DNA of 64,000 bases from Methanosarcina barkeri 3 (lineage in GTDB: Archaea > Halobacteriota > Methanosarcinia > Methanosarcinales > Methanosarcinaceae), in assembly GCF_000970305.1 (NCBI RefSeq), contig NZ_CP009517.1, positions 930,001 through 994,000 of the forward strand, given 5' to 3'. Shown in pieces: positions 1 through 64,000 of the stretch; position 1 is the stretch's first letter; the number at the start of each line of letters is the position of its first letter. The position numbers and the translations under genes are program-made. The notes beneath the pieces are model-generated. The model was not told the DNA's origin. It ran no database searches and was given only the letters and a program-made list of their open reading frames with translations.

Positions 1-137
1 ATATTTAATGAAATATATGGGATTTAATTATCATTTCATTGCAAAAATATTCAAAAAATAAGTATTTATTGACATATGCAGAGATTATGTGGGGTTAGTA
101 GAGCTTATTATTCTCATTTTTACAGGGGGTATAAGGT

Positions 138-1022
138 ATGAGAAAAGGCCACGAGGCCTGCGCGTTTACGCTATGTTTACTATGTTTCTTTTTCTCAGTA
201 CTTGCAGGATCTGCATCAGCAGTTGAAGTTCACGTAGAAGGAGACCATCCGGCTGAAGTTAAAGAAAAGCAGGTGATAAGCTGCGTTTTGACTATAAGCG
301 GCATTCCCAGTGCTGCGGATTATCTGTACTTCGATACGGATCTGGAGAAATATGACGACAAGCCAATCTACAATTTTACGGAACTGAACCTTCAAAGCAA
401 TGAGAGTCATTTTGAGCTTCCAGTCAAAGACAATATGAAAAAAATTGTTGTCCAGCTAAACGGCCAGGTACCAGGTATAACTGAGGTCCAGCAGTATGAG
501 AAACTTACCCTGGTGAAATATGATTCTAAGCGGACAGGGTATGCCTATTACAGGATCAAGCCTACCGATGAAAAAGGAAATACCATTCAGGGAAGCGATA
601 CGAGCACATTCACGATCGAAATTACTGATATCAATTCTTTTGAAAAGAAAGCAGCACAAATTGAAGACCCTTTTTTAAGCGTGTACCTTCAGGACATGTT
701 TGACCGCGGGCTTGTTACCGAGGCAAACAAACTTGCAGATTATTTGATTGAAAAGAAAACCGAGAGTCTTGCTTCCGAAGAAGAAGGTCAACAGTTTAAG
801 GATAAACTGAGTGGATTTTCCGATCCGGTTCTGGGTATGAAGCTGCAGACCTTCTTTGACCTTGGGCTACACAACGAATCAAACGAACTTGCAGACTATC
901 TGCTCCAGAAAAAAGCCGAAGAGTCAAGCCTCAAATGGAAATATGCTCTTGGGTTCCTGATAGCTGCACTGATTGGCTTTGTAATCGGAGTAAAACTTAA
1001 AAATTCGGAGGAAGAAGAATGA
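138..1022 (+). CDS. Secreted, C-terminally membrane-anchored protein; first gene of the tubulin-like operon
   Basis: This 294-residue protein has a signal peptide (about 1-28, hydrophobic core then SASA before the mature VEV), an extracellular beta-rich part (30-165), two tandem helical repeats (about 172-209 and 223-261, both of the form DPxLxxxLQxxFDxGL...N.LADYL), one transmembrane helix (about 269-287) and a short acidic tail ending EEEE. The expected topology is outside domain, single anchor, tiny cytoplasmic tail. A GGGGG stretch at 125-129 precedes the ATG. Its stop overlaps the next start (ATGA), so the two genes are translationally coupled. No named family was recognised. As the only exported member of the operon it could sense or anchor something outside the membrane; that is inference. 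Confidence 0.85.
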   Translation: MRKGHEACAFTLCLLCFFFSVLAGSASAVEVHVEGDHPAEVKEKQVISCVLTISGIPSAADYLYFDTDLEKYDDKPIYNFTELNLQSNESHFELPVKDNMKKIVVQLNGQVPGITEVQQYEKLTLVKYDSKRTGYAYYRIKPTDEKGNTIQGSDTSTFTIEITDINSFEKKAAQIEDPFLSVYLQDMFDRGLVTEANKLADYLIEKKTESLASEEEGQQFKDKLSGFSDPVLGMKLQTFFDLGLHNESNELADYLLQKKAEESSLKWKYALGFLIAALIGFVIGVKLKNSEEEE

Positions 1023-4000
1023 ACAGGGGGGGAAATGTTTCACTGCAGCTTCCTATGGACCTGACGATTGTAGGGCTTGGAGGCTGTGGAAAACGTCTGT
1101 GTGAAGAGATCTGCAGACATGACTGGATACTCGGAAACTACCTTGTACCAGGAAAAAGACTCAGAATTTATACAATGGATACGGATGCAAACGAAAGAGC
1201 TGATGATGAATGGTACAGAAGACAGATTAAGTCCAGAATTCAGGAAATGGGAGCAGGAGGAAATATCGAATATAAATACTACTACCTGCCTTCCCTGGCA
1301 AACATAACCCAGGTTTCGGATCTGGCAAGCCAGGAAATTGCAGAAAAGATAAAAGATCGTAAGTCTGAACCCCTTGTCAAAACCTGGTGGATGAATGATG
1401 CAGGGGATTTTGGGCTCAGTTTTGAGGAACTGAGAGCTATTGACCCTTTTTTAATCGATGACTTTGGCGGAGGCGTACATCGAAGAAGAGCCATTTCAAA
1501 GGCTATTTTCTACAAGGTTCTGAGCCAGGGGCAGGCAAGCGGCTTTCCCACATTTCCCAGTACAGGAACCACAGCTATTATTGTTGGGCTTGGAGGAGGC
1601 ACGGGATCAGGGATGTTTATTGACCTTGCCAGGTATATAAGGGCGCTTAAAGGAGAGAGCAGCCAGATCTGGCTCTTTGCGGTAATCCCTACCACAAAAG
1701 AAGGGGAAAAAGAACAGCTAAATGCTGCAATAGCCCTCACCGAACTTGAATACCTGAACATGAATGAGAGGCTTTTCAACCACGTAATCCTGACCTCGCT
1801 TGGGCCTACAGGATATAAAAAAGGAGAAGAAGCGAAAGTGGAAGTGCATGAATTCGATTCCATGTTCCCTCATATTCTGACGAACTTCTTCCACATCAAA
1901 AAAGGAGATATCAACCTGAGCGACTCAAAACGCCTCTACTCCTCGTTTGTTTTTGCAGATGCACACGTCATCGAATATCCTGTTGACGAACTGAAGGCCC
2001 TGAAAAAACAGTATGAAGAAGTTATCATGGAACTTGCAGCAATTACTGCAACACGAAAAGAGATTAACAGGAGCGTGAAAGCCCTGCTTGACAGCCAGAA
2101 CCTGTTCAGGGAAGTGCCTCCTACGCGGACTGACTCCGAATATATCAAAAAAGAGTATGGAAATATCGAAAAGGTCTGGAAGAACGAAATTGAAAAACTT
2201 CTCAATTACCAGAGCTCAGGTGCGGTTGAGTTCTTCATACAGAATAACATTTCGGCTGAAACCAGTCTCGAAAAAATAAACAACTACGAAGATATGCTGA
2301 GCTTATTTTCCAAGATAAAAACCTTTACTCTCAGTGTTAAGGAAGAAGAGCTAAAAGACGAAAATGACAAAGTGCTCTTTAGATTGATTCCTGAAGCCCT
2401 CTCGAGCTTAGAAGAAACTGCAAGGCTTTTTAAACGGACTGCAGGGATTGAAGAGGAAGCTGTCGGATCCGTACTTATAAATGTCCTGAAAGGAAAACAG
2501 GACCTTGTTTCCTTTATGGACAGGTTGAATGTAAAAGTTAAAAGCCTAAAAGAAGAGACCCTGGAAGTAGAAGCCGAACTCCAGAGAAAACAGAATGAGC
2601 GAAATTTACTTAATGAATTTTATAGTCAGGTTGAAAAAACCATTGACAAAGCCTTAAACGACAACGACCTGGAACTTGAGGAGTACTTCAGCCGGAAAGA
2701 GAAACTAAAGGTGCTTCAGTCACATGAATATGACCTGAAAACAAAAATTGATGTTTTTCTTGGTAATCTCAAAGAAGGAAATATAAAAAGCGGAGATAAG
2801 GACAGCTGGCTTCTTATGGCCGGAGTTCCTGACCTTCAAAGAGAGCTTGAGACACTTTCCAGGGAGCTTGACCTGAATTTAACTGAGCTTGGAAGTCTCC
2901 TTGAAGCGATTGCACTCTACTATTTCTATAACTACAAAATCACCAGGTTCGAAACTGCCGGAATAAGGGAAAAAGTGCTCGTAGCAATAAAGGGAAACAA
3001 GACAAAATCACTCAGGAACTATGAAGCAAAGAAACGAAACAAAGAAGAATATATCAAGAGTACGGGAAAAGAATATATCCAGATAAGCAGCCCCTTCGAA
3101 CTCTCGGTTCCGGAGTGCTTTTTGAGCGAACGCCTGAACAGAAAGTCCGAGGAACTTAAGAGTAAAGTGCTCAAATCCCTGTTTTCCGGAATGGATCTTC
3201 AGGATCTTGAGCTTGAGGAAATCGAACAGGGTTTCAAATCCAGAGATCGACCAAAACTGAGAGGTGTTTTCAGGGAAATTCTGACCGAAAAGACTCTTCA
3301 AAAGGAAGACTATTCCGGAAAATTTGGCCAGGTCGAAGCAGAACTCCTGGAGTTTGGAAAAAACCTTCAAGAGAAAAATGTCCTTTTATCTTTGATTGAA
3401 AAGGTCGAAACCCTGACCGAAGAAACCCTTGCAAACCGCAGGGACCTGAATAAGTATTACGGACAATTTTATGAGGAAGTTACCAGGATGAATAACCTCC
3501 ACGGGCTTGGAGGCAAAACTTCAATCAGCCTCTACATGACCAAGTTTGGAGATATAAACCCGAAGATACTCTCCCTGATTGATGCAAGTTCGGATATGAC
3601 TGACCTTGATTGGGATGACAGTGGAAAACATGAACTTGATAAACTCATTGAAGAAATTCTGGTCACATACAAGAACCTGATTGAAAGCTATAAGCTCGGT
3701 GTCCATAACCTGATGATTCCAATCAACGCGACCGAACGCTGGAATTTTGGGAAAGCAGCTCTCGTTGTTTCCTCAAGGTCGTCCTACATCTCAAGCCAGC
3801 TTACAAGCGAGCGCATAGCTGATGCAATAAAAGACGAAATAAACGGAACCCTTGCTTTAAAGAACATCAACGATGCCAAACTTGCAACCCACAACCATAC
3901 AGGACCCTGGGATATCGCTCTCACTTTTTTTTCTGCGTCCGGTTTTCTTGACAATATTTCTCCTCTGACCGCAGGAGGCGGTTTCTGGGAAGTATATGAA

Positions 4001-4219
4001 AACAATAAGGATAACGTACTTCACCATGTGCTGAAACTCCAGGAAGGAAAATATATTACTCGAAAATCGCTTCTGGATCTAAGGGATGCCGGAGAACTGG
4101 CAAACCTGGAAAAGAGAGGAGGAAACGTCGAAGAAAGGATTAATAGGCTCTACGAGGAAAAAAGCATAAGAGAGGCATTGAAGCATGAGGATTCAAGGAA
4201 ACTGGAGATTTCTCTCTGA
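1019..4219 (+). CDS. Giant tubulin/FtsZ-like GTPase (Tubulin_2-type), 1066 aa
   Basis: The N-terminal 350 residues show the tubulin/FtsZ nucleotide-binding plan: a glycine loop GLGGCGK (19-25), an acidic segment MDTDAN (53-58) and the diagnostic T4 loop GGGTGSG (192-198), followed by a segment (AVIPTTKEGEKEQLNAAI, about 221-238) in the place of the FtsZ asparagine region. The remaining 700 residues are mostly charged and helical with long coiled-coil-like stretches (about 340-700) and a C-terminal domain without recognised motifs. FtsZ and CetZ are about 350-400 residues, so this is not a cell-division FtsZ; the layout fits the large Pfam Tubulin_2 proteins. GTP binding and polymerisation are inferred. 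It overlaps the previous gene by 4 bp and the next by 35 bp. Confidence 0.85.
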   Translation: MNRGGNVSLQLPMDLTIVGLGGCGKRLCEEICRHDWILGNYLVPGKRLRIYTMDTDANERADDEWYRRQIKSRIQEMGAGGNIEYKYYYLPSLANITQVSDLASQEIAEKIKDRKSEPLVKTWWMNDAGDFGLSFEELRAIDPFLIDDFGGGVHRRRAISKAIFYKVLSQGQASGFPTFPSTGTTAIIVGLGGGTGSGMFIDLARYIRALKGESSQIWLFAVIPTTKEGEKEQLNAAIALTELEYLNMNERLFNHVILTSLGPTGYKKGEEAKVEVHEFDSMFPHILTNFFHIKKGDINLSDSKRLYSSFVFADAHVIEYPVDELKALKKQYEEVIMELAAITATRKEINRSVKALLDSQNLFREVPPTRTDSEYIKKEYGNIEKVWKNEIEKLLNYQSSGAVEFFIQNNISAETSLEKINNYEDMLSLFSKIKTFTLSVKEEELKDENDKVLFRLIPEALSSLEETARLFKRTAGIEEEAVGSVLINVLKGKQDLVSFMDRLNVKVKSLKEETLEVEAELQRKQNERNLLNEFYSQVEKTIDKALNDNDLELEEYFSRKEKLKVLQSHEYDLKTKIDVFLGNLKEGNIKSGDKDSWLLMAGVPDLQRELETLSRELDLNLTELGSLLEAIALYYFYNYKITRFETAGIREKVLVAIKGNKTKSLRNYEAKKRNKEEYIKSTGKEYIQISSPFELSVPECFLSERLNRKSEELKSKVLKSLFSGMDLQDLELEEIEQGFKSRDRPKLRGVFREILTEKTLQKEDYSGKFGQVEAELLEFGKNLQEKNVLLSLIEKVETLTEETLANRRDLNKYYGQFYEEVTRMNNLHGLGGKTSISLYMTKFGDINPKILSLIDASSDMTDLDWDDSGKHELDKLIEEILVTYKNLIESYKLGVHNLMIPINATERWNFGKAALVVSSRSSYISSQLTSERIADAIKDEINGTLALKNINDAKLATHNHTGPWDIALTFFSASGFLDNISPLTAGGGFWEVYENNKDNVLHHVLKLQEGKYITRKSLLDLRDAGELANLEKRGGNVEERINRLYEEKSIREALKHEDSRKLEISL

Positions 4220-5696
4220 ACTGCCTGCAGCAGGATTTATCCTGCTTTTATCCCTTCTGTTCATAACTTTCGGAGGAAGGATTGAAGTTCCGAGTATTTC
4301 AGGGCCTGAAATTTTCTGGCTGAGTTTTCTCCCTGCCTTCCTGATTGCAAATGCTTTTGGGCTGGCTCTTCACGAGCAGTCAAGAAGAGGAAGTCTTTTT
4401 TTGTTTGCAGGATTTTTGCCTGTGCTTCATCTTCTTTCGCAGCAGGACTTCTTAAGCATAAATGGCCTTGCTCTGGGTTTTCTCGTAGGAGGACTGTTTG
4501 ACTTACAGGTCCTTTCCAGAAATCAGTTCAGTTCTCTTGCAAGGTATGCCAGATCAGGATCCCGATTTTTCTTTCTTGTTCTCAGTTGTTACCTTTTTAT
4601 AAGGCTTCTCGAATTCGTGTACCCGTTTTCAATCGAAGGAGTACGGCAGGTCTTTGAAATAGGGTCCGAAGAACTGAAGAATCTCGGAATAGCTTTTCTG
4701 GCGGTTTTTTTCCTTTTAATGTCAACAACTTTTATTCGGGGAATTCAGGCCTCTGAGGTCTTTGTCTACGGACCTTCGAGATCGGGCAAAACCCTTTTGC
4801 TGCTTGCCTTATACAGCCATTTTGTGGACTTTTACGAGGGGACCCACAGGGAAACTGTCCTTTCTTACGATGTACAGGGAAAACTCTCCAGGGCAAGCGA
4901 AGAAAAACTGAGAATCGAATCCATGCTTGCCGAACTTGAAGGAGGAATTAGTCCGAAAAGTACCAGCCGCGCAGACCTGGCAATGTATGAGCTTAGCGGA
5001 AAAAAGAACAGCTTGGTTCCGGTAGGGTTTACTTTTATCGATTATAGTGGGGAGTACACCGAAGACCTGGAACCGAAAAAATATGCCGGGGCCCTCCACA
5101 GCCTGAGTGAAAAACTATCCGGGAATGAAAAGCAGCTGTCCGGCTTCAGTGTAGAAGCCCTCCACAGGCAGATCGGGACTCTAAGTTTTCTTGAACTGCT
5201 GAAAAATAAGTACTCAAAGGAAGTCGGAGACCAGTTTCATAACCTGATTCTGGCCTGCATCTACAAAAAAATGAAGACTGCGGGAAAGGTTATTTTTCTG
5301 ATAGACGGGGATTACATCCTGGATTATCATGGGGAAGGCCGAAAAGAATTAACAGCTCTTTTCGGACATTATTTCAGGCTTATGGACCGACTGGGGTCTG
5401 AAAAATCCTATGCTCTTGTACTGACTAAAACGGATAAGTTGAAAGATCTTTCCGAAATTCCTGACAACTCCGAAAGAGCCAGGGAAATTGAAGCCGAGAT
5501 CTACAGCCTCCTTGAAAAGATTCCCACGTTCAGGGAAATCCGGAACCTTGCAAAAAAAGTCCCTATTTACTTCCATACTGTGAGCGTGGATGCAACCCTT
5601 CCTCCTCAAGTTTCAAAGGATTTGCCTGAAGAACAGCAGGGAATCACCCAGATTTTTCCCTGGAGAGTGAGTGAAGTTGCAAAATTCGGCTTCTGA
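4185..5696 (+). CDS. Polytopic membrane protein with a P-loop GTPase domain
   Basis: The 503-residue product begins with about six hydrophobic helices (roughly 11-30, 42-62, 70-85, 93-110, 127-147, 167-186). A cytoplasmic NTPase domain follows: Walker A/G1 GPSRSGKT (196-203), a G3-like DYSGE (286-290) and a G4-like TKTDK (414-418). These are the three diagnostic GTPase motifs in the right order and spacing, with a large insertion between G1 and G3. It is therefore probably a membrane-anchored GTPase rather than an ATPase. The ATG lies inside the end of the tubulin-like gene (35-bp overlap), so it is translationally coupled to it. I infer that it is the membrane partner of the tubulin-like protein. 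No closer family name is supported. Confidence 0.82.
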   Translation: MRIQGNWRFLSELPAAGFILLLSLLFITFGGRIEVPSISGPEIFWLSFLPAFLIANAFGLALHEQSRRGSLFLFAGFLPVLHLLSQQDFLSINGLALGFLVGGLFDLQVLSRNQFSSLARYARSGSRFFFLVLSCYLFIRLLEFVYPFSIEGVRQVFEIGSEELKNLGIAFLAVFFLLMSTTFIRGIQASEVFVYGPSRSGKTLLLLALYSHFVDFYEGTHRETVLSYDVQGKLSRASEEKLRIESMLAELEGGISPKSTSRADLAMYELSGKKNSLVPVGFTFIDYSGEYTEDLEPKKYAGALHSLSEKLSGNEKQLSGFSVEALHRQIGTLSFLELLKNKYSKEVGDQFHNLILACIYKKMKTAGKVIFLIDGDYILDYHGEGRKELTALFGHYFRLMDRLGSEKSYALVLTKTDKLKDLSEIPDNSERAREIEAEIYSLLEKIPTFREIRNLAKKVPIYFHTVSVDATLPPQVSKDLPEEQQGITQIFPWRVSEVAKFGF

Positions 5697-7158
5697 ATTT
5701 GATGATTCGTGTTCCGAAGTTGCAATTTACAACTCAAGCGGGAGGCTGCTGCAAGGTAGTGAAAGGTTTAAAGAAACCTGGGAATACTCCGAACTTGCAA
5801 AACAGCTTGACATTAAAAGAAGTGCTCTTTACGCAGAATTCCGGGGACACGAGCTTCTTCTCGGGTGCAGCCTCCTTGTAAAAATCCGGAAAGGAAGAGA
5901 AGAAAGAGTCGTATTTATAGAATGCTTTCCCAAAGAAGCTGTCACCGAGGCTCCGGGCTGGATTAATAAATTTTATGCGGATGCAAAAAGTCGAACCGAA
6001 GGTCTGCAGTCAATCAGGTATCAGGTAATCGGGTTGTGGAAAGAGGGAGATATTTTCGACCTATTTATTCCAAAAAGCCCAAAAAACTTAAAAAACTCAA
6101 AAAATCCAAAGGGTTTAAAAAGCCCGAAAAACTCAGCAAGCCCAAAAAACTCAAAAAACCTGAAAAACTCAGCAAGCCCGAAAAATTTAGAAAACGCTGG
6201 AAACTTTCCTGACTTTCTGGAGAGGAAAGTTCTCTCAAGAGAGGGGGTCTCAATCTTGACTCAGGACCTTTCAAGCGGACTTTTTCTGCTTGCCGGCTTG
6301 ATATTTAAATTAAAATCCGTCCTTTTTCCGGACTTCAGCCTTGCCCTTTCCCTTTCCCTTTATCCCTCGAAAACTGACATCTCGGTTGGCCCTGGAGAAT
6401 TTGACCCTGATTTTTCGTTTGAAAGCGGAGAAATCCGAATTTCTTCAGTTCATAATAAAAAGGAAAATCCGGAAGAAAAGAATGAAATTATAGAGCGAGT
6501 TCAAGAGGAAGGCCTGAAAGATCACGAGAATATTTCTAATTATAACTACTTTAATTCGGATCACCCAGTTGGCAGTGCCTCTTCAAAAATTCAGGAAGCG
6601 TCTTCGAAAAAGAACAAAATCTGGCAAAAGAAAAAAATTGCAGGATATGCCTGTTGTTTTTTCCTATTTGTGATGGCAGGGCTCCTGATCCTCTCAAAAG
6701 CAGGTTTGGAGCCAGGATTTCTTTCGTTTAATATCTCAAAAAACAATGGTACGGATTTTCCTCCTTTTCGGGTCCAGCTAGAGGTTCGGGAAGATATAAA
6801 CTCTCAAACACAGGATTTGAGGAATGAAAATACGTCAAAAATGCAATTGCCAGTATCCAGCTTTCCTGGTAATGGCTCATCTAACCGGTTTTCAGTTAAT
6901 CCGGTTGAGAGAGCCCAAAATAGTTCTCATAAACCAGAGGATCTGGTTAAAGAAACCAATAACAGCAGTGAAGTTGGCGATGAAGGTGCTGGCAGTAGTG
7001 CAGGTGCTGGAAATGGTGCTGCAGGAAATGAAAGCATAGGGAATGGAATTCTGGAAAGTCAAAATGTGGAAAGTCAAAATGTGGAAAATCAAAACGTGAA
7101 AAATCAAAACGTGGAAAATCAAAATCTTGAGATGGGGATTCCAAAAAAACAAAGATAA
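5671..7158 (+). CDS. Single-helix membrane protein with low-complexity linkers; last gene of the operon
   Basis: This 495-residue protein starts at GTG 26 bp inside the previous gene. It has an N-terminal alpha/beta domain (1-132), a low-complexity linker of repeated SPKNLKNS-like units (about 135-175), a second folded part (about 180-260), a charged segment, one transmembrane helix (322-342) and an outside tail rich in Asn, Gly and Glu that ends in QNVE(S/N) repeats. The large N-terminal part would be cytoplasmic, like the GTP-binding proteins before it. The tail seems truncated: a run of seven A (7143-7149) just before the stop is followed out of frame by further ENK-type repeat coding. No family was recognised. 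Confidence 0.8.
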   Translation: MKLQNSASEFDDSCSEVAIYNSSGRLLQGSERFKETWEYSELAKQLDIKRSALYAEFRGHELLLGCSLLVKIRKGREERVVFIECFPKEAVTEAPGWINKFYADAKSRTEGLQSIRYQVIGLWKEGDIFDLFIPKSPKNLKNSKNPKGLKSPKNSASPKNSKNLKNSASPKNLENAGNFPDFLERKVLSREGVSILTQDLSSGLFLLAGLIFKLKSVLFPDFSLALSLSLYPSKTDISVGPGEFDPDFSFESGEIRISSVHNKKENPEEKNEIIERVQEEGLKDHENISNYNYFNSDHPVGSASSKIQEASSKKNKIWQKKKIAGYACCFFLFVMAGLLILSKAGLEPGFLSFNISKNNGTDFPPFRVQLEVREDINSQTQDLRNENTSKMQLPVSSFPGNGSSNRFSVNPVERAQNSSHKPEDLVKETNNSSEVGDEGAGSSAGAGNGAAGNESIGNGILESQNVESQNVENQNVKNQNVENQNLEMGIPKKQR

Positions 7159-7272
7159 TGGAAGTGAAATTCCGAAAACAAGAGTGTAGAGAACAATATT
7201 CTGGAAAACAAAAGTACAGAGAATAAAGTTTTGGAAAATGAAGATATGTGTAAAATGCTCTATAGTTTCTAA

Positions 7273-7518
7273 CTCGGTTCTTTATGTATAGTTCATAATG
7301 TAAGTACTTGCACTTACTTTAAAAAATGCCTCGTTGAAACAGTCAAGCAACTTATGGATTTGTTCAGTGAACTCGAATCAAAACTCAGAAAGGAGAGGGA
7401 AGATAGCGAGAAACTCATGGAAGCGGTCGTTAAAGGTTTGTTAGAAGGTACAACCACCGAAAAACCGAAGTTGGAAAATCCTATCCCGCTACAGGTGGCA
7501 GCTATTAAACTGAAATAA
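7273..7518 (+). pseudogene. Relic of a type I restriction specificity subunit (HsdS), C-terminal end only
   Basis: The open frame from 7273 has no good start; its first ATG is at 7354 and gives 54 residues. The translation around 7330-7450 contains VETVKQLMDLFSELESKL followed by SEKLMEAVVKGLLEG. That is the typical C-terminal helix of HsdS target-recognition subunits, which end in an aligned coiled coil and an EKLMEAVV motif. The rest of HsdS, and hsdM and hsdR, are absent from the window. This is best read as the remains of a deleted restriction-modification locus. A short expressed peptide from 7354 is possible but unlikely to be functional. Confidence 0.6.
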
Positions 7519-7588
7519 ATTAAATTTTGTTTTCAGTTTTTCAGCCTTACAGAAAGAGGTTCTGGGGAGAGTTTTCGGCCCCAAAAAA

Positions 7589-8845
7589 TAAAAATAATGT
7601 GGTAAAAATCCCCAAAAAACCATATTTACCGTCTAAAACCTGTATTTCACCGAGCGAAGCTCGGGCCAGGCAGAAAAAGCAAAAAACAAAAATAAAAGGC
7701 TTTTTAGACACAGAAAAAAGTGTGTTTTTTAGTTGCTAAAAAACTATGAATATTGACATTTATTTGCAGAAAATAGAACTCTCAGGCCAGTTCGAATAAG
7801 TAAAAAGCATTAATGAAAGTTTTTTCACGTACAGGAGTCAGGAAATCCTCCTTTTTTAAAAAATAAATACAATAAAGCTATTCTTTAGACTTCTTTTTCT
7901 GAAAGGCCGCTCTCCTGCGTCGAGCGTGACAAACTCCACCTAAGACGGCTAATGACGTTGCTTTGGCTCAGTTAATTCATTAATCTAAAACTAACAGCCG
8001 GATAAAAATAAAAATAATGTGGTAAAAAGTACCGAAAAACCATATTCATCGTCTAAAACCTGTTTTTCACCGAGCGAAGCTCGGGCCAGGCAGAAAAAGA
8101 AAAAAATAAATATAAAATGCTTTTTAGACACAAAATACAGTTAATTTTTCAGTTTTTAAAAAATGAACATTGAAGATCTATTTATAGAAAATAGAACCCT
8201 TGAAACAGGTAAAAAAGCAAAAAAAGCATGAATAATAGTTTTATTGCATACAGAAGTCAGTAAATCTATCGGTCTTAAAAACAAATCCAAAGACTCTTAT
8301 TTCGACTTCTTTTTTTGAAAGGCCGCTCTCCTTCGTCGAGCATGACAAGCTCCGTTCAGGATAGCTAATGACGTTGCTTTGGCTCAGCTAATTCACTAAT
8401 CTAAAGCGAACAGCCGGATAAAAGTAAAAATAATGTGGTAAAAAGTACCGAAAAACCATATTCATCGTCTAAAACCTGTTTTTCACCGAGCGAAGCTCGG
8501 GCCAGGCAGAAAAAGAAAAAAACAAAAATAAAGGCTTTTTTTAGATACAGAAAGCAGTAAGTTTTTCATTTTTTAAAACTATGTCACTGAAGATTTATTT
8601 ATAGAAAATAAAATACTATAACTGGGTAAAAGAAGCAAAAAAGCAATAATAATAGGTTTTTTGCGTACAGAAGGCAGTAAGTCCTCTTTTCTAAAAAAAC
8701 AAAAGCACTAAAACTATTATTTCAACTTTTTCTTTTGAAAGGCCGCTCTCCTGCGTCGAGCGTGGCAAATTCAGTTTAATATGGCTAATAACGCTGCTCT
8801 GGTTCAGTTAATTCATTAATCTAAAGCAGGTTGCTGCCTAAAAAT
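7589..8845. repeat. Three tandem copies of a 416-420-bp non-coding repeat
   Basis: The landmark TAATGTGG recurs at 7595, 8015 and 8431, and about 420 bp of sequence is repeated after each with scattered differences. Each unit holds a hairpin CCGAGCGAAGCTCGG (6-bp stem, GAA loop), a segment like GAAAGGCCGCTCTCCTGCGTC, and a conserved end near TTCA(T/C)TAATCTAAA. The start of a fourth copy is cut off near 8845. No reading frame is conserved across the copies, so the unit is probably not protein-coding. It fills the spacer between the HsdS relic and the toxin-antitoxin locus. Confidence 0.8.
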
Positions 8846-8857
8846 AAAAATACAGTT

Positions 8858-9223
8858 TTAAAACTTCCCCGAAAACAGTCTTGTTGAGCGAAGCTCAGCG
8901 GCGAGTTGAGAAAACAACTCATCTTGTCCATAGTTCAGCCCTCTTGAGCGAAGCGAAAAGGGCTTCGTGCTGTTGCGATTACATCGCAACTCCCAGAAAA
9001 TCTCCGTTTTTCTGTGATCCCGAAGCGAAACTCGGGCTCTTAAACGGTATAAGTCTTCTCTTTTCTTTGTGCCTTTCAGCTTTTTGACATCGGAGCCGGA
9101 TCGACTTTTAAAAGGGTCTATTTCGAGACTCTTCATCCCTGATTTTAACCTCTCTTTTGTCTCGGAATTCAAGTTTGTCAGAAACTTTATGGCATCAGGG
9201 TGAAGCCTTATTTTATAAGTCAT
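8858..9223 (-). pseudogene. RelE/ParE-family toxin with its C-terminus replaced by a repeat element
   Basis: Residues 1-62 (coding from 9223 down to about 9038) read as a normal RelE-type toxin: IRLHPDAIKFL, then IDPFKSRSGSDVKKLKG and LYRLR. Family members continue after the last motif with a GDYR-type strand and a catalytic C-terminal end. Here the frame instead runs straight into the palindromic element (8871-9036) and encodes 59 unrelated residues rich in Arg and Ser. The toxin is therefore probably inactive. It overlaps the antitoxin stop by one base (TGATG) in the usual antitoxin-first order. An altered but still functional toxin cannot be excluded. Confidence 0.7.
8871..9036. repeat. 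Modular palindromic element, copy A (inside the toxin gene)
   Basis: The element is a chain of perfect or near-perfect hairpins: TGAGCGAAGCTCA, GAGTTG...CAACTC, AGCCCT...AGGGCT, GTTGCGATTACATCGCAAC (8-bp stem) and CCCGAAGCGAAACTCGGG. About 100 bp of it (8871-8970) is nearly identical to copy B at 9568. Copy A holds about 47 bp more, including the GTTGCGAT hairpin. The core GAGCGAAGCTC also occurs in the 420-bp repeats upstream. Confidence 0.75.
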
Positions 9224-9414
9224 CAGATTTCGTCCAGACTTATAAATTTCTCTTTATCTTCAAGTTTTTTGTACTGCCGTTCCATGAATGTCTCGTAATC
9301 TACTTCATCCATCAGGCGCTTGAGAATATCGTTGTAGGTTTCTCCTTTCATGCCATACTGCTTTAATCTGTCTCTTACATCTTTTGTTACCGGGATTGTT
9401 GTCGCTTCACTCAT
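9223..9414 (-). CDS. Antitoxin of a RelBE/VapB-like type II pair
   Basis: This 63-residue protein starts MSEATTIPVTKDVRDRLKQY and has the look of short archaeal antitoxins with a ribbon-helix-helix or related N-terminal DNA-binding strand, here TTIPVTKDV, followed by an acidic helical tail (DEVDYETFMERQYKKLED) that would wrap the toxin. It directly precedes the toxin gene and overlaps it by one base. Two 19-bp direct repeats lie immediately upstream and are likely autoregulatory sites. The toxin partner is broken, so the antitoxin may persist as a leftover or protect against related toxins elsewhere. Confidence 0.75.
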   Translation of the reverse strand: MSEATTIPVTKDVRDRLKQYGMKGETYNDILKRLMDEVDYETFMERQYKKLEDKEKFISLDEI

Positions 9415-9423
9415 AACGATCCA

Positions 9424-9461
9424 CTAACTATTAGAGTTATAACTAACTATTGGAGTTATAA
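9424..9461 (-). promoter_or_regulatory. Two 19-bp direct repeats upstream of the antitoxin gene
   Basis: CTAACTATTAGAGTTATAA (9424-9442) is repeated at once with one change (9443-9461), starting 10 bp before the antitoxin ATG. Position and doubling suggest an operator for antitoxin autoregulation overlapping a TATA-like TTATAA. Inference from position only. Confidence 0.45.
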
Positions 9462-9538
9462 GTTACTAATAAGTTACTAATAAGTTACTAATAAGTTACT
9501 AATAAGTTACTAATAAGTTACTAATAAGTTACTAATAA
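9462..9538. repeat. 11-bp tandem repeat, seven copies
   Basis: GTTACTAATAA is repeated seven times without change, one helical turn apart, next to the 19-bp repeats and in the promoter region of the antitoxin gene. Confidence 0.9.
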
Positions 9539-9567
9539 CTGATTATAATCTGGCAGGCTTGAAAGCT

Positions 9568-9700
9568 GAAAACAGTCCTCTTGAGCGAAGCTCAGCGGCG
9601 AGTTGAGAAAACAACTCATCTTGTCCATAGTTCAGCCCTCTTGAGCGAAGCGAAAAGGGCTTCGTGCTCCCGAAGCGAAACTCGGGAAGCGAAACTCGGG
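9568..9700. repeat. Modular palindromic element, copy B
   Basis: This second copy of the palindrome-rich element has the same order of hairpins as copy A in direct orientation. It lacks the GTTGCGAT hairpin block and ends with CCCGAAGCGAAACTCGGG plus an extra AAGCGAAACTCGGG. Together with copy A it brackets the antitoxin and the intact part of the toxin gene. Confidence 0.75.
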
Positions 9701-10146
9701 AAGCGACAAAGCTCTGGTCTTTCCGAAGCTCCGTTTGAGGCGGTTAATAATTGTTTCGTCTAAGCTAATTTACTAATCTAGAAGACTTCCCCCCTAAAAA
9801 ATAAGCAGTGTATTTCCGAATGCGAAGGATATCTGGTGAGAATATTAGAGAATGATGTACAATGATGTATAGTACAATTCGTTAAACAAATATGCATTTT
9901 GAAATTGAGTTTCTGAGTTGAGGTTTTTTCAGGAAAAAGGCATTTACCGAATGAAAGAAATTAATAAAATGCATGACATTTATAAATTGAAGAGAAAAAT
10001 ATATTAACGATCAATTTTCAAGTTTCATAGAAAACATTAGTGTACTTCAGTTTTTAGTATAAGGCTTTCTTTATTCCAGATCTCTTTGAACTTATGAAGC
10101 TTAGATATGCTTACAAGCCTGCAAGCAGCCGGTTAAGGTGCATAAT
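9701..10146 (+). other. Spacer and leader before the first Msr-like regulator
   Basis: No gene is visible. The stretch is AT-rich with TATA-like sequence near 10000 (AAATATATTAA) and would give a leader of about 100-130 nt before the regulator gene. Confidence 0.4.
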
Positions 10147-10950
10147 ATGGAAAACAATCTACTCGATCTAATCCTTCTCTCTGACAAAAGAAAGAATGTG
10201 CTGCTTCTTCTGCTTGAAGGGCCAAAGGATATAGAAACATTAAAAAAAGCCCTTAACGCAAGTGCAACAGCAGTCCAGCCCCAGGTAAAAAAGCTCAAAG
10301 AACAGCACCTGATAGTCCAGGAAAAAAACCTCTATAAACTAAGTGATATAGGCAGAGTTATTGTTGAGAAGATGAAGCCTCTTGTAGACACGCTCGCTGT
10401 GCTTGAGGAAAATACGAGTTACTGGGCAGAAAGGGAAGTGAATGAGATACCTCATTGTCTCCTGCAAAGAATTAGTGAGCTTGGGCACTGCACTATAATT
10501 GAACCTCAGATAGACTATATGTTTGAACTAGTTCCTGAATACGTTAAAAACGTCAGGATGGCAAAAGAGCTGAGGAGTACAATTTCATATTTCCATCCTC
10601 TTTTCCCTTCTTTTTTCCTGGAAATTGCCGAAAAAGGAATCCCAATATCACTGGTGATCCCTGAGCCTATCCTGAAAAGATGGATTGAAGATTACAGGGA
10701 ACAGACCGAACAATACCTTAAAAAAGAAAATGCTAAGCTTTTTGTCTGCATGGACTGTGAAAGGATACCTACTGTCGCAGTAGCTGATAATTTCATGGCA
10801 ATGGCGCTTTTCCCAAAAAGTACGGTCTTTGACCGAAAGTATGTAATCTGCTTTGATCCAGGAGCTCGGGCCTGGGGAAAAGAACTCTACGACTATTATG
10901 AACAGCGTTCCAAACAAATTAAGAATATAGACAATTACCCCCAGGTATAA
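10147..10950 (+). CDS. Winged-helix regulator with FilR1/DUF1724 domain (Msr-like)
   Basis: The protein has an ArsR-like winged helix (about 5-90, with LILLSDKRKNVLLLLLEGPK and a recognition helix near ATAVQPQVKKLKE) and a C-terminal sensing domain (about 115-262) of the FilR1/DUF1724 kind. Methanosarcina Msr regulators of methanol methyltransferase genes have this layout. The C-terminal domain has a conserved LFPK...FD..YVICFD pattern also seen in the paralogue at 21683. ATG 10147 is preferred over GTG 10138 because the Shine-Dalgarno TAAGGTG lies 7 nt before it. No methyltransferase genes are nearby, so the target is unknown. Confidence 0.85.
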   Translation: MENNLLDLILLSDKRKNVLLLLLEGPKDIETLKKALNASATAVQPQVKKLKEQHLIVQEKNLYKLSDIGRVIVEKMKPLVDTLAVLEENTSYWAEREVNEIPHCLLQRISELGHCTIIEPQIDYMFELVPEYVKNVRMAKELRSTISYFHPLFPSFFLEIAEKGIPISLVIPEPILKRWIEDYREQTEQYLKKENAKLFVCMDCERIPTVAVADNFMAMALFPKSTVFDRKYVICFDPGARAWGKELYDYYEQRSKQIKNIDNYPQV

Positions 10951-10978
10951 TATTAAAAGTTATATAATAGTTATATAT

Positions 10979-11022
10979 AATTTTTAATATTAGAATTATA
11001 TAAAATTCTAATATTAAAAATT
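10979..11022. terminator. Perfect 19-bp AT-only hairpin after the regulator
   Basis: Arms AATTTTTAATATTAGAATT and its exact complement are separated by 6 nt. It lies 29 bp after the regulator stop and before the convergent UPF0282 gene, so it may end both transcripts. AT-only stems are weak, so a terminator role is tentative. Confidence 0.5.
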
Positions 11023-11210
11023 ATCAAAATTCTAACATTAAAAGTTATCTAAAATTACAATATTAACAATTACGTATGAGTTATATAATATTATACCAGT
11101 CATTCCAACGACACAAGTGGAAATTCAAAAGCTGAACTATACCCTACTTATCCGAAAAAGCCTATTTATCGAAAAATTGGCTGTACTGTTATTCCTTTCC
11201 ATCCACTTTG

Positions 11211-12119
11211 TCAGAGAAACTCCCTAAAACCTGCTTTACCATTTGCATAAGCTTCGTGCCAGCCTGAAGGTATGGGCGTTTTTTCATAAAGGATTTTCCT
11301 CTGAGCCTCAAGAAGTTCAGGTTCTTTTCCCATAAATTCCGCAGCACATAGCACCCGGGTTTCGACCTTTCCTGCTAGCTCTTTTAACCAGCTATATCCT
11401 TCAAAAGACCTGAGCAAATGGTGGTCCAGAATCAGGATATCCACATTTCTGGCCAGAAAGAGAGCATTTTCCAAGGCCTCTTTTCCTGCCTCAGGGACGT
11501 GGTGTGAAAGATAAAGAGGAGGACCTGAGGCAAAAACAATTGTAGGTTCCCAGGCAAGTACTTTAAGGATAGTTTCCCTGTCCAGAAGTTGAATGTCAGA
11601 ACTATGGACAAAAGTTTCATCTCTCTCACAGATACGGGTCATCATTACAGTTCCAAAGCCTTTATCTCTGGTCCCGTGAGGGACAGGAGAAGAAAACTCC
11701 AGATTGCCAGACTTCCTGCCTTCCGAAGAAGGGAGAGGAAAACCCAGAAAATCCGAGAGCTCACGTCTTCGCTTTAAAGAAAGGCCTGAAATTTTTTCCG
11801 GGCCTTTACACCAGAAGCTTATCTCGTCAAGCGAAGGCAGGGCTTCCATAGGGAGCTGATATTGATCTTCAGCTCTCATTGGCATATGGTCCCCGTGAAA
11901 ATGGCTGATAACAACATCTGTAGCCTGTCCAAACGCAGAAAGAACTTTTTCTCTGATCCTGAAAGCTGCAGCAACCTCTATTGGGTGGGGAAGCAGGCCT
12001 GAGCGAAAGCGTGCAAGCGCTACTCCCGGATCAATCAGAATTGTTCTTTCATCTGTCTTTACAAAGCAGGCAAGTGATCTTGCCCCAAAAGACTCACACC
12101 CAAGTATTTCTATCTGCAC
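11211..12119 (-). CDS. UPF0282-family metallo-beta-lactamase-fold hydrolase
   Basis: This 302-residue protein has the metal-binding signature HFHGDH (about residues 74-79) after a beta-lactamase-fold start (IEILGCESFGARSLACFV, then ILIDPGVAL), and later DHHLLRS, another likely metal ligand set. The length and motifs match UPF0282, a family conserved in methanogens and other euryarchaea with no established substrate. GTG 12119 is the start, with GGAG six bases before it. It lies 12 bp after the AI-2E-like permease gene on the same strand, so the two are probably co-transcribed. Confidence 0.85.
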   Translation of the reverse strand: MQIEILGCESFGARSLACFVKTDERTILIDPGVALARFRSGLLPHPIEVAAAFRIREKVLSAFGQATDVVISHFHGDHMPMRAEDQYQLPMEALPSLDEISFWCKGPEKISGLSLKRRRELSDFLGFPLPSSEGRKSGNLEFSSPVPHGTRDKGFGTVMMTRICERDETFVHSSDIQLLDRETILKVLAWEPTIVFASGPPLYLSHHVPEAGKEALENALFLARNVDILILDHHLLRSFEGYSWLKELAGKVETRVLCAAEFMGKEPELLEAQRKILYEKTPIPSGWHEAYANGKAGFREFL

Positions 12120-12131
12120 AATTTACTCCAT

Positions 12132-13163
12132 TCAAGAAAGGTATTCTCTTGAAAACATCTGTACGGTCAAAACAAAGTAGGAGAGCAGAAGGGGACCTAT
12201 AACAATTCCTAACAGCCCGAAAAGGGATATACCTATAACAACTCCAAGCAGGGACAGAAATGGGTGAATTTCTCCGACTTTTTTCTGGATAATGGGCCTG
12301 AGGAAGTTGTCAATAACACTTATAAAAATTCCCGCTGCAAGTATAGCGATTGCTGCAGTATAGTCCTCCTGAAAAAACTGGACAATAGTTGCAGGAATCC
12401 ATACTAAAGGTGCTCCGACAACAGGCAGAAAGGATAAGATTGCTGCAATGAAGCCCCAGAGGAAAGCTCCCTGAATATTAAAGATAACAAATACTATAGT
12501 CAGAACTCCACCCTGGACAAGAGCAACTGCCCCACTGGCAATAAGAGTAGTCCGAACAATTTTTCGGAATTCGTCCAGAAGAGTTACTGTATTTTCTTCA
12601 TTGAAAGGGACTGCTACAGAGACCTGGCGCATAAAATCCGAGTCTTCTCCTGTAAAGAGGTAATAGAGCATAAAGTACATTATCAATAGCCCAATAGACT
12701 GCTGACTCAGGCTCTGGATTGACCCCACAATGAACAGGCTTGTGTAGTTAACGGCTCGTGAAGCAAATTCCATTGCTTTCTCTTCGATTTTGGTCTGGAA
12801 CACATCTATAGGAATATTCAGACTTGAGAGAGAATTGGTTAAAAAGTGGCCTCCAGCCTCAATAGATGCAAGAATGGACGCCTGATTAACTAGAAGTTGT
12901 TCGATTTCGCTGACAATTGTGTTTAAAAGAAAGTAGAAAGGTATCAGTACAACAAAAATAGAAATTATTATCACAAGTACGGCTGCAAATTGCTTCTGAA
13001 GCCTTAGTTTTCTTATGAGAAAATGATAAAGAGGTCGAAATATAACAAAGAGGATCAGAGCCCCAAAAATATAATTTAAATAAGGAAGTGTAGCATAAGC
13101 TATAAGCACAGTCAGGACAACAATTATGAGAAGGGCCAGAGCCATCTTTACAGCTTTTTTCAT
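12132..13163 (-). CDS. AI-2E/PerM-family membrane protein
   Basis: About 343 residues form eight or so transmembrane helices in the pattern of PF01594: two N-terminal helices, a soluble stretch around 100-150, then a C-terminal bundle with the family motifs GFIAAILSFLPVVGAPLVWIP-like and DNFLRPIIQ. Members transport small molecules or act as sodium/proton exchangers, so substrate assignment by homology is unsafe. ATG 13163 is chosen over TTG 13166 (AGGT just upstream). It is followed at 12 bp by the UPF0282 gene. Confidence 0.88.
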   Translation of the reverse strand: MKKAVKMALALLIIVVLTVLIAYATLPYLNYIFGALILFVIFRPLYHFLIRKLRLQKQFAAVLVIIISIFVVLIPFYFLLNTIVSEIEQLLVNQASILASIEAGGHFLTNSLSSLNIPIDVFQTKIEEKAMEFASRAVNYTSLFIVGSIQSLSQQSIGLLIMYFMLYYLFTGEDSDFMRQVSVAVPFNEENTVTLLDEFRKIVRTTLIASGAVALVQGGVLTIVFVIFNIQGAFLWGFIAAILSFLPVVGAPLVWIPATIVQFFQEDYTAAIAILAAGIFISVIDNFLRPIIQKKVGEIHPFLSLLGVVIGISLFGLLGIVIGPLLLSYFVLTVQMFSREYLS

Positions 13164-13213
13164 CAAACCTAATTGGTTTTCTATTATAAAAATATAAGTA
13201 TGACCGTCTATGG

Positions 13214-13440
13214 CATTTTAGATTTAGCAGTCGTTTCATTTTAGATTTAGCAGTCGTTTTCGCTCAAGCCTTTTTTGAAAAGGCTTGGGGGCAAGCAGTT
13301 TTTTGAAAAGGCTTGTGATTACACTGTCATGACATTTTAGATTTAGCAGTCGTTTTCGCTCAAGCCTTTTTTGAAAAGGCTTGCGGGCAAGCAGTTTTTT
13401 GAAAAGGCTTGCGGGCAAGCAGTTTTTTGAAAAGGCTTGG
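13214..13440. repeat. Dispersed hairpin repeat family, cluster 1
   Basis: The unit contains CATTTTAGATTTAGCAGTCG, then TTTCGCTCAAGCC and the hairpin CAAGCCTTTT-TTG-AAAAGGCTTG (10-bp perfect stem), and a variant GCAAGCAGTTTTTTGAAAA. Copies occur at 13264 and 13363 with partial units between and after. The same family recurs at 41893-42150. Confidence 0.8.
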
Positions 13441-13449
13441 AACAGAAAA

Positions 13450-14556
13450 TTAGGTAAAATCCGTAATCAGGGTTTGCTTTTCGTCCTTTTCGCGGAGTTT
13501 GGTAACTCCTATGCCTACTAACCTGAGCTTTTGATTCCCTATAAATTCGGAGAGAAGCTGCATAGCTGTCCTTTTGATTACAAAGATATCCGAAGTCCAG
13601 ATTGGGATGGTCTTTGAGCGTGTATAGGTAGAAAAATCTTCAAAACGCACGGTAAGGGTTACTGTTTTGAAAAGAAACCTGTTTTTGAGAAGGGAACTGT
13701 GCACACTTTCTGCAAGAAGATCCAGAGATCCGGCGATTTTTACAGGGTCACTGGTATCTTCAGTAAAGGTTCCATGCCTGCTGATTGATTTTACACTTTC
13801 CTTTTCCCTAACCTCTCCAAAATCAAGTCCGTTTGCCAGTTGCTTAATGCGGAGTCCCATTTTACCGAACTTTCCAGAAAGCAGCTGTACATCACAGGTT
13901 GCAAGTTCTTTTACCCTGTTTAAGCCCATTGATTTCAATGTATCAGCTGTCTTTTCTCCAATTCCTGGAATTTTTGAGACCGGTAGCGGAAAAAGAAATT
14001 CTTTTACATCTTCGGGCCTTACAACAGTAAGACCGTCGGGCTTTTGGAATCCAGACGCGATTTTTGCGATTAACTTATTCGGCCCGATTCCGACTGAACA
14101 GGTAATTCCTTCTTGTTTTTTTACTTCATCCTTGATTCTGAGAGCGTAAAGGGCAGCCTCTTCAAAACTCTTTATCTCGGGACCTGGTACAAGATAGGCT
14201 TCATCCACGCTGACCTGCTGGAACCTGTCTGCAAATCCCTTTAAAAGTTCCATTATTTCTGTCGAAACGCTCGCATATAGCTTCATGTTTACAGGCAAAA
14301 AGACTGCATCCGGACAGAGCCTGTAAGCCTGTGATATTGGCATTGCGGAATGAATGCCGTATTTCCGTGCCTCGTAAGAGCAGGTGCTCACAACTCCCCT
14401 TCCTGAGCCTCCTTTCGGGTCAGAGCCCACAATTACAGGCAATCCTTTTAGTTCTGACCTCTCCCTTACCTCAATTGACGCAAAGAAACTATCCATATCC
14501 GCGTGGAAGGTAATTCGCCTTTCAGGACCATTTATTTTCGAACTGGAGGCAAGCAT
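13450..14556 (-). CDS. dinB: DNA polymerase IV (Y-family translesion polymerase)
   Basis: The sequence has the Y-family catalytic motifs in order: HADMDSFFASIE (first metal-binding Asp), the fingers segment CSYEARKYGI, SVDEAYL (catalytic Asp-Glu), and a helix-hairpin-helix thumb KIPGIGEKTADTLKSMG, followed by a little-finger domain up to the end. About 368 residues is the usual size of archaeal Dbh/Dpo4 proteins. It copies damaged DNA. ATG 14556 is chosen over ATG 14580 because GAGGAT precedes it and the upstream residues MFFLYLRI are hydrophobic and outside the family. A TATA-like TTTATATG lies just upstream. The C-terminus lacks an obvious PCNA-binding box apart from KQTLITDFT, which resembles one. 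Confidence 0.95.
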   Translation of the reverse strand: MLASSSKINGPERRITFHADMDSFFASIEVRERSELKGLPVIVGSDPKGGSGRGVVSTCSYEARKYGIHSAMPISQAYRLCPDAVFLPVNMKLYASVSTEIMELLKGFADRFQQVSVDEAYLVPGPEIKSFEEAALYALRIKDEVKKQEGITCSVGIGPNKLIAKIASGFQKPDGLTVVRPEDVKEFLFPLPVSKIPGIGEKTADTLKSMGLNRVKELATCDVQLLSGKFGKMGLRIKQLANGLDFGEVREKESVKSISRHGTFTEDTSDPVKIAGSLDLLAESVHSSLLKNRFLFKTVTLTVRFEDFSTYTRSKTIPIWTSDIFVIKRTAMQLLSEFIGNQKLRLVGIGVTKLREKDEKQTLITDFT

Positions 14557-14654
14557 TATCCTCAGATATAGGAAAAACATATAAAAATGGTTTAAGGAAG
14601 TCGGGTGAAAGTATTAATCTATGTTGTCTTAACCTATATTGTTTTAAAACTGTT

Positions 14655-14806
14655 GTTTTATCCAGTTGCTTTATCCAGTTGTTTTATCCAGTTGTTTTAT
14701 CCAGTTGTTTTATCCAGTTGTTTTATCCAGTTGTTTTATCCAGTTGTTTTATCCAGTTGTTTTATCCAGTTGTTTTATCCAGTTGTTTTATCCAGTTGTT
14801 TTAACT
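14655..14806. repeat. 13-bp tandem repeat, about 11 copies
   Basis: The unit TTTTATCCAGTTG is repeated almost without change between the dinB promoter and the 3' end of the lipoprotein gene. The 13-bp period shifts frame at each copy, so the apparent reading frames here are not genes. The array touches the last codons of the lipoprotein gene. Confidence 0.92.
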
Positions 14807-15499
14807 CGTTGTTTTTATTTCGGCACCCTCAGGAATATTGAAAACAAATTCTGAGTCAGGAATCCCTGAGTTAACTTTAAGATCCCATATTTCGGTTTTT
14901 GCTGTTCGGTTTCCACTATTGTCATACATCTCGTACTTAAGAGGCATCCATGTTTCTTTATCTACCCAGACTTTCGCGTAGTATTGTGCAGCGCTTTCTA
15001 CTGTTTCTTTAGGACTTGCTTTCAGCAGGTAAGTTTCCCTGTTGTTAATTTCCTCAACTCCCAGTAAAGAGACATTACTATCATTAAGGCTAATTCCTAT
15101 GAGAGTCATATAGTCACTTTTAGTTAGTTCAGGAGTTTTGGGAAGCTTTGTTTTCGTTACTGTATTTGTACCGGGAGTATAGGTCCACCGGAACTCTCCA
15201 TCTGAAAGTACAAGTGTCTCTTCCTCCTTCCCGGGTTCCTGTATAAAGTTCTTAATCATATGAGGTTTCTTGTATATGGTTTTAAATTCGGTTTCTATGG
15301 TCTTTTCCCCGGCATAGTAAGTAGAGTGCATTGTATACGAATAATCCTGAATGCTGTCCTGTTTCTCCAGCATCTGGGTTGCAATATCTTCGGCAGTCAG
15401 GTTTTTTTCCGTGCAGCCTGAAGCAAAAACAGCCAGATCTATGAAAATGAATAGGAGCATTGACTTGATAATTTTCTTTATTTTCACATTATTCATCAT
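14801..15499 (-). CDS. LolA/RseB-like lipoprotein
   Basis: The N-terminus is a lipoprotein signal with lipobox VFASGC (modified Cys about residue 29 of this start). The mature part resembles the half-barrel carriers of the LolA/LolB/RseB kind, which methanogens have in several copies annotated as outer membrane lipoprotein-sorting proteins: repeated beta strands, SYTMHSTYYAGEK early, and a segment YAKVWVDKETWMPLKYEMYD that is typical of these folds. It should sit on the outer face of the cytoplasmic membrane. Archaea have no outer membrane, so the carrier name is only structural. ATG 15499 or 15496 is the likely start. Confidence 0.75.
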   Translation of the reverse strand: MMNNVKIKKIIKSMLLFIFIDLAVFASGCTEKNLTAEDIATQMLEKQDSIQDYSYTMHSTYYAGEKTIETEFKTIYKKPHMIKNFIQEPGKEEETLVLSDGEFRWTYTPGTNTVTKTKLPKTPELTKSDYMTLIGISLNDSNVSLLGVEEINNRETYLLKASPKETVESAAQYYAKVWVDKETWMPLKYEMYDNSGNRTAKTEIWDLKVNSGIPDSEFVFNIPEGAEIKTTS

Positions 15500-15887
15500 T
15501 ACCACTTTTCTTATCTTATTTCAAAAAACTCCAAAGCCAATTTTTTCTTGAAAACTACGATTACATAATTTTTGCATTCAAGTCCTTAAATTTCTGTCAA
15601 AATAAAGGAAAATTTTGATATATTTTAAACAGTACGGCAAAAAACAATATAAGTATTTCCTTATTGATCCTGAGATATTTTAATAAAGCTGGAGACTATA
15701 TAATTAAGGAGTATACTAAGAAAATCACTTCAACACTGTACTTTCCAGTTTTAAATTGGGGGACTTAAGGAAAGTTTTAAACAGAGATTTATGAGGCAAC
15801 CTGCTCAGAGAAAAACGATAGTTATCCTATCTAATGAAACTGGAAGCCTCTGATGCGTTAATCTATTTGAAGCAATATGGTGGGGAA
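15500..15887. other. Divergent promoter region
   Basis: There is no gene in this spacer. It separates the divergent lipoprotein and dehydrogenase genes and is AT-rich, with TATA-like ATATTTTAA at about 15619 and 15674. Some upstream codons in frame with the dehydrogenase (from 15834) are probably untranslated. Confidence 0.5.
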
Positions 15888-17033
15888 ATGAAAGGAATAA
15901 AAGTAATAATTGGTTTTTTTGCAGTCATTGCACTTATTTTTGTAGCTTATGCGGCTCTCAGAACCATACCAGTTAATGGTTGCGGAGAAAACGGGACCGG
16001 AATTGACTGTATCAAGCTTCCACCCGGTTTTTCAGTTGATTATTATACCGAGAATGTCGAGGGTGCGAGGTCAATGGCCCTTAGCCCGAACGGCACACTT
16101 TTTGTCGGAAGCCGGGATGCCGGAAAAGTTTATGCTGTTCTTGACCTAAACAACGACAGCAAAGCCGACAAGGTGCTTGTACTTGCTGAGGGACTGGATA
16201 TGCCAAACGGGGTAGCGTTCAGGAATGGCTCTCTATATGTTGCTGAGGTTTCCAGGGTGATCCGCTATGATGACATCGAAGCCCGGCTTGAAGATCCGCC
16301 TGAACCTGTTGTGGTGAATGATAATTTCCCATCCGACCGTGCTCACGGTTGGAAATACATAAAATTCGGGCCTGACGGAAAGCTGTATGTGCCTGTCGGA
16401 ATGCCGTGCAATATCTGTAATAAGGAAGGAGAAGACGAGAGGTACGGAACAATCATGAGAATGGAACCCGACGGAAGCCAGCTTGAGATTTTTTCAAAGG
16501 GTGTCAGGAACACTGTCGGGTTTGACTGGAATCCAAGGACCGAAGAGTTATGGTTTACTGACAACGGAAGGGACTGGCTTGGAGATGATGTGCCTCCTGA
16601 TGAACTTAACAGGGCGCCTGTCCAGGGAATGCATTTTGGTTTTCCTTATTGCCACGGGGGAGATATTCCGGACCCTGAATTCGGGAACCTCAGGAACTGC
16701 TCGGAATTCACACCTCCAGAAATGAAACTTGGCCCTCATGTGGCTGCCCTTGGAATGACCTTTTACAACGGTACAATGTTTCCTGAAGAGTACAGAAACC
16801 AGATCTTTATTGCCGAACATGGCTCCTGGAACCGAAAAATCCCAATTGGATATCGTGTCTCTCTTGTCAGGTTGGAAAATGGAAAACCTGTAAGTTATGA
16901 GCCTTTTGCTGACGGCTGGCTTCAGGGACTTGCAGCCTGGGGAAGACCTGTGGATGTCCTTGTAATGCCTGACGGAGCTCTGCTTGTTTCCGATGACAAG
17001 AATAATGCGATTTACAGGATCAGCTACAGTTGA
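15888..17033 (+). CDS. Sorbosone/glucose dehydrogenase-like six-bladed beta-propeller, membrane-anchored
   Basis: A single N-terminal hydrophobic helix (about 4-24) is followed by a propeller of the PQQ-dependent sugar dehydrogenase/sorbosone dehydrogenase type: MALSPNGTLFVGSR, YIKFGPDGKLYVPVGMPCN, GVRNTVGFDWNPRTEELWFT, FPYCHGG, and FIAEHGSWNRKIPIGYRV. His, Arg and Asp residues of the family active site are visible in these blades. It would act outside the membrane as a soluble-type aldose dehydrogenase or merely bind ligand; PQQ synthesis genes are not seen. ATG 15888 is preferred over 15834 because GGTGGGG precedes it and it places the helix at the N-terminus. Confidence 0.85.
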   Translation: MKGIKVIIGFFAVIALIFVAYAALRTIPVNGCGENGTGIDCIKLPPGFSVDYYTENVEGARSMALSPNGTLFVGSRDAGKVYAVLDLNNDSKADKVLVLAEGLDMPNGVAFRNGSLYVAEVSRVIRYDDIEARLEDPPEPVVVNDNFPSDRAHGWKYIKFGPDGKLYVPVGMPCNICNKEGEDERYGTIMRMEPDGSQLEIFSKGVRNTVGFDWNPRTEELWFTDNGRDWLGDDVPPDELNRAPVQGMHFGFPYCHGGDIPDPEFGNLRNCSEFTPPEMKLGPHVAALGMTFYNGTMFPEEYRNQIFIAEHGSWNRKIPIGYRVSLVRLENGKPVSYEPFADGWLQGLAAWGRPVDVLVMPDGALLVSDDKNNAIYRISYS

Positions 17034-17060
17034 TCTTACAATAAATCTAGTTCATTGTAT

Positions 17061-17222
17061 GGTAAGCGTAATTAGGTAAACGTAATCTGGTAAACGTAAT
17101 CTGGTAAACGTAATCTGGTAAACGTAATCTGGTAAACGTAATCTAGTAAACGTATCCGGGAAGCGTAATCCGGTAAACGTAATCTGGCAAACGTAATCTG
17201 GTAAACGTAATCCAGTAAACAT
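17061..17222. repeat. 14-bp tandem repeat, about 11 copies
   Basis: The unit GTAATCTGGTAAAC is repeated with single-base variants between the dehydrogenase stop and the ferritin-like gene promoter. Confidence 0.9.
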
Positions 17223-17264
17223 ATTTATCTTTATACCTGCATATAAATAAGAAGGAGGAATAAC

Positions 17265-17549
17265 TTGTTATCCAAGATACCTGTAGATATTAAAAACGTA
17301 TCTGATGGAGACATCGATAAAGAAATCCTCAGAGCTGCAATCGTTGCCGAGCTTGATGCCGTAAACCTTTATGAACAGATGGCAAACTTAACAAAAAACG
17401 AGAATATAAAAGCTGTACTTATGGATGTGGCAAAAGAGGAAAAAACACATATCGGAGAGTTTCAGGCCCTGTTACTTCAGTTTGACCCTCAACACAAAGA
17501 GGAACTTGAGACTGGCGCTAAAGATGCGGAAGAGATATCATCCAAATAA
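17265..17549 (+). CDS. Small ferritin-like diiron protein (possible encapsulated-ferritin type)
   Basis: The 94-residue protein is two long helices carrying iron-ligand patterns: AELDAVNLYEQMA (Glu near residue 29 and Glu near 37) and KEEKTHIGEFQALL (E-x2-H type). One such two-helix unit forms a four-helix ferroxidase centre by dimerising, as in encapsulated ferritins and small archaeal rubrerythrin-like proteins. No encapsulin shell gene is near. The start is TTG at 17265 with a strong AAGGAGG eight bases before, and TATA-like ATATAAATA at 17241 upstream. Roles in iron storage or peroxide defence are inferred. Confidence 0.75.
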   Translation: MLSKIPVDIKNVSDGDIDKEILRAAIVAELDAVNLYEQMANLTKNENIKAVLMDVAKEEKTHIGEFQALLLQFDPQHKEELETGAKDAEEISSK

Positions 17550-17635
17550 ATGTGTCTCCAAAGTCCAAAACGCTTCTCCAAAATTCAAACAGACGTATCT
17601 CCGAATCAATTCCCGATAGTTCCTTCAAGCTTCGA

Positions 17636-17661
17636 GTTTCTCTGAAAGTTTCCAGAGAAAC
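17636..17661. terminator. Hairpin after the ferritin-like gene
   Basis: GTTTCTCT and AGAGAAAC form a perfect 8-bp stem with a 10-nt loop, 87 bp after the stop. It may terminate or stabilise the mRNA. Confidence 0.4.
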
Positions 17662-18032
17662 CAAATCTCAAATTTAATTTTGTTTTCAGGTTCTCTGAGA
17701 TTATTCTATAAACTATACCTTAACTAGGGTTACCGGTAATGAATTCTTCAGTCATAAGATACGTTTCATTATCAGGATACGGTTTTTCCGTAATATTCGA
17801 CCCCCTTATAGAAGTGAACTTGCACAGTTCCCAACTCCCTTAATGGCGATTTTTAGAGAGACTCTAAAATGCGTTTTATAAAAAAATAAAAATAATGTTA
17901 GTCTGTACATGCATTTTAAAGCTTACCTTCTCTCTAAGGCTTACTTTTTCTTCTTCAAGTGCCTGTTTTGTTCTCTCCTATACTCGTTTAGATCGTTCTT
18001 GTACTTTAAGCCTAAAACTGAGTTTCTTCGGC
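17662..18032. other. Gene-free spacer
   Basis: No coding sequence could be supported here. A small hairpin TTTAGAGAGACTCTAAA lies near 17852; otherwise nothing stands out. Confidence 0.4.
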
Positions 18033-18305
18033 TTAGAGATTGATCCAGAGCACTAACAGGATGTGAATTCCTACAAACGCAGGCACTAGAAATTTGAAGA
18101 TCGGCTTCTGGGTCTTGTGCCTGAACTGCTGCATTCCGAGGAGCGCACCGATTGGTCCTAAGAGAGAAACGATTAACAGGCTCTGTTCTGAAATTCTCCA
18201 TTTATCCTTTTTTGCCTTGAATTTATCAATTCCGTAAAGGGCATAAGAAACTGCATTAATAAGCGCATAAATAATAGGAAAAAGAAGATACATAGTCTCT
18301 GTCAT
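18033..18305 (-). CDS. DUF1294-family small membrane protein
   Basis: The 90-residue protein has three or so transmembrane helices and the DUF1294 pattern: YALYGIDKFKAKKDKWRISE, LLGPIGALLGMQQFRHKTQK, then a last helix FVGIHILLVLW. The basic loop between the first and second helices and the QxxRHKT motif define the family, whose function is unknown. It is monocistronic, with nothing in operon spacing on either side. The start ATG at 18305 is followed directly by the hydrophobic MYLLFPIIYALINA. Confidence 0.88.
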   Translation of the reverse strand: MTETMYLLFPIIYALINAVSYALYGIDKFKAKKDKWRISEQSLLIVSLLGPIGALLGMQQFRHKTQKPIFKFLVPAFVGIHILLVLWINL

Positions 18306-18380
18306 GGGAAAGAATTCTCCCTAATGATAATTAAAAGCTGTGAATTTTACTCGATTATACTCATTTGAGGAAGATAAATA

Positions 18381-18558
18381 TGGCTCTTCGCTGTTTAGAG
18401 TGGGTAATTAGATCTATCTCTTAAACATCAAAGTAACATTGTGTAATATAGAAACATTTGTGGTTGAAAACAACATTCAAGCTTGATGTTTCTCTTTTTG
18501 TCTGATTACTTTGTAACTGAATAATTATTTTCAACCCATATAAAACAGCGAAGAGCCA
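18381..18558. mobile_element. MITE-like element with ISL3-type inverted repeats, 178 bp
   Basis: The ends are a perfect 16-bp inverted repeat TGGCTCTTCGCTGTTT, followed after four unmatched bases by a further matched TGGGT on both sides. GGCTCTTC is a usual beginning of ISL3-family ends. The interior has no reading frame, so any movement would depend on a transposase elsewhere. A clear target duplication is not visible (flanks GATAAATA and GGTAAATT match at 6 of 8). Confidence 0.65.
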
Positions 18559-18664
18559 AGGTAAATTTATAATTTCAACATAGTATTGCTTTTGGGATAG
18601 GCTCTTACAATAAACTGCATAACATAGGCTAAAACGAAAAGAAAATAGTAGAGAAGGAAATTAA

Positions 18665-18815
18665 AGCCGCTGAATCTCTAACTGCATGCATCAGTGCAGT
18701 TAATTTTTATCTATAAATTAACTTGAGATTAGGAATCAGCGGCTGTACATGGAGGTTGACCTTAGACAGAAAGTAGAGAGGTTTTGACTTGTAGCTTCAA
18801 GTACGATTCTCTACT
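18665..18815. other. Two adjacent structured hairpins; possible non-coding RNA or palindromic element
   Basis: AGCCGCTGA (18665) pairs with TCAGCGGCT (18736), enclosing further complementary AATCTC/GAGATT and an inner ACTGCA...TGCAGT hairpin. A second stem AGTAGAGA (18772) with TCTCTACT (18808) encloses ACTTG...CAAGT. There are no open frames. An upstream AGTAGAGAA (about 18647) could compete for the second stem, an arrangement seen in switching RNAs. It could also be a palindromic mobile relic. Confidence 0.4.
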
Positions 18816-19026
18816 CTATATAATTATCCTCCAATTAGTATTTTAAACTAATTATAGAGCACATCCCAAAACCAATTTCATTCCCAAATCTATCATACTA
18901 TTTTCATATTAAAAATTATAATGATTGCTCAAAACTCAAGGTTTTAAAATAGGCTCATACAAAATAACCTTTAGGAAATAACACTTTCAGGTTAAGAATC
19001 TCAAAGTAAATAGTTCAATATTGACT

Positions 19027-19171
19027 CACTTGTATTCGGTTAAGATACGATCTATAGGAAATGTGTTATTTTCGTTGCTATTGTCTGTAAGCCTATAAAT
19101 GTAAATCGAGATAGCTCGATAATTACAGTAGTCACTTTAACGTTACCGGATTCCTTAACCGAATACAAATG
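19027..19171. mobile_element. MITE with 10-bp target-site duplication, 145 bp
   Basis: The terminal inverted repeats are CACTTGTATTCGGTTAAG and CTTAACCGAATACAAATG (17 of 18 match). Both ends are flanked by the same 10 bp AATATTGACT (19017-19026 and 19172-19181). There is no open reading frame inside. The combination of inverted ends and flanking direct repeat marks a transposed non-autonomous element. The parent insertion sequence is not in the window. Confidence 0.78.
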
Positions 19172-19209
19172 AATATTGACTAAGTAGTCAGTATGACTAA
19201 GTAGTCAGA

Positions 19210-19551
19210 TTACACAAGTTCCTTTATAAACTCTTCAAACAATAACTTGGATTTCTCAAATCCTTTATATATTCCTTCTAAATGCTCTTCTGAACAGTTT
19301 GGTTTCTTTCTTATATCAAGTGTATCTATAAGTGAGTTAAACTCGTTCTGTAAATTCTGTGTTTTTTTGGTCTGATTATCTTCCAAACTGGATAAATCAA
19401 ATTTCTCTACATGGTCTTCAAAAGTAAATTTTGCTATGTCTAGACCTTTATTAATCCCTTCTTTAAAATCTGAATAAGCTCGATGTTCTTTATTTCTCTC
19501 AATTAAATTACTGAACCTTCTAACGGCATATTTAACAGTTTGTTTATCCAG
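19210..19551 (-). CDS. Small helical protein of unknown function, probable CTG start
   Basis: The product is about 113 highly charged, mainly helical residues with no recognised motif. It has two similar segments: SDFKEGINKGLDIAKFTFEDHVEKF (middle) and LEGIYKGFEKSKLLFEEFIKEL (end), suggesting an internal duplication of a helical hairpin. A near-perfect Shine-Dalgarno AAAGGAGGT sits 6 nt before a CTG codon at 19551-19549, whereas the upstream GTG (19584) has none, so CTG is the likely initiator. The gene lies directly beside a MITE. The function is unknown. Confidence 0.6.
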   Translation of the reverse strand: MDKQTVKYAVRRFSNLIERNKEHRAYSDFKEGINKGLDIAKFTFEDHVEKFDLSSLEDNQTKKTQNLQNEFNSLIDTLDIRKKPNCSEEHLEGIYKGFEKSKLLFEEFIKELV

Positions 19552-19584
19552 ATTCTGACCTCCTTTACTTTTGAGATGAAACAC

Positions 19585-20012
19585 TGTAGATAAGAAGAAT
19601 TCAAACCCCCGTTATTCACCCATTGTTTTGAATAATAATAGATAACACAATTTTTATAAATATATCAATTTATATATATCTTTAGATGCAGCATTTTTTG
19701 AAGTAGACGTCTTCAAAAACGAACATGAAATTCTTCAAAATTATAAACAGAAAAGCTTGAAAATATTTGAAAGCAATTGAAAACACTTGAAAACACTTGA
19801 AAGCAATTGAAAACACTTGAAATACTTGAAGACACTTATGTAGAAGAGGCTCTAAAGTGTGGTAAATTATCACTACATTACAAACAAATTACCCTATATT
19901 TCCCGTTCGATCTCAGGAATGACAGCTATTGACGTCGCTTTAACCTGTGTTTTCCAGTGTAAAAACAATTTCTAAAAATGATTTGAACTTTAACATAGAC
20001 TTTAAATAGACT
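19585..20012. repeat. Spacer with short repeats of the TTGAAAACAC type
   Basis: Between 19755 and 19835 units such as TTGAAAACAC and TTGAAAGCAA alternate with a 10-11-bp period. No gene is supported in the remainder, which is AT-rich. Confidence 0.6.
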
Positions 20013-20528
20013 TTAAACTTTTAGTCCAACAATATCAAGTTTCTTCTTCTCTTTTTCCGATTTGCTTATAATTGATAAGCTGCCATCAGTCTCAAGGACA
20101 ACAGCTTCCACGTTTTCCAGGGTGGCATATCCCTGGTTCCTTACGGACTGCTCAATTTCAGATTTGACGATTCTGGAGCGTTTCATCGAGTCTACAAGAT
20201 ATTCTTGATTGTAGTATAAAAGAGATGGCTCGCTTTTTACTATTCTCTTGATAGTTGTTGACCTTATGGTTAGCCAGGAAACTACATGCTGCATACCTAT
20301 AAGGACTATAAAACCCGTCACTCCTTCAACGAGTGAAATCTCTTTATTCAGAATAAATGATCCAAAAGTAGACCCAAGTGCAACTGTAACTATAAAATCA
20401 AAGGCATTCAGTTTAGAAAGTGTACGATTTCCGGAAACTCTTAACAAAAGCACAAGTGAAATATATCCCAGTACCCCAAGGACTAAAACCCTTCCTAGAT
20501 CGCTCCAGCTATTGAATAACAAGCCCAC
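20013..20528 (-). CDS. DUF421 (YetF/YcaP-type) membrane protein
   Basis: The 171-residue protein has three N-terminal transmembrane helices and a soluble C-terminal domain. The family hallmarks are visible: LLLRVSGNRTLSKLNAFDF(I) after the first helix, VALGSTFGSFIL in the second, then RSRIVKSEIEQSVRNQGYATLENVEAVVLETDGSLS in the cytoplasmic domain. Members are found in many bacteria; some are linked to spore membrane or stress functions, but the activity is unknown. The start is GTG 20528 with AAGGAG nine bases upstream. Confidence 0.9.
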   Translation of the reverse strand: MGLLFNSWSDLGRVLVLGVLGYISLVLLLRVSGNRTLSKLNAFDFIVTVALGSTFGSFILNKEISLVEGVTGFIVLIGMQHVVSWLTIRSTTIKRIVKSEPSLLYYNQEYLVDSMKRSRIVKSEIEQSVRNQGYATLENVEAVVLETDGSLSIISKSEKEKKKLDIVGLKV

Positions 20529-21682
20529 TATTGTAATCTCCTTAAAAATGAGTAAGTTTTCGAAGGTAATTAAAATGACTTGCTCCCATGAATAATATAG
20601 ATTTACTGAGATAAATAGATTTTACAAGCTTCTGCATCTGTTTTGTTACTTCAAGTGTGTAAAAGGTTAAAAAGCTCAAGAAGAAAACTAAAGAGACTAA
20701 GAAGATAAAGATAAAAACTAAAAAGAGTAAGAAAGTAGGTTAAACTAAAAAATTAAGAAGGTAAAGATAAAACCATAGAGCACAAAAAAACCAAAAGGAA
20801 GCTGAAAAAATTGACCAGATGAAGAAAAACTAGGATATTAAAGAGCTTAAAGAGACCAGGAAGAAAACGTCTGAATCACTGAATTTTTTTTAATATCTTG
20901 AAAAGTCCGGTTGTGGAGGTATCCAAAAGCTATGGTATTCCCACATACCATAGCTCTGGATATTTTTAATGCATTTGCTGGAATTTGAAATAAAGAAAAT
21001 TCCAGTAATAAGCCTGAAATTTTCTTTTTTAGTTTTTCAGAGGTCGCGTGAGTTTCAACCAGATTTATACATATACCCGGCATGAGTCCCGCAGTACTCT
21101 GTAGTTTATTCCCAAAAAGATGCAACAAATTCTAGCTCTTTTAGTGCTTGTACTTTTGTAATCCGTTTTTCATGCGTTATTTTTATCTCTTTTTATTGCC
21201 GTTTTTAATGCCGTTTCTGTTTTCCTATTTTTATTATTTTTTAGTGACCACTTTATCCCGTTTTTCTTGCCATTTTAAATTATTTAGTGGTCACACTATC
21301 TCGTTTTTCTTACCATCTTTGACTATTGAGTGGCCATCTATTCTGTTTTTCTTGCCATTTTTAATTGTCACTTGTGTTCATAAGTATCTATTGTTTTTCA
21401 GGCAATGTCCTTTTGCTGGATCTGTTTACTGGTAAGTGATTTATTAATAGGTTCAATAATATATAACCAGAACCGTGTAGCTCTTGCAGAAGTTTCAGGC
21501 AAAAGAAAGGGCTATACGCAGGTTCTAAAATAAAGTGATTTTTTAATGGCGTTAAAATTTTCAACCGAGTTTATCAAGACTCATAAACCCCTTCAGGACC
21601 TTTTCAAAATTAAAATTTTAGAATATATCAAATTGTAACATAATCTTTTAATAAAAGTACTTTCTATAAATCTAGATTAACA
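20529..21682. other. 1.15-kb gene-poor spacer with a hairpin and a 43-bp repeat
   Basis: From 20640 to 20850 the sequence is purine-rich with AAGATAAAGATAAAAACTA-like repeats. A perfect 10-bp hairpin AGCTATGGTA/TACCATAGCT (20928-20955) is extended by outer GTATCC/GGATAT pairing. From 21238 to 21372 there are three copies of a 43-bp unit containing GTGGTCAC or its complement and CCGTTTTTCTTGCCATTTTA. Frames at 20847-21128 (minus) and 21148-21435 (plus) are of unlikely composition for genes. Confidence 0.5.
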
Positions 21683-22468
21683 ATGAGCTCATCTTTGTGT
21701 GACACTATCTGGCTTTCTGAAAAAAGAAAAAATCTCCTTCTCTTGCTTATGGAAGGTCCCAGGGACATTGAACAAGTAAAAACTTCTCTCAACGTAACCT
21801 CAAAGGCGATGATGCCCCAGATTAAAATCCTTAAAAAACAGGGCCTAGTCCTCCAGAAAGATGGCACTTATGTGCTTTCGGAGATTGGAAAACTTATCGT
21901 AGGAAATATGCTTCCTCTTTTGAACACACTTGAGGTCCTGGAGGAAAACAGGGAATATTGGACAAGCCGGGACACAAGTGTCATACCCAATGAACAGTTT
22001 ATGCGGCTTGGAGAAATGGGCGAATGCATGGTAATCGAACCTGATCTTAACCACCTGTTTGACCTTCCGAGGGAATTTACTGAAAATCTTATAAAGTCTA
22101 AATGCATCATGAGTTCGCTTTCTTATTATCATCCTCTTTATCCGTCACTTTATTCCAGGCTTGCAAAAAGCGGAGCTGAGATGAAAATCGTGCTCACGAA
22201 AGCCGTACTTAATAGGCTAAAAGATGACTGCAGGGATGAGTTGGAAATCCTACTCAATTCCGAGAACACGGTGGTAAAAGTCTGCGAGGAAAAACTGTAC
22301 CTTCCGACAATTGCCGTTACTGAAAAATTCGTGTATATCTGTCTCTTCAACAAGCAGGGAAAATACGACCACAGGAAAGTAATGAGTTTCGATGCAAGTG
22401 CTCTTCGCTGGGGCAGGGAGCTTTTCATATACTATAATGAGTTGTCTCAAGAAGTAATCGATATCTGA
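21683..22468 (+). CDS. Winged-helix regulator with FilR1/DUF1724 domain (Msr-like), second copy
   Basis: This paralogue of the regulator at 10147 shares the N-terminal winged helix (WLSEKRKNLLLLLMEGPRDIEQVK) and the C-terminal FilR1-type domain ending SFDASALRWGRELFIYY. Family relatives control methanol and methylsulfide metabolism in Methanosarcina. TATA-like CTATAAAT lies about 18 bp before the ATG and there is no Shine-Dalgarno, so the mRNA may be nearly leaderless. The sensor kinase gene follows 160 bp later on the same strand. Its last codons are part of a 28-bp tandem repeat. Confidence 0.85.
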   Translation: MSSSLCDTIWLSEKRKNLLLLLMEGPRDIEQVKTSLNVTSKAMMPQIKILKKQGLVLQKDGTYVLSEIGKLIVGNMLPLLNTLEVLEENREYWTSRDTSVIPNEQFMRLGEMGECMVIEPDLNHLFDLPREFTENLIKSKCIMSSLSYYHPLYPSLYSRLAKSGAEMKIVLTKAVLNRLKDDCRDELEILLNSENTVVKVCEEKLYLPTIAVTEKFVYICLFNKQGKYDHRKVMSFDASALRWGRELFIYYNELSQEVIDI

Positions 22469-22553
22469 AGCGTTTCAAGAAGTAATCGATATCTGAAGCG
22501 TTTCAAGAAGTAATCGATATCTGAAGCGTTTCAAGAAGTAATCGATATCTGAA
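22447..22553. repeat. 28-bp tandem repeat, four copies, starting inside the regulator gene
   Basis: The unit CAAGAAGTAATCGATATCTG plus AAGCGTTT encodes the last residues of the regulator (QEVIDI and stop) in its first copy and is repeated three more times after the stop. Confidence 0.92.
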
Positions 22554-22627
22554 GTTTTCCTGACCTTTACAGCCAGGACAGAAATAAGCCTCCTACCTCT
22601 CATTTATAACTGGCTGGAGTTTTGACT

Positions 22628-25228
22628 ATGAGATTTAAAAATTTCCCCCTGAAATCAAAGCTAGTTATCTATATCGTTGTCGGGGTTTTTCTTGTCCTTG
22701 CAGTTTCTACAGCTGTGATTATAAGTACGGTCACTTCCCAGGAAGAAAAACTGGCTTACCAGAAATCAATCGAAATGGCAAGTAGTTATGCAAACCAGTT
22801 TAACACCGATATGAAAGCTAACAGCGCAGTTGCAAATACGATTGCCCTTACAATGGAAAATTATGAAGCTTCCAACAGGACTGAAGTAATCGGCATCCTT
22901 GATAATATCCTTAAAAAAAATCCAAGCCTAATTGGGGTTTATGTGGGATACGAGCCAGACGCTTTTGATGGCAGGGATGCAGAATACATTAACGCTTCAG
23001 GACACGATGCAACAGGCAGGTTTGTTCCTTATTGTAACAAGATCGAAGGTAATGTCACAGTAGAGCCGCTTCTTCGATATGATTCTTCTGATTATTACCA
23101 GCTACCCAAAGTCAAAGAAGAAACAGTCTTAACAGAGCCTTACTTTTATGAAGGCATATTCATGATTAGTCATGTTTCTCCTATTTTCAAGGACGGAAAG
23201 TTCGTAGGAATAGCGGGAGCGGATGTCCCTCTGAAATATATGGATGAAGTAGTGAGTAAGATCAAGGCTTTTGATACTGGATATGCCTTCATGGTAAGTA
23301 ACACAGGCGTTCTGCTCTCTTACCCTACGCACAAGGAGTGGATAGGAAAAAAGACACTCTACGACTTTAAGTCAAAAGAAATAGCTAGAGCTGCAGGCGA
23401 CATAAAAAACGGAACCGCAGGGTATATTGAGGTTAGTGACTCGACTACAGGCAAACCTGTTGTAATGTTCTACGAGCCTGTACGAACCGGCAATCTTGCT
23501 TTTGTGCTTGTAATTCCGAAAGAAGAAATGCTTGCAGGTGTTATTGATCTTCGAAACAAGCTGTTGATTATTTCTGCGATTTCAATTCTCTTTATGGCTG
23601 CTCTTGCTTATATGATTGCTCTTTCTATCACAAAACCGATAGATGAAATTGTCCAGGATTTCAAGAGTATCGCCCAGGACGCAGTTAACGGAAAGCTTGA
23701 TGTCAGGGCAGACACGGAAGTGGAAAGAGACTTCAGGGAAATCCCTATGGGCCTAAATGAAATCCTTAAAGCTGTAATTGTTCCAGTAAGAGAGAGTATA
23801 AGAGTGACCAATGCTCTCGCAGAAGGAGAATTAAAAGAAAGGGTCAATGTGGATGTACAGGGAGAGTTCAGAGAACTCGGAAATACACTTGATAAATTCT
23901 CCGAAACATTGAACAGTATTATCGATGATTCAAACGCAGTCCTTACCGCATTCCAGCAGAATAACTTTAAGCGACCCATCAATATCCACGGAAAGGGGGA
24001 TTTCAAGCTGCTTACGGATGGGATCGAAGAGACGCGACAGGCTCTTGATACTATTACAACCCAGCGTATAGAGACACAAAAAGCCCTTATGGACTATGCA
24101 AAAGAACTCGAGTGTTCCAACAAGCTAAAGGAAGATCTGGAAAGAGTTATCAATACAAGTCCTGTGATTGTATTTTTATGGAAGTATGAGTCCATGTGGC
24201 CTGCAGAGTTTGTTTCGGAGAATATTACCAGATTGGGTTATGAGGTTGAGGATTTTACCTCGAACAAGCTTCTTTATGGGGATATTGTGCATCCCGAAGA
24301 CCTGGAAGAGATGGCTGCCGAACTTAAGATGAACGTTGAGGCCGGCTGCACGGACTATACCTCAGAATATCGGATTCTCACAAAATCCGGGGAGGCTCGC
24401 TGGGTTGATGAAAGGACGGTTATCCAGCAAACTGAGGACGGTGAGGTTCATCTTCAGGGTATTATTATGGACATAACCGAGCATAAAAAAGCCGAGGACG
24501 CTCTTCTCAAGATGGAGGAGATTCGTAAAAAAGAAATCCATCACCGCATCAAGAATAATTTGCAGGTGATTTCCATGCTTTTATATCTTGAGTCCGGGAA
24601 TTTTACGGACAGGAATGTGGTCGAGGCTTTCAGGGACAGTCAGCACAGGGTTAAGTCAATGGCTCTTGTACACGAAAAACTTTACCAGTCTGAGGATATG
24701 GTAAGTGTGGACTTTGCGGATTATATTAAGAATCTTGTAGATTATCTCTTCCAGTCCTACTCTCTGGATAGCAGGAAAGTGAGCTTGAAGCTGGATGTTG
24801 AAAAGGTCTTTCTGGGAATGGACACGGCTGTTCCTCTGGGAATAATTGTCAATGAGCTGGTCTCGAATTCCCTGAAACATGCTTTTGCCGGAGAGAAAGA
24901 AGGAGAGATTTATATCGAGCTGCACAGAAGTATAGAAAACCCTACTTTGCAGGAAAAAAACCTGATCTCTGAAAATTCTGGAAACATAAAGGCCAGGCAA
25001 CAGAATTATGAACGAAATGGCCTTAACGGCATAACAGAGAATAAAGAAGAAAAGTTAACCCTTATAGTTAGAGATAACGGAAAGGGATTCCCTGAGAACC
25101 TGGACTTCCGGAACACAACTTCCCTAGGCCTACAGCTAGTGACAACGCTTGTGGATCAGATTGAAGGGAATATTAGACTTGACCGAAGCAGGGGAACAGG
25201 TTTTGAAATTAGCTTTTTCAGGAGATAA
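22628..25228 (+). CDS. Membrane sensor histidine kinase: Cache, HAMP, PAS, HisKA_2, HATPase
   Basis: About 866 residues. One transmembrane helix (about 11-34) leads into an extracellular double-Cache-like domain (about 37-305, with FVGIAGADVPLKYMDEVV and GYAFMVSNTGVLLSYPTH), a second helix (about 312-335), one or two HAMP units (about 336-455), a PAS domain (about 510-620, ending MDITEHKKAE), a HisKA_2 domain with phospho-acceptor EIHHRIKNNLQ (about 638-645) and an HATPase domain with N-box VNELVSNSLKHAF and G-boxes DNGKGF and RGTGFEISF. It senses an external small ligand and phosphorylates a regulator, most likely the one 38 bp downstream. ATG 22628 has GGAG nine bases before; TTG 22622 is too close. 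Confidence 0.92.
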   Translation: MRFKNFPLKSKLVIYIVVGVFLVLAVSTAVIISTVTSQEEKLAYQKSIEMASSYANQFNTDMKANSAVANTIALTMENYEASNRTEVIGILDNILKKNPSLIGVYVGYEPDAFDGRDAEYINASGHDATGRFVPYCNKIEGNVTVEPLLRYDSSDYYQLPKVKEETVLTEPYFYEGIFMISHVSPIFKDGKFVGIAGADVPLKYMDEVVSKIKAFDTGYAFMVSNTGVLLSYPTHKEWIGKKTLYDFKSKEIARAAGDIKNGTAGYIEVSDSTTGKPVVMFYEPVRTGNLAFVLVIPKEEMLAGVIDLRNKLLIISAISILFMAALAYMIALSITKPIDEIVQDFKSIAQDAVNGKLDVRADTEVERDFREIPMGLNEILKAVIVPVRESIRVTNALAEGELKERVNVDVQGEFRELGNTLDKFSETLNSIIDDSNAVLTAFQQNNFKRPINIHGKGDFKLLTDGIEETRQALDTITTQRIETQKALMDYAKELECSNKLKEDLERVINTSPVIVFLWKYESMWPAEFVSENITRLGYEVEDFTSNKLLYGDIVHPEDLEEMAAELKMNVEAGCTDYTSEYRILTKSGEARWVDERTVIQQTEDGEVHLQGIIMDITEHKKAEDALLKMEEIRKKEIHHRIKNNLQVISMLLYLESGNFTDRNVVEAFRDSQHRVKSMALVHEKLYQSEDMVSVDFADYIKNLVDYLFQSYSLDSRKVSLKLDVEKVFLGMDTAVPLGIIVNELVSNSLKHAFAGEKEGEIYIELHRSIENPTLQEKNLISENSGNIKARQQNYERNGLNGITENKEEKLTLIVRDNGKGFPENLDFRNTTSLGLQLVTTLVDQIEGNIRLDRSRGTGFEISFFRR

Positions 25229-25266
25229 ATTCTAAAAGGAGATAAATTCTAAATAAATGTGTGACA

Positions 25267-25698
25267 ATGGCGGAAGGCAGGATAATGGCAGAAGAAATAA
25301 AAAAGGCGGAAGGCAGAATTCTGGTCGTTGAGGACGAGCATATCGTTGCAATGGGAATAAAGAAAATGTTAAAAAATTTAGGGTACACGGTTACAGGTGT
25401 AGCCTCGTCTGGAAAAGATGCTATTAGCAAAGCCGAGAGCACTTTCCCTGATGTCGTGCTTATGGATATCATGTTAAAAGGTGATATGGACGGCGTAGAA
25501 GCTGCAAAGGAAATCAGGGAAAAGTTTGATGTCCCGGTTGTTTACCTGACTGCTTATTCCGATAGTAAGATTCTCGAAAGAGCTAAGAAAACTGAACCTT
25601 TCGGTTATATCGTAAAACCTTTTGATGAGAAAGATCTGCACAGCAGCATTGAGGTAGCTCTGCACAAGCACAGGAAGGAAAAAGAAAAAACGGAATAA
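25267..25698 (+). CDS. Single-domain response regulator (CheY-like)
   Basis: A lone receiver domain: ILVVEDEH, phospho-acceptor Asp in VVLMDIMLKG, then YLTAYSD and the conserved Lys in GYIVKPFDE. There is no output domain. It lies directly after the sensor kinase and is its probable partner. The N-terminus holds a short duplication: MAEGRI, then an inserted MAEEIKKAEGRI, from a repeated GCGGAAGGCAG at 25270 and 25304. The true start could be GTG 25261, ATG 25267 or ATG 25285; ATG 25267 matches the start of the paralogue at 26466. Confidence 0.9.
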   Translation: MAEGRIMAEEIKKAEGRILVVEDEHIVAMGIKKMLKNLGYTVTGVASSGKDAISKAESTFPDVVLMDIMLKGDMDGVEAAKEIREKFDVPVVYLTAYSDSKILERAKKTEPFGYIVKPFDEKDLHSSIEVALHKHRKEKEKTE

Positions 25699-26465
25699 TT
25701 CAAATGAGAAAGGGAAGAATGAAATAACTCATGGGAAGCAGAATGAAGAGATTTCTGATAAAGTAATAACAGAATGCAGAATAATTCTGGTTGTCAACAG
25801 TAAAGGAGTAAGAAAATTGGAAGGCTCAGGAAAAGGCTTGGGAAAAACTTTGGCCCACCAGGCAGAAAATTGTTTTCGCGAGATTCTCAAGAAATCCTGA
25901 AATCTTTCGAACCGCCAAATTTACTTCTTTTTCTTATAGGCAAAGGAGCCCTCCTATTATTTCGGTGTTTTTTCTCATTTCTTTTACAACTTTTGCTGAC
26001 AGTACAATTGAAATTTTTAATTTGATTAAAATATCCCTTACACCTGGACAAAGTTCCTCCCCTTTGCCATGGACAGGGTCAACTTAAAGTTCCTATTCTT
26101 TTGTAAACGCCATACGGCGTGGGTTATATATCTTGATTTATATAGGGTTCAGTACAAGGAAGTAATAGAGAAGCCTGCCTTTCTAACTTGGATTTGGAAG
26201 AAATTACCGAATCGAAGGCTATTAAAACTGAAAGCTATTAAAACTGAAAGCTATTGAAATTGAAAGCTATTGAAATTGAAAGCTATTGTAATTGAAAGCT
26301 ATTGAAATTTAGAATTTCTTCCATAACTTAGAGGTCAAATATGTTCAAGTGCTTCTGCTCCAGCTTGTAATTCCATTGATAGATTGGAAGAACTTAGTCC
26401 TGAAAAGGACAGGGAATCTTTTTCAAACCCAGCTCTCCGAGGCTGAATAAAGGTGTAACAAGTAA
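25699..26465. other. Spacer between the two response regulators with a short repeat
   Basis: No convincing gene. From about 26211 to 26310 the unit GAAAGCTATTAAAACT or GAAAGCTATTGAAATT is repeated five to six times. A TATA-like GGGTTATATATC at about 26119 could serve the downstream regulator. CGCCATACGGCG (26109) forms a small hairpin. Confidence 0.5.
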
Positions 26466-26900
26466 ATGGTAGAAGGAAGAATTCTGGTTGTTGAGGATGA
26501 ACATATTGTTGCAATGGGCATAAGGGTAATGCTAAAGAATCTTGGATATACTGTTACGGATATAATTTCTTCTGGAGAAGAGGCCATTAGCAAAGCCGAA
26601 AGTACCAGACCTGACCTTGTGCTTATGGATATTATGTTAAAAGGTAAACTGAATGGTATAGAAGCATCAAAGGAAATAATTAGCCGGTTTGGTATTCCAG
26701 TTGTTTACCTAACTGCTTGCTCAAACCGTGAACTCCTTGAACAGATCTGGAATATGGGATCTGGATGTATTGTGAAACCTTTCGATGAAATGGATCTGAA
26801 AAAGGGTATTGATATTGTTCTTGTGCAATGTGGGATAGAGAAAAAGGATATGAAAAAACTGGCGAAAGCTTCAAAACAATTTAGAAAGACTCAGGCCTGA
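26466..26900 (+). CDS. Second single-domain response regulator
   Basis: Closely related to the regulator at 25267 over its whole receiver domain (EGRILVVEDEHIVAMGI, VLMDIMLKGKLNGIEASKE, CIVKPFDEMDL), so it arose by duplication. Phospho-acceptor Asp and the conserved Lys are kept, but the TAYS loop reads TACS and the alpha-4 segment is different. It may be a phosphate sink or an alternative partner for the same kinase. It has its own Shine-Dalgarno AAAGGTG before ATG 26466. A basic C-terminal extension (KKLAKASKQFRKTQ) differs from its paralogue. Confidence 0.88.
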   Translation: MVEGRILVVEDEHIVAMGIRVMLKNLGYTVTDIISSGEEAISKAESTRPDLVLMDIMLKGKLNGIEASKEIISRFGIPVVYLTACSNRELLEQIWNMGSGCIVKPFDEMDLKKGIDIVLVQCGIEKKDMKKLAKASKQFRKTQA

Positions 26901-27390
26901 TTTACATTAACCCGATATCGAAGGCTCAAAGTAAACTTCAGATACTGTGTCAATATTTCTGTAAAATTACAAACTTCAAGAGATTTGATAACTTGAAATT
27001 AAATCAATACTTGTAAGGATTAGATATAATATTCCAGTTGAAGTAAAATTCATCAACTGAAGTGAAATCACTAATTGAAGTGAAATTTACCAGTTGAAGT
27101 GAAACTCATCAATTGGAGTTAAAATTCACTAACTGAAGTAAAATTCATCAATTGAGGCTTCAGAACATAATTAGATCATTTGGGTATGAAAGAAGGACAA
27201 AAGGAAAAAGCTTCAAAGAGGAATTATTTTCAGAATAAGATGTCCTATCAGAACACAAAGACATTGTAAAAAGTCTTATTACAAACCCAGGATAAAGTAG
27301 AGCTATAAGAATTAAAAAGCAGGTTAATTAAATAATACCTGTTATACCAAATAGTTTTTAAAATCTCACTCTTTTCTCGGCTTCAATTTC
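26901..27390. repeat. Spacer with an irregular tandem repeat of about 22 bp
   Basis: From 27030 to 27155 units such as TTGAAGTGAAATTCATCAA recur six times with variation. No gene is supported between the response regulator and the convergent TrmB gene. Confidence 0.6.
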
Positions 27391-27750
27391 TTAGACACGT
27401 ACTTTTAATTTGCGAAAACTTCCTACAGAAAAACCGTTAGTTGCAGGACTTAAAGCGCTAAGTTCATTTGCAGTCTCGATTAGAGAAAGCATAAAGTCCG
27501 TCCTTATCCTGAAAATGAGCTCTTCGGGCTCTACGCAGCAAAAAAGAGTTGGTTCACCCTCTATTATCTGGACATATCCTTTCTTCTCCATTCCTCTGAG
27601 CGTTCCATAAACTTTGGATCTGGGGACTCCGGAATTTTCTGCGATTTCACTGGCTCGCGCTTGCTTAAGGCAGACAAGTACTGCGTAGATTTTAGCTTCG
27701 TTTCCGGTAAAACCCAGCTTTTGAAGATTTTCTATAATTTTACGAGTCAC
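27391..27750 (-). CDS. Short TrmB-family winged-helix regulator
   Basis: The first 80 residues are a TrmB-type winged helix: LQKLGFTGNEAKIYAVLV, EIAENSGVPRSKVYGTLRGME, KKGYVQIIEGEPTLFCCVEPEEL. Full TrmB regulators have about 250-340 residues with a sugar-binding C-terminal domain; this one has 119 and stops soon after the DNA-binding domain. It could bind DNA without ligand control. The GTG start at 27750 has GGAGGAGG eight bases before. It follows the MarR gene by 36 bp on the same strand, so the two should be co-transcribed. Confidence 0.85.
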   Translation of the reverse strand: MTRKIIENLQKLGFTGNEAKIYAVLVCLKQARASEIAENSGVPRSKVYGTLRGMEKKGYVQIIEGEPTLFCCVEPEELIFRIRTDFMLSLIETANELSALSPATNGFSVGSFRKLKVRV

Positions 27751-27786
27751 TTTTTCCTCCTCCTTTCATCCATTTTTTGATTAGAT

Positions 27787-28251
27787 TTATTTAATTTGTT
27801 GACTGACTGCTTTTCTTAAAATCCTCACCATCGTCTCGAGACTCTGAACATAGTCCTCTATATCCTTCTCATCTACAAGCTTAAGCAGCTCATCTACGAC
27901 CTGATTAGAGTAATTATAACATTCCAGTCCTTTCTCAGTCAGCGAAACAAGCACTTTCCTTCGGTCTTCAGGGTCAGTTTTTCGAAATACAAACCCTTTT
28001 TTCTCCAGATCATCAACCATTCGAGTGAGGCTGCTTTTATCCATACCTGTGTATTTTCCTATAGTTGAAGGCATGATTTCACCTTCCATGCCTATAATCT
28101 TGATTACAACGGGCTGATTTTTGCTAAGGTTCTTAAATTTGCTAGTAATCTTCTTCTGAAAAGTCTGCTCAAAAATATAACTGTCAAGAGCATCCCTTTC
28201 CATCATAAGAAGAATTATTTTTTTCAGCGTTGCTTCACCCATTTTTTTCAC
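27787..28251 (-). CDS. MarR-family regulator
   Basis: The 154-residue protein has a MarR winged helix: a recognition region STIGKYTGMDKSSLTRMVDDL, the wing FVFRKTDPEDRRKVLVSLTEKG, and N- and C-terminal dimerisation helices. The conserved D-x-R-(R)-K wing is intact. It is encoded before the short TrmB regulator in one operon. Matching inverted repeats in its upstream region (28329-28388) are candidate autoregulatory sites and could also act on the divergent MoxR-vWA genes. The GTG start at 28251 has AGAGG upstream; ATG 28242 is an alternative. Confidence 0.88.
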   Translation of the reverse strand: MKKMGEATLKKIILLMMERDALDSYIFEQTFQKKITSKFKNLSKNQPVVIKIIGMEGEIMPSTIGKYTGMDKSSLTRMVDDLEKKGFVFRKTDPEDRRKVLVSLTEKGLECYNYSNQVVDELLKLVDEKDIEDYVQSLETMVRILRKAVSQQIK

Positions 28252-28739
28252 TGTTCCTCTTTATACCTGATTTTGCAATCAAAAACAATTTCTTAGAGAG
28301 TAACTGCCAAATATAATTAGCTATAGAATATTGATTTTTCAATTATTAAATTTCATATTATTGAAAAGTCAATAGTTGATAAATCAACAATACCCTTAAC
28401 ATATTTAAGCTTCACGGTTAACTTGTACATAAAAAATCATAAGACGCAAAAACTGATTACTTTTGTTTAAGTAACAAAAATCTAGTTCTCTTTTCCTTTT
28501 AACTCAAAAAACTCGTTAAAGAAAAGTCAATTAGAAGAAAAAGATTCAAAAACTCCTTAAAAGATAAAATAAGTAGTTATAGTTCCAAAAACCAGTTTCT
28601 CGGAAAGCAGAAACCAATTTATCAGAAAGCAGATAGAATTGAAAGGTTTAAAATAGAATCAGACTAAAGACTTAAAACCTGGCTGCAAATTGATTTTATC
28701 CTGATCTGTTACTATTATTCTTTACCTGGAGGTCTGTTC
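28252..28739. other. Divergent intergenic region between marR and the MoxR gene
   Basis: No gene. It holds the inverted repeats listed separately and, toward the MoxR gene, an AT-rich stretch with many AAAAACTC-type words and the Shine-Dalgarno TGGAGG at 28727-28732. Confidence 0.5.
28329..28388. promoter_or_regulatory. Candidate MarR operator: inverted repeats upstream of marR
   Basis: TATTGATTTTTCAAT (28329-28343) and ATTGAAAAGTCAATA (28360-28374) are inverted copies with one mismatch. They are followed directly by a near-palindrome GTTGATAAATCAAC (28375-28388). They lie 80-135 bp upstream of the MarR start in the divergent region. Confidence 0.5.
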
Positions 28740-30272
28740 CTGAAAGAGAAACTTCTTGAGATCAAATCCGCATTTACGGCCTATTTTAAAGAGCGAGAAG
28801 CCGAAATCAACGGTTCTCTCCTTGCTGTGCTGTCCGGGGAAAACCTCCTTTTCCTCGGGCCGCCTGGAACGGCAAAAACCCAGCTTGCGAAAAATATCTG
28901 CCAGTCAATTGAAGGTGGGAACTTCTTCAATTATCTCCTGACAAGTTTTTCCACCCCTGAAGAGCTCTTTGGTCCACTTTCCTTAAAAGCTCTGGAAGAA
29001 GACGAATTCCGTCGGAAAATCGATGGCTGCCTCCCGACTGCTCATATTGCTTTGCTGGACGAAATTTTTAAGGCAAGCAGTGCGATCCTGAATAGCCTCC
29101 TGACAATCCTCAATGAGCACAAGTACCATAACGGCAGAGAGCTTGTAGATGTGCCTCTGCTTTCGGTTTTTGGGGCATCCAATGAGTTTCCTGATGAAAA
29201 CGAGAGCCTTGAGGCCCTTTATGACCGTTTTTTGTTCAGGTACAGGCTCGCCTACATTCAGGATGAGGAAAATTTCCGCAACCTCGTTTTCAGTAGCTCT
29301 GACGAATTCGAACCTGCTGCAAGTCTCAGGGTCTCCGAAATATACGAGCTTCGAGCACGTGCAAAAGATCTGCCTGTTGACTCTGATGTTGAAACCATAG
29401 TAACTGAGCTTCGAAAGAGTCTTCAACTGCAGGAAATTGAAATCTCGGACCGCCGCTGGAAAAAAGTCGTTCAGGTTTTAAAGGTTGCAGCTTGCAGCAG
29501 CGAACGCCCGACCGTGGACAGGACAATGGTACTCCTGCTCCAGCATATGCTCTGGAACCTGCCCGAAGAGCGGGAAACAATAAGGAAAGCCGTCTTTGAG
29601 TTCACAGTCTCAGGCGGCATCAGTACGGAAAAACTGCGCCGGGAAGCCGAAGACCTCCAGGCTGCGGTAAGCATTGCCCTGAAAAACGAACTTCCTGTAA
29701 AGATCATCTGTGACAGCTGCGGAGAAGAATTCCGACTGAGGCAGGAAATCGAAACTCACCATATGTCCCACCCAAATCATAGCTATACTCTTAAAGCCGA
29801 AGGGCCTTCAAAGATCTATCCTTATGACAATCTTGTGAAAGAAATTGATTCTCTTCAGGAAGAGGCTGAAAAAGCGAACACACTGTCTCAGGCCCAGAAA
29901 GAAGTTTTTGAAACCGAATTGAAAGCCCTGGCCGATCGTATGGAATGGGTAAAATACAGGCTTGAAGCTGAAAGAGAACTTCTAAAAAATATGATGAATG
30001 AAAATGTCTGGCTCTCAACGCTTGATAAAAATGAAGCTCTGCTCCTTCACGATACCCGAAGTACCGAGTTTTCCGAGCTCAATGACCTTATCTCAAAAAG
30101 CCGGTCAATGCTTGGAATTCAGAGCAGACAGGCAAAACCTGAACCACAGCCTGCATTCCAACCTGCAAGAGAAGCAGGAAAAAAGGAGATGGAAAAAATT
30201 TCCGTACCCGATTCGGGCAGCAGTGTCAACAGTTTTATGAAAGGAATTGGCTCCCGGTTTAAGCTCAGATAA
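28740..30272 (+). CDS. RavA-like MoxR AAA+ ATPase with an inserted C2H2 zinc-finger motif
   Basis: Walker A GPPGTAKT, Walker B ALLDEIFK, sensor 1 GASNEFP and an arginine-bearing LYDRFLFRY mark a MoxR-group AAA+ ATPase. Its arrangement with a downstream vWA gene is that of RavA-ViaA. A motif C-x2-C-x12-H-H-x3-H (CDSC...HHMSH) follows at about two thirds of the length, then a long coiled coil. The first canonical start (GTG 28827) would remove the N-terminal helix before Walker A that RavA proteins have. The frame is open upstream to CTG 28740, seven bases after GGAGG, and I take that as the start. It probably remodels a target protein together with the vWA partner. Confidence 0.85.
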   Translation: MKEKLLEIKSAFTAYFKEREAEINGSLLAVLSGENLLFLGPPGTAKTQLAKNICQSIEGGNFFNYLLTSFSTPEELFGPLSLKALEEDEFRRKIDGCLPTAHIALLDEIFKASSAILNSLLTILNEHKYHNGRELVDVPLLSVFGASNEFPDENESLEALYDRFLFRYRLAYIQDEENFRNLVFSSSDEFEPAASLRVSEIYELRARAKDLPVDSDVETIVTELRKSLQLQEIEISDRRWKKVVQVLKVAACSSERPTVDRTMVLLLQHMLWNLPEERETIRKAVFEFTVSGGISTEKLRREAEDLQAAVSIALKNELPVKIICDSCGEEFRLRQEIETHHMSHPNHSYTLKAEGPSKIYPYDNLVKEIDSLQEEAEKANTLSQAQKEVFETELKALADRMEWVKYRLEAERELLKNMMNENVWLSTLDKNEALLLHDTRSTEFSELNDLISKSRSMLGIQSRQAKPEPQPAFQPAREAGKKEMEKISVPDSGSSVNSFMKGIGSRFKLR

Positions 30273-30574
30273 AGAAGCCAGATCAGATAGTTTTAAACTT
30301 GGTGTTCTAAAAGAAGTAGCTCCAAATCAGGTAGGTTCAAACAAGGTAGCTTTAAACAGTAGCTTCAAAAAAGGTAATTCAAGGTCACATAATTAAAAAG
30401 ATGAAGTTTCACAGGAAAATTTTAAAAGATGAAGTTTCAACAGGAAAATTTTAAACAAGGAAATTTCAAACAAGGAAATATTAAATCAGATAACTTAATT
30501 GAGGGTTTGATATTAAAAGTTCTAAGGATTTCCAAGATGATCCAGGTGCAGCCTTTTCCGGAACTTACTCCTTT
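30273..30574. repeat. Spacer with short repeats between MoxR and vWA genes
   Basis: Units like AGGTAGCTTTAAACA and AATTTTAAACAAGGAAATTTC recur. A frame from 30429 runs into the vWA gene in another phase and is not a gene. Confidence 0.5.
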
Positions 30575-32191
30575 TTGGAAAGTAAAGTCCCAAGGAATAA
30601 AGGCTTACAGGATTCGTTTTTGCTCCAGACTCAGACTGCTGCCGTCCTGGAACGAGCCCTCAGGAGTACAGTAGCTTTTCCTCGAACGATCCCTCGCCCA
30701 ATGCGAGAAAAAATAGCCGAAATCATAACCCTTGAGATTCTCTTTGACCAGCCTTATGAGATAAAGGATCCTGAAAGATTTATTGAGACTTTCGGAGCTT
30801 TTTACCCAATCCTTCTTACCCTGAGAAACTCAAAACCCTGGCCTAAACTCCGAAAAATTGCAAAAAAAAGCAAGGGAGCCGGAATTGCAGGCTTGAAAAT
30901 TCTTCTACCTCTTATTTATGAGATCCTTGAACGCTTTTCAGAATCAGCCAGTATTTCAGGTGCAGAGTATCTTAAAGAGCTCGATACAGGAATGAATGAA
31001 ATCCTGAAGCAATTTGAAGAAATTCTGAAAGAGACTCTCCTTATTTGGGGAAACCCGGGATCTGCTGAGTTTTCAGGCAGAAATACCCAGGCCATAGAAA
31101 ATTTCGGAGGATCTGCCCTTGTCAACGCTGTCCTGGAATTCATGCAGAAGGAAGGGTACCAGGACTTGCTGGAAAGAATTCTGGAAGGACTATACCAGAG
31201 TATTAGCGAGTTCATTTCGGAAATGGAAGAAAATCTTGAGCTTTTCGATACCCTTGCTTTGCTTTTTCCCCAGCGAAACTGGAGCTATTCCGTAAAAGAG
31301 CTTAAAAAAGAACCTTTCTATGTGCAGCTTAAAATGCTTAAAAATTATTCGGCTTTCTTTGAAAAAAGCCCTGACCTGAGAAAAATTGTGGATTTTATAG
31401 GCAGGCGGGAATTTGACCCTCCATCGGACCGTATACGCCTTTCACCTTTCGGGAAAAACAAGATCCAGAGCGTGCGCTTTTCCGATTCTATCAATAACCT
31501 GCTTCCCATGGAAGCTGCAAAACTCCTGAACCCTTCCCTGAAAAAGAAATTCTATGCGGATATGCTTGAGGGAAAACTCCTGAGTTACCAGCTCCTTGGA
31601 AAACATTACACAGGCCCTCCTCACATAAAGCCAAGAGGCTCGATGATTGTACTTGTAGACACCTCCGGATCTATGCACGGAGCTCCCCAAACTTTAGCTA
31701 AGTCTGCTGTGCTGGCTATGGCAAAACGGATGCTTTTCCAGCAGAGGGACATAAAAGTTATCCTTTTTGCCTCAACAAGTCAGCATCTGGAAATCGAACT
31801 TAGCAGCAGGAAAAAAATGTCCGAAAAGTTCCTGAATTTCCTGCTATACACCTTTGGCGGAGGAACGGACTTCAATACTGCCCTTGCCTCAGGCCTTAAG
31901 TCCCTAAAAGAAAAAGATTTTCAGGGTGCAGACCTGCTCTTCATAACCGATGGCAAATCCGAAGTCTCTGACGAACTTGTACTGGCCCGCTGGGAAGAAG
32001 CAAAAAAGAAGTATAACGCAAAAGTATACTCGCTGATCGTAGGCAGCAGTGGAGCAGGTGGGCTGTCTGAAATCTCGGATTATACTTATTTTGTAGAAAT
32101 TGAAACGGATTCTGAGGACAGCGGTGGGTTTGTAAGGCTAATCGAACACACGGAACAGAAAATCCCAGCTTCTAATGAAGCCGGAAATTAA
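30575..32191 (+). CDS. ViaA-like von Willebrand factor A protein
   Basis: The C-terminal domain is a vWA fold with an intact MIDAS: LVDTSGSMHG (DxSxS), then GGGTDFN (Thr) and FITDGKSE (Asp). The 340 N-terminal residues are helical, as in ViaA. It lies 302 bp after the RavA-like ATPase, in the order usual for MoxR-vWA pairs, and should bind a metal-dependent ligand or target for that ATPase. The start is uncertain. TTG 30575 is the first canonical start after in-frame stops at 30482-30502, but it lacks a good Shine-Dalgarno. TTG 30623 is an alternative. Confidence 0.85.
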   Translation: MESKVPRNKGLQDSFLLQTQTAAVLERALRSTVAFPRTIPRPMREKIAEIITLEILFDQPYEIKDPERFIETFGAFYPILLTLRNSKPWPKLRKIAKKSKGAGIAGLKILLPLIYEILERFSESASISGAEYLKELDTGMNEILKQFEEILKETLLIWGNPGSAEFSGRNTQAIENFGGSALVNAVLEFMQKEGYQDLLERILEGLYQSISEFISEMEENLELFDTLALLFPQRNWSYSVKELKKEPFYVQLKMLKNYSAFFEKSPDLRKIVDFIGRREFDPPSDRIRLSPFGKNKIQSVRFSDSINNLLPMEAAKLLNPSLKKKFYADMLEGKLLSYQLLGKHYTGPPHIKPRGSMIVLVDTSGSMHGAPQTLAKSAVLAMAKRMLFQQRDIKVILFASTSQHLEIELSSRKKMSEKFLNFLLYTFGGGTDFNTALASGLKSLKEKDFQGADLLFITDGKSEVSDELVLARWEEAKKKYNAKVYSLIVGSSGAGGLSEISDYTYFVEIETDSEDSGGFVRLIEHTEQKIPASNEAGN

Positions 32192-32315
32192 AAAACGTTA
32201 TTAAAAAAAGGTTAATTAAAAAATGTTATTAAGGAAAGGTTAATTAAAAAATGTTATTAAGAAAAGGTTAATTGAAAAAGAGTTATTAAGAGAAAACTAA
32301 TTAAAAAGGATTAGT
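32187..32315. repeat. 27-28-bp tandem repeat after the vWA gene
   Basis: Units of the form AAAAATGTTATTAAGAAAAG followed by GTTAATT are repeated about four to five times with changes, starting at the vWA stop codon. Confidence 0.8.
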
Positions 32316-32413
32316 ATCTCCTCTCTTTCTTTTTCATTTAATTTCCAAACCTTATTCCTTAAGAGCTGTTTACCATTGTCTGGACAGCTTTTACAAACTG
32401 TCAGACTAAATTA

Positions 32414-33820
32414 TTAGACTGAAGATATTTTCTCTGCAGTTTCGGATCCTGCATCCGTTTTTGAAGAGTATTTACTTTCTTTGAAGATCCTGTATATCCT
32501 AAAAAGCATAAACCCGGAAAGCATGAAGGCAAGTGAGTCCGATACCGGAAAAGCTGCCCATACTCCGTTCAGTTGATAGAACTGAGGAAGTAGAACAACA
32601 GCAGGAATCAGAAAGAGGAGCTGTCGGCTAATGGAAAGAAGGAAAGCGGGTTTTGCTTTTCCCAGGGCCTGAAAAAGGGTTGAAGTAATTACATTCATAC
32701 CTATCAAAGGCGTTCCGAGCAACATAATCATTATAGCGTTTTTCCCAAGCTCCAGATATTCCGGATCTGTACTGAATAACCCGAGAAGTTGTTCTTTTAA
32801 GAAATAAATAATAACCAATCCAAGAAGCCCAACGGTCGTTGTTGCTATGAGAGATAATTTCACAGCTTCGGCTATCCGTTCATATTTTTTTGCTCCGTAG
32901 TTGAACCCGACAACCGGTTGCAGACCAAAAGCCATACCCAGGAGGGTCATGAAAATGAAGGAATTAATCTTCATTACTACACCAAAAACGGCGATTGCAA
33001 CATCTCCTCCATAAGTTGCAAGTGCATTATACACAAAAATCATCATGACACTGTTTGAGCATTCCATTATAAAAGATCCGGTACCAATAGCCCCGATTTC
33101 TTTAATGATTTTCAGATCTGGTTTCAAGGTTTCGGCTCTGAAGCGTACAGCTCCTTTTCCTTGAATATAGTATAGCAGAAGCCAGATCGAAGCTATTGTC
33201 TGTGATATTACGGTTGCAATTGCAGCTCCTTTTACACCCATCCCGAAACCAAACATGAAAACCGGATCAAGGAAAATATTGAGGCCGCCTCCTAAAATCA
33301 TAGCATTCATTGCAAGACGAGCATTTCCTTCGGATCTAACAATGTTTTGGACAGCCACCCCAAAGACAAAGACAGTTCCTCCCAGTATTATATATTTCAG
33401 GTAATCTCTGGCATAGGGCAGAACTCCAGCAGTTGCCCCGAAAACCTTCAAAATCGGATCAAGATAATAAAGGCAGGGAATGGCTATAAGTACGCTTAAG
33501 ACCAAACTCAGGGAAAAGACATTTCCAAGAACTCTTTCGGCTTTTTCACTTTCTCGAGCTCCAAGGGCACGTGAAATTATGGAAGAACCTCCTGTCCCCA
33601 GAACAATTCCAAAAGCCATTATTATCATCTGAACCGGAAAAGCTATGGAAAGTCCGCCTATGGCCTGAACACTGTCTGCTCCATAGACCATTCCCACATA
33701 AAAAGTGTCCACAACATTATAGATAGCCTGTACCAGCAGTCCGATGACAATGGGAACTGAAAGTTTAAACAGGAGCTTTCTTATATTGTCTTTGCCAAGA
33801 AATTCACTTTTTTCATCCAT
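32414..33820 (-). CDS. MATE-family efflux transporter, copy 1
   Basis: About 468 residues in twelve transmembrane helices with MatE features: KLSVPIVIGLLVQAIYNVVDTFYVGM at the start, ISRALGARESEKAERVLGNV in the first half and VGFNYGAKKYERIAEAVKLS in the second. MATE proteins export drugs and organic cations in exchange for sodium or protons. It follows a MarR gene by 39 bp, a regulator-pump pair that probably answers a toxic compound. It is highly similar to the copy at 44872. The second ATG (33820) aligns with the start of that copy and is preferred over 33829. Confidence 0.92.
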   Translation of the reverse strand: MDEKSEFLGKDNIRKLLFKLSVPIVIGLLVQAIYNVVDTFYVGMVYGADSVQAIGGLSIAFPVQMIIMAFGIVLGTGGSSIISRALGARESEKAERVLGNVFSLSLVLSVLIAIPCLYYLDPILKVFGATAGVLPYARDYLKYIILGGTVFVFGVAVQNIVRSEGNARLAMNAMILGGGLNIFLDPVFMFGFGMGVKGAAIATVISQTIASIWLLLYYIQGKGAVRFRAETLKPDLKIIKEIGAIGTGSFIMECSNSVMMIFVYNALATYGGDVAIAVFGVVMKINSFIFMTLLGMAFGLQPVVGFNYGAKKYERIAEAVKLSLIATTTVGLLGLVIIYFLKEQLLGLFSTDPEYLELGKNAIMIMLLGTPLIGMNVITSTLFQALGKAKPAFLLSISRQLLFLIPAVVLLPQFYQLNGVWAAFPVSDSLAFMLSGFMLFRIYRIFKESKYSSKTDAGSETAEKISSV

Positions 33821-33868
33821 ATTTTTCATCTCATCCGTTTTTCATCTATGTTCTCATCTCAACCGTTT

Positions 33869-34363
33869 TTACTTCATGTCATCAGGTCTATCCGATGGAG
33901 GCTCAAACCCAGGCTCAAAGAGTTTAATCACAGCTTTATGAATAAGCAGCCTGAAAATCTCAATTTCTTCAAAAGTAAAATCCGAAAAAAGAATAGATAT
34001 GAAAGAAGTCTGCTTTTTAAAAATTATATCTCTCATTTCCTTCCCTTTATCAGTCAGGTAAACCCTGTAAGCTCGAAGGTCACTTTCGTCTCTTTCCCTG
34101 TAAACGTAACCTTCTGTTTCCAGACTCTGGATTGCTCTGGCACTTGTTGCTTTGCTAACTTTCAGGGTTTTTGCAAGAGTTTCCTGGGATATTCCATCTC
34201 TGTGGTACAAAAACAGTAAAAACTCAAACTGTCCGCTTCCAACCCCGTAAGCATCAAGTTCCTTTGCCATGTATGCCACATTGCTCCGGTAGATGTGAGC
34301 AATCGGACCTAATATTTCTCTAGGGTCTATTTCCTTTAAGTCTACTTCTCTAAAACTTCCCAT
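33869..34363 (-). CDS. MarR-family regulator of the MATE operon, copy 1
   Basis: A MarR winged helix is clear: GISQETLAKTLKVSKATSARAIQSLE as helix-turn-helix and a wing VYRERDESDLRAYRVYLTDKGKE. The N-terminus holds REILGPIAHIYRS, the C-terminus a dimer helix and LFEPGFEPPSDR. The regulator and MATE genes are 39 bp apart. ATG 34363 has AAGGA seven bases before; GTG 34378 does not. Two near-palindromes GTTYC-N4-GARAC lie upstream at 34548 and 34597 on either side of a TATA-like box. It is paralogous to the regulator at 46319. Confidence 0.9.
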   Translation of the reverse strand: MGSFREVDLKEIDPREILGPIAHIYRSNVAYMAKELDAYGVGSGQFEFLLFLYHRDGISQETLAKTLKVSKATSARAIQSLETEGYVYRERDESDLRAYRVYLTDKGKEMRDIIFKKQTSFISILFSDFTFEEIEIFRLLIHKAVIKLFEPGFEPPSDRPDDMK

Positions 34364-34948
34364 AAATTTATCCTTCACATTTCAGGAACTGAATGATCAA
34401 TATTGAAATTGAATATATCGAAGTGATAGTTGCATATAAAACAGATTTAATGCCTGGAAGAGCTTATTTTTAGATTTTATATAAACCTGTAATTCACTTT
34501 TATTAGTTTGGAAGATTTGTGTTGATATTGAATATATACATTAAATCGTTCCATATGAGACTATCAACGGCTTAATAGGTTTATGAGTATTTAATAGTTT
34601 CGCATGAGACGAAAATAATATAAAAACGAATTACCCACTAAATCAAAAAATCTGAACCTAATGAATAGCAAGAATTAATCTATTGATAAAGTTATAGTGC
34701 TCAGTAATTGTTTTCTGTCATATAAAATTATACAAAACAATACCCTTAGCCATTAATATCTTTGGTTTAAATAATTAATCTTCCAAGAAACAAGGAAATA
34801 AATCAATAAAAGTTCATATTTGTGTGTATCTGTAGAATATGAAAATTAATTTAATTTCATAGATTAAAAAACGTACCTCAGTTGCTTATGAAACCAAATT
34901 TTAAATATCAATTTACAAATGTTCGTACAAATGCTAAATGATGAAAAT
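34364..34948. other. Upstream region of the MarR-MATE operon
   Basis: No gene is visible. The proximal part contains the paired operators; the distal part (34620-34948) is AT-rich with no clear signals. Confidence 0.4.
34548..34610 (-). promoter_or_regulatory. Paired operator candidates upstream of marR copy 1
   Basis: GTTCCATATGAGAC (34548-34561) and GTTTCGCATGAGAC (34597-34610) share the pattern GTTYC-N4-GARAC, 49 bp apart. Between them, on the minus strand, ATTAAATAC is a plausible TATA box. The same pattern and spacing occur before the second MarR gene (46872-46935). Confidence 0.55.
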
Positions 34949-35143
34949 TCAATCTTTACCTCCCGGACTTAGAGGATCTATTCTGAAAAGCAAGATCACG
35001 AATAATGCAGTTACAGTCCCTGTACCCCAAAAAAATGGGTTTATTGTAATTTTCAGGAGTATGCCTATGATAACTAATAAGATTCCCAACAACAGCAAAA
35101 TTTGGATCTTTTTGCTCAACTCTTTCTCTCCAGTCATCCCCAT
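34949..35143 (-). CDS. Small two-helix membrane protein
   Basis: The product starts MGMTGEKELSKKIQ and continues with two hydrophobic helices separated by a short turn (ILLLLGILLVIIGILLKI, then GTVTALFVILLF), ending with a charged tail RIDPLSPGGKD. No family was recognised. It lies on the same strand as, and 287 bp after, the MacB-like permease of the first ABC set; a 22-bp repeat array touches its start. The start could be either of two nearby ATG codons (35143 or 35137). Confidence 0.5.
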   Translation of the reverse strand: MGMTGEKELSKKIQILLLLGILLVIIGILLKITINPFFWGTGTVTALFVILLFRIDPLSPGGKD

Positions 35144-35146
35144 TTT

Positions 35147-35270
35147 AAATAAGTCAGTAAACAAATAGTGTCAAGACAGTAAACAAACAGTGTTGAGACA
35201 GTAAACAAACAGTGTTGAGACAGTAAACAAACAGTGTTGAGACAGTAAACAAACAGTGTCGAGGCAGTAA
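35147..35270. repeat. 22-bp tandem repeat, five copies
   Basis: The unit GACAGTAAACAAACAGTGTT plus GA is repeated with few changes just upstream of the small membrane protein gene. Confidence 0.9.
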
Positions 35271-35321
35271 GATTATTTTTCACAAAACCTCAATACCAAA
35301 AAAGCAGGAAGTTAAGAAAGG

Positions 35322-35425
35322 AAATTAACCCTTTCTTTTCCATCTTCCTTTCTTTTCCATCTTCCTTTCTTTTCCATCTTCCTTTCTTTTCCATCTTCCT
35401 TTCTTTTCCATTCTTCCTTTCTTTT
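35322..35425. repeat. 17-bp pyrimidine-rich repeat after the permease gene, copy 1
   Basis: CCTTTCTTTTCCATCTT is repeated six times and ends a few bases from the permease stop codon. The second permease gene has a different pyrimidine-rich array in the same place. Confidence 0.9.
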
Positions 35426-35429
35426 CCGT

Positions 35430-36680
35430 TTACTCGTATCTTAGTGCATCAACTGGTTTTAACTTTGAAGCCCTGAACGCAGGGATCACTCCTGAAATCA
35501 CACCTATCAAAACTGCCAGGAGAAGTCCCATGACCATTAGATCAGGAGCAAGGTATAAACCTGAACTACCTCCCCCTCCTCCCATCATCTGCAAACCAAG
35601 CAGAGGGAAGAGAGTTGAAACACAAGCTCCCAGAATATCTCCAAGGATACCACCAACAAGACCAACCATTGCGGAATTAAAGAGGAAAATCATGAGGATA
35701 TCCCTGTTTTTTGCCCCAATGGCTTTCATAGTTCCGATTTCCTTTGTCTTTTCAAGGACTGAGGTAAACATGGTATTTGCAATACCGACAGCTCCTACAA
35801 GCAAGGACACTGCTGCAATGGCACCGAGGAACAGAGTCATTGAACTCGTCATTTCAGTTACGGACTCAGCCATAGATTTAGAAGCTGATACCGAAAAGTC
35901 TCTATCATCATCATTGACAATGTGCCTTGAGATCATGAGCTTATCCACGATATCTTCTGTCAGGTTGTCTACTGCATCTTCACTCTTAGCTTTTACAGCA
36001 ATGGAATCATAAACACCATTTTGTGCATCATCGATCAGGGTTACTGCTCCATCGATAGGCATGTAAATATGTCTGTCACCTTCACCCTCTTCTTCCAGGA
36101 TTCCAACAACGCGCACGGCTTTACCGTTTACGGTTATTACCTGATTAACTCCGATATCCTGGTCATAAATTCCACTTGCAACACCGCTTCCGATAACTGC
36201 AACATACTTATCAGAAGGTTCAAGCAATCTTCCTGATTGTGTTTTTAGTGTAGTCATATACTGCCAGACCTGTGGGTCTACACCTGTGATTGAAAGGGTT
36301 GCATTTTGCGCTGCATATATCACTGGCACACTACCGCTAATCTCTCCTTCTATGTATGATATATTATTCAATCCTCGAAGTGCTGCAATGTCCGTATCCG
36401 TTAATTCGACATCCGTTGTCGTACCTCCCCCTCTTCCTTCACCTCCTGGGCCTCCGGGCATATTCGATGATGCCTTGGAGTATCCTGGACTTATGGTTAT
36501 TTTTGTGAGATCCATCTCGGCAAGCCTGCTCTGAACCTGCTCTTGCATAGCATCCCCGAGGGAGAGGATGCCGACAACAGATCCGATTCCTATAACTATC
36601 CCGATAATGGTCAGCCAGCTTCGGAGTTTACTGTGAACAAGCATGTTCAGACCCATTTTCAGGTATGTTGATTGTCTCAT
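35430..36680 (-). CDS. MacB/FtsX-type ABC transporter permease, copy 1
   Basis: An N-terminal transmembrane helix (SWLTIIGIVIGIGSVVGIL), a large extracellular MacB periplasmic-core-like domain with a Gly-rich loop (GGPGGEGRGGG), and three C-terminal helices of the FtsX domain, whose cytoplasmic coupling segment reads LEKTKEIGTMKAIGAKNRDIL. These permeases pair with LolD/MacB-type ATPases and export or sense peptides and lipoproteins without moving substrate through a classical channel. It is encoded after a COG1361 surface protein and the ATPase. ATG 36680 has GGAAGG six bases before it, so the upstream ATG 36695 is not used. Confidence 0.92.
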   Translation of the reverse strand: MRQSTYLKMGLNMLVHSKLRSWLTIIGIVIGIGSVVGILSLGDAMQEQVQSRLAEMDLTKITISPGYSKASSNMPGGPGGEGRGGGTTTDVELTDTDIAALRGLNNISYIEGEISGSVPVIYAAQNATLSITGVDPQVWQYMTTLKTQSGRLLEPSDKYVAVIGSGVASGIYDQDIGVNQVITVNGKAVRVVGILEEEGEGDRHIYMPIDGAVTLIDDAQNGVYDSIAVKAKSEDAVDNLTEDIVDKLMISRHIVNDDDRDFSVSASKSMAESVTEMTSSMTLFLGAIAAVSLLVGAVGIANTMFTSVLEKTKEIGTMKAIGAKNRDILMIFLFNSAMVGLVGGILGDILGACVSTLFPLLGLQMMGGGGGSSGLYLAPDLMVMGLLLAVLIGVISGVIPAFRASKLKPVDALRYE

Positions 36681-36715
36681 TTTGCATCCTTCCATTCGGC
36701 TAGTAGCGTGTTCTT

Positions 36716-38119
36716 TCAGACCTCCGAATCAGGTTTTTTGTACTCGGATTGTTTACCTTTTCTTGCCTGTATCCTTTCATGTATCTTCTTGCGATAAACG
36801 AATATTCCGCCTGCAAGGACAAGCAGTCCGATGTACGGTAGGTACGAACCGACCCCAGCCCTATTACCTGGACCGCCCGGCCCTCCTGCTGCAGTCATAT
36901 TTCCTGATGTTGTAGTTTCGAGATTAACTTCTTTAGTAACGGTTTCCCTTTCCCCTTTTGCATCCGTGTACTCAATCTGGACCTTCAGTGGATCGGAGGA
37001 ACCTATAGAATTTGAGCTTGCGTTGTTAGCACCAGCTTGCGAAGAATCTGGAGGAGTTCCCGGGCCATTTCCGGTTGTGTTTCCTCCTGCACCACCCTGT
37101 GAATTACCACCCTGTGAATTTGAAACATCAAACGAAGCAATTGTGTAATCTCCTTTCTCCAGATTTCCTACAATTGTTGACGAACTTCCTGAGATTTTGT
37201 ACCCATCTTGATCTGGAATGGATACTTTCACGGCATATGCTATGTTATTACCTACATTTGCAACTGAAAAGGAAGTCTCTCCAGCACTACTTTCCGAAAA
37301 TGAAACATCGAAATCCGTTGTTCCTCCTACAAAAAGTCCTGCTGTGGTCTGAATATTTTTCGAGTTAGAGTCAGCATCTTCATACGAGAGGTTCACGTTT
37401 AAGGTATAAAGTCCTGGAGTAGCGCTTACATCTGCCATTACGGTATAGTCGACTTTTACGGATTGACCCGCTTCCAGATACTTGATATGTTTTGTGTTGT
37501 CGGAGTACACAGGTAAAACCACGCCTTTCGGATCATTCCATGAGAAAACCAGGTTTTTCAGCGGGGAAGTTCCCGTGTTTGTCACAATAAATTCAAGAGG
37601 TTCTTCCTTTGCGATATCAATGTCAGCCTTACTTACGGTTACAACCTGAGCATATTCTTTACCTTGAACCTCTAACTGAATTGTTTTCGTAGTTGTAATC
37701 GTGTTTGACGAGGATCCGCTCTTATAAGTGGTGACAATATCAAGATCATAAGTGCCTTCCGACGCGTTGGCATCGGTCATGAGTTTGAATTTCAGGACTC
37801 CAGCATCATCATCATCCTGTCTCGCATTTAGATAAGAGATGCTCTTTTCAAGGTCTTCTCCGGAAAGTTTACTGAAAGGATATTCCGGATTGAGTGCAAC
37901 CTTTATGTCTTTGAGGTCATCGTTTCCTATATTCTGCACACTGAGAGTAAGTTCAACAGGTTCGCCGGGACGGGCAGTATCAGGGTTTTGATTAGTTACA
38001 TTTACCTGCACAGCGGCAGAGTTTATATTCCCATTTGATCCGCCAAATGCTGTGCCAACTCCCAGGCATAGGAACGTTGAAAGCAGTAGTAAAAATGTTA
38101 ACAAAGAGAATTTTCTCAT
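36716..38119 (-). CDS. COG1361-type surface protein of the ABC operon, copy 1
   Basis: A signal peptide (about 1-27), several CARDB/NEW3-like Ig repeats of the COG1361 kind (RPGEPVELTLSVQNIGNDDLKDI, EEPLEFIVTNTGTSPLKNL and ETSFSVANVGNNIAYAVKV), a Ser/Gly/Asn-rich stalk and a C-terminal helix IGLLVLAGGIFVYRK with a basic tail. It would stand on the cell surface beside the permease. Proteins like this are often encoded with MacB-like ABC transporters in methanogens, probably as substrate-capturing partners. It lies 50 bp after the ATPase gene and 35 bp before the permease. Its core is almost identical to the copy at 42240. Confidence 0.88.
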   Translation of the reverse strand: MRKFSLLTFLLLLSTFLCLGVGTAFGGSNGNINSAAVQVNVTNQNPDTARPGEPVELTLSVQNIGNDDLKDIKVALNPEYPFSKLSGEDLEKSISYLNARQDDDDAGVLKFKLMTDANASEGTYDLDIVTTYKSGSSSNTITTTKTIQLEVQGKEYAQVVTVSKADIDIAKEEPLEFIVTNTGTSPLKNLVFSWNDPKGVVLPVYSDNTKHIKYLEAGQSVKVDYTVMADVSATPGLYTLNVNLSYEDADSNSKNIQTTAGLFVGGTTDFDVSFSESSAGETSFSVANVGNNIAYAVKVSIPDQDGYKISGSSSTIVGNLEKGDYTIASFDVSNSQGGNSQGGAGGNTTGNGPGTPPDSSQAGANNASSNSIGSSDPLKVQIEYTDAKGERETVTKEVNLETTTSGNMTAAGGPGGPGNRAGVGSYLPYIGLLVLAGGIFVYRKKIHERIQARKGKQSEYKKPDSEV

Positions 38120-38169
38120 TTTAATTCCTCAATCCAGATATGATTCGTTTTTTATACTTGGTTCATTTT

Positions 38170-39324
38170 TTATAATTGGTTCGTTTTTATAATTGGTTCA
38201 TCTTCTGCACTTATTTTATTTTCCACGTTTGGTTCATTTTCTATGTTTAGTTCGTTGTCTGTGTTTGGTTTATTTTCTGCGTTTGATTGGTTTTCTGAAC
38301 TCAGTGTATTTTCTGTGTTTGGCTCTTTCTCTGCGTTGAACTGATTTTCTGCACTTGTTTTATCTTCTTTGTTTGGTTCGTTTTCTGTATTTAGTTCATT
38401 TTCCGTATTTGCTTCACTTTTCGAACCTTGACTATTTTTCTGACGTTTTTCAATTTTTTCGATTTCACCGTCTCTAATATACACTACTCTTGTTGCATAT
38501 CTTACAAGCTCGATGTCATGAGTAACAATAATGATAGTCTTACCTTCACTTTTCTGCAGTCCATCAAGAAATTCCAGAATGTAGTCCCCTGTCTTGGTGT
38601 CCAGATTTCCTGTAGGCTCATCTGCAAGGATTATAGGCGGGTTTACAGCCAGGGAACGAGCTATTGCAACTCTCTGTCTCTGTCCTCCTGAAAGCTGGGA
38701 AGGAAGATTTCCTTTTTTATTTGAGAGTCCGACAATATCAAGCAAATAAGAGGCTTTTTGTCGGGCAATTTGTCGATTTTCTTCCTGGAATTCCATGGGT
38801 AAAAGCACGTTTTCTTCCGTGCTCAGAGTGGGAAGGAGGTTAAAACTCTGGAATATGAAACCAATCATCTTTCCTCGGATTATGGCAAGTTCAGACTCGT
38901 CAAGCTCTGAGATGTCTTTTGAATTCAGGGAAACCGTGCCTTTTGATGGGATATCCAGGCAGCCAAGCAGGTTCATCATCGTACTCTTCCCACTTCCGCT
39001 GGGTCCGAGAATTATCAAAAATTCCCCTTCGTAAATTTCCAGGTTTATTCCTTTAAGAGCTGCAAACTCGACCTCTCCCATCTGATAGATCTTCCAGACA
39101 TCGGTCAGTTTGATAAGAGGCTCGTCTTTGTTTTGAGAGATCATTACCGCATTGGAACTGTCAGCAACACCATTTCCGGAATTTAAGTATGGATTGATTT
39201 TCAGATTCCCTTCTGAATCCTCTTCGGATGGATCAGAGAAACTCGCTGCCCCTTCAAGAAAGTTCATCATTTTTGAGGAATTCAATGCCGTTTTAAGAGA
39301 ATCTATTATTCCAGTGAGTGCCAT
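38170..39324 (-). CDS. LolD/MacB-type ABC ATPase, copy 1, with an Asn/Glu-rich tail
   Basis: Walker [10 protein letters not shown], signature [15 protein letters not shown], Walker [13 protein letters not shown] and switch VTHD are all intact. The ATPase core (about 75-290) is preceded by an unusual 70-residue N-terminal extension and followed by about 90 residues of NTENEPN-like repeats that the second copy lacks. The tail is built from short repeated DNA units and may have grown by slippage. It is the first gene of the operon ATPase, surface protein, permease. AGAGG precedes ATG 39324. A TATA box between two palindromes lies about 230 bp upstream. Confidence 0.93.
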
Positions 39325-40411
39325 TATAAAACCTCTAAAAGTTAGTCGTTTTTGAGCTTAACCTTTTTAAGGTTGCTTGAGTTTTTCTTATAATGCATGT
39401 TTCCATCGTTTCCGTGACTTGTTTTATGATGCAGTCAAAACGTTCTTTGATAAATTTTTAAGACTACAATTATATTGTCATACCGATATTAATTGTCAAG
39501 TTTTATGGGTTATCTTCTTAGGCTATTGTATAGGTATAATCGGTCTAATCAGACCATTTATATGGTCCAACTAGACCCTGTGGTTCGATTCGTTTTTGAG
39601 GCCACAGCGAAATGCATAATGCCTCATTTCTGGAGTGCGGGTTTTTTGCTGGCTGCCCCCTTTCCTTATTACAATGGGGAACACCTGATTTTCAAGCGAT
39701 AGGCTTGAAGTTCCTAGTGGCGAGGTTATGTTGGATGTTCCTTTTCAGTTTCCTTTTCCATTGTAATTTACCAAATTGAGCAACTCTTATACGGGGTTGA
39801 ACACCTGTCTGAGATGGGTGTCTGAGATGGGACTGAACACCTATCTAAGATAGAGCATTTTGTCTTCTAGCCTCTCAACAGGATTAGAGGCAGCCGATTC
39901 CTTCATTGGCGTTTAATAATATAAGCATACTTAGCTAAAAATAAGAAAAATCTAGAGAATTAATTTATCAATGAAGCTTTTCTAGAATATATTTACTAAA
40001 TTTAATCTTTAATTACTCTATAAAAGGCGAATAAAGTCTCAATAAAGTATTATTTTACTGAAATTTTATTCAAAAGGAGCTTCAGGCTTAACATAAGAGC
40101 TGTCTCTCTCATCTGATAAATATTCCGAATGGCTGCTCCAAAAACAAAGATGCTCCTGCAATTAGAATTTCAAGATGCCTGTCTAGTGTTAAGTCAGGTC
40201 TCAATTGCCGGATAAAGATATAGGAGACACAAGTCAGGCCAACTTTGGAAAACAAGCAATGTCACTTTTTAAAAACATAAAAAAGTTTTTAACGGTTATG
40301 GTTTTCAAAATTCACGCCATAACCTTTTTTCCTTGTTAGCAGAAAGTCGCTGTTATTCCATTAAGGCAGGAAATAAGAACAAGAAGTCGTCCCTCCCGTT
40401 CCTGTTTATTT
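39325..40411. other. Upstream region of the first ABC operon
   Basis: No gene is supported in this 1.1-kb stretch. Besides the sandwich promoter at 39542-39577 it holds a duplicated GAACACCTGTCTGAGATGGG-like phrase and a palindrome CTATCTAAGATAG near 39841. The rest is AT-rich. Confidence 0.5.
39542..39577 (-). promoter_or_regulatory. TATA box flanked by two 14-bp palindromes
   Basis: GGTCTAATCAGACC (39542-39555) and GGTCCAACTAGACC (39564-39577) lie on either side of ATTTATAT. Read on the minus strand the box is ATATAAAT, which would start the first ABC operon with a leader of about 200 nt. Two dyads 22 bp apart (two helical turns) suggest a dimeric regulator bound on one face and blocking TBP. 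Confidence 0.6.
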
Positions 40412-40553
40412 CTCTCTTTTCTGTTATTCCTTCCTTTTCTGTTTGTTCCTCTCTTTTCTGTTATTCCTTCCTTTTCTGTTTGTTCCTCTCTTTTCTGTTA
40501 TTCCTTCCTTTTCTGTTTGTTCCTCTCTTTTCTGTTATTCCTTCCTTTTCATT
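40412..40553. repeat. 37-bp pyrimidine-rich repeat after the permease gene, copy 2
   Basis: Four copies of a 37-bp unit beginning CTCTCTTTTCTGTTATTCC lie against the stop codon of the second permease gene. Confidence 0.9.
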
Positions 40554-41783
40554 TTATTCGTACCTTAATGCATCCACAGGCTTTAGTTTTGAGGCCCTGT
40601 ACGCTGGTACTACTCCGGAGACCACACCTATCAAAACTGCAAGAGAAAGACCTTCAAGCATCAAAGAAAAGCTTACTCCACCACCTCCTCCAGCCATATC
40701 GCCTCCTACCATCATTTGAAGACCAGATGAAACAAAGGATCCCAGAATAATTCCGAGGATACCACCAACAAGACCCACCATTGCAGAATTGAAAAGGAAA
40801 ATCATAAGGATATCCCGATTTTTCGCTCCAATGGCTTTCATAGTTCCTATTTCCTTTGTCTTTTCAAGGACCGAGGTAAACATGGTATTTGCAATCCCGA
40901 CAGCTCCTACAAGCAGAGATACAGCTGCGATAGCTCCAAGGAAGAGAGTCATTGAACTCATCATTTCAGTAACCGAATCCGCCAACGATTTTGACGCTGT
41001 TACGGAAAAGTCTCTATCATCTTCCTTATTAATGTGCCTTGAGACCATAAGCTTTTTTTCGACTTCTGTAGTCAATTCCTCTACCTGATCTTCACTCTTG
41101 GCTTTTACAGATATGCTATCATAAACATCTCTTTTCGCATCCGTAACAAGGTCCACTGCTCCATCTATTGGCATGTAGATCCTTGAGTCGCCCCCCATGC
41201 CTTCTTCTTCCAGGATTCCAACAACGCGCACTGCTTTGCCGTTTACGGTTATTACCTGGTTAACCCCGATATTCTGGTCATAAATTTCGCTGGCAACACT
41301 ACTTCCTATGACTGCAACATTCTTATCAGCTGGTTCAAGTAATCTTCCTGATTGCGTTTTCAGGGTAGTCATATATCTCCAGACTTGAGGATCAACACCT
41401 GTGATTGGAAGGGTCGCGTTTTGTCCTACATATTTGACTTCTTCTCTGCCTGAAATTTCTCCTTCAATATATTGTATACTATCCAGGCCTCGAAGCGCGT
41501 TAATATCATCTTTCGTTAATTCTGCATCTGTTGATACACCCCCCCCCATACCAGGGCCACGCATGTTGGATGATGCCTTAGTATACCCTGGGCTTATTGT
41601 TATCGTTGTCAGATCCAGATCGGATAGCTTACTCTGTACGTTTGCCTGCATAGCATCTCCCAGAGAGATGATTCCAACTACAGATCCCACTCCTATAACT
41701 ATCCCGATAATGGTCAGCCAGCTTCGCAGTTTACTATGCAAAAGCATGTTTAGACCCATTTTCAGATAGGTCGAGTTTCTCAT
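40554..41783 (-). CDS. MacB/FtsX-type ABC transporter permease, copy 2
   Basis: It has the same layout as the copy at 35430: LRSWLTIIGIVIGVGSVVGII helix, extracellular MacB-like core, and C-terminal FtsX helices with LEKTKEIGTMKAIGAKNRDIL. The coupling region and the last helices are nearly identical to copy 1. The extracellular core and Gly-rich loops differ more (MRGPGMGGGVST here), as do the last 60 residues. ATG 41783 has GGAAGG before it. In contrast to copy 1, a 455-bp stretch with hairpin repeats separates it from the surface protein gene, so its expression may be uncoupled from the upstream genes. Confidence 0.92.
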   Translation of the reverse strand: MRNSTYLKMGLNMLLHSKLRSWLTIIGIVIGVGSVVGIISLGDAMQANVQSKLSDLDLTTITISPGYTKASSNMRGPGMGGGVSTDAELTKDDINALRGLDSIQYIEGEISGREEVKYVGQNATLPITGVDPQVWRYMTTLKTQSGRLLEPADKNVAVIGSSVASEIYDQNIGVNQVITVNGKAVRVVGILEEEGMGGDSRIYMPIDGAVDLVTDAKRDVYDSISVKAKSEDQVEELTTEVEKKLMVSRHINKEDDRDFSVTASKSLADSVTEMMSSMTLFLGAIAAVSLLVGAVGIANTMFTSVLEKTKEIGTMKAIGAKNRDILMIFLFNSAMVGLVGGILGIILGSFVSSGLQMMVGGDMAGGGGGVSFSLMLEGLSLAVLIGVVSGVVPAYRASKLKPVDALRYE

Positions 41784-41892
41784 CTTGCATCCTTCCGTTA
41801 TTTTTTCTTAAGTCTTTTTATCGCACCTTACTTGGCTGCTGAGAACCAACCGTTGACCCGCAACCGTTGCGCCGGTTGATCACGCCGTCGCG

Positions 41893-42150
41893 ATGTTTTA
41901 GATTTAGCAGTGATTTTCGCTCAAGCCTTTTTTGAAAAGGCTTGTGATCACGCCTATAGGGTTTGGGGCTAAGTTTTTTCAAATTCAAACGTTACTGAGG
42001 TTTTCACTCAAGCCTTTTTTAAAAAGGCTTGTGATCACGCCTATAGGGATTGGGGCTAAGGCTCTCAAATCCAAATGTTAACTCGTCGTTTTCGCTCAAG
42101 CCTTTTATTAAAAGGCTTGCGGGCAAGCAGTTTTTTAAAAAGGCTTATTT
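41893..42150. repeat. Dispersed hairpin repeat family, cluster 2, inside the second ABC operon
   Basis: Copies of the CAAGCCTTTT...AAAAGGCTTG hairpin occur at 41928, 42009 (stem partly changed) and 42097, with the flanking phrase GATTTAGCAGT at 41902. These are the same units as at 13214-13440. GTGATCACGCCTATAGGG is repeated between them. Confidence 0.8.
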
Positions 42151-42239
42151 TTCATCCTACGTCTTCTGTTTGTTAGTGATGTTATTTTTTATGATGCTGC
42201 CTTGTTCGGACCTTTGGGTTTTCAGGCTTTGTTCTCGGA

Positions 42240-43787
42240 TTACTTATTTTTTCTTTTCTGCAGTTTTTCCTGGATTTTCTTTCTGTATACGAATAACCCT
42301 CCTGCAAGTGCTAGTATCACAATATAGGATAGGTGTGCCCCAAATCCATTACTCTTGTTGCCTGACCCTCTTGATCCCTGTGCGGTCATATTTTCTGATG
42401 TTGTAGTTTCGAGATTAACTTCTTTAGTAACGGTTTCCCTTTCCCCTTTTGCATCCGTGTACTCAATCTGGACCTTCAGTGGATCGGAGGAACCTATAGA
42501 ATTTGAGCTTGCGTCGTTATCACCAGCTTGCGAAGAATCTGGAGGAGTTCCCGGGCCATCTCCGGTTGTGTTTCCTCCTGCACCACCCTGTGAATTTGAA
42601 ACATCAAACGAAGCAATTGTGTAATCTCCTTTCTCCAGATTTCCTACAATTGTTGACGAACTTCCTGAGATTTTGTACCCATCTTGATCTGGAATGGATA
42701 CTTTTACGGCATATGCTATGTTATTGCCTACATTTGCAACTGAAAAGGAAGTCTCTCCAGCACTACTTTCCGAAAATGAAACATCGAAATCCGTTGTTCC
42801 TCCTACAAAAAGTCCTGCTGTAGTCTGAATATTTTTCGAATTGGAGTCCGAGTTTTCATACGAGAGGTTAACATTCAAGGTATAAAGTCCTGGAGTAGCG
42901 CTTACATCTGCCATTACGGTATAGTCGACTTTTACGGATTGACCCGCTTCCAGATACTTAATATGTTTTGTGTTGTCGGAGTATACAGGTAAAACCACTC
43001 CTTTCGGATCATTCCATGAGAAAACCAGGTTTTTCAGCGGGGAAGTTCCCGTGTTTGTCACAATAAATTCAAGAGGTTCTTCCTTTGCGATATCAATATC
43101 AGCCTTACTTACGGTTACAACCTGAGCATATTCTTTACCTTGAACCTCTAACTGAATTGTTTTTGTTGTTGTGTAAGTCCTTTCTGAAGATCTGGACCCA
43201 CTCTTATAAGTGGTGACAATATCAAGATCATAAGTGCCTTCCGACGCGTTGGCATCGGTCATGAGTTTGAATTTCAGGACTCCAGCATCATCATCATCCT
43301 GTCTCGCATTTAGATAAGAGATGCTCTTTTCAAGGTCTTCTCCGGAAAGTTTACTGAAAGGATATTCCGGATTGAGTGCAACCTTTATGTCTTTGAGGTC
43401 ATTGTTCCCTATATTCTGCACACTGAGAGTAAGTTCAACAGGTTCTCCAGGTCGCGCAGCGTCAGGGCTTTGATTAGTTACACTTACCTGTACAGCTGCA
43501 GAATTTATATTTCCGTTTGATGCACTAAGTGTTGTTCCGGATCTAACCGTATTCGATTTTTGATTAGTTACGTTTTCCTGCACAGATGAAGAACTTATAT
43601 TCCCATTTGATGCGTTAAGTGATGTGTCAGCTCCCAGGTATATACCAGAGCTTTGGTTAGTTAAATTTGTCTGCATAGACGAGGAATTTGTATCAACATT
43701 TGCTGCGCCGAGTGCTGTTCCGACTCCAAGGCATATAAATGCAGAAGAGAACAACAGCATTAATGTTATCAAAGAGAGCTTTTTCAT
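42240..43787 (-). CDS. COG1361-type surface protein of the ABC operon, copy 2
   Basis: Its core (about 95-440) is almost identical to the copy at 36716, including long identical stretches of DNA. The N-terminal part after the signal peptide is longer and made of three repeats of the type SNGNISSSSVQENVTNQ, where copy 1 has one. The stalk is shorter, and the anchor helix YIVILALAGGLFVYRKK and tail differ. The start overlaps the ATPase stop by 4 bp (ATGA). It should be a surface partner of the permease at 40554. The N-terminal repeat difference may alter reach or ligand specificity; that is inference. Confidence 0.88.
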   Translation of the reverse strand: MKKLSLITLMLLFSSAFICLGVGTALGAANVDTNSSSMQTNLTNQSSGIYLGADTSLNASNGNISSSSVQENVTNQKSNTVRSGTTLSASNGNINSAAVQVSVTNQSPDAARPGEPVELTLSVQNIGNNDLKDIKVALNPEYPFSKLSGEDLEKSISYLNARQDDDDAGVLKFKLMTDANASEGTYDLDIVTTYKSGSRSSERTYTTTKTIQLEVQGKEYAQVVTVSKADIDIAKEEPLEFIVTNTGTSPLKNLVFSWNDPKGVVLPVYSDNTKHIKYLEAGQSVKVDYTVMADVSATPGLYTLNVNLSYENSDSNSKNIQTTAGLFVGGTTDFDVSFSESSAGETSFSVANVGNNIAYAVKVSIPDQDGYKISGSSSTIVGNLEKGDYTIASFDVSNSQGGAGGNTTGDGPGTPPDSSQAGDNDASSNSIGSSDPLKVQIEYTDAKGERETVTKEVNLETTTSENMTAQGSRGSGNKSNGFGAHLSYIVILALAGGLFVYRKKIQEKLQKRKNK

Positions 43788-44737
43788 TTTAATTCCTCAT
43801 GTTCATTTTTCTGACATTCATTTTTCTGACATTTTTCAATTTTTTCGATTTCACCATCTCTAATATACACTACTCTTGTTGCATATCTTACAAGCTCGAT
43901 GTCATGAGTAACAATGATGATAGTCTTGCCTTCTCTTGCATGCAGCTCGTCCAGAAAATCCAGAATGTAGTCCCCTGTCTTGGTGTCCAGATTTCCTGTA
44001 GGCTCATCTGCAAGGATTATAGGCGGGTTTACAGCTAGGGAACGAGCTATTGCAACTCTCTGCCTCTGGCCTCCTGAAAGCTGGGAAGGAAGATTTCCTT
44101 TTTTATTTGAGAGTCCGACAATATCAAGCAAATAAGAGGCTTTTTGTCGGGCTATTTGTCGATTTTCTTCCTGGAATTCCATAGGTAAAAGCACGTTTTC
44201 TTCCGTGCTCAGAGTGGGAAGGAGGTTGAAACTCTGGAATATGAAACCAATCATTTTTCCTCGGATTATGGCAAGTTCAGATTCGTCAAGCTCTGAGATG
44301 TCTTTTGAGTTCAGGGAAACAGTGCCTTTTGATGGTATATCCAGGCAGCCCAGCAGGTTCATCATTGTACTCTTCCCACTTCCGCTAGGCCCGAGAATAA
44401 TCAGAAATTCCCCTTCGTAAATTTCCAGGTTTATTCCTTTCAGGGCTGCAAACTCGACCTCCCCCATCTGATAGATTTTCCAGACATCGGTCAGTTTGAT
44501 AAGAGGCTCGTCTTTATTTTTTGATATCTTTATACCATTAGAGCTTTCAGCAGAATTATTTCCGGAATTATTTCCAGAATTAAGATATGGGTTATTTTTC
44601 AGATTCTCCTCCAAAGTATTTCCCTCGGAATCATTTTGAGATTCATCATAGAAACTCGCCTTTTTTTCGAGTGAGTCTATAAATTTCGAGGGGCTAAGCT
44701 TTGTTTTAAAAGAATCTAGTATTTCACTAAGTGTCAT
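43784..44737 (-). CDS. LolD/MacB-type ABC ATPase, copy 2
   Basis: Walker [28 protein letters not shown] and VTHD are all intact. From NKDEPLIKL to GEIEKIEK the protein is almost identical to the copy at 38170, while the N-terminal 80 residues differ and the long Asn/Glu tail is replaced by a short [11 protein letters not shown]. It overlaps the surface protein gene by 4 bp. It lies 134 bp after the MATE gene on the same strand, so MarR, MATE and ABC genes could form one transcript. A hairpin AAAAGCTTA/TAAGCTTTT (44755-44787) sits between them, just upstream of the Shine-Dalgarno AGAGGG. Confidence 0.93.
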
Positions 44738-44871
44738 ACTTACCCTCTAAAAGCTTAGTCATGTCTGAGATAAGCTTTTTTAATGAACATAAATCCAATT
44801 ATATTTTTATGCATATTATATTGCTTTCGTTAACAGTCTTGTGGTATGGTCTGAACATCTTTTATGAGATA

Positions 44872-46278
44872 TTAGATGGAAGATATTTGATCTGCAGTTT
44901 CAGACCCTGTGGCTGTTTTTAAAGACTCTTTATATTCTTTGAAAATTTTATAGACCCTGAGAAGCAGGAACCCGGAAAGCAGAAACGCCAGAAAGTCCGA
45001 TACCGGAAAAGCCGCCCAAACTCCGTTGAGTTGATAGAACCTGGGAAGGAGGGTAACAAGAGGGATAAGGAAAAGAAGCTGCCGGCTAATTGAAAGAAGG
45101 AAGGCTGGCCTGGCTTTTCCTAAGGCCTGGAACAGGATTGATGTGATAACGTTCATACCTACCAGAGGCATCCCCAGAAGCATTATCGTTATAGCATTTT
45201 CTCCAATCTCCAGATACTGCGGATCTGCACTGAATAATCCGAGAATTTGTTCTTTGAAAAGTAAAATGATCAGCAGGCCAAGGATCCCAATAGCCGTTGT
45301 TGCTGCAAGCGATAATTTCACAGCCTCTGCTATTCTGCCATATTTTTTTGCTCCGTAATTAAACCCGACAATCGGCTGCAAGCCAAAGCCCATACCCAGG
45401 AGGGACATGAAAATGAAAGAGTTAACCTTTATTATTACACCAAAAACGGCAATTGCGCCATCTCCTCCATAAGTTGCAAGTGCATTAAACACGAAAATCA
45501 TCATGAAACTGCTAGAGCACTGCATTACAAAAGACCCAATGCCTATGGCCACAATTTCCTTAACAATTTCCAAATCGGGTTTCAAGGTTTCTGACCTGAA
45601 ACGAACAGCTCCTTTTCCTTTGAGGTAGTACAACAGGAGCCAGACCGAAGCTATGGCCTGTGATATTACAGTTGCAATTGCAGCTCCTTTTACACCCATT
45701 CCGAAACCAAACATAAAAAACGGGTCAAGGAAGATATTAAGGCCGCCTCCTACAAGCATGGCATTCATTGCAAGGCGAGCATTTCCTTCAGATCGGACAA
45801 TATTTTGGACAGCCACCCCAAAGACAAAGACAGTCCCTCCCAGTATTATATATTTAAGGTAATCTATGGCATAGGGCAGGACTCCAGCAGTTGCTCCGAA
45901 AACCTTCAAAATCGGATTAAGATACAAAAGGCAGGGAATGGCTATAAGTACGCTTAATATCAAACTTAGGGAAAAAACATTTCCAAGTGTTCTTTCGGCT
46001 TTTTCATTTTCTCGAGCTCCAAGGGCACGTGAAATTATGGAAGAACCTCCTGTTCCGAGCATAATTCCAAAAGCCATCACCATCATCTGGATCGGAAAAG
46101 CTATTGAAAGTCCGCCTATAGCCTGGACGTCATCTGCTCCGTAGACCATTCCCACGAAAAAGGTATCCACTACGTTATAAATAGCCTGAACCAGCATTCC
46201 GATAACAATAGGAGTTGAAAGCTTAAACAGGAGCTTCCTTATGTTCTCTGTACCAAGAAAAGCACTTTTTTCATCCAT
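44872..46278 (-). CDS. MATE-family efflux transporter, copy 2
   Basis: 468 residues in twelve transmembrane helices. It is closely similar along its whole length to the copy at 32414 (KLSTPIVIGMLVQAIYNVVDTFFVGM, ISRALGARENEKAERTLGNV, VGFNYGAKKYGRIAEAVKLS). It is preceded by its own MarR gene (40-bp gap). Unlike copy 1 it is followed by the ABC export genes on the same strand. GGAG precedes ATG 46278 by eight bases. Exported compounds cannot be deduced. Confidence 0.92.
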   Translation of the reverse strand: MDEKSAFLGTENIRKLLFKLSTPIVIGMLVQAIYNVVDTFFVGMVYGADDVQAIGGLSIAFPIQMMVMAFGIMLGTGGSSIISRALGARENEKAERTLGNVFSLSLILSVLIAIPCLLYLNPILKVFGATAGVLPYAIDYLKYIILGGTVFVFGVAVQNIVRSEGNARLAMNAMLVGGGLNIFLDPFFMFGFGMGVKGAAIATVISQAIASVWLLLYYLKGKGAVRFRSETLKPDLEIVKEIVAIGIGSFVMQCSSSFMMIFVFNALATYGGDGAIAVFGVIIKVNSFIFMSLLGMGFGLQPIVGFNYGAKKYGRIAEAVKLSLAATTAIGILGLLIILLFKEQILGLFSADPQYLEIGENAITIMLLGMPLVGMNVITSILFQALGKARPAFLLSISRQLLFLIPLVTLLPRFYQLNGVWAAFPVSDFLAFLLSGFLLLRVYKIFKEYKESLKTATGSETADQISSI

Positions 46279-46318
46279 ATTTTAATCTCCATCGTCTTTA
46301 CCTTGATCGTTTTTTACC

Positions 46319-46807
46319 TCAATCGTCTGACCTATCCGATGGAGGCTCAAACCCAGGCTCAAAAAGTTTAATCACAGCTTTATGAATTAGAAGCCTGAAA
46401 ATTTCTTTTTCTTCAAAGGTAAAACCCGAAAAGAGAATATCTGTAAAAGCAGTCAACTTCTTAAAGATTATATCTCTCATTTCCTTTCCTTTATCAGTCA
46501 GGTAAACCCTGTAAGCTCGAAGGTCGGTTTCGTCTCTTTCCCTGTAAACATAACCTTCTTCTTCCAGACTCTGAATTGCTCTGGCACTTGTTGCTTTGCT
46601 AACCTTCAGTTCCTTTGCAAGAGTTTCCTGGGATACTCCGTCTTTGTAGTATAATAATAGTAAAAACTCAAACTGTCCGCTTCCGACCCTGTAAGCTTCA
46701 AGTTCCTTTACCATGTACGCCAGATGGCTCCTGTAGATGTAGGCAATAGGGCCTAATATTTCTCTTGGGTCTGTTTCTCTTAAGTTTCCTTTTCTTTGGT
46801 CTTCCAT
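46319..46807 (-). CDS. MarR-family regulator of the MATE-ABC operon, copy 2
   Basis: Paralogue of the regulator at 33869: GVSQETLAKELKVSKATSARAIQSLEEE helix-turn-helix, wing YRERDETDLRAYRVYL, and the same end LFEPGFEPPSDR. The DNA-contacting helix is nearly identical to that of copy 1, so the two should read the same operator and could cross-regulate. ATG 46807 has AAGGATA seven bases before it. Operators of the shared pattern lie at 46872-46935. It is the first gene of a likely five-gene operon (MarR, MATE, ATPase, surface protein, permease). Confidence 0.9.
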   Translation of the reverse strand: MEDQRKGNLRETDPREILGPIAYIYRSHLAYMVKELEAYRVGSGQFEFLLLLYYKDGVSQETLAKELKVSKATSARAIQSLEEEGYVYRERDETDLRAYRVYLTDKGKEMRDIIFKKLTAFTDILFSGFTFEEKEIFRLLIHKAVIKLFEPGFEPPSDRSDD

Positions 46808-46871
46808 AATTTTATCCTTCACATTTTATGAGCTGGACGGCTTGTTTTTTAAATAAACTATTATAAAAATC

Positions 46872-46935
46872 GTTACAAATGGAACTGGTCCGACCTCTAT
46901 AGGCTTGTGATGTATATAATAGTTCCGAATGAAAC
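46872..46935 (-). promoter_or_regulatory. Paired operator candidates upstream of marR copy 2
   Basis: GTTACAAATGGAAC (46872-46885) and GTTCCGAATGAAAC (46922-46935) match GTTNC-N4-GRAAC, 50 bp apart. The minus-strand TATA-like TTATATAC lies next to the distal one, as before copy 1. Confidence 0.55.
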
Positions 46936-47049
46936 TAAACTTAAATGCAAAATAACTGACCAATGCTTCGATTCCAAAATTAGTTTCTTATTTTTTGGAA
47001 AAAATCCATGATCTTCGGGTCTATTAAAAAAGTCAAGTTTAAGAACCTA

Positions 47050-47107
47050 CTTCAGAATTGCAGTATTAGTTTCGTAGGAATTCGTGCTTTCGAACCGCAC
47101 CCCTCGA
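47050..47107 (+). pseudogene. 3' fragment of a tRNA-Leu gene (CAG anticodon type)
   Basis: TTTCGTAGGAATTCGTG followed by CTTTCGAACCGCACCCC matches the long variable arm and the T arm of archaeal tRNA-Leu. GTGC and GCAC still pair around the TTCGAA loop. The preceding CTTCAGAATTGCAG looks like a damaged anticodon arm with TTCAGAA as loop. Neither the acceptor stem nor the D arm can be found. Confidence 0.45.
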
Positions 47108-47216
47108 ACTAAGTTTCTTAATATATTAACTTTAAATTCAATACTTCTTTACAGAAAAAATTTATATTAAAGTTTATAATAAGTTAATAAAGGCTATTCA
47201 TTTGCAATCTCGAGAT

Positions 47217-47298
47217 GCAAGGATTGCCAATAAGGTCAAAGGCTCTAGGTTGAGGCCTGATTTCGTAGGAGTTCCTGGGTTCAAATTTGATTCCTTGT
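47217..47298 (+). pseudogene. Decayed tRNA-Leu gene (GAG anticodon type)
   Basis: Acceptor arms GCAAGGA and TCCTTGT pair at all seven positions (one G-T). TTGCC...GGTCAAAGGC is a type II D arm, CTAGGTTGAGGCCTGA a damaged anticodon arm with GAG, TTTCGTAGGAGTTC the long variable arm, and CTGGGTTCAAATTTGAT a T arm whose stem no longer pairs. The order is right for tRNA-Leu but the T stem and anticodon stem are broken, so it is a pseudogene. Confidence 0.6.
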
Positions 47299-47577
47299 AT
47301 AATTAGGGCTTAATCCGGTCTTTTATTTTGTTTCCGGCAGTGAGGGACATATTGAGAATAAGAGAGCAGCGCATTGGTGAGTTGCTATCGTGAATTTATA
47401 TATCTTCATAATATCAGACAATCTCACTGGTTCGATTGTCGCCCTATAATGACAACTCCACTTCGATGAATTTAGGTTTGTAATGAATTTGCCCATATCC
47501 AATACATTGTGGAAATGTTAACCCTGATTCAGTTTGCCTTCCCAAACAACATATTCCAAAAATCTGGAAGTTTTAAA

Positions 47578-48447
47578 ATGCCCAGCCAACTAGCCTCTTT
47601 CAAAAGCTCAAAAGGTGAAGCCGAGTATATATTGGATTATGATGCTGTCCTGAAACTTTGGCCGGTACCTTTTGAAGAGAATGACATAATAACCCATTTC
47701 GGAACTACCCATGTCATTGCGAGCGGATCGAAAGAATCTCCGTCATTGATTTTGCTGCATGCTACTGGCACAAGTTCCACGATGTGGTTCCCAAACATCG
47801 GCGCTTTAAGCAGCACCTTTCGTGTTTATGCTATCGATATCATTGGTGAACCGGGAAAAAGCCATCAGTCCACTTTACTCCGAAATAGAGAGGATTGTGC
47901 TAATTGGCTGGGTGATGTAATGCAGGGACTAGGTTTAGAGAGAACGAATATTATTGGATTATCTTATGGAGGGTGGCATACGCTCAACTTTTCTTTATTT
48001 TTCCCGGATAGAATTAACAAAATTGTTGCTCTTGCGCCTGGAGCTTCAATTCTACCATTCAGCTGGCCTGTGCTTTTGTTGCTCCGTTCGCTCCCCTATT
48101 TACCCATCAAACCTAACCCGTTCAGGAGTTTCTTTAACAAGGGTTTTCACCCAAATAAATTGTTTGCCAGGCAATTCGCAAGTGGTGTAAAACATTATCG
48201 CTACCCTACCCCTAATGAAAGCATTTTCACCAACGTGTTCAGTGAGGTTGAGCTAAGAGGAATCAATGTTCCAACACTTTTTATTGTCGGCGAAAATGAG
48301 GTTATTTATGATCCTCTCGCTGCTATCGAGAAGGTCAATCAATTGATACCAAATGTAGAAACAAAACTGGTCCCGAATGCAAGTCATTTTGTCTCTATGG
48401 AACAGCCTGCTCTGGTAAATAATCATATTTTAAAATTTCTGGGATAA
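47578..48447 (+). CDS. Alpha/beta hydrolase
   Basis: About 289 residues with a classical alpha/beta-hydrolase fold: LILLHATGTSSTMWFPN (oxyanion region), nucleophile elbow IGLSYGGWHT (Ser), acid region VGENEVIYDP (Asp or Glu) and catalytic His in NASHFVSMEQP. The substrate is unknown. ATG 47578 has GGAAG before it and begins the conserved part; upstream codons from 47509 are unlikely to be translated. It is a single gene, next to tRNA relics, and more like bacterial esterases in its motifs, so transfer is possible. A GC-rich hairpin (48472-48493) follows the stop. Confidence 0.88.
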   Translation: MPSQLASFKSSKGEAEYILDYDAVLKLWPVPFEENDIITHFGTTHVIASGSKESPSLILLHATGTSSTMWFPNIGALSSTFRVYAIDIIGEPGKSHQSTLLRNREDCANWLGDVMQGLGLERTNIIGLSYGGWHTLNFSLFFPDRINKIVALAPGASILPFSWPVLLLLRSLPYLPIKPNPFRSFFNKGFHPNKLFARQFASGVKHYRYPTPNESIFTNVFSEVELRGINVPTLFIVGENEVIYDPLAAIEKVNQLIPNVETKLVPNASHFVSMEQPALVNNHILKFLG

Positions 48448-48732
48448 CAAGACCTTTTATTTCAGTCGAATACCCCGTTAGCTTGCTGCGGGGATAGGAA
48501 ACTTCCCCAGTAACCGTTGATGACTATATAATTTGTCAATTCCATTTTTCGGTTGTTAACTTCTGCTCAAACTAAGTTGTTTAGGGTTATTATTTTCTCT
48601 GACACAATTTGGAGCAGTGGCGCGAACATAATCCTTGCTTGCAGCAGGGTGCGCCAGCGTAACTTTTATCCTAAGGGTAACTATTTATTTACAGGCTTTT
48701 ATATTAAAATGAATTTCTTTAAGGTGAAAAGA
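48448..48732. other. Spacer before the NimA-like gene
   Basis: It holds an imperfect hairpin CCCCGTTAGC...TGCGGGG (48473-48493), probably a terminator for the hydrolase, and the Shine-Dalgarno AAGGTG of the next gene at 48720. Codons upstream of 48733 are open but not translated in my reading. Confidence 0.4.
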
Positions 48733-49191
48733 ATGGGAAGAAAAGATCTGATCCAGGATCAGCAGCAGATAGAAGAGATTCTCTCAAAGGCAAAGTTCCT
48801 TCGTCTCGCTCTCTCGGACTCGGACCAGCCCTACATTATCCCTATGGCTTTCGGATACAAAGATAACAAAATTTATCTCCACTGTTCCAGCGAAGGCAAG
48901 AAGATAGGCATCCTTAACAGGAACCCTAGAGTCGCTTTCGAAGCCGATGCCGAGGCTGAAATCGTCACTGCCGAAGATATATGCAAATACAACGTCCGCT
49001 ACCGAAGTGTTGTAGGGAATGGACAAGCACGGTTTGTTGAAGATTATAATGAAAAAGTAGAAGGGCTTACTATCCTTTCCGAGCACTACGGGAAAAAAGG
49101 ACCTTTTGAGTTTGAAGAATGGAAAGTTAACAGGCTGTGTGTAATTAAGATTGAGATTGAAGAAATGACAGGAAAGCAGCATGGATTTTGA
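48733..49191 (+). CDS. Pyridoxamine-phosphate-oxidase-like flavoprotein (NimA type)
   Basis: 152 residues of a split-barrel flavin-binding protein: EEILSKAKFLRLALSDSDQPYIIPM is the first strand pair, GYKDNKIYLHCSSEGKKIGIL the flavin phosphate site and NPRVAFEAD the third strand. The sequence is of the NimA/5-nitroimidazole reductase-like group of the PNPOx superfamily. Members bind FMN or F420 and reduce or sequester small molecules; the physiological substrate is unknown. ATG 48733 is chosen because AAGGTG lies seven bases upstream and the family starts here. Confidence 0.85.
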   Translation: MGRKDLIQDQQQIEEILSKAKFLRLALSDSDQPYIIPMAFGYKDNKIYLHCSSEGKKIGILNRNPRVAFEADAEAEIVTAEDICKYNVRYRSVVGNGQARFVEDYNEKVEGLTILSEHYGKKGPFEFEEWKVNRLCVIKIEIEEMTGKQHGF

Positions 49192-49227
49192 GGGGAGAAT
49201 CATAGCTGCGAAATTTTTAAAGGAACT

Positions 49228-50034
49228 TTAAATTAGATAATAAGCAAAAGCACTTAAAACCAGCCTGATTAAAGAAAAAACAATCGAAATCATTGAAAAG
49301 GCAACAAGATATACGTTTAGAGTCAGTATCTCCGCAAAAAGGCCGGAAAAATCAGCATTGAAAACAAAGGCAACAAAATTTATCAGCAAAATGAAAAAGA
49401 ATATGGTTACAAAACCCCTGCCTGCTCCTTTAAGGTCTTCTTTGCTCAGGGCTATATGTGAAGAGATTGCAATAGCCAGGGCAAAATAAATCCAGAAATT
49501 GAGAGAAAACAGGTTTTCTAACGAAAATATGCTTTGAAAGAGGCCTGCAGTAAGAGCGAAGATTTTTGTCAAAATATACTGGTCAGGCTGGACGGGTTCA
49601 AGGGTAAGGTAGTCGGCAACCCTTGCAAAGGAATCCGGTAGCAACAAGTGCATTCCAATGATAAGAGCTGCTGTGCCGCTGAAGATCGGGCCCATGCCTA
49701 TGAAAAAGTTTCCTATATTCTGGTAGAGGCTTTTTGGGTTCCAGCTGTGATTTACATATCCAAGGGTTCCGTCTTTTTCCTTGCGGGAAAACAGCTTGAG
49801 TTTAGTTATTTTGTGCCTGAACACATAGCACATCAGCAGGTGGCCAAGTTCGTGAATAGGAGTACCTATCCAGGCTGTAACCAGAATTCCTTTCCTGCCA
49901 AAAGTCCTCTGGACGTAAAAGTTAGCTCGATTCTCAAGAAGGCCAAGTACTATTCCTACAAGAATCAGAGAACCTGTGACATAGAAGGTCTCAAACAGGC
50001 TTAACCGAAAAACAGTGAATATCTCGTTTTCCAA
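49228..50034 (-). CDS. Membrane metalloprotease-like protein (M50/site-2-type HELGH motif)
   Basis: 268 residues with six or so transmembrane helices. TPIHELGHLLMCYVF near residue 60 contains HExGH, the zinc motif of M50 intramembrane proteases, lying at the edge of a helix. A second metal ligand (usually Asp in an NxxPxxxxDG motif) is not obvious; MGPIFSGTAALIIG is the nearest candidate. It could be an intramembrane protease or an inactive relative. The start is TTG 50034, with GGAG seven bases upstream. It is convergent with the NimA-like gene and stands alone. Confidence 0.65.
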   Translation of the reverse strand: MENEIFTVFRLSLFETFYVTGSLILVGIVLGLLENRANFYVQRTFGRKGILVTAWIGTPIHELGHLLMCYVFRHKITKLKLFSRKEKDGTLGYVNHSWNPKSLYQNIGNFFIGMGPIFSGTAALIIGMHLLLPDSFARVADYLTLEPVQPDQYILTKIFALTAGLFQSIFSLENLFSLNFWIYFALAIAISSHIALSKEDLKGAGRGFVTIFFFILLINFVAFVFNADFSGLFAEILTLNVYLVAFSMISIVFSLIRLVLSAFAYYLI

Positions 50035-50401
50035 CTTCCAACTCCTTCAGTGTGTTAATTAAAAAACTTCAGGCCTCCGATTAAGTCAGGAATTAAATCC
50101 AGCAAGGTCATTTTCTCAATATAAAGTACTGAAGAAATATAACCTTCATGCTAGTACCAGACAATTTCAGGAAAAAACCTAAGGATAAGAGTTTGAAAGG
50201 ATAAAATCTAAAAAGAGCCTGAAAGAAGCTTCAAAATGTCCAGAAAGAGGATAAAAACGTTTTAAAGAGATTAAAACCTGTAAAATGCCTTATAATGCCT
50301 AAAAACCTGAAAAAGCCTGAAAAAAGGTCTGTAAACATATAAAGGCCGGGAAATGACTCTTTTGTCTCAAAAAACGCCAATCTTTAAATATTTAATTAAA
50401 T

Positions 50402-50794
50402 TTAAATATCTTCCGGACCTGCAAGATCAAACCAGACCGGATTTTTGTCTTCAGGGTCGCAGTTATAGTTTATTGTGATTTCTTCGTCTTCCTTAATATC
50501 TCTTATACAGACGTATTTTAAAAGTTTGTTATCGAAATCTTTGTAGTACCTTGCATTCGGAGTGTACGAGTGGTTATAAAGGGAGCCATAGCCCAGCGCG
50601 ATAGCTGCATCTTTTGAGTCGGGACCCCACGCAAAGTAATAATTGTAGAGCTGGGTAAGCTCAAGTGCGTCTATTTCTTCAGTGGGTAAAACTATGACAG
50701 GACAGATTTCTATTACCTCACCTGTTTTGAAATTTCGCTGTGCAAATATACCTCTCCCTCTCCCAGGTGAGTCTTTAACAGTTATGAACAACAT
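50402..50794 (-). CDS. SET-domain protein lysine methyltransferase
   Basis: About 130 residues consisting only of a SET domain: GRGIFAQRNFKTGEVIEICP at the start, SLYNHSYTPNARY (the NHS knot motif) and DEEITINYN (catalytic Tyr). It should transfer methyl from S-adenosylmethionine to a lysine. An archaeal SET protein from Methanosarcina mazei has been reported to methylate the chromatin protein MC1-alpha, and this gene looks like the same type. It is a free-standing gene between the protease-like and APC permease genes. ATG 50794 is preferred over TTG 50812. Confidence 0.9.
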   Translation of the reverse strand: MLFITVKDSPGRGRGIFAQRNFKTGEVIEICPVIVLPTEEIDALELTQLYNYYFAWGPDSKDAAIALGYGSLYNHSYTPNARYYKDFDNKLLKYVCIRDIKEDEEITINYNCDPEDKNPVWFDLAGPEDI

Positions 50795-50904
50795 ATGACC
50801 ATGTCCCTGCAAAATTAGAAAAATATCGGAAACTGTATTATTATTTGAGAAAACATATAACTTATAGGTTTCCCTTCAAACTTTTAATTCAATGCCTGAC
50901 CAGA

Positions 50905-52230
50905 TTAGAGATTTCCCGAGCCATCTTCACGGCGTACAATTTCGTTTTCGGATGCAGGGATTTTGGACGTAGAAATTTCACCTGCACTCCTGAGAAATCT
51001 GTAGTATCCAAAGCCTATCAAAAAGATCGGATAAGCTATTTTCCAGGTAAACCCTGAGACTAAAAAACTCAGGGACACGAGTGAAAGAGTCGAAAAAATC
51101 CATTTCTTCCAGCCGTTTTCGGTTTTCCAGTAGGCAATTATAATAAAGGCGTAGAGGAAAACAAAGTTCTGGTTTACAAGCATCATCATAGCTGACACGG
51201 GAATTTTGAGTAGATAACTTCCGAGAATCAGGAAAATCGAAAGTACATACAGCCCAACCAGGCTGGGCACAGGAATATTCCTTTTTGAAAGCTTTCCGAA
51301 TACCTCAGGAAAAATTCCTGTCCTGCCTCCGGCATAAAGCAGGCGACTTGCAGTAAAGTCCCATGAACAGGCATTTGCTGCAATAACTATTATCATGAGC
51401 CAGATCAGCAGTTTTCCTCCCGGCGTAAAAAGCACAAGGCCGGAAAGCCCTGCTGCCCCCTGAAGGGAAGCGCCTGAAACACTGGCTCCCGTGCTGATTA
51501 AGGCAAGTACGAGGTAGGTTGAGGTCACAAGGGCAAAACTCAGCCAGTAAAGTCGAGGTACGTTTTTTTCAGGATCTTTTATTTCTCCCAGGGAAAAAGA
51601 AAGGTTTTCCCAACCAAGAAAAGCCCAGAAAAGGAGAGCTGCAACTTTCCAGGTGTTATGCAGGTCTATATGCACGTTACCACTAAAAGCTTCGCTAGCA
51701 ATCCCGAAACCTGCGTTCAGGAAATCAAGGTTAAAGACAATAAGCAGGCCTATTAGCAGGAAAAGGACAGCCAGAGCTGCGTAATTAATCAGAGAGATAA
51801 CCTTCATCCCTGCCAGGTTCGAAAGAAACATCAGGGTTACAAGCAGGATTGCAAAAAGGGCTGCTCCTGCCTCAGACAGCTGGAAAAGCTGCTTCATATA
51901 CTCGCTGCCTATAAGGGCAACCGCAGGAAGCCCGAAAAAGAAAGAACCTCCCACAAGGTAGGAAACCGCATATCCTCCCCAGGGCCCAACAGCCTTTTCA
52001 GCATAACCTGCAAGTCCGGCTGTTGAAGGAAATTTAAGGCCAAGGCTGGAGCAGACTTCGATAAGAGGGACTGCGACAATTGCTATAAGGAACCAGCCAA
52101 GGATTGCTTCATAGACAGTGCCTGCATCAAGTGCCAAACCTGGCAGTGCAAGAATGCCTGTACCTATAAGCATGCAGATTGCAAGCCCCATACCCCGAGT
52201 GAAGGAAATCGTTTTCTTAAGTTCGGTCAT
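50905..52230 (-). CDS. APC-superfamily amino acid permease
   Basis: 441 residues and about twelve transmembrane helices with the APC signature MGLAICMLIGTGILALPG in helix 1 and FWAFLGWENLSFSLGEIKDPEKNVPR in the middle. The unwound helix-1 motif GTGI is intact. It resembles the YjeH/basic amino acid exporter-like branch. The substrate is unknown. No operon partner is seen; the SET gene follows 93 bp downstream on the same strand. ATG 52230 has AGAGAT upstream. Confidence 0.9.
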   Translation of the reverse strand: MTELKKTISFTRGMGLAICMLIGTGILALPGLALDAGTVYEAILGWFLIAIVAVPLIEVCSSLGLKFPSTAGLAGYAEKAVGPWGGYAVSYLVGGSFFFGLPAVALIGSEYMKQLFQLSEAGAALFAILLVTLMFLSNLAGMKVISLINYAALAVLFLLIGLLIVFNLDFLNAGFGIASEAFSGNVHIDLHNTWKVAALLFWAFLGWENLSFSLGEIKDPEKNVPRLYWLSFALVTSTYLVLALISTGASVSGASLQGAAGLSGLVLFTPGGKLLIWLMIIVIAANACSWDFTASRLLYAGGRTGIFPEVFGKLSKRNIPVPSLVGLYVLSIFLILGSYLLKIPVSAMMMLVNQNFVFLYAFIIIAYWKTENGWKKWIFSTLSLVSLSFLVSGFTWKIAYPIFLIGFGYYRFLRSAGEISTSKIPASENEIVRREDGSGNL

Positions 52231-52645
52231 TTTTATCTCTTAGGCTACCTGTAAAAGGTTCTGTATATTTATTTGTTCGCAAACAGGCTTTCAGATAATT
52301 AAAACACATACTAAATATATTTTTCTGAAATGGTAAGTAGAAGGAAAGAATCAAACATCGGAAAAAACAAAAATATGTCTAGGTGTACAAATTAGCGACA
52401 GCGAGTGCCACAGTCCCCTTTAATAAGCTCCTTAAAAACATAGGAATCAATCTCAAAAATCCAATAATTTCAGAGAATTTCGGTAAGCCTCTAATCTCAA
52501 GAAATTACTTATATATTATAAATCACCACAATAAATTGGGGTTTATCGAAATTCTCTTCAATGTCAAACGTCAGAATCTGTAATATCTGAAATATAAAAT
52601 TTGAAAGAACAAATTTTCAAATTTTTCAATTTAATTTGGGAAAAG
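52231..52645. other. Gene-free spacer
   Basis: Nothing coding is supported. It is the upstream region of the APC permease and the downstream region of the ThyX-like gene. Confidence 0.4.
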
Positions 52646-52798
52646 CCGGTCGTGGCTGCACGACCGGTGAGAGCCTGGGGTTCTAAAATCAGATTTATTC
52701 CAAGCAAAGGTTCTAAAATCAAATTTATTCCAAGCAAAGGTTCTAAAATCAAATTTATTCCAAGCAAAGGTTCAAAAACCAATCTATTTCCAGCAGGG
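52646..52798. repeat. GC-rich hairpin and 30-bp tandem repeat after the ThyX-like gene
   Basis: CCGGTCGTG-GCTG-CACGACCGG (52646-52667) is a perfect 9-bp stem, very GC-rich for this genome. It is followed by four copies of a 30-bp unit starting GGTTCTAAAATCAAATTTAT (52679-52798). Confidence 0.85.
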
Positions 52799-52832
52799 AT
52801 GCTGAAAAAGATTATTTCCGGTGAAATTCCTT

Positions 52833-53477
52833 TTATTCCTTCTTTTCCACGCAGATAAGCTCTTCTGCATACGGCAGAGTCTCTTTCATCCAGGTGCAAA
52901 ACTCCCTCCACTCATCAAGCTTGTGATTGCGGCGCTGGAAGTAAATGTTTCTGAGCTCAGCGTAATTGGTTACGACAGTCCTTTTCTGCATAAATGCACT
53001 TGGCAGGTCCTGGACGAGTTCTCTGAAAATCGCTTTTCGGTACGCGTTGTCTTCTTCACTGTCTCCGTCGTGGGATTTGTATTCTTTGATAAGGTCGTTC
53101 AGGTGTCGGATCTGGTCATTTCTGTACTCTGTCAGGGTATCGAAAGAAAAATCATCAGGAGTAAGCTCTCTGCTTGTCAGTTTGTGCATCGTTGAAGTGG
53201 AGTTCTTTTCTGCGAATTTGTAGGTATCAAATTCCTTCCACCAGTAAATTGGGGCTGTAAGGTCAAAACAGACCGTAATGAACCTTAAAAACTTGCCGTG
53301 CTCATTCCCTGCAAGGGTCAGGCGCTGGGCCAGGTTCAGGTCTTTTTCTCCAAGCGTGCAGTTTCCTGCCTCATCAGGCTTACTGCTGTCCATTAGGTGC
53401 CAGGAGTTCATAGGGTTTCGCATGCCAAGAATTGCATAATAGATATTGTATGTACCGTGTAATTTCATTTCAATCAT
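52833..53477 (-). CDS. Divergent ThyX-like protein
   Basis: About 214 residues with the plan of flavin-dependent thymidylate synthases: NLAQRLTLAGNEHGKFLRFI, FDLTAPIYWWKEFDTYKF in the place of the substrate loop, and NYAELRNIYFQRRNHKLDEW in the place of the conserved C-terminal helix. The canonical RHRxxSxNExSxR motif is missing (KEFDTYKFAEKNSTSTM stands there), so it may not make dTMP. Similar proteins occur in clostridia and phages. ATG 53477 has AGAGG upstream. A TATA-like TTTATAAAT lies near 53512. Confidence 0.6.
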   Translation of the reverse strand: MIEMKLHGTYNIYYAILGMRNPMNSWHLMDSSKPDEAGNCTLGEKDLNLAQRLTLAGNEHGKFLRFITVCFDLTAPIYWWKEFDTYKFAEKNSTSTMHKLTSRELTPDDFSFDTLTEYRNDQIRHLNDLIKEYKSHDGDSEEDNAYRKAIFRELVQDLPSAFMQKRTVVTNYAELRNIYFQRRNHKLDEWREFCTWMKETLPYAEELICVEKKE

Positions 53478-53510
53478 AAGAGCGCCTCTTACACCCATTA
53501 AGATAAGCAA

Positions 53511-53900
53511 TTTATAAATCTGTTTGTTGCGAATGATTCAGCAATCGACGTTATAAATTATTCGTAAACTGTCCATTGTAAATAAACTAGCTCATGTCAA
53601 CGAACTGATTTAATACAAGGCTAAACGGTTGTGAAAAAACTAACCTACATAAAAAACTGGAAAACTTAATCAAGGAGTTTAAGAAATAGCTTTCACTTTC
53701 TGAGGGGAAACTATTTAAGAAAAATAGGCACCTCTTAACCCATGCTCTATCCTTTCAAATATGACCTTTCTGCAACTTCCGGATATTTCTGTTTAACAAT
53801 GAGTAGCAACGTTGCATATTATCAATACGAGCCTGTTGACCTCAATAAACTTGTAATCCCATTTAAGAAAAAGCCAGAAACCTCTTCATAAGTTATGTGA
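53511..53900. other. Gene-free spacer
   Basis: Upstream region of the ThyX-like gene. No gene or clear signal beyond the TATA-like box near 53512. Confidence 0.35.
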
Positions 53901-54030
53901 CCTGACATACAAGATCTGACATACAAGATCTGACATACAAGATCTGACATACAAGATCTGACATACAAGATCTGACATACAAGATCTGACATACAAGATC
54001 TGACATACAAGATCTGACATACAAGATCTG
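53901..54030. repeat. 14-bp tandem repeat, nine to ten copies
   Basis: CTGACATACAAGAT is repeated without change between the ThyX-like promoter region and the antiporter gene. AGATCT at each junction is a palindrome. Confidence 0.93.
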
Positions 54031-54131
54031 ACATATGAGATATGAGATACATCTCAAATTTGTCATTAATTTGACAATTGAAACACCAAAAATTTTTTAA
54101 TTAAGATGTGCATTATTAATTAGGGAATGTA

Positions 54132-55970
54132 ATGATTGATCCTATATTTTTAATGGAAATAGTTATTGCCTTGCTCGTTCTATCCCTTCTGGCACAAACC
54201 TTTAGCCATCATTTTCAGGTTCCTGTTATCATTTTTCTATTGATCGAAGGAGTAATAGTTGGGCCAGAAATTCTTAATCTACTAAATCCTGTTCTCTATA
54301 TGGACGTGCTCAGTGCCATTGTAGCTATTTGTGTGTCTGTTATAGTCTTCGATGGAGGGCTCCAGGTTGACTTAAAACAACTCAGGGGGGTTCAGGAAAG
54401 CGTTCTTAAACTAAGCACTATTGGTGTTTTAATTACTTTTTTCGGGATTACCACACTTACATACTTTCTCATAAATGTTCCTCTTCAAATTGCTGCCCTT
54501 TTTGGAGCTCTGGTTACTGCAACCGGTCCCAGTGTTGTTGGTCCAATAATCCGGAATCTCCATGTTTCACATAAGGTTGGCAAGATCCTGGAACTTGAGA
54601 GTGTTTTAAACGATGCTGTAAGTGTGATCTTGACTGCGGTGGTTTTTGAGTTTATTGCAGCAGAGATTTCAAGAATAGGCGCGGTAGTCTTCATCCTTCA
54701 AAGGCTTGGAATTGGATTATTAATAGGAGTATTGAGCGGATTTGCACTCCACTGGTTTTTTACAACCCTCACGTCCATTAGCAGAAGGACTGCCAGGTTG
54801 ATTACTCTTATCTCGATCTTCGCCTGCTATGTACTGTCAGAAATTATGGGCAATGAATCCGGAATCCTTGCACTGGCAGTTTTTGGAGTTATTATGGGAA
54901 CTTTGGAATTTCCCTATAAAGAAATGATAAAGGAATTCAACTGTGACCTGGTAACTTTAATGATCTCTTTGATCTTTGTCCTGCTTGCAGCAATGATCAA
55001 GTTCTGGTATATCATGGATATCGGGATAAAAGGAATCTTGTTAGTTATACTTATAGCTCTATTAGTCCGCCCAATGTCGGTCTTTATCACAATGTGGAGT
55101 TCAAAACTCCGCACCAATGAAAAACTCTTCATATCATTCATGGGGCCAAGAGGAGTAGTTCCGGCTTCAATTGCAACTTATTTTGCAATCAAATTGGATG
55201 AAATGAAAGTGCCTGGAGGGCAAACGATTGTAGGTTTAGTCTTCCTGACAGTCATAGTGACTGTCTTCCTGACAGGAGGCATGTCAAAAAGAGTAGCTCA
55301 GATGCTGGAGGTAATTCCTATGGGGATTTTGATTATCGGAGGAGGAAAAGTAGGCCGGATTCTTGCTGAACGCTTTGATAAAAGAGGAGAAAATGTGACA
55401 GTTATAGATATCTCTGAAGAAGAATGTAACAAATGCATGGAATTAGGCATCAGGACTATACAGGGCAATGCAACAGATGTTAATACTCTTAAAAAGGCCG
55501 GAATTAAAAACACCAAGTATGCAGTTGTAACCACAAAAAAGGACGACACAAATCTCCTGTTTTGCCAGATTGCAAAGGCAAGATTTGGATTCAAAGGAGA
55601 CCAGCTGGTCGCCAGAGTAAATAATATGGAAAATCTTAACGCTTTTTGGGACCTGGGAATCCTTGCTATGAGCCCAACCATGACAACTGCTGTGGTAATG
55701 GACAGTATGATTGGAAGAAATCACCTTTTCTCATTATGTGAAGTAGGAGGAGAAGGCAATGTTATGGAAATCAAAGTCACCAATCCAAAGGTCGTGGGAA
55801 AGGCCATAAGGGAAATTAATTTTCCGGAAAAAAGCCTTATGGTAATGGTAAGACGGGGGAACGAATCGATTATTGCGCATAATAGCCTGAAACTTGAATA
55901 TAACGATATTGTAACGGTTATTGGAGAGCAAGGTACAAAAAAGAGTGTTTCTGATATACTATACAGGTAA
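54132..55970 (+). CDS. Cation/proton antiporter with C-terminal TrkA-N and TrkA-C domains
   Basis: Residues 1-390 form about twelve helices of a CPA-type sodium- or potassium/proton exchanger, with ATGPSVVGPIIR and LESVLNDAVSVILTAVVFEF (the ion-binding Asp pair region). Residues 395-520 are a Rossmann RCK/TrkA-N domain (ILIIGGGKVGRILAERF, acidic VTVIDISEE) binding NAD(H) or a nucleotide; 545-612 is a TrkA-C domain. The fusion controls ion efflux by cytoplasmic ligand. The ATG follows AGGGA by seven bases. It is monocistronic. Confidence 0.92.
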   Translation: MIDPIFLMEIVIALLVLSLLAQTFSHHFQVPVIIFLLIEGVIVGPEILNLLNPVLYMDVLSAIVAICVSVIVFDGGLQVDLKQLRGVQESVLKLSTIGVLITFFGITTLTYFLINVPLQIAALFGALVTATGPSVVGPIIRNLHVSHKVGKILELESVLNDAVSVILTAVVFEFIAAEISRIGAVVFILQRLGIGLLIGVLSGFALHWFFTTLTSISRRTARLITLISIFACYVLSEIMGNESGILALAVFGVIMGTLEFPYKEMIKEFNCDLVTLMISLIFVLLAAMIKFWYIMDIGIKGILLVILIALLVRPMSVFITMWSSKLRTNEKLFISFMGPRGVVPASIATYFAIKLDEMKVPGGQTIVGLVFLTVIVTVFLTGGMSKRVAQMLEVIPMGILIIGGGKVGRILAERFDKRGENVTVIDISEEECNKCMELGIRTIQGNATDVNTLKKAGIKNTKYAVVTTKKDDTNLLFCQIAKARFGFKGDQLVARVNNMENLNAFWDLGILAMSPTMTTAVVMDSMIGRNHLFSLCEVGGEGNVMEIKVTNPKVVGKAIREINFPEKSLMVMVRRGNESIIAHNSLKLEYNDIVTVIGEQGTKKSVSDILYR

Positions 55971-56117
55971 GTTTGAGTACAGTTAAATTTAAGCACAGGT
56001 AAGTTTGAGTACAGGTAAGTTTAAAGCATATTTAAAAATAAGCCTATGAACTTATTTCCAAAAGGCAAATAGGACTTCTGAAGTTCAAATCTTTAATAGT
56101 TAAGTAGGGCTACTATT

Positions 56118-56168
56118 ACGAAAAGTTTCAAAACTTTTCGTGGTAAAATCAAAGATGCGCTAGCGCAT
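56118..56168. terminator. Two palindromes between the antiporter and the convergent acyltransferase
   Basis: ACGAAAAGTTTCAAAACTTTTCGT (56118-56141) forms an 11-bp stem. ATGCGCTAGCGCAT (56155-56168) is a perfect 14-bp palindrome. Both may end transcripts of the convergent genes. Short direct repeats GTAAGTTTGAGTACAG precede them (55968-56020). Confidence 0.5.
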
Positions 56169-56209
56169 TATTTAGCAAGCTGTAGAGCACTTGGTTTAAA
56201 CAAAAAATA

Positions 56210-57439
56210 TTATTTAAATATTTTATTATATATCCCAAAAATCGTGCTTGACAGGTATTTCTGCTTTATATCCCACAAGTTGCTGGATATGAGAGGATCG
56301 ATAGCTCGATTGTAAAAGACCTTTGATAGTCTTACACCTACCATATCGATGTACTTGTAAAATAGGTAGCTCAAAGGTATTATTAATAGTACGGACAGGA
56401 AACATGAAACAAAAACAGCTATCCAGTATGGTAATATCGGATGCAATGCAAGGAATAGTGCACAGGTGAAACTGCTTATTATCAGGAAATGTACCAGGTA
56501 CAGTGAGTAAGATATTTTTCCAAGAAATACAGGCACTGGAGAGGAAAAGACTTTTTGCAGCCACTGGCTGTTCAATAAGACATACATTATCATAACGGCT
56601 CCCAGGATATGATATGTCAGTTTTGGGACCTCAAAGAGACCGTTATTAAGAAAACCGTATAATGAATCGTTTGTTACGGTGCCTACCGGATACGATCCGA
56701 GAAATAGCCCTGAAAATAGTATAACGAATAATATCATTTTGTTATCGGTTTTAAACACTGAAGCTTTACTGTTAAATATGTCTGCAAGCCCCATTCCTAT
56801 TATAAAGGCAAAATAGTAAGAATTGAAGAAAAATACGGCTGCGGCAAGATAGAATGTCCAGCGGTTCCGTTGCACTCCGAATAGTAAAGCTAGTGCGAAA
56901 ACAAGCATAGACCCATAAAATTCTACTGTCATTGTCCATAAAACCGGGTTATATGTGTCGCTTCCTGTAAAAAACGATCCCCACACCGCCTGCTTAATTG
57001 CATCAACAATATCCGGCGTAAATGTCCAATAACTGTCATAATTGTTATTTCCTGAGATCATTACGGCTTCAATATAATAACGGAATGCTCCGATTGATGC
57101 AAGTAAAAAGGATAGAACCGTTGCTGCCAGCACCGGAACAAACAGCCGGATATATCGGCGTACTGCACCGCTTATAATTATTTTTTTGTCTTTAGTTCTA
57201 AAGTATTTTTGGGTCAATACGTAACCACTTAGAACAAAGAAAATGCATACCGAAAAGTTTCCGGCGCCAATTAATCCTAAGGGCGTAGTCGAGAAAATCC
57301 GTTCAAGATTCCCCAGATGTGAAGGCATTCGATCACTATAAATAATCGCTGGGACCAATATAATGAAGAAATGCATTATCATCACGTTAATCGCAGCTAT
57401 ACCGCGTAGCCCATCAAGATAGTTGATCTTTTCAGTCAT
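56210..57439 (-). CDS. Acyltransferase-3 family membrane protein (OafA/YrhL-like)
   Basis: 409 residues and about ten transmembrane helices. The family signature is at the N-terminus: YLDGLRGIAAINVMIMHFF (the His and R-x-R region), later SVCIFFVLSGYVLTQKYF and GKISYSLYLVHFLIISSF. Such proteins acetylate surface polysaccharides or lipids on the outer face. It lies in a region with two glycan glycosyltransferases, so a role in surface polymer modification is likely. The start is ATG 57439, ten bases after the previous small frame, with no strong Shine-Dalgarno. Confidence 0.9.
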   Translation of the reverse strand: MTEKINYLDGLRGIAAINVMIMHFFIILVPAIIYSDRMPSHLGNLERIFSTTPLGLIGAGNFSVCIFFVLSGYVLTQKYFRTKDKKIIISGAVRRYIRLFVPVLAATVLSFLLASIGAFRYYIEAVMISGNNNYDSYWTFTPDIVDAIKQAVWGSFFTGSDTYNPVLWTMTVEFYGSMLVFALALLFGVQRNRWTFYLAAAVFFFNSYYFAFIIGMGLADIFNSKASVFKTDNKMILFVILFSGLFLGSYPVGTVTNDSLYGFLNNGLFEVPKLTYHILGAVMIMYVLLNSQWLQKVFSSPVPVFLGKISYSLYLVHFLIISSFTCALFLALHPILPYWIAVFVSCFLSVLLIIPLSYLFYKYIDMVGVRLSKVFYNRAIDPLISSNLWDIKQKYLSSTIFGIYNKIFK

Positions 57440-57448
57440 ATTTATTAC

Positions 57449-57661
57449 TCAAGGAAAATTATTGTTTAAACATGCTCTAGAAATCTCCACAAAACCAATA
57501 TTTATTGACCGAATGTAATAAATGAGATCCAGGTCTAGCTTAATTGCGTAAGACCCATAATTGTTTATGGTGGATCCTTCTAGAACAACGAGAACTGCAG
57601 ATGAAATAAGTCTTTCCATTTGTTCTAGTTCGTGTTTTAATGAGTCTGGCTTTAGAATCAT
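57449..57661 (-). CDS. Small unknown protein or gene fragment upstream of the acyltransferase
   Basis: The frame encodes 70 residues (MILKPDSLKHELEQMERLIS..., then VVLEGSTINNYGSYAIKLD) with no recognised family. It ends ten bases before the acyltransferase start on the same strand. No good Shine-Dalgarno precedes it. It may be a fragment. Confidence 0.3.
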   Translation of the reverse strand: MILKPDSLKHELEQMERLISSAVLVVLEGSTINNYGSYAIKLDLDLIYYIRSINIGFVEISRACLNNNFP

Positions 57662-58140
57662 ATAGTTGCAATGAAAGAATGTTGAAAAGAAGTACTGGTG
57701 TTTAGTGCTGAATTCCAGATCAAAGCTTGCTGATTAGAAAAGACCCTTTTTCTTTATGTTTTTTATTCTTGAGTTTTTGCTCAGTTACGTCTATTTTCTA
57801 AGCTTACCTGTGTACAGGAAATAAAGACGATATCCCTTGAATAATATACACAGCTATATGAATACGCATACTGACGGCATAATTTTCATGCTAAATTAAG
57901 TGTACACAAAGCAGAAAATGAGCGTCAAAAGCGAATGTGTAACTACTCTTGGAAATATCAACTGATTATTAATGTACAAAAATTCAGAAGATTTGATAAA
58001 AATCAGGAAATTTGATAAAAATCAGGAAATTTGATAAAAATCAGGAAATTTGATAAAGTTCAGAAATTAAACAAAAAATTCCGAAAATGGATTCCTTCGA
58101 ATCCAAACAATTTTGTCTATTTTTATGAATGCCATAAGCT
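57662..58140. repeat. Spacer with a 19-bp tandem repeat
   Basis: From 57975 to 58055 the unit AATCAGGAAATTTGATAAA is repeated four times. There is no gene in the rest. Confidence 0.7.
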
Positions 58141-58437
58141 TCAATCTTTCAGAATGGTACTTCCGTCATCACAGTTAGCTACGAACACCCCATTGTCCAG
58201 GATGCCACCGGGAACATTAATTATCCTGTCTTCTATCCAGATTCTGTAATTCTCAGAAATCAAACATCCAACTTCTTTTTGAAATATTGAAAAGTGTTTG
58301 AAGTAGTTCAGTTTTACAGTATCCGGGGTTTCCTCATATAGTCCGCATTCTTTAAACTTTTTGTTTATGTAGACATCGAATGTACCGTCATCGTGGAGAA
58401 TAAAATGGGTTGTCTTGTTTGTGTATTTTCTGGGCAT
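58141..58437 (-). CDS. Small hypothetical protein
   Basis: About 98 residues beginning MPRKYTNKTTHFILHDDGTF and ending GGILDNGVFVANCDDGSTIL. The composition is that of a real small beta-rich domain without cysteines or hydrophobic helices. No family was recognised. The last segment (GVFVANCDDGSTI) faintly resembles the end of the protein at 62904 (AIFVGTCGITLTNDG), which might indicate kinship. A TTG start at 58488 would add 17 residues. Confidence 0.5.
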   Translation of the reverse strand: MPRKYTNKTTHFILHDDGTFDVYINKKFKECGLYEETPDTVKLNYFKHFSIFQKEVGCLISENYRIWIEDRIINVPGGILDNGVFVANCDDGSTILKD

Positions 58438-58995
58438 AGGGATCACATTTTTAGTACAATTGGTAACATAAATTCGTTTTCGATTCAAATAATTGGGTTT
58501 CGCTTTAATGCTGTTTTATTTTATACATAAAATATTTTTGTGTTTATTATTATTGTATTTTTAACAGCACCTATATCAGCAATAAGCCACAGTAATATAA
58601 GTCTTATCTTTGTAAATATAATTTTCACCCAAATTGCTGAAATAGATGTCCAAAAATAAAATGGATATTCAGAACATACTTTTTATTTCTATTCTAGTGG
58701 GACCACACTGTCAATCGGGCGAGATTTGGAAGATAAGAAATCCTTATCAATATGCCTTTATATCAAAATGAAAAATTTCAATCCTTGTGTTAGCGGATCT
58801 TGCTTACAAGTTCTTTTTTCACCAGGTTCTCTTCATTCTTAGTGATTCTTAATTTTCCAGCCTCTGTGAAGTTTATAACATTATTATAATATTTTTAAGT
58901 TAAAAAAAGATACCCTCTTGTATAAAACTTTTCTTCCTGTTGAATCCCAGAAACCAATTATGGATACATGAAAGCCAATTTTTCATATTCGGGTA
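58438..58995. other. Gene-free spacer with an orphan CRISPR-like repeat
   Basis: AT-rich, with no coding sequence. It contains the CRISPR-like 36-mer at 58775 described separately. Confidence 0.4.
58775..58810 (-). repeat. Single CRISPR-repeat-like 36-mer
   Basis: ATTTCAATCCTTGTGTTAGC continuing to GGATCTTGCTTACAAG has the length and, on the minus strand, the 3' end GGATTGAAAT typical of archaeal type I-B/III repeats. No second copy lies at spacer distance on either side and no cas gene is in the window. Confidence 0.4.
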
Positions 58996-60123
58996 TCAGT
59001 AAGTTCTTAGTTTCCATGTAACCTGCCTGTTCATCAGATAGTTCCAGAAAAAGACAATTACTATCCCTATAAGGTTTGAAACCAGATAATAGATACCAAA
59101 GAAATTTGTCAGGAAATACAATATTCCTATATTAATTATAAGTCCTACAATTGAGATACACTGGAAAGAAAAAAATCTCTTAAATCTATTCTGTGTATAT
59201 TTATCGACTTTATCCTTCAGTTTAAATGTCCAGTAATCATTCAGGAGAAAATTACTCAGGATAGATATTTCTATTGCTACTAAACTGGATATAATATAAT
59301 AAAGGCCTATATACTCAGTAAATAAATATAGAGAACCAACATTGACCAGTACCCCGGATAATCCGACAAAGCAAAATTTTCCTATTTTTTCCCATTCGTT
59401 CCAGACATGGTTATTACGAAAAACAAGAGAATACTTAGCGATATTTAGAATTTGTTTTATATAGTCAGTTATGATGCAAAATGTGAGTTTACTTTCTCCG
59501 TTCTGCCGATCACTAAATGTAAATGGAATCTCGATAAATGAGTTCCACTTTCCCTTTCCGAGAACTTCCATAAGAATTTTATACCCGCGAGGATGAAGTT
59601 GAGCTCCGGAGATAACTTTCTTTTTTAGGGCAAAAAAGCCGCTTACAGGATCCGTAACTTCAGGAAATAGTATTCTTCCAAGTCCTGTTGCTCCAAGAGA
59701 TAAAATCCGACGTTTAAGAGGCCATTGTTTGATACCTCCTCCGAGAGTATATCGACTTCCTATGACAATATCCGTTCCTTTTTTAATTTCTTCATAAAAA
59801 CGAGGAATTAGTGCTGGAGGATGGGAAAAATCAGCGTCAATTACCAGAAAAGTGTTAGAATTTGCCTGCCTGAAGCCCTCAACTACGGACTGTGAAAGCC
59901 CATGGTCTGTGTGTCTTACAATAATTCTCAGATTATTGTATTTCAACATAAGTTCTTCGACAATTTTAATAGTTTTGTCTCGAGATTCGTCATCAACAAT
60001 AAGAATCTCCCCACGAATCTTATTTAATGAAAGAGTTGAATTCACAGCCTCGATTATCCTGGCAATATTGATCTCTTCATTAAAGATGGGAATAATTACT
60101 GTTAGTTCATACATAGGATACAT
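58996..60123 (-). CDS. GT2 polyprenyl-phosphate mannosyltransferase-like enzyme fused to GtrA
   Basis: Residues 1-235 are a family 2 glycosyltransferase: ELTVIIPIFNEE, ILIVDDESRDKT, VIDADFSHPP (DxD) and IVIGSRYTLGGGIKQWPLKRR, all typical of dolichol-phosphate mannose synthases. Residues 250-375 form four helices of a GtrA domain (FVGLSGVLVNVGSLYLFTEY). The enzyme would load a sugar on a lipid carrier for use outside the membrane. ATG 60123 has TTGGAG six bases before. The PIG-V-like gene lies upstream on the same strand and may use the product. Confidence 0.92.
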   Translation of the reverse strand: MYPMYELTVIIPIFNEEINIARIIEAVNSTLSLNKIRGEILIVDDESRDKTIKIVEELMLKYNNLRIIVRHTDHGLSQSVVEGFRQANSNTFLVIDADFSHPPALIPRFYEEIKKGTDIVIGSRYTLGGGIKQWPLKRRILSLGATGLGRILFPEVTDPVSGFFALKKKVISGAQLHPRGYKILMEVLGKGKWNSFIEIPFTFSDRQNGESKLTFCIITDYIKQILNIAKYSLVFRNNHVWNEWEKIGKFCFVGLSGVLVNVGSLYLFTEYIGLYYIISSLVAIEISILSNFLLNDYWTFKLKDKVDKYTQNRFKRFFSFQCISIVGLIINIGILYFLTNFFGIYYLVSNLIGIVIVFFWNYLMNRQVTWKLRTY

Positions 60124-60202
60124 TTTAACTCCAACTTGTAAATTGAATCTAATAAGCGAAATAATAATCATGCATTTGTATAAAATTGCTAAAGAATCCC
60201 AA

Positions 60203-61360
60203 TTAGATCACCAGATTGAAACTATTAGTCCAGAATACCATTAAAAAACCTTGGAGAAGAGCGAAAGACAGAGTAACAAGGTCTTCTGAAACGCGGTTTT
60301 TAGTAATATTCGCAAAAAGGATATAAATAGGAAAAATTACAAGAATAAACCTGGGCATGGACTGAATTCCCGTACAAAGTGGGACGAAAACAGAATATAT
60401 ACAAAATAACCAGTAAGAAAATCGGATTTTTCTGTAAAATAATATAAAAATAGATATAGCAATGATAGCAAAAACAGCCTCAAAGGTTGTGTAAATATCC
60501 CCATGATACCCGTTAATTAGAATCTCCAGAGGATTTCCAAAATGTCTTTGCCACATCACCTGAGAGTGTGCAAAAGCCATGAAATCTCCAGTCAGGTGAT
60601 AATTAAAGATCATGAAAGAAAATGTGCCCAGAGGAATTAAAAAGAGATAAAACAGGGGAAGTATTTTGTTTAGGGAGTTTTTAAGGCTTTTTAAGTTTAC
60701 ATCTTTTCTTATCAAAGGCATAAGACCTTCGTAAAGCAAAGGTAAAACGACAAGAACACCAGTAGACCTTGTTAAGGATAAAAAGAACCCTGCGACTCCA
60801 GCTAGATGCCATTTACCTGTTCTGGCGTAATAAAAACACATTAAAGTAAGAGTAAGGTACAGGGATTCTGTGAAAACTCCAGAAAGAATGAAAGAAACCG
60901 GAAAAAGAAGCAGATATTTTATTGACTTAATGGATATATCTTCATCATAATCAAGCCTTACAAGCCGGTAAAGATACACACAGGAAACTATTAAACAAAA
61001 ATTTGATATTATCAAACCAGCAAGATAGTAATTCCCTGTAGCCAAGCCTAGAAATCTCATTATCAGTGGATACAGGGGAAAAAACGCAATATTAGTTTGC
61101 TGTGAAATTACCTGGTACATAGAACCTGGAGTATAGCCATGCTGAGAAATACCTATATACCAGCCTGTGTCCCAAACTCCCCATATATCCAGCCAGTGAT
61201 ATTTTGTCCAGATAGGCTGATTCGTCCCATATACTGATAAAACTTTACGAGATAGCACTCCGATGATGCTTAAAATTATTCGTGTACTGAAGAACATTAA
61301 TAAGATATATTTTATTTCAGGAATGTGAGGTCTGTGTTTAGAAAATGAAATTGAGTTCAT
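60203..61360 (-). CDS. PIG-V-like mannosyltransferase (GT-C fold membrane protein)
   Basis: 385 residues and about ten transmembrane helices. WDTGWYIGISQHGY after helix 1 holds the acidic catalytic loop, NIAFFPLYPLIMRF is the next conserved loop, and SMPRFILVIFPIY is near the end; all fit PF04188 (PIG-V) and related archaeal proteins. It should take mannose from a polyprenyl-phosphate donor and add it on the outside of the cell. The neighbouring GT2-GtrA protein is a plausible donor synthase. The two genes are 79 bp apart. Confidence 0.82.
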   Translation of the reverse strand: MNSISFSKHRPHIPEIKYILLMFFSTRIILSIIGVLSRKVLSVYGTNQPIWTKYHWLDIWGVWDTGWYIGISQHGYTPGSMYQVISQQTNIAFFPLYPLIMRFLGLATGNYYLAGLIISNFCLIVSCVYLYRLVRLDYDEDISIKSIKYLLLFPVSFILSGVFTESLYLTLTLMCFYYARTGKWHLAGVAGFFLSLTRSTGVLVVLPLLYEGLMPLIRKDVNLKSLKNSLNKILPLFYLFLIPLGTFSFMIFNYHLTGDFMAFAHSQVMWQRHFGNPLEILINGYHGDIYTTFEAVFAIIAISIFILFYRKIRFSYWLFCIYSVFVPLCTGIQSMPRFILVIFPIYILFANITKNRVSEDLVTLSFALLQGFLMVFWTNSFNLVI

Positions 61361-62166
61361 GTGATACTATTTCCTGTTTAATCCATAATTTGTTTTGCAA
61401 TTGTTTTAACGCAAACAGTTTAGCTCAATAATATAGGCTCTCTTATATCCTGACTTCTGGATTAATAAATCTTCAACATTTAAGTGGTTTTTTGCTTTAA
61501 AGTAAAAGCAATAAACATGTAAGATCATAAAAAATTTATAAATGTATTGTCAGAACCTGTCAATACCTATTAAATATTCAATATTGCGATATAACTGGAA
61601 ACTCAAAGTTCGTTTAATATGACTTTCTATTTTCATCAAATTATTAGTATATACTTTAGTTAATATACGTAGATCGGAATCAAAGGCAATAAATAAGGAA
61701 TGCGTTAATAAAAATATTATATTAAATTTAATAGTATGAAATACTTTATGATCAATTCCGCCTCCTCTTATTATAGTTTTTTATATTTATATTTTTTGAA
61801 AATTATCACTATTTCTTCAAAGTGAGCATCCTACACTACAAATAGCTTTGAAAAGTGTTACCATTTTATTCAGTCAGGTAGGTTTGAGTTGACAGTTCAG
61901 ACGTTATTGAGAAAGTTTGGCTTAAATTTGACTCTTTGGAGATTAGAATTTCCATAATATCTATGGACTTTTCCGCAAACTTTATAAATTTTTGAATACA
62001 TATGTTTAACAAAGGATAATGAATAAAACACTAACATATCTTGTTATAAGGGATATTTCCTAACTCCTAAGTTTGTTTTTGTTTAACTCCAGGGATCTTA
62101 CTTAAAAAACAAGCAAGCACACGAATACATTTAAATGAAAGGGACAGAATAATAACAGGTGGTATA
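61361..62166. other. Gene-free AT-rich spacer
   Basis: An 800-bp stretch with no coding signal. TATA-like sequences are frequent, so a promoter cannot be singled out. Confidence 0.4.
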
Positions 62167-62487
62167 TTGGGGGAAACCATTGATTATTGTTATTATATAA
62201 AAATGCCTGGAAAACTCTTTGAGCCTAAGGATAGTATGGCCAAAATCAGTTTAAATAAGGAAGAGCAAAAAATCTTACAGGGTTTTGTGCACAACAAGGC
62301 TGAACAAAAAACCGGTTACTATGACCAGAAAATAGCTGAAATGAAACAGAAGTACGATATGGATTATTCAACTTTTCAGAATAAAATCTACTTTAGAGCA
62401 ACAGAAATAGATCTTGAAGAATGGAACGATTTCGTGCTTTGGGGAAGTTATGTCAAAGCACAACGGTATTGGGCACAGTTTTGCTGA
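62167..62487 (+). CDS. Small antitoxin-like protein
   Basis: 106 residues, mainly helical: ISLNKEEQKILQGFVHNKAEQ, then a charged helix and MDYSTFQNKIYFRATEIDLEEWNDFVLWGSYVKAQRYW. The pattern xMxxxxFxxKI...EEWNDFxxWxxY resembles C-terminal segments of archaeal antitoxin-like proteins that wrap a toxin. No toxin gene follows, so it may be an orphan. TTG 62167 is preceded by CAGGTGG; ATG 62203 would shorten it by 12 residues. Confidence 0.55.
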   Translation: MGETIDYCYYIKMPGKLFEPKDSMAKISLNKEEQKILQGFVHNKAEQKTGYYDQKIAEMKQKYDMDYSTFQNKIYFRATEIDLEEWNDFVLWGSYVKAQRYWAQFC

Positions 62488-62903
62488 ATGAAACCTCAAC
62501 CAGTTAATTTATCATTTTCTCTCGGAATTAACGTGAAAAAAGAAGCTACGTCAGTCTTGTAGCCCTGACAAAGAATAATTTACAGGAAAGACCAGTATTT
62601 CAAATCAGTGTTTGTAATTATACAGTTAGTGTATTGATAGTATTAATATATAATCGTTAATTTTATAATGTGAGTTTTTATAACCTATTATTATTTACTT
62701 TTTATATTGCTCTGTTTTCCTTTGTCGTAAGGATATATAAAAAACTTCATCGTATGAATATAACGAATTATTGTACTGCTATTCAGGGTTTCATAACTGT
62801 AAAGCATTGTTTGTATTATTAAAGAGCGCTTTTATTACTGTAAAGAGCCATTATATGATAATTAAAATCATATTATTTTGTAAACCGCATAGAGGAAAAC
62901 TGT
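62488..62903. other. Gene-free spacer
   Basis: AT-rich. Nothing else can be seen apart from GAGGA of the next gene. Confidence 0.35.
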
Positions 62904-63395
62904 ATGACTCATGATTATATGCTAATTCTTGGATCGAATGTGTATGCAGATCCGGTATACAGGTTGTCATACAAACCCGATCAAAATAACGACGACAGGG
63001 TACCTTTATTCACTCTGGAAAACTGTGATGGCGTCTTGGTTCTAACGACCGAGATTCGGGATGAAAACTCCAATCTCATAGCAAAAATCGATAAAAATGA
63101 GTTTATCCAGCTTAATGAAAACTTTGAGGCAGAGGGAAAAATCGAGGCTGGAAGTGGCTTTACACTGACGCGAAAAGAAGATAGAACTGTTATTTTTAAT
63201 GTCAGAGTTACAGAAGACAGATACGTAATAGTAACAGGAACTTTTTATGTAAAAGATAAGAAAATCCGTATAACTGACAGTAGCGTGGAAATAAACGACG
63301 TATCTCGAAAAAGCATAAACGGTGTGGATATGCGTGATGCCATTTTTGTCGGGACTTGCGGTATTACGTTAACCAATGACGGGATAATAATTTAA
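62904..63395 (+). CDS. Hypothetical protein, beta-rich
   Basis: 163 residues with alternating strands (VLVLTTEIRDENSNLIAKID, FTLTRKEDRTVIFNVRVTED, YVIVTGTFYVKDKKIRITD) and no transmembrane segment. The repeated strand-turn pattern suggests a right-handed beta helix or barrel-like fold. No family was recognised. GAGGA lies nine bases before ATG 62904. It stands alone in a gene-poor region. Confidence 0.7.
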   Translation: MTHDYMLILGSNVYADPVYRLSYKPDQNNDDRVPLFTLENCDGVLVLTTEIRDENSNLIAKIDKNEFIQLNENFEAEGKIEAGSGFTLTRKEDRTVIFNVRVTEDRYVIVTGTFYVKDKKIRITDSSVEINDVSRKSINGVDMRDAIFVGTCGITLTNDGIII

Positions 63396-63403
63396 AGCTC
63401 AAC

Positions 63404-63460
63404 CAATTAGTTTTTTGTTACCAGTTAGTTTTTCGTTACCAGTTAGTTTTTCGTTTATTC
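63404..63460. repeat. 18-bp tandem repeat, three copies
   Basis: GTTACCAGTTAGTTTTTC is repeated after the stop of the beta-rich protein gene. Similar short repeats of TTTTTACTTAAATATCA occur at 63791-63855. Confidence 0.8.
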
Positions 63461-63877
63461 CATTTTTCTTGTTGTCTCTATATCCGGTTAATATTATTCT
63501 CAAACACTCGTAAAGTAGTTCTCAGTTCTTTTTTGTTCCGACCTTCAGCTCAACTGGAGCTTGCCTGCATACCTTGCACAAAAACACAATCATTTTTCAC
63601 ACTGAATATTTAATCGTGGTAATATCAACCATGTAACACCAGACGACCTAAAAAATTTTAAAAAAAATACTTTTTCAGATTTTATCCCCAAAAGTGCATT
63701 TTCAGGGATATTATTCAGGGTCACATTGGTGTCTTCCACAGTAAGTTAACTGGAAGCTTTGCCAAGTAAAAAAATGGATGGAATTGTGTGAGGACTTAAA
63801 AATCAGGTTTTTACTTAAATATCAAGTTTTTACTTAAATATCAGGCTTTTTATTGAAGCATTATAGAGCTCTTTATG
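63461..63877. other. Gene-free spacer
   Basis: No coding sequence between the 18-bp repeat and the partial gene at the end. AT-rich. Confidence 0.35.
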
Positions 63878-64000
63878 TTATATTACTCCAAGCTGCATGA
63901 GCCGGGCAACGGATATCAGTATGATTCCTGTTGTCAGCCTTATTTCCACTCTCCACCTTTCCCTGAACTCGGTGACTTTATTCGGGCTGAGTCCGAAGGC
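63878..64000 (-). CDS. C-terminal end of a membrane protein gene cut by the window edge
   Basis: The minus strand is open from the window end to a stop at 63878-63880. The 40 residues include FGLSPNKVTEFRERWRVEI followed by a hydrophobic helix TTGIILISVARLMQLG. Codon usage looks like a real gene. The family cannot be named from this fragment. Confidence 0.6.
   Translation of the reverse strand, partial: AFGLSPNKVTEFRERWRVEIRLTTGIILISVARLMQLGVI

Follow-up and report, generated by a model that had tools for sequence, protein, structure and literature searches.

The cluster of eleven genes described here, located in a window of 64,000 nucleotides from Methanosarcina barkeri 3 (the whole stretch of DNA analysed), is best read as a pump cluster present in two copies, both of them old and inherited separately, which have been partly overwritten by each other. 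One of the two ABC transporter units (X2) appears to be placed behind a drug-type repressor switch, and the other (X1) has a promoter of its own together with a folded leader RNA. The joining of both kinds of module at one site, a promoter swap of X2, and a later gene conversion from X1 to X2 are considered together as a fairly probable overall explanation. The transporters themselves are ordinary, and the points of interest are the leader RNA and the apparent promoter swap.

All 11 open reading frames lie on the minus strand, and the gene order proposed in the earlier note is real: MarR2-MATE2-ATPase2-surface2-permease2 followed by ATPase1-surface1-permease1-small-MarR1-MATE1, abbreviated as M-X2-X1-s-M, where M is MarR plus MATE, X is ATPase plus surface protein plus permease, and s is the small ORF (Table 1). 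The right edge given in that note needs a small correction, as the start of the MarR2 ORF is at 46822 and not at 46807. The Pfam profile search identified the MarR, MatE, ABC_tran, NPCBM_assoc/NEW3, and MacB_PCD plus FtsX families in the cluster, and no Pfam family matched the small ORF. The similarity between the copies is far above chance, with aligned 300-nt repeat pairs being 78–96% identical, the permease and MATE pairs 80% and 84% identical in protein, respectively, and long stretches of the ATPase and surface copies 93–99% identical. The synteny check in other Methanosarcina showed the same order in two further complete genomes (loci L024 and L025); it is present in G003 and G029, where each copy tracks its own position. 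The repeats at 41914-42148 were ruled out as a component of the system, since their core has 18 copies scattered through the genome and thus belongs to an ordinary interspersed repeat.

Table 1. Features of the M-X2-X1-s-M cluster (window positions).
Feature	Positions	Strand	Basis and remarks
MATE1 exporter, DinF-BH-like	32414-33829	-	PF01554 E 4.1e-55; 5c6o E 1.8e-105
MarR1 regulator	33869-34378	-	PF01047 E 1e-12
Predicted MarR operators upstream of MarR1, weaker	34546-34612 (34595-34612 and 34546-34563)	-	2 and 3 mismatches
Small 71-aa membrane protein	34949-35164	-	two hydrophobic stretches; also in G003, G029, G013, G025, G027
Permease1, MacB/FtsX type	35430-36695	-	PF12704, PF02687; 5gko E 1.8e-35
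Surface1, donor of converted tract	36716-38119	-	PF10633; beta-sandwich domains and a C-terminal helix in the model
ATPase1 of ABC unit X1	38170-39324	-	PF00005; Walker A, LSGGQ, ADEPTG
Structured leader RNA core (P1 to P4) of X1	39593-39916	-	fold z -2.84; alignment A5
Conserved X promoter block with TATA-like element	39888-39984	-	found before X units genus-wide
Permease2, MacB/FtsX type, unconverted	40554-41783	-	PF12704, PF02687; 139/149 sites orthologue-like
Surface2	42240-43787	-	PF10633; signal peptide, Ig-like ectodomain, C-terminal anchor; 93-nt N-terminal repeats
Main gene-conversion tract, surface1 into surface2	42388-43518 (edges approximate)	-	informative-site comparison
ATPase2 of ABC unit X2	43784-44737	-	PF00005; mosaic of sites resembling own X1 and sites resembling X2 orthologues (56 P / 41 O); no X leader upstream
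MATE2 exporter, DinF-BH-like	44872-46278	-	PF01554; TIGR00797 232.8 bits (cut-off 147.4; MATE2 alone scanned); 5c6o E 1.3e-106
MarR2 regulator	46319-46822	-	PF01047 E 1.2e-13
Predicted MarR operator O2, weaker, 50 bp downstream of O1	46870-46887	-	12/17 positions
Predicted MarR operator O1, upstream of MarR2	46920-46937	-	TAGTTTCATTCGGAACTA; 0 mismatches to pattern; abuts TATA-like stretch

According to its sequence, X is a MacB-type ABC exporter in which a surface protein, Ig-like and anchored in the membrane, takes the position of the MacA-like adaptor. Like MacB and other type VII ABC exporters (MacAB-TolC, the Streptococcus permease 5xu1, LolCDE), it combines a MacB_PCD plus FtsX permease with a LolD/MacB-like ATPase: the best NCBIfam matches of the X ATPase are LolD and MacB, both permeases carry PF12704 and PF02687 above cut-off with one and then three hydrophobic segments, and the LolD/MacB-class ATPase is encoded beside the FtsX-type permease, which is the arrangement defining the type VII class (MacB/LolCD/FtsEX). 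Unlike MacB of MacAB-TolC, the X ATPase and permease are separate genes and not fused; the X proteins reached 141.9–221.6 bits against PRK10535 (NCBIfam MacB equivalog, 966 bits). The third subunit also differs from that of MacAB, being an anchored NEW3/Ig-like protein (the surface2 ORF overlaps the ATPase2 stop). No HlyD/MacA-type adaptor was found by Pfam among the 11 cluster proteins, and a MacA-like adaptor role of the surface protein was rejected, as it matches no Pfam adaptor family and its model is a beta-sandwich without helical hairpin. Among the 50 Foldseek matches listed for this model there are only generic tandem Ig-like proteins, with TM-scores (query) of 0.16–0.27, so no homologue of the surface protein is claimed.

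In the M modules both regulators contain the winged-helix MarR domain (PF01047 above cut-off), and each MATE includes two stretches of PF01554 and is similar over its full length to DinF-BH (BH2163; E values against 5c6o in Table 1), from which the setting differs in the archaeal host and in the pairing of each MATE with a MarR gene. The MATE NVVD motif aligns with chain Asp40 of 5c6o, a residue with a role in proton coupling. An 18-bp palindrome footprint is present upstream of MarR in 31 of 32 MarR loci, usually doubled at a distance of about 51 bp (a second palindrome at 49–54 bp in 26/32), and this palindrome at the MarR gene's own promoter is the predicted operator. The marRAB and mexR operons are MarR-type local repressor operons, and the M modules resemble them in having a winged-helix MarR gene first, a transporter second, and a palindrome close to the promoter; unlike them, the cluster has two palindromes about 51 bp apart and an archaeal TATA-type promoter, and the ABC operon comes after the MarR module in some genomes. 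Nothing in the analysis points to bile-like compounds.

The two X units differ in their upstream region. The X leader, which consists of a conserved promoter and a structured RNA of 119–331 nt, was found in 0 of 11 X units lying directly behind MarR(-MATE) versus 22 of 27 other X units (Fisher p=3.6e-6, with kinship ignored); five units not behind MarR are thus also without leader. This comparison used 38 of 45 ATPase rows, leaving aside two X units short of upstream DNA (G018 L080 and G026 L078), two unrelated ABC genes, and three outgroups, in whose ATPase rows the leader was not found. The suggestion that five genes are linked under one regulator is therefore plausible for M2-X2, where no X leader occurs within the X2 upstream region and the gap from MATE2 to ATPase2 is only 134 nt, although a weak promoter inside this gap is possible; for X1 it is not supported, because the conserved promoter and the structured leader are both present ahead of this unit. 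A MarR operator directly before X was rejected, since none of 44 ATPase upstreams carries a MarR-type palindrome scoring above 12/17.

The leaders fold below shuffles in 22/22 cases (for X1, z reaches -4.43 over the longer interval 39540-39910), and P1 and P4 pairing is kept in 97.5% of alignment cells. The interior is variable in length and the covariation is modest, with three pairs changed on both sides, a number also reached by 32 of 500 shuffles. A mostly conserved ATG opens short frames which vary in length and sequence when read by eye, and a conserved reading frame is not claimed. No known RNA family could be assigned: none of 4227 Rfam families matched at gathering score in 31000-48000, and in 39300-40100 none did even with E allowed up to 5. 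The small RNAs described for Methanosarcina mazei, for example sRNA162 (PMC3510493), are comparable as candidate regulatory RNAs of the genus; unlike sRNA162 and the Rfam families, the X leader is tied to X operons and has no Rfam match. A literature search of limited coverage revealed no paper on the cluster or the X leader, which is not a claim of absence from print. In G001 and G006 the promoter part of the element also stands ahead of secreted proteins that are unrelated.

It is less likely, yet deserves serious weight, that the conserved element before X1 represents a separate ncRNA gene or a regulatory region acting at the DNA level only, and not an mRNA leader, as in 21 of 22 units 137–375 nt separate its end from the start of the ATPase (in G002 the distance of 493 reflects a truncated match start) and G008 has one copy that is not followed by X. 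The leader interpretation is preferred because in every case examined, apart from this G008 orphan, the element is followed by an X unit on its strand, and its stable fold with preserved P1/P4 pairing would be needless for a pure DNA element.

The second feature of the cluster is the conversion mosaic. Of the 234 informative sites in CDS bins 270–1349, 221 agree between surface2 and the surface1 of its own genome, against 17 of 57 beyond these bins; about 1.1 kb of surface2 is converted, with a sharp 3' end ahead of the membrane anchor. Within its genome this pair is extreme versus 512 between-genome pairs (7 of 40 surface rows without a neighbour gene being left out of the table), and such conversion of the surface gene is not seen in most within-genome X pairs. 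Import of surface2 and part of ATPase2 from another species, instead of conversion from surface1, is improbable: related sequences do occur in several Methanosarcina, and the surface copies of G013 are 84–93% identical to those of the cluster, but among full-length matches surface2 is closest to surface1 from its own genome (91%, against 86% for the next match), and in G002 and G001 the genome's own copies are similarly alike in ATPase and surface but not in permease. Conversion from surface1 has a parallel in the concerted evolution of mtrA duplicates in methanogens, where, according to PMC4632066, adjacent paralogues are held similar by gene conversion; the X units differ from that case in being converted in part only, with the permeases still distinct.

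The MATE, MarR, and permease pairs are not sisters, and sister pairing within the genome was rejected by the AU test (p 8e-4, 2e-8, and 2e-5, respectively), an outcome which the earlier note had named as refuting its view, while the surface pair are closest relatives only through the later conversion, which overwrote surface2 from surface1. A duplication with internal rearrangement, as suggested in the earlier note, is consequently right in outline; the event was old, predating the split of several species, and a duplication of such age can be reconciled with the main explanation. A recent tandem duplication of one MarR-MATE-ABC unit with subsequent rearrangement, which the close pairing of all five gene types and the long stretches of near identity in ATPase and surface would favour, is refuted by the trees, the AU tests, and the identical order in G003 and G029 with copies tracking position, the high identity being limited to a tract whose edges fall inside genes.

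With transcription units, ligand induction, substrates, and RNA action inferred from these data, the proposed history is as follows. Two kinds of module, M and X, would have been brought to one chromosomal site. In M a MarR repressor accompanies a DinF-like MATE exporter and probably occupies the palindrome pair located in the TATA region of the MarR promoter, from which it would be released when a toxic ligand binds. X2 may have lost its own promoter and would now be read from the MarR promoter, because the leader is missing, the gap is short, and MarR linkage is recurrent; X1 would have retained the ancestral X promoter and the structured RNA leader, which may set X1 expression. Later, gene conversion transferred sequence from X1 to X2 in the surface ectodomain and in parts of the ATPase, leaving permeases, MATEs, and MarRs distinct. 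The mosaic suggests that the surface ectodomain and the ATPase core are interchangeable parts of the ABC system, while the surface anchor may stay matched to the permease.

To our knowledge, few natural RNA leaders regulating archaeal genes have been described, and the candidate described here comes from methanogens that are open to genetic manipulation. A single genome also offers an internal comparison, since its ABC operon occurs both with the RNA (X1) and, behind MarR, without it (X2). It can be tentatively proposed that in Methanosarcinaceae a structured leader RNA of a new class, with a conserved promoter of its own, may govern the widespread MacB-like ABC system of the envelope, and that this RNA control may have been repeatedly swapped for MarR control upon capture of the operon behind MarR(-MATE).

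In the M. barkeri 3 genome, a single contig of 4.56 Mb, the cluster has the order M2-X2-X1-small-M1, where M is a MarR-MATE pair, X is an ATPase-surface-permease unit (a MacB-type ABC exporter with a membrane-anchored Ig-like surface subunit) and the numerals denote gene copies. The gene order of the earlier note was borne out, all eleven genes being found as stated, and its gene labels agree with Pfam. The nearest solved structure of both MATE1 and MATE2 is the DinF-type MATE BH2163 (E 1.8e-105 and 1.3e-106, respectively), and those of permease1 are MacB (5gko) and the ABC permease of entry 5xu1. For surface1 no sequence relative was found among solved structures (best E 0.91); its model starts with an N-terminal helix, continues with about three beta-sandwich domains and ends in a C-terminal helix (mean pLDDT 68), and the hydropathy is as expected for a signal peptide plus an anchor. 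The transporters and the regulator are of known kinds, and the anchored Ig-like partner replacing MacA is a variant which is present also in distant archaea (fetched loci L019-L021).

The copies were proposed to have arisen by duplication and internal rearrangement, with the pairs as each other's closest relatives; this relationship fails for MATE, MarR and permease but holds for the surface subunit. In the trees MATE1, MATE2, MarR1, MarR2, permease1 and permease2 each cluster with genes of other species, and the own-genome pairs, fixed beforehand by the earlier note, were rejected as sisters by the AU test (p 7.8e-4 for MATE, 1.6e-5 for permease, 1.6e-8 for MarR). Surface1 and surface2 of M. 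barkeri 3 are sisters (bootstrap 94, SH-aLRT 84), and surface2 of genomes G003 and G029 sits in a separate clade; forcing own surface2 together with these two, a grouping picked post hoc from the tree already seen, was rejected (AU p 5.1e-9).

Gene conversion shows at informative positions, defined by a state that G003 X2 and G029 X2 have in common but own X1 does not: of 306 such positions in own surface2, 243 carry the state of own surface1 and 63 that of the orthologues. The converted tract covers approximately nucleotides 270 to 1400 of the surface2 CDS and stops sharply ahead of the membrane anchor; X1-like versus orthologue-like sites number 10 and 139 in permease2, 56 and 41 in ATPase2. 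The direction is X1 to X2, because own surface1 stays similar to that of G003 (81–95% identity in most windows) while own surface2 diverges from its G003 counterpart (mostly 67–80%). In 16 within-genome comparisons of complete X units, surface minus permease identity was +13.0 in M. barkeri 3, +8.8 in G002 and +5.6 in G001, whereas 512 pairs from different genomes average -3.5 (sd 3.8) with a maximum of 8.6; most of the 16 pairs are without this surface excess. ATPase paralogues of G003 and of G029 also have windows at 97–99% identity, therefore the ATPase core has become homogenised in these genomes too. Searching G025 and G027 with the converted tract gave a match only to the distant third X (74% over the surface part); near-identical copies were likely collapsed in these assemblies, since the contigs terminate at the tract edges.

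Across the genus a surface homologue is found in 28 of 30 genomes (E <= 0.001) and a MarR match in 27 (E <= 1e-15). Synteny, which the earlier note had suggested checking, was read from fetched loci using the window proteins as queries: the order M-X-X-small-M is complete in G003 and G029 and present in pieces in G025 and G027, where contigs break off within ATPase or surface. The cluster site, flanked by the VWA gene on one side and by the genes near 48709 and 49228 on the other, carries M without X in G005, G017 (only the VWA side seen) and G028, and M-X-X' in G012. In G013 one piece reads M, permease2 tail, X1 and another X1 end, small, MATE tail, X2; both the spacer between permease2 and ATPase1 and the junction of MATE with ATPase2 can still be recognised. 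A simple reading, which presupposes a certain order of the G013 contigs, would be an ancestral array M-X2-X1-small-M-X2 followed by different deletions.

The 1.2 kb spacer upstream of ATPase1 is about 80% identical in M. barkeri 3, G003, G029 and G013, and part of it, a conserved promoter block with a structured RNA (the X leader), reappears in 22 of the 30 Methanosarcina genomes. This leader precedes the ATPase in 22 of 27 X units not directly behind MarR and in none of 11 behind MarR or MarR-MATE (Fisher p 3.6e-6 for 38 usable units, a value that ignores shared ancestry). Two of these eleven (G007, G022) are without MATE, and G007 has an additional ORF between MarR and X. No report of such mutual exclusion was found in the portion of the literature accessible to the search. 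Over the 60 nt immediately preceding the ATPase the two X classes are 64.7% alike, versus 42.7% further up (11 x 9 sequences), as expected if the upstream region had been replaced; the own X1/X2 pair alone gives no such contrast (51.7% and 56.7%).

Each of the 22 aligned leader cores (119–331 nt) folds more stably than its dinucleotide shuffles (z -1.66 to -6.95). Two helices are common among them: P1, by which the element is closed, and the terminal hairpin P4. Their pairing is kept in 97.5% of 280 cells, falling to 27–45% when the partner is slid by 1–3 columns. Both-sided changes occur in seven cells in three pairs; 0 of 500 shuffles reached seven cells and 32 of 500 reached three pairs. 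In three sequences (G009, own X3, G005) the minimum-energy fold does not contain P1, and in two (G004 and G029 X3), both with a second hairpin copy, it does not contain the counted P4. The P4 motif (<=2 mismatches) occurs 17 times in 30 genomes (control 0), always in leaders already found by sequence, and no Rfam family matched the leader (31000-48000 at gathering score, 39300-40100 at E up to 5).

Features of the cluster and of compared loci
Sequence	Position	Feature	Remark
Window	30575-32191	VWA gene	Flank of cluster
Window	39542-39577 (minus strand)	16-bp perfect/near-perfect hairpin after leader core	Base changes in G003 and G029 mostly preserve pairing (read by eye)
Window	39593-39916	X leader core	Upstream of ATPase1
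Window	40392-40558	Tandem array, ~18-19 / 37 nt units	Directly after permease2; shorter related arrays at this position in G003 and G029
Window	~40650-40720, 35510-35600	Gly-rich last extracellular loop of permeases	Most divergent window between paralogues; each of the seven pairs compared has 52-58% nt identity
Window	41914-42148	~88-nt repeats between surface2 and permease2	Interspersed repeat, core in 18 copies genome-wide
Window	43459-43735	93-nt tandem repeats encoding threefold repeated N-terminal segment of surface2	Single in surface1; N-terminal extension present in G013 surface2 too
L042	5267-6640	Putative HNH-type nuclease ORF (label by eye)	Between MarR and X, where others have MATE
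L096	3469-3529	X promoter element	Before small secreted protein
L108	4737-4797	X promoter element	Before small secreted protein
L110	2446-2824	Orphan leader copy, G008	No X operon behind

Upstream of 31 of 32 MarR genes there is an 18-bp palindrome close to TAGTTTCATNNGAAACTA (score >= 14 of 17), a predicted MarR operator, the exception being MarR1 of G003 (score 12); at 26 of 32 loci the best two sites lie 49–54 bp apart. Because the consensus was derived from part of the MarR set, the ATPase upstreams (n=44) serve as the fair control, and none of them scores above 12. The whole genome contains four palindrome sites at <=2 mismatches, two of them in the cluster, and two sites of the control pattern. 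The segment SKATSARAIQSLE is common to MarR1 and MarR2, therefore cross-regulation between them is possible, judging from this shared sequence.

Outside the genus the leader lies upstream of X in G035, G036 and G037, and its promoter part does so in G080 and G093. In G001 and G006 (loci L096 and L108) the promoter element also precedes small secreted Lys/Trp-rich proteins unrelated to X, a hint of a common envelope-related regulon; together with the orphan copy in G008 this argues against a pure leader role. Most likely, M would be an efflux switch released by ligand and X an ATP-driven envelope machine working via its surface subunit, with transcription of X2 probably starting at the MarR promoter and that of X1 at a separate promoter of its own, by way of the RNA leader.
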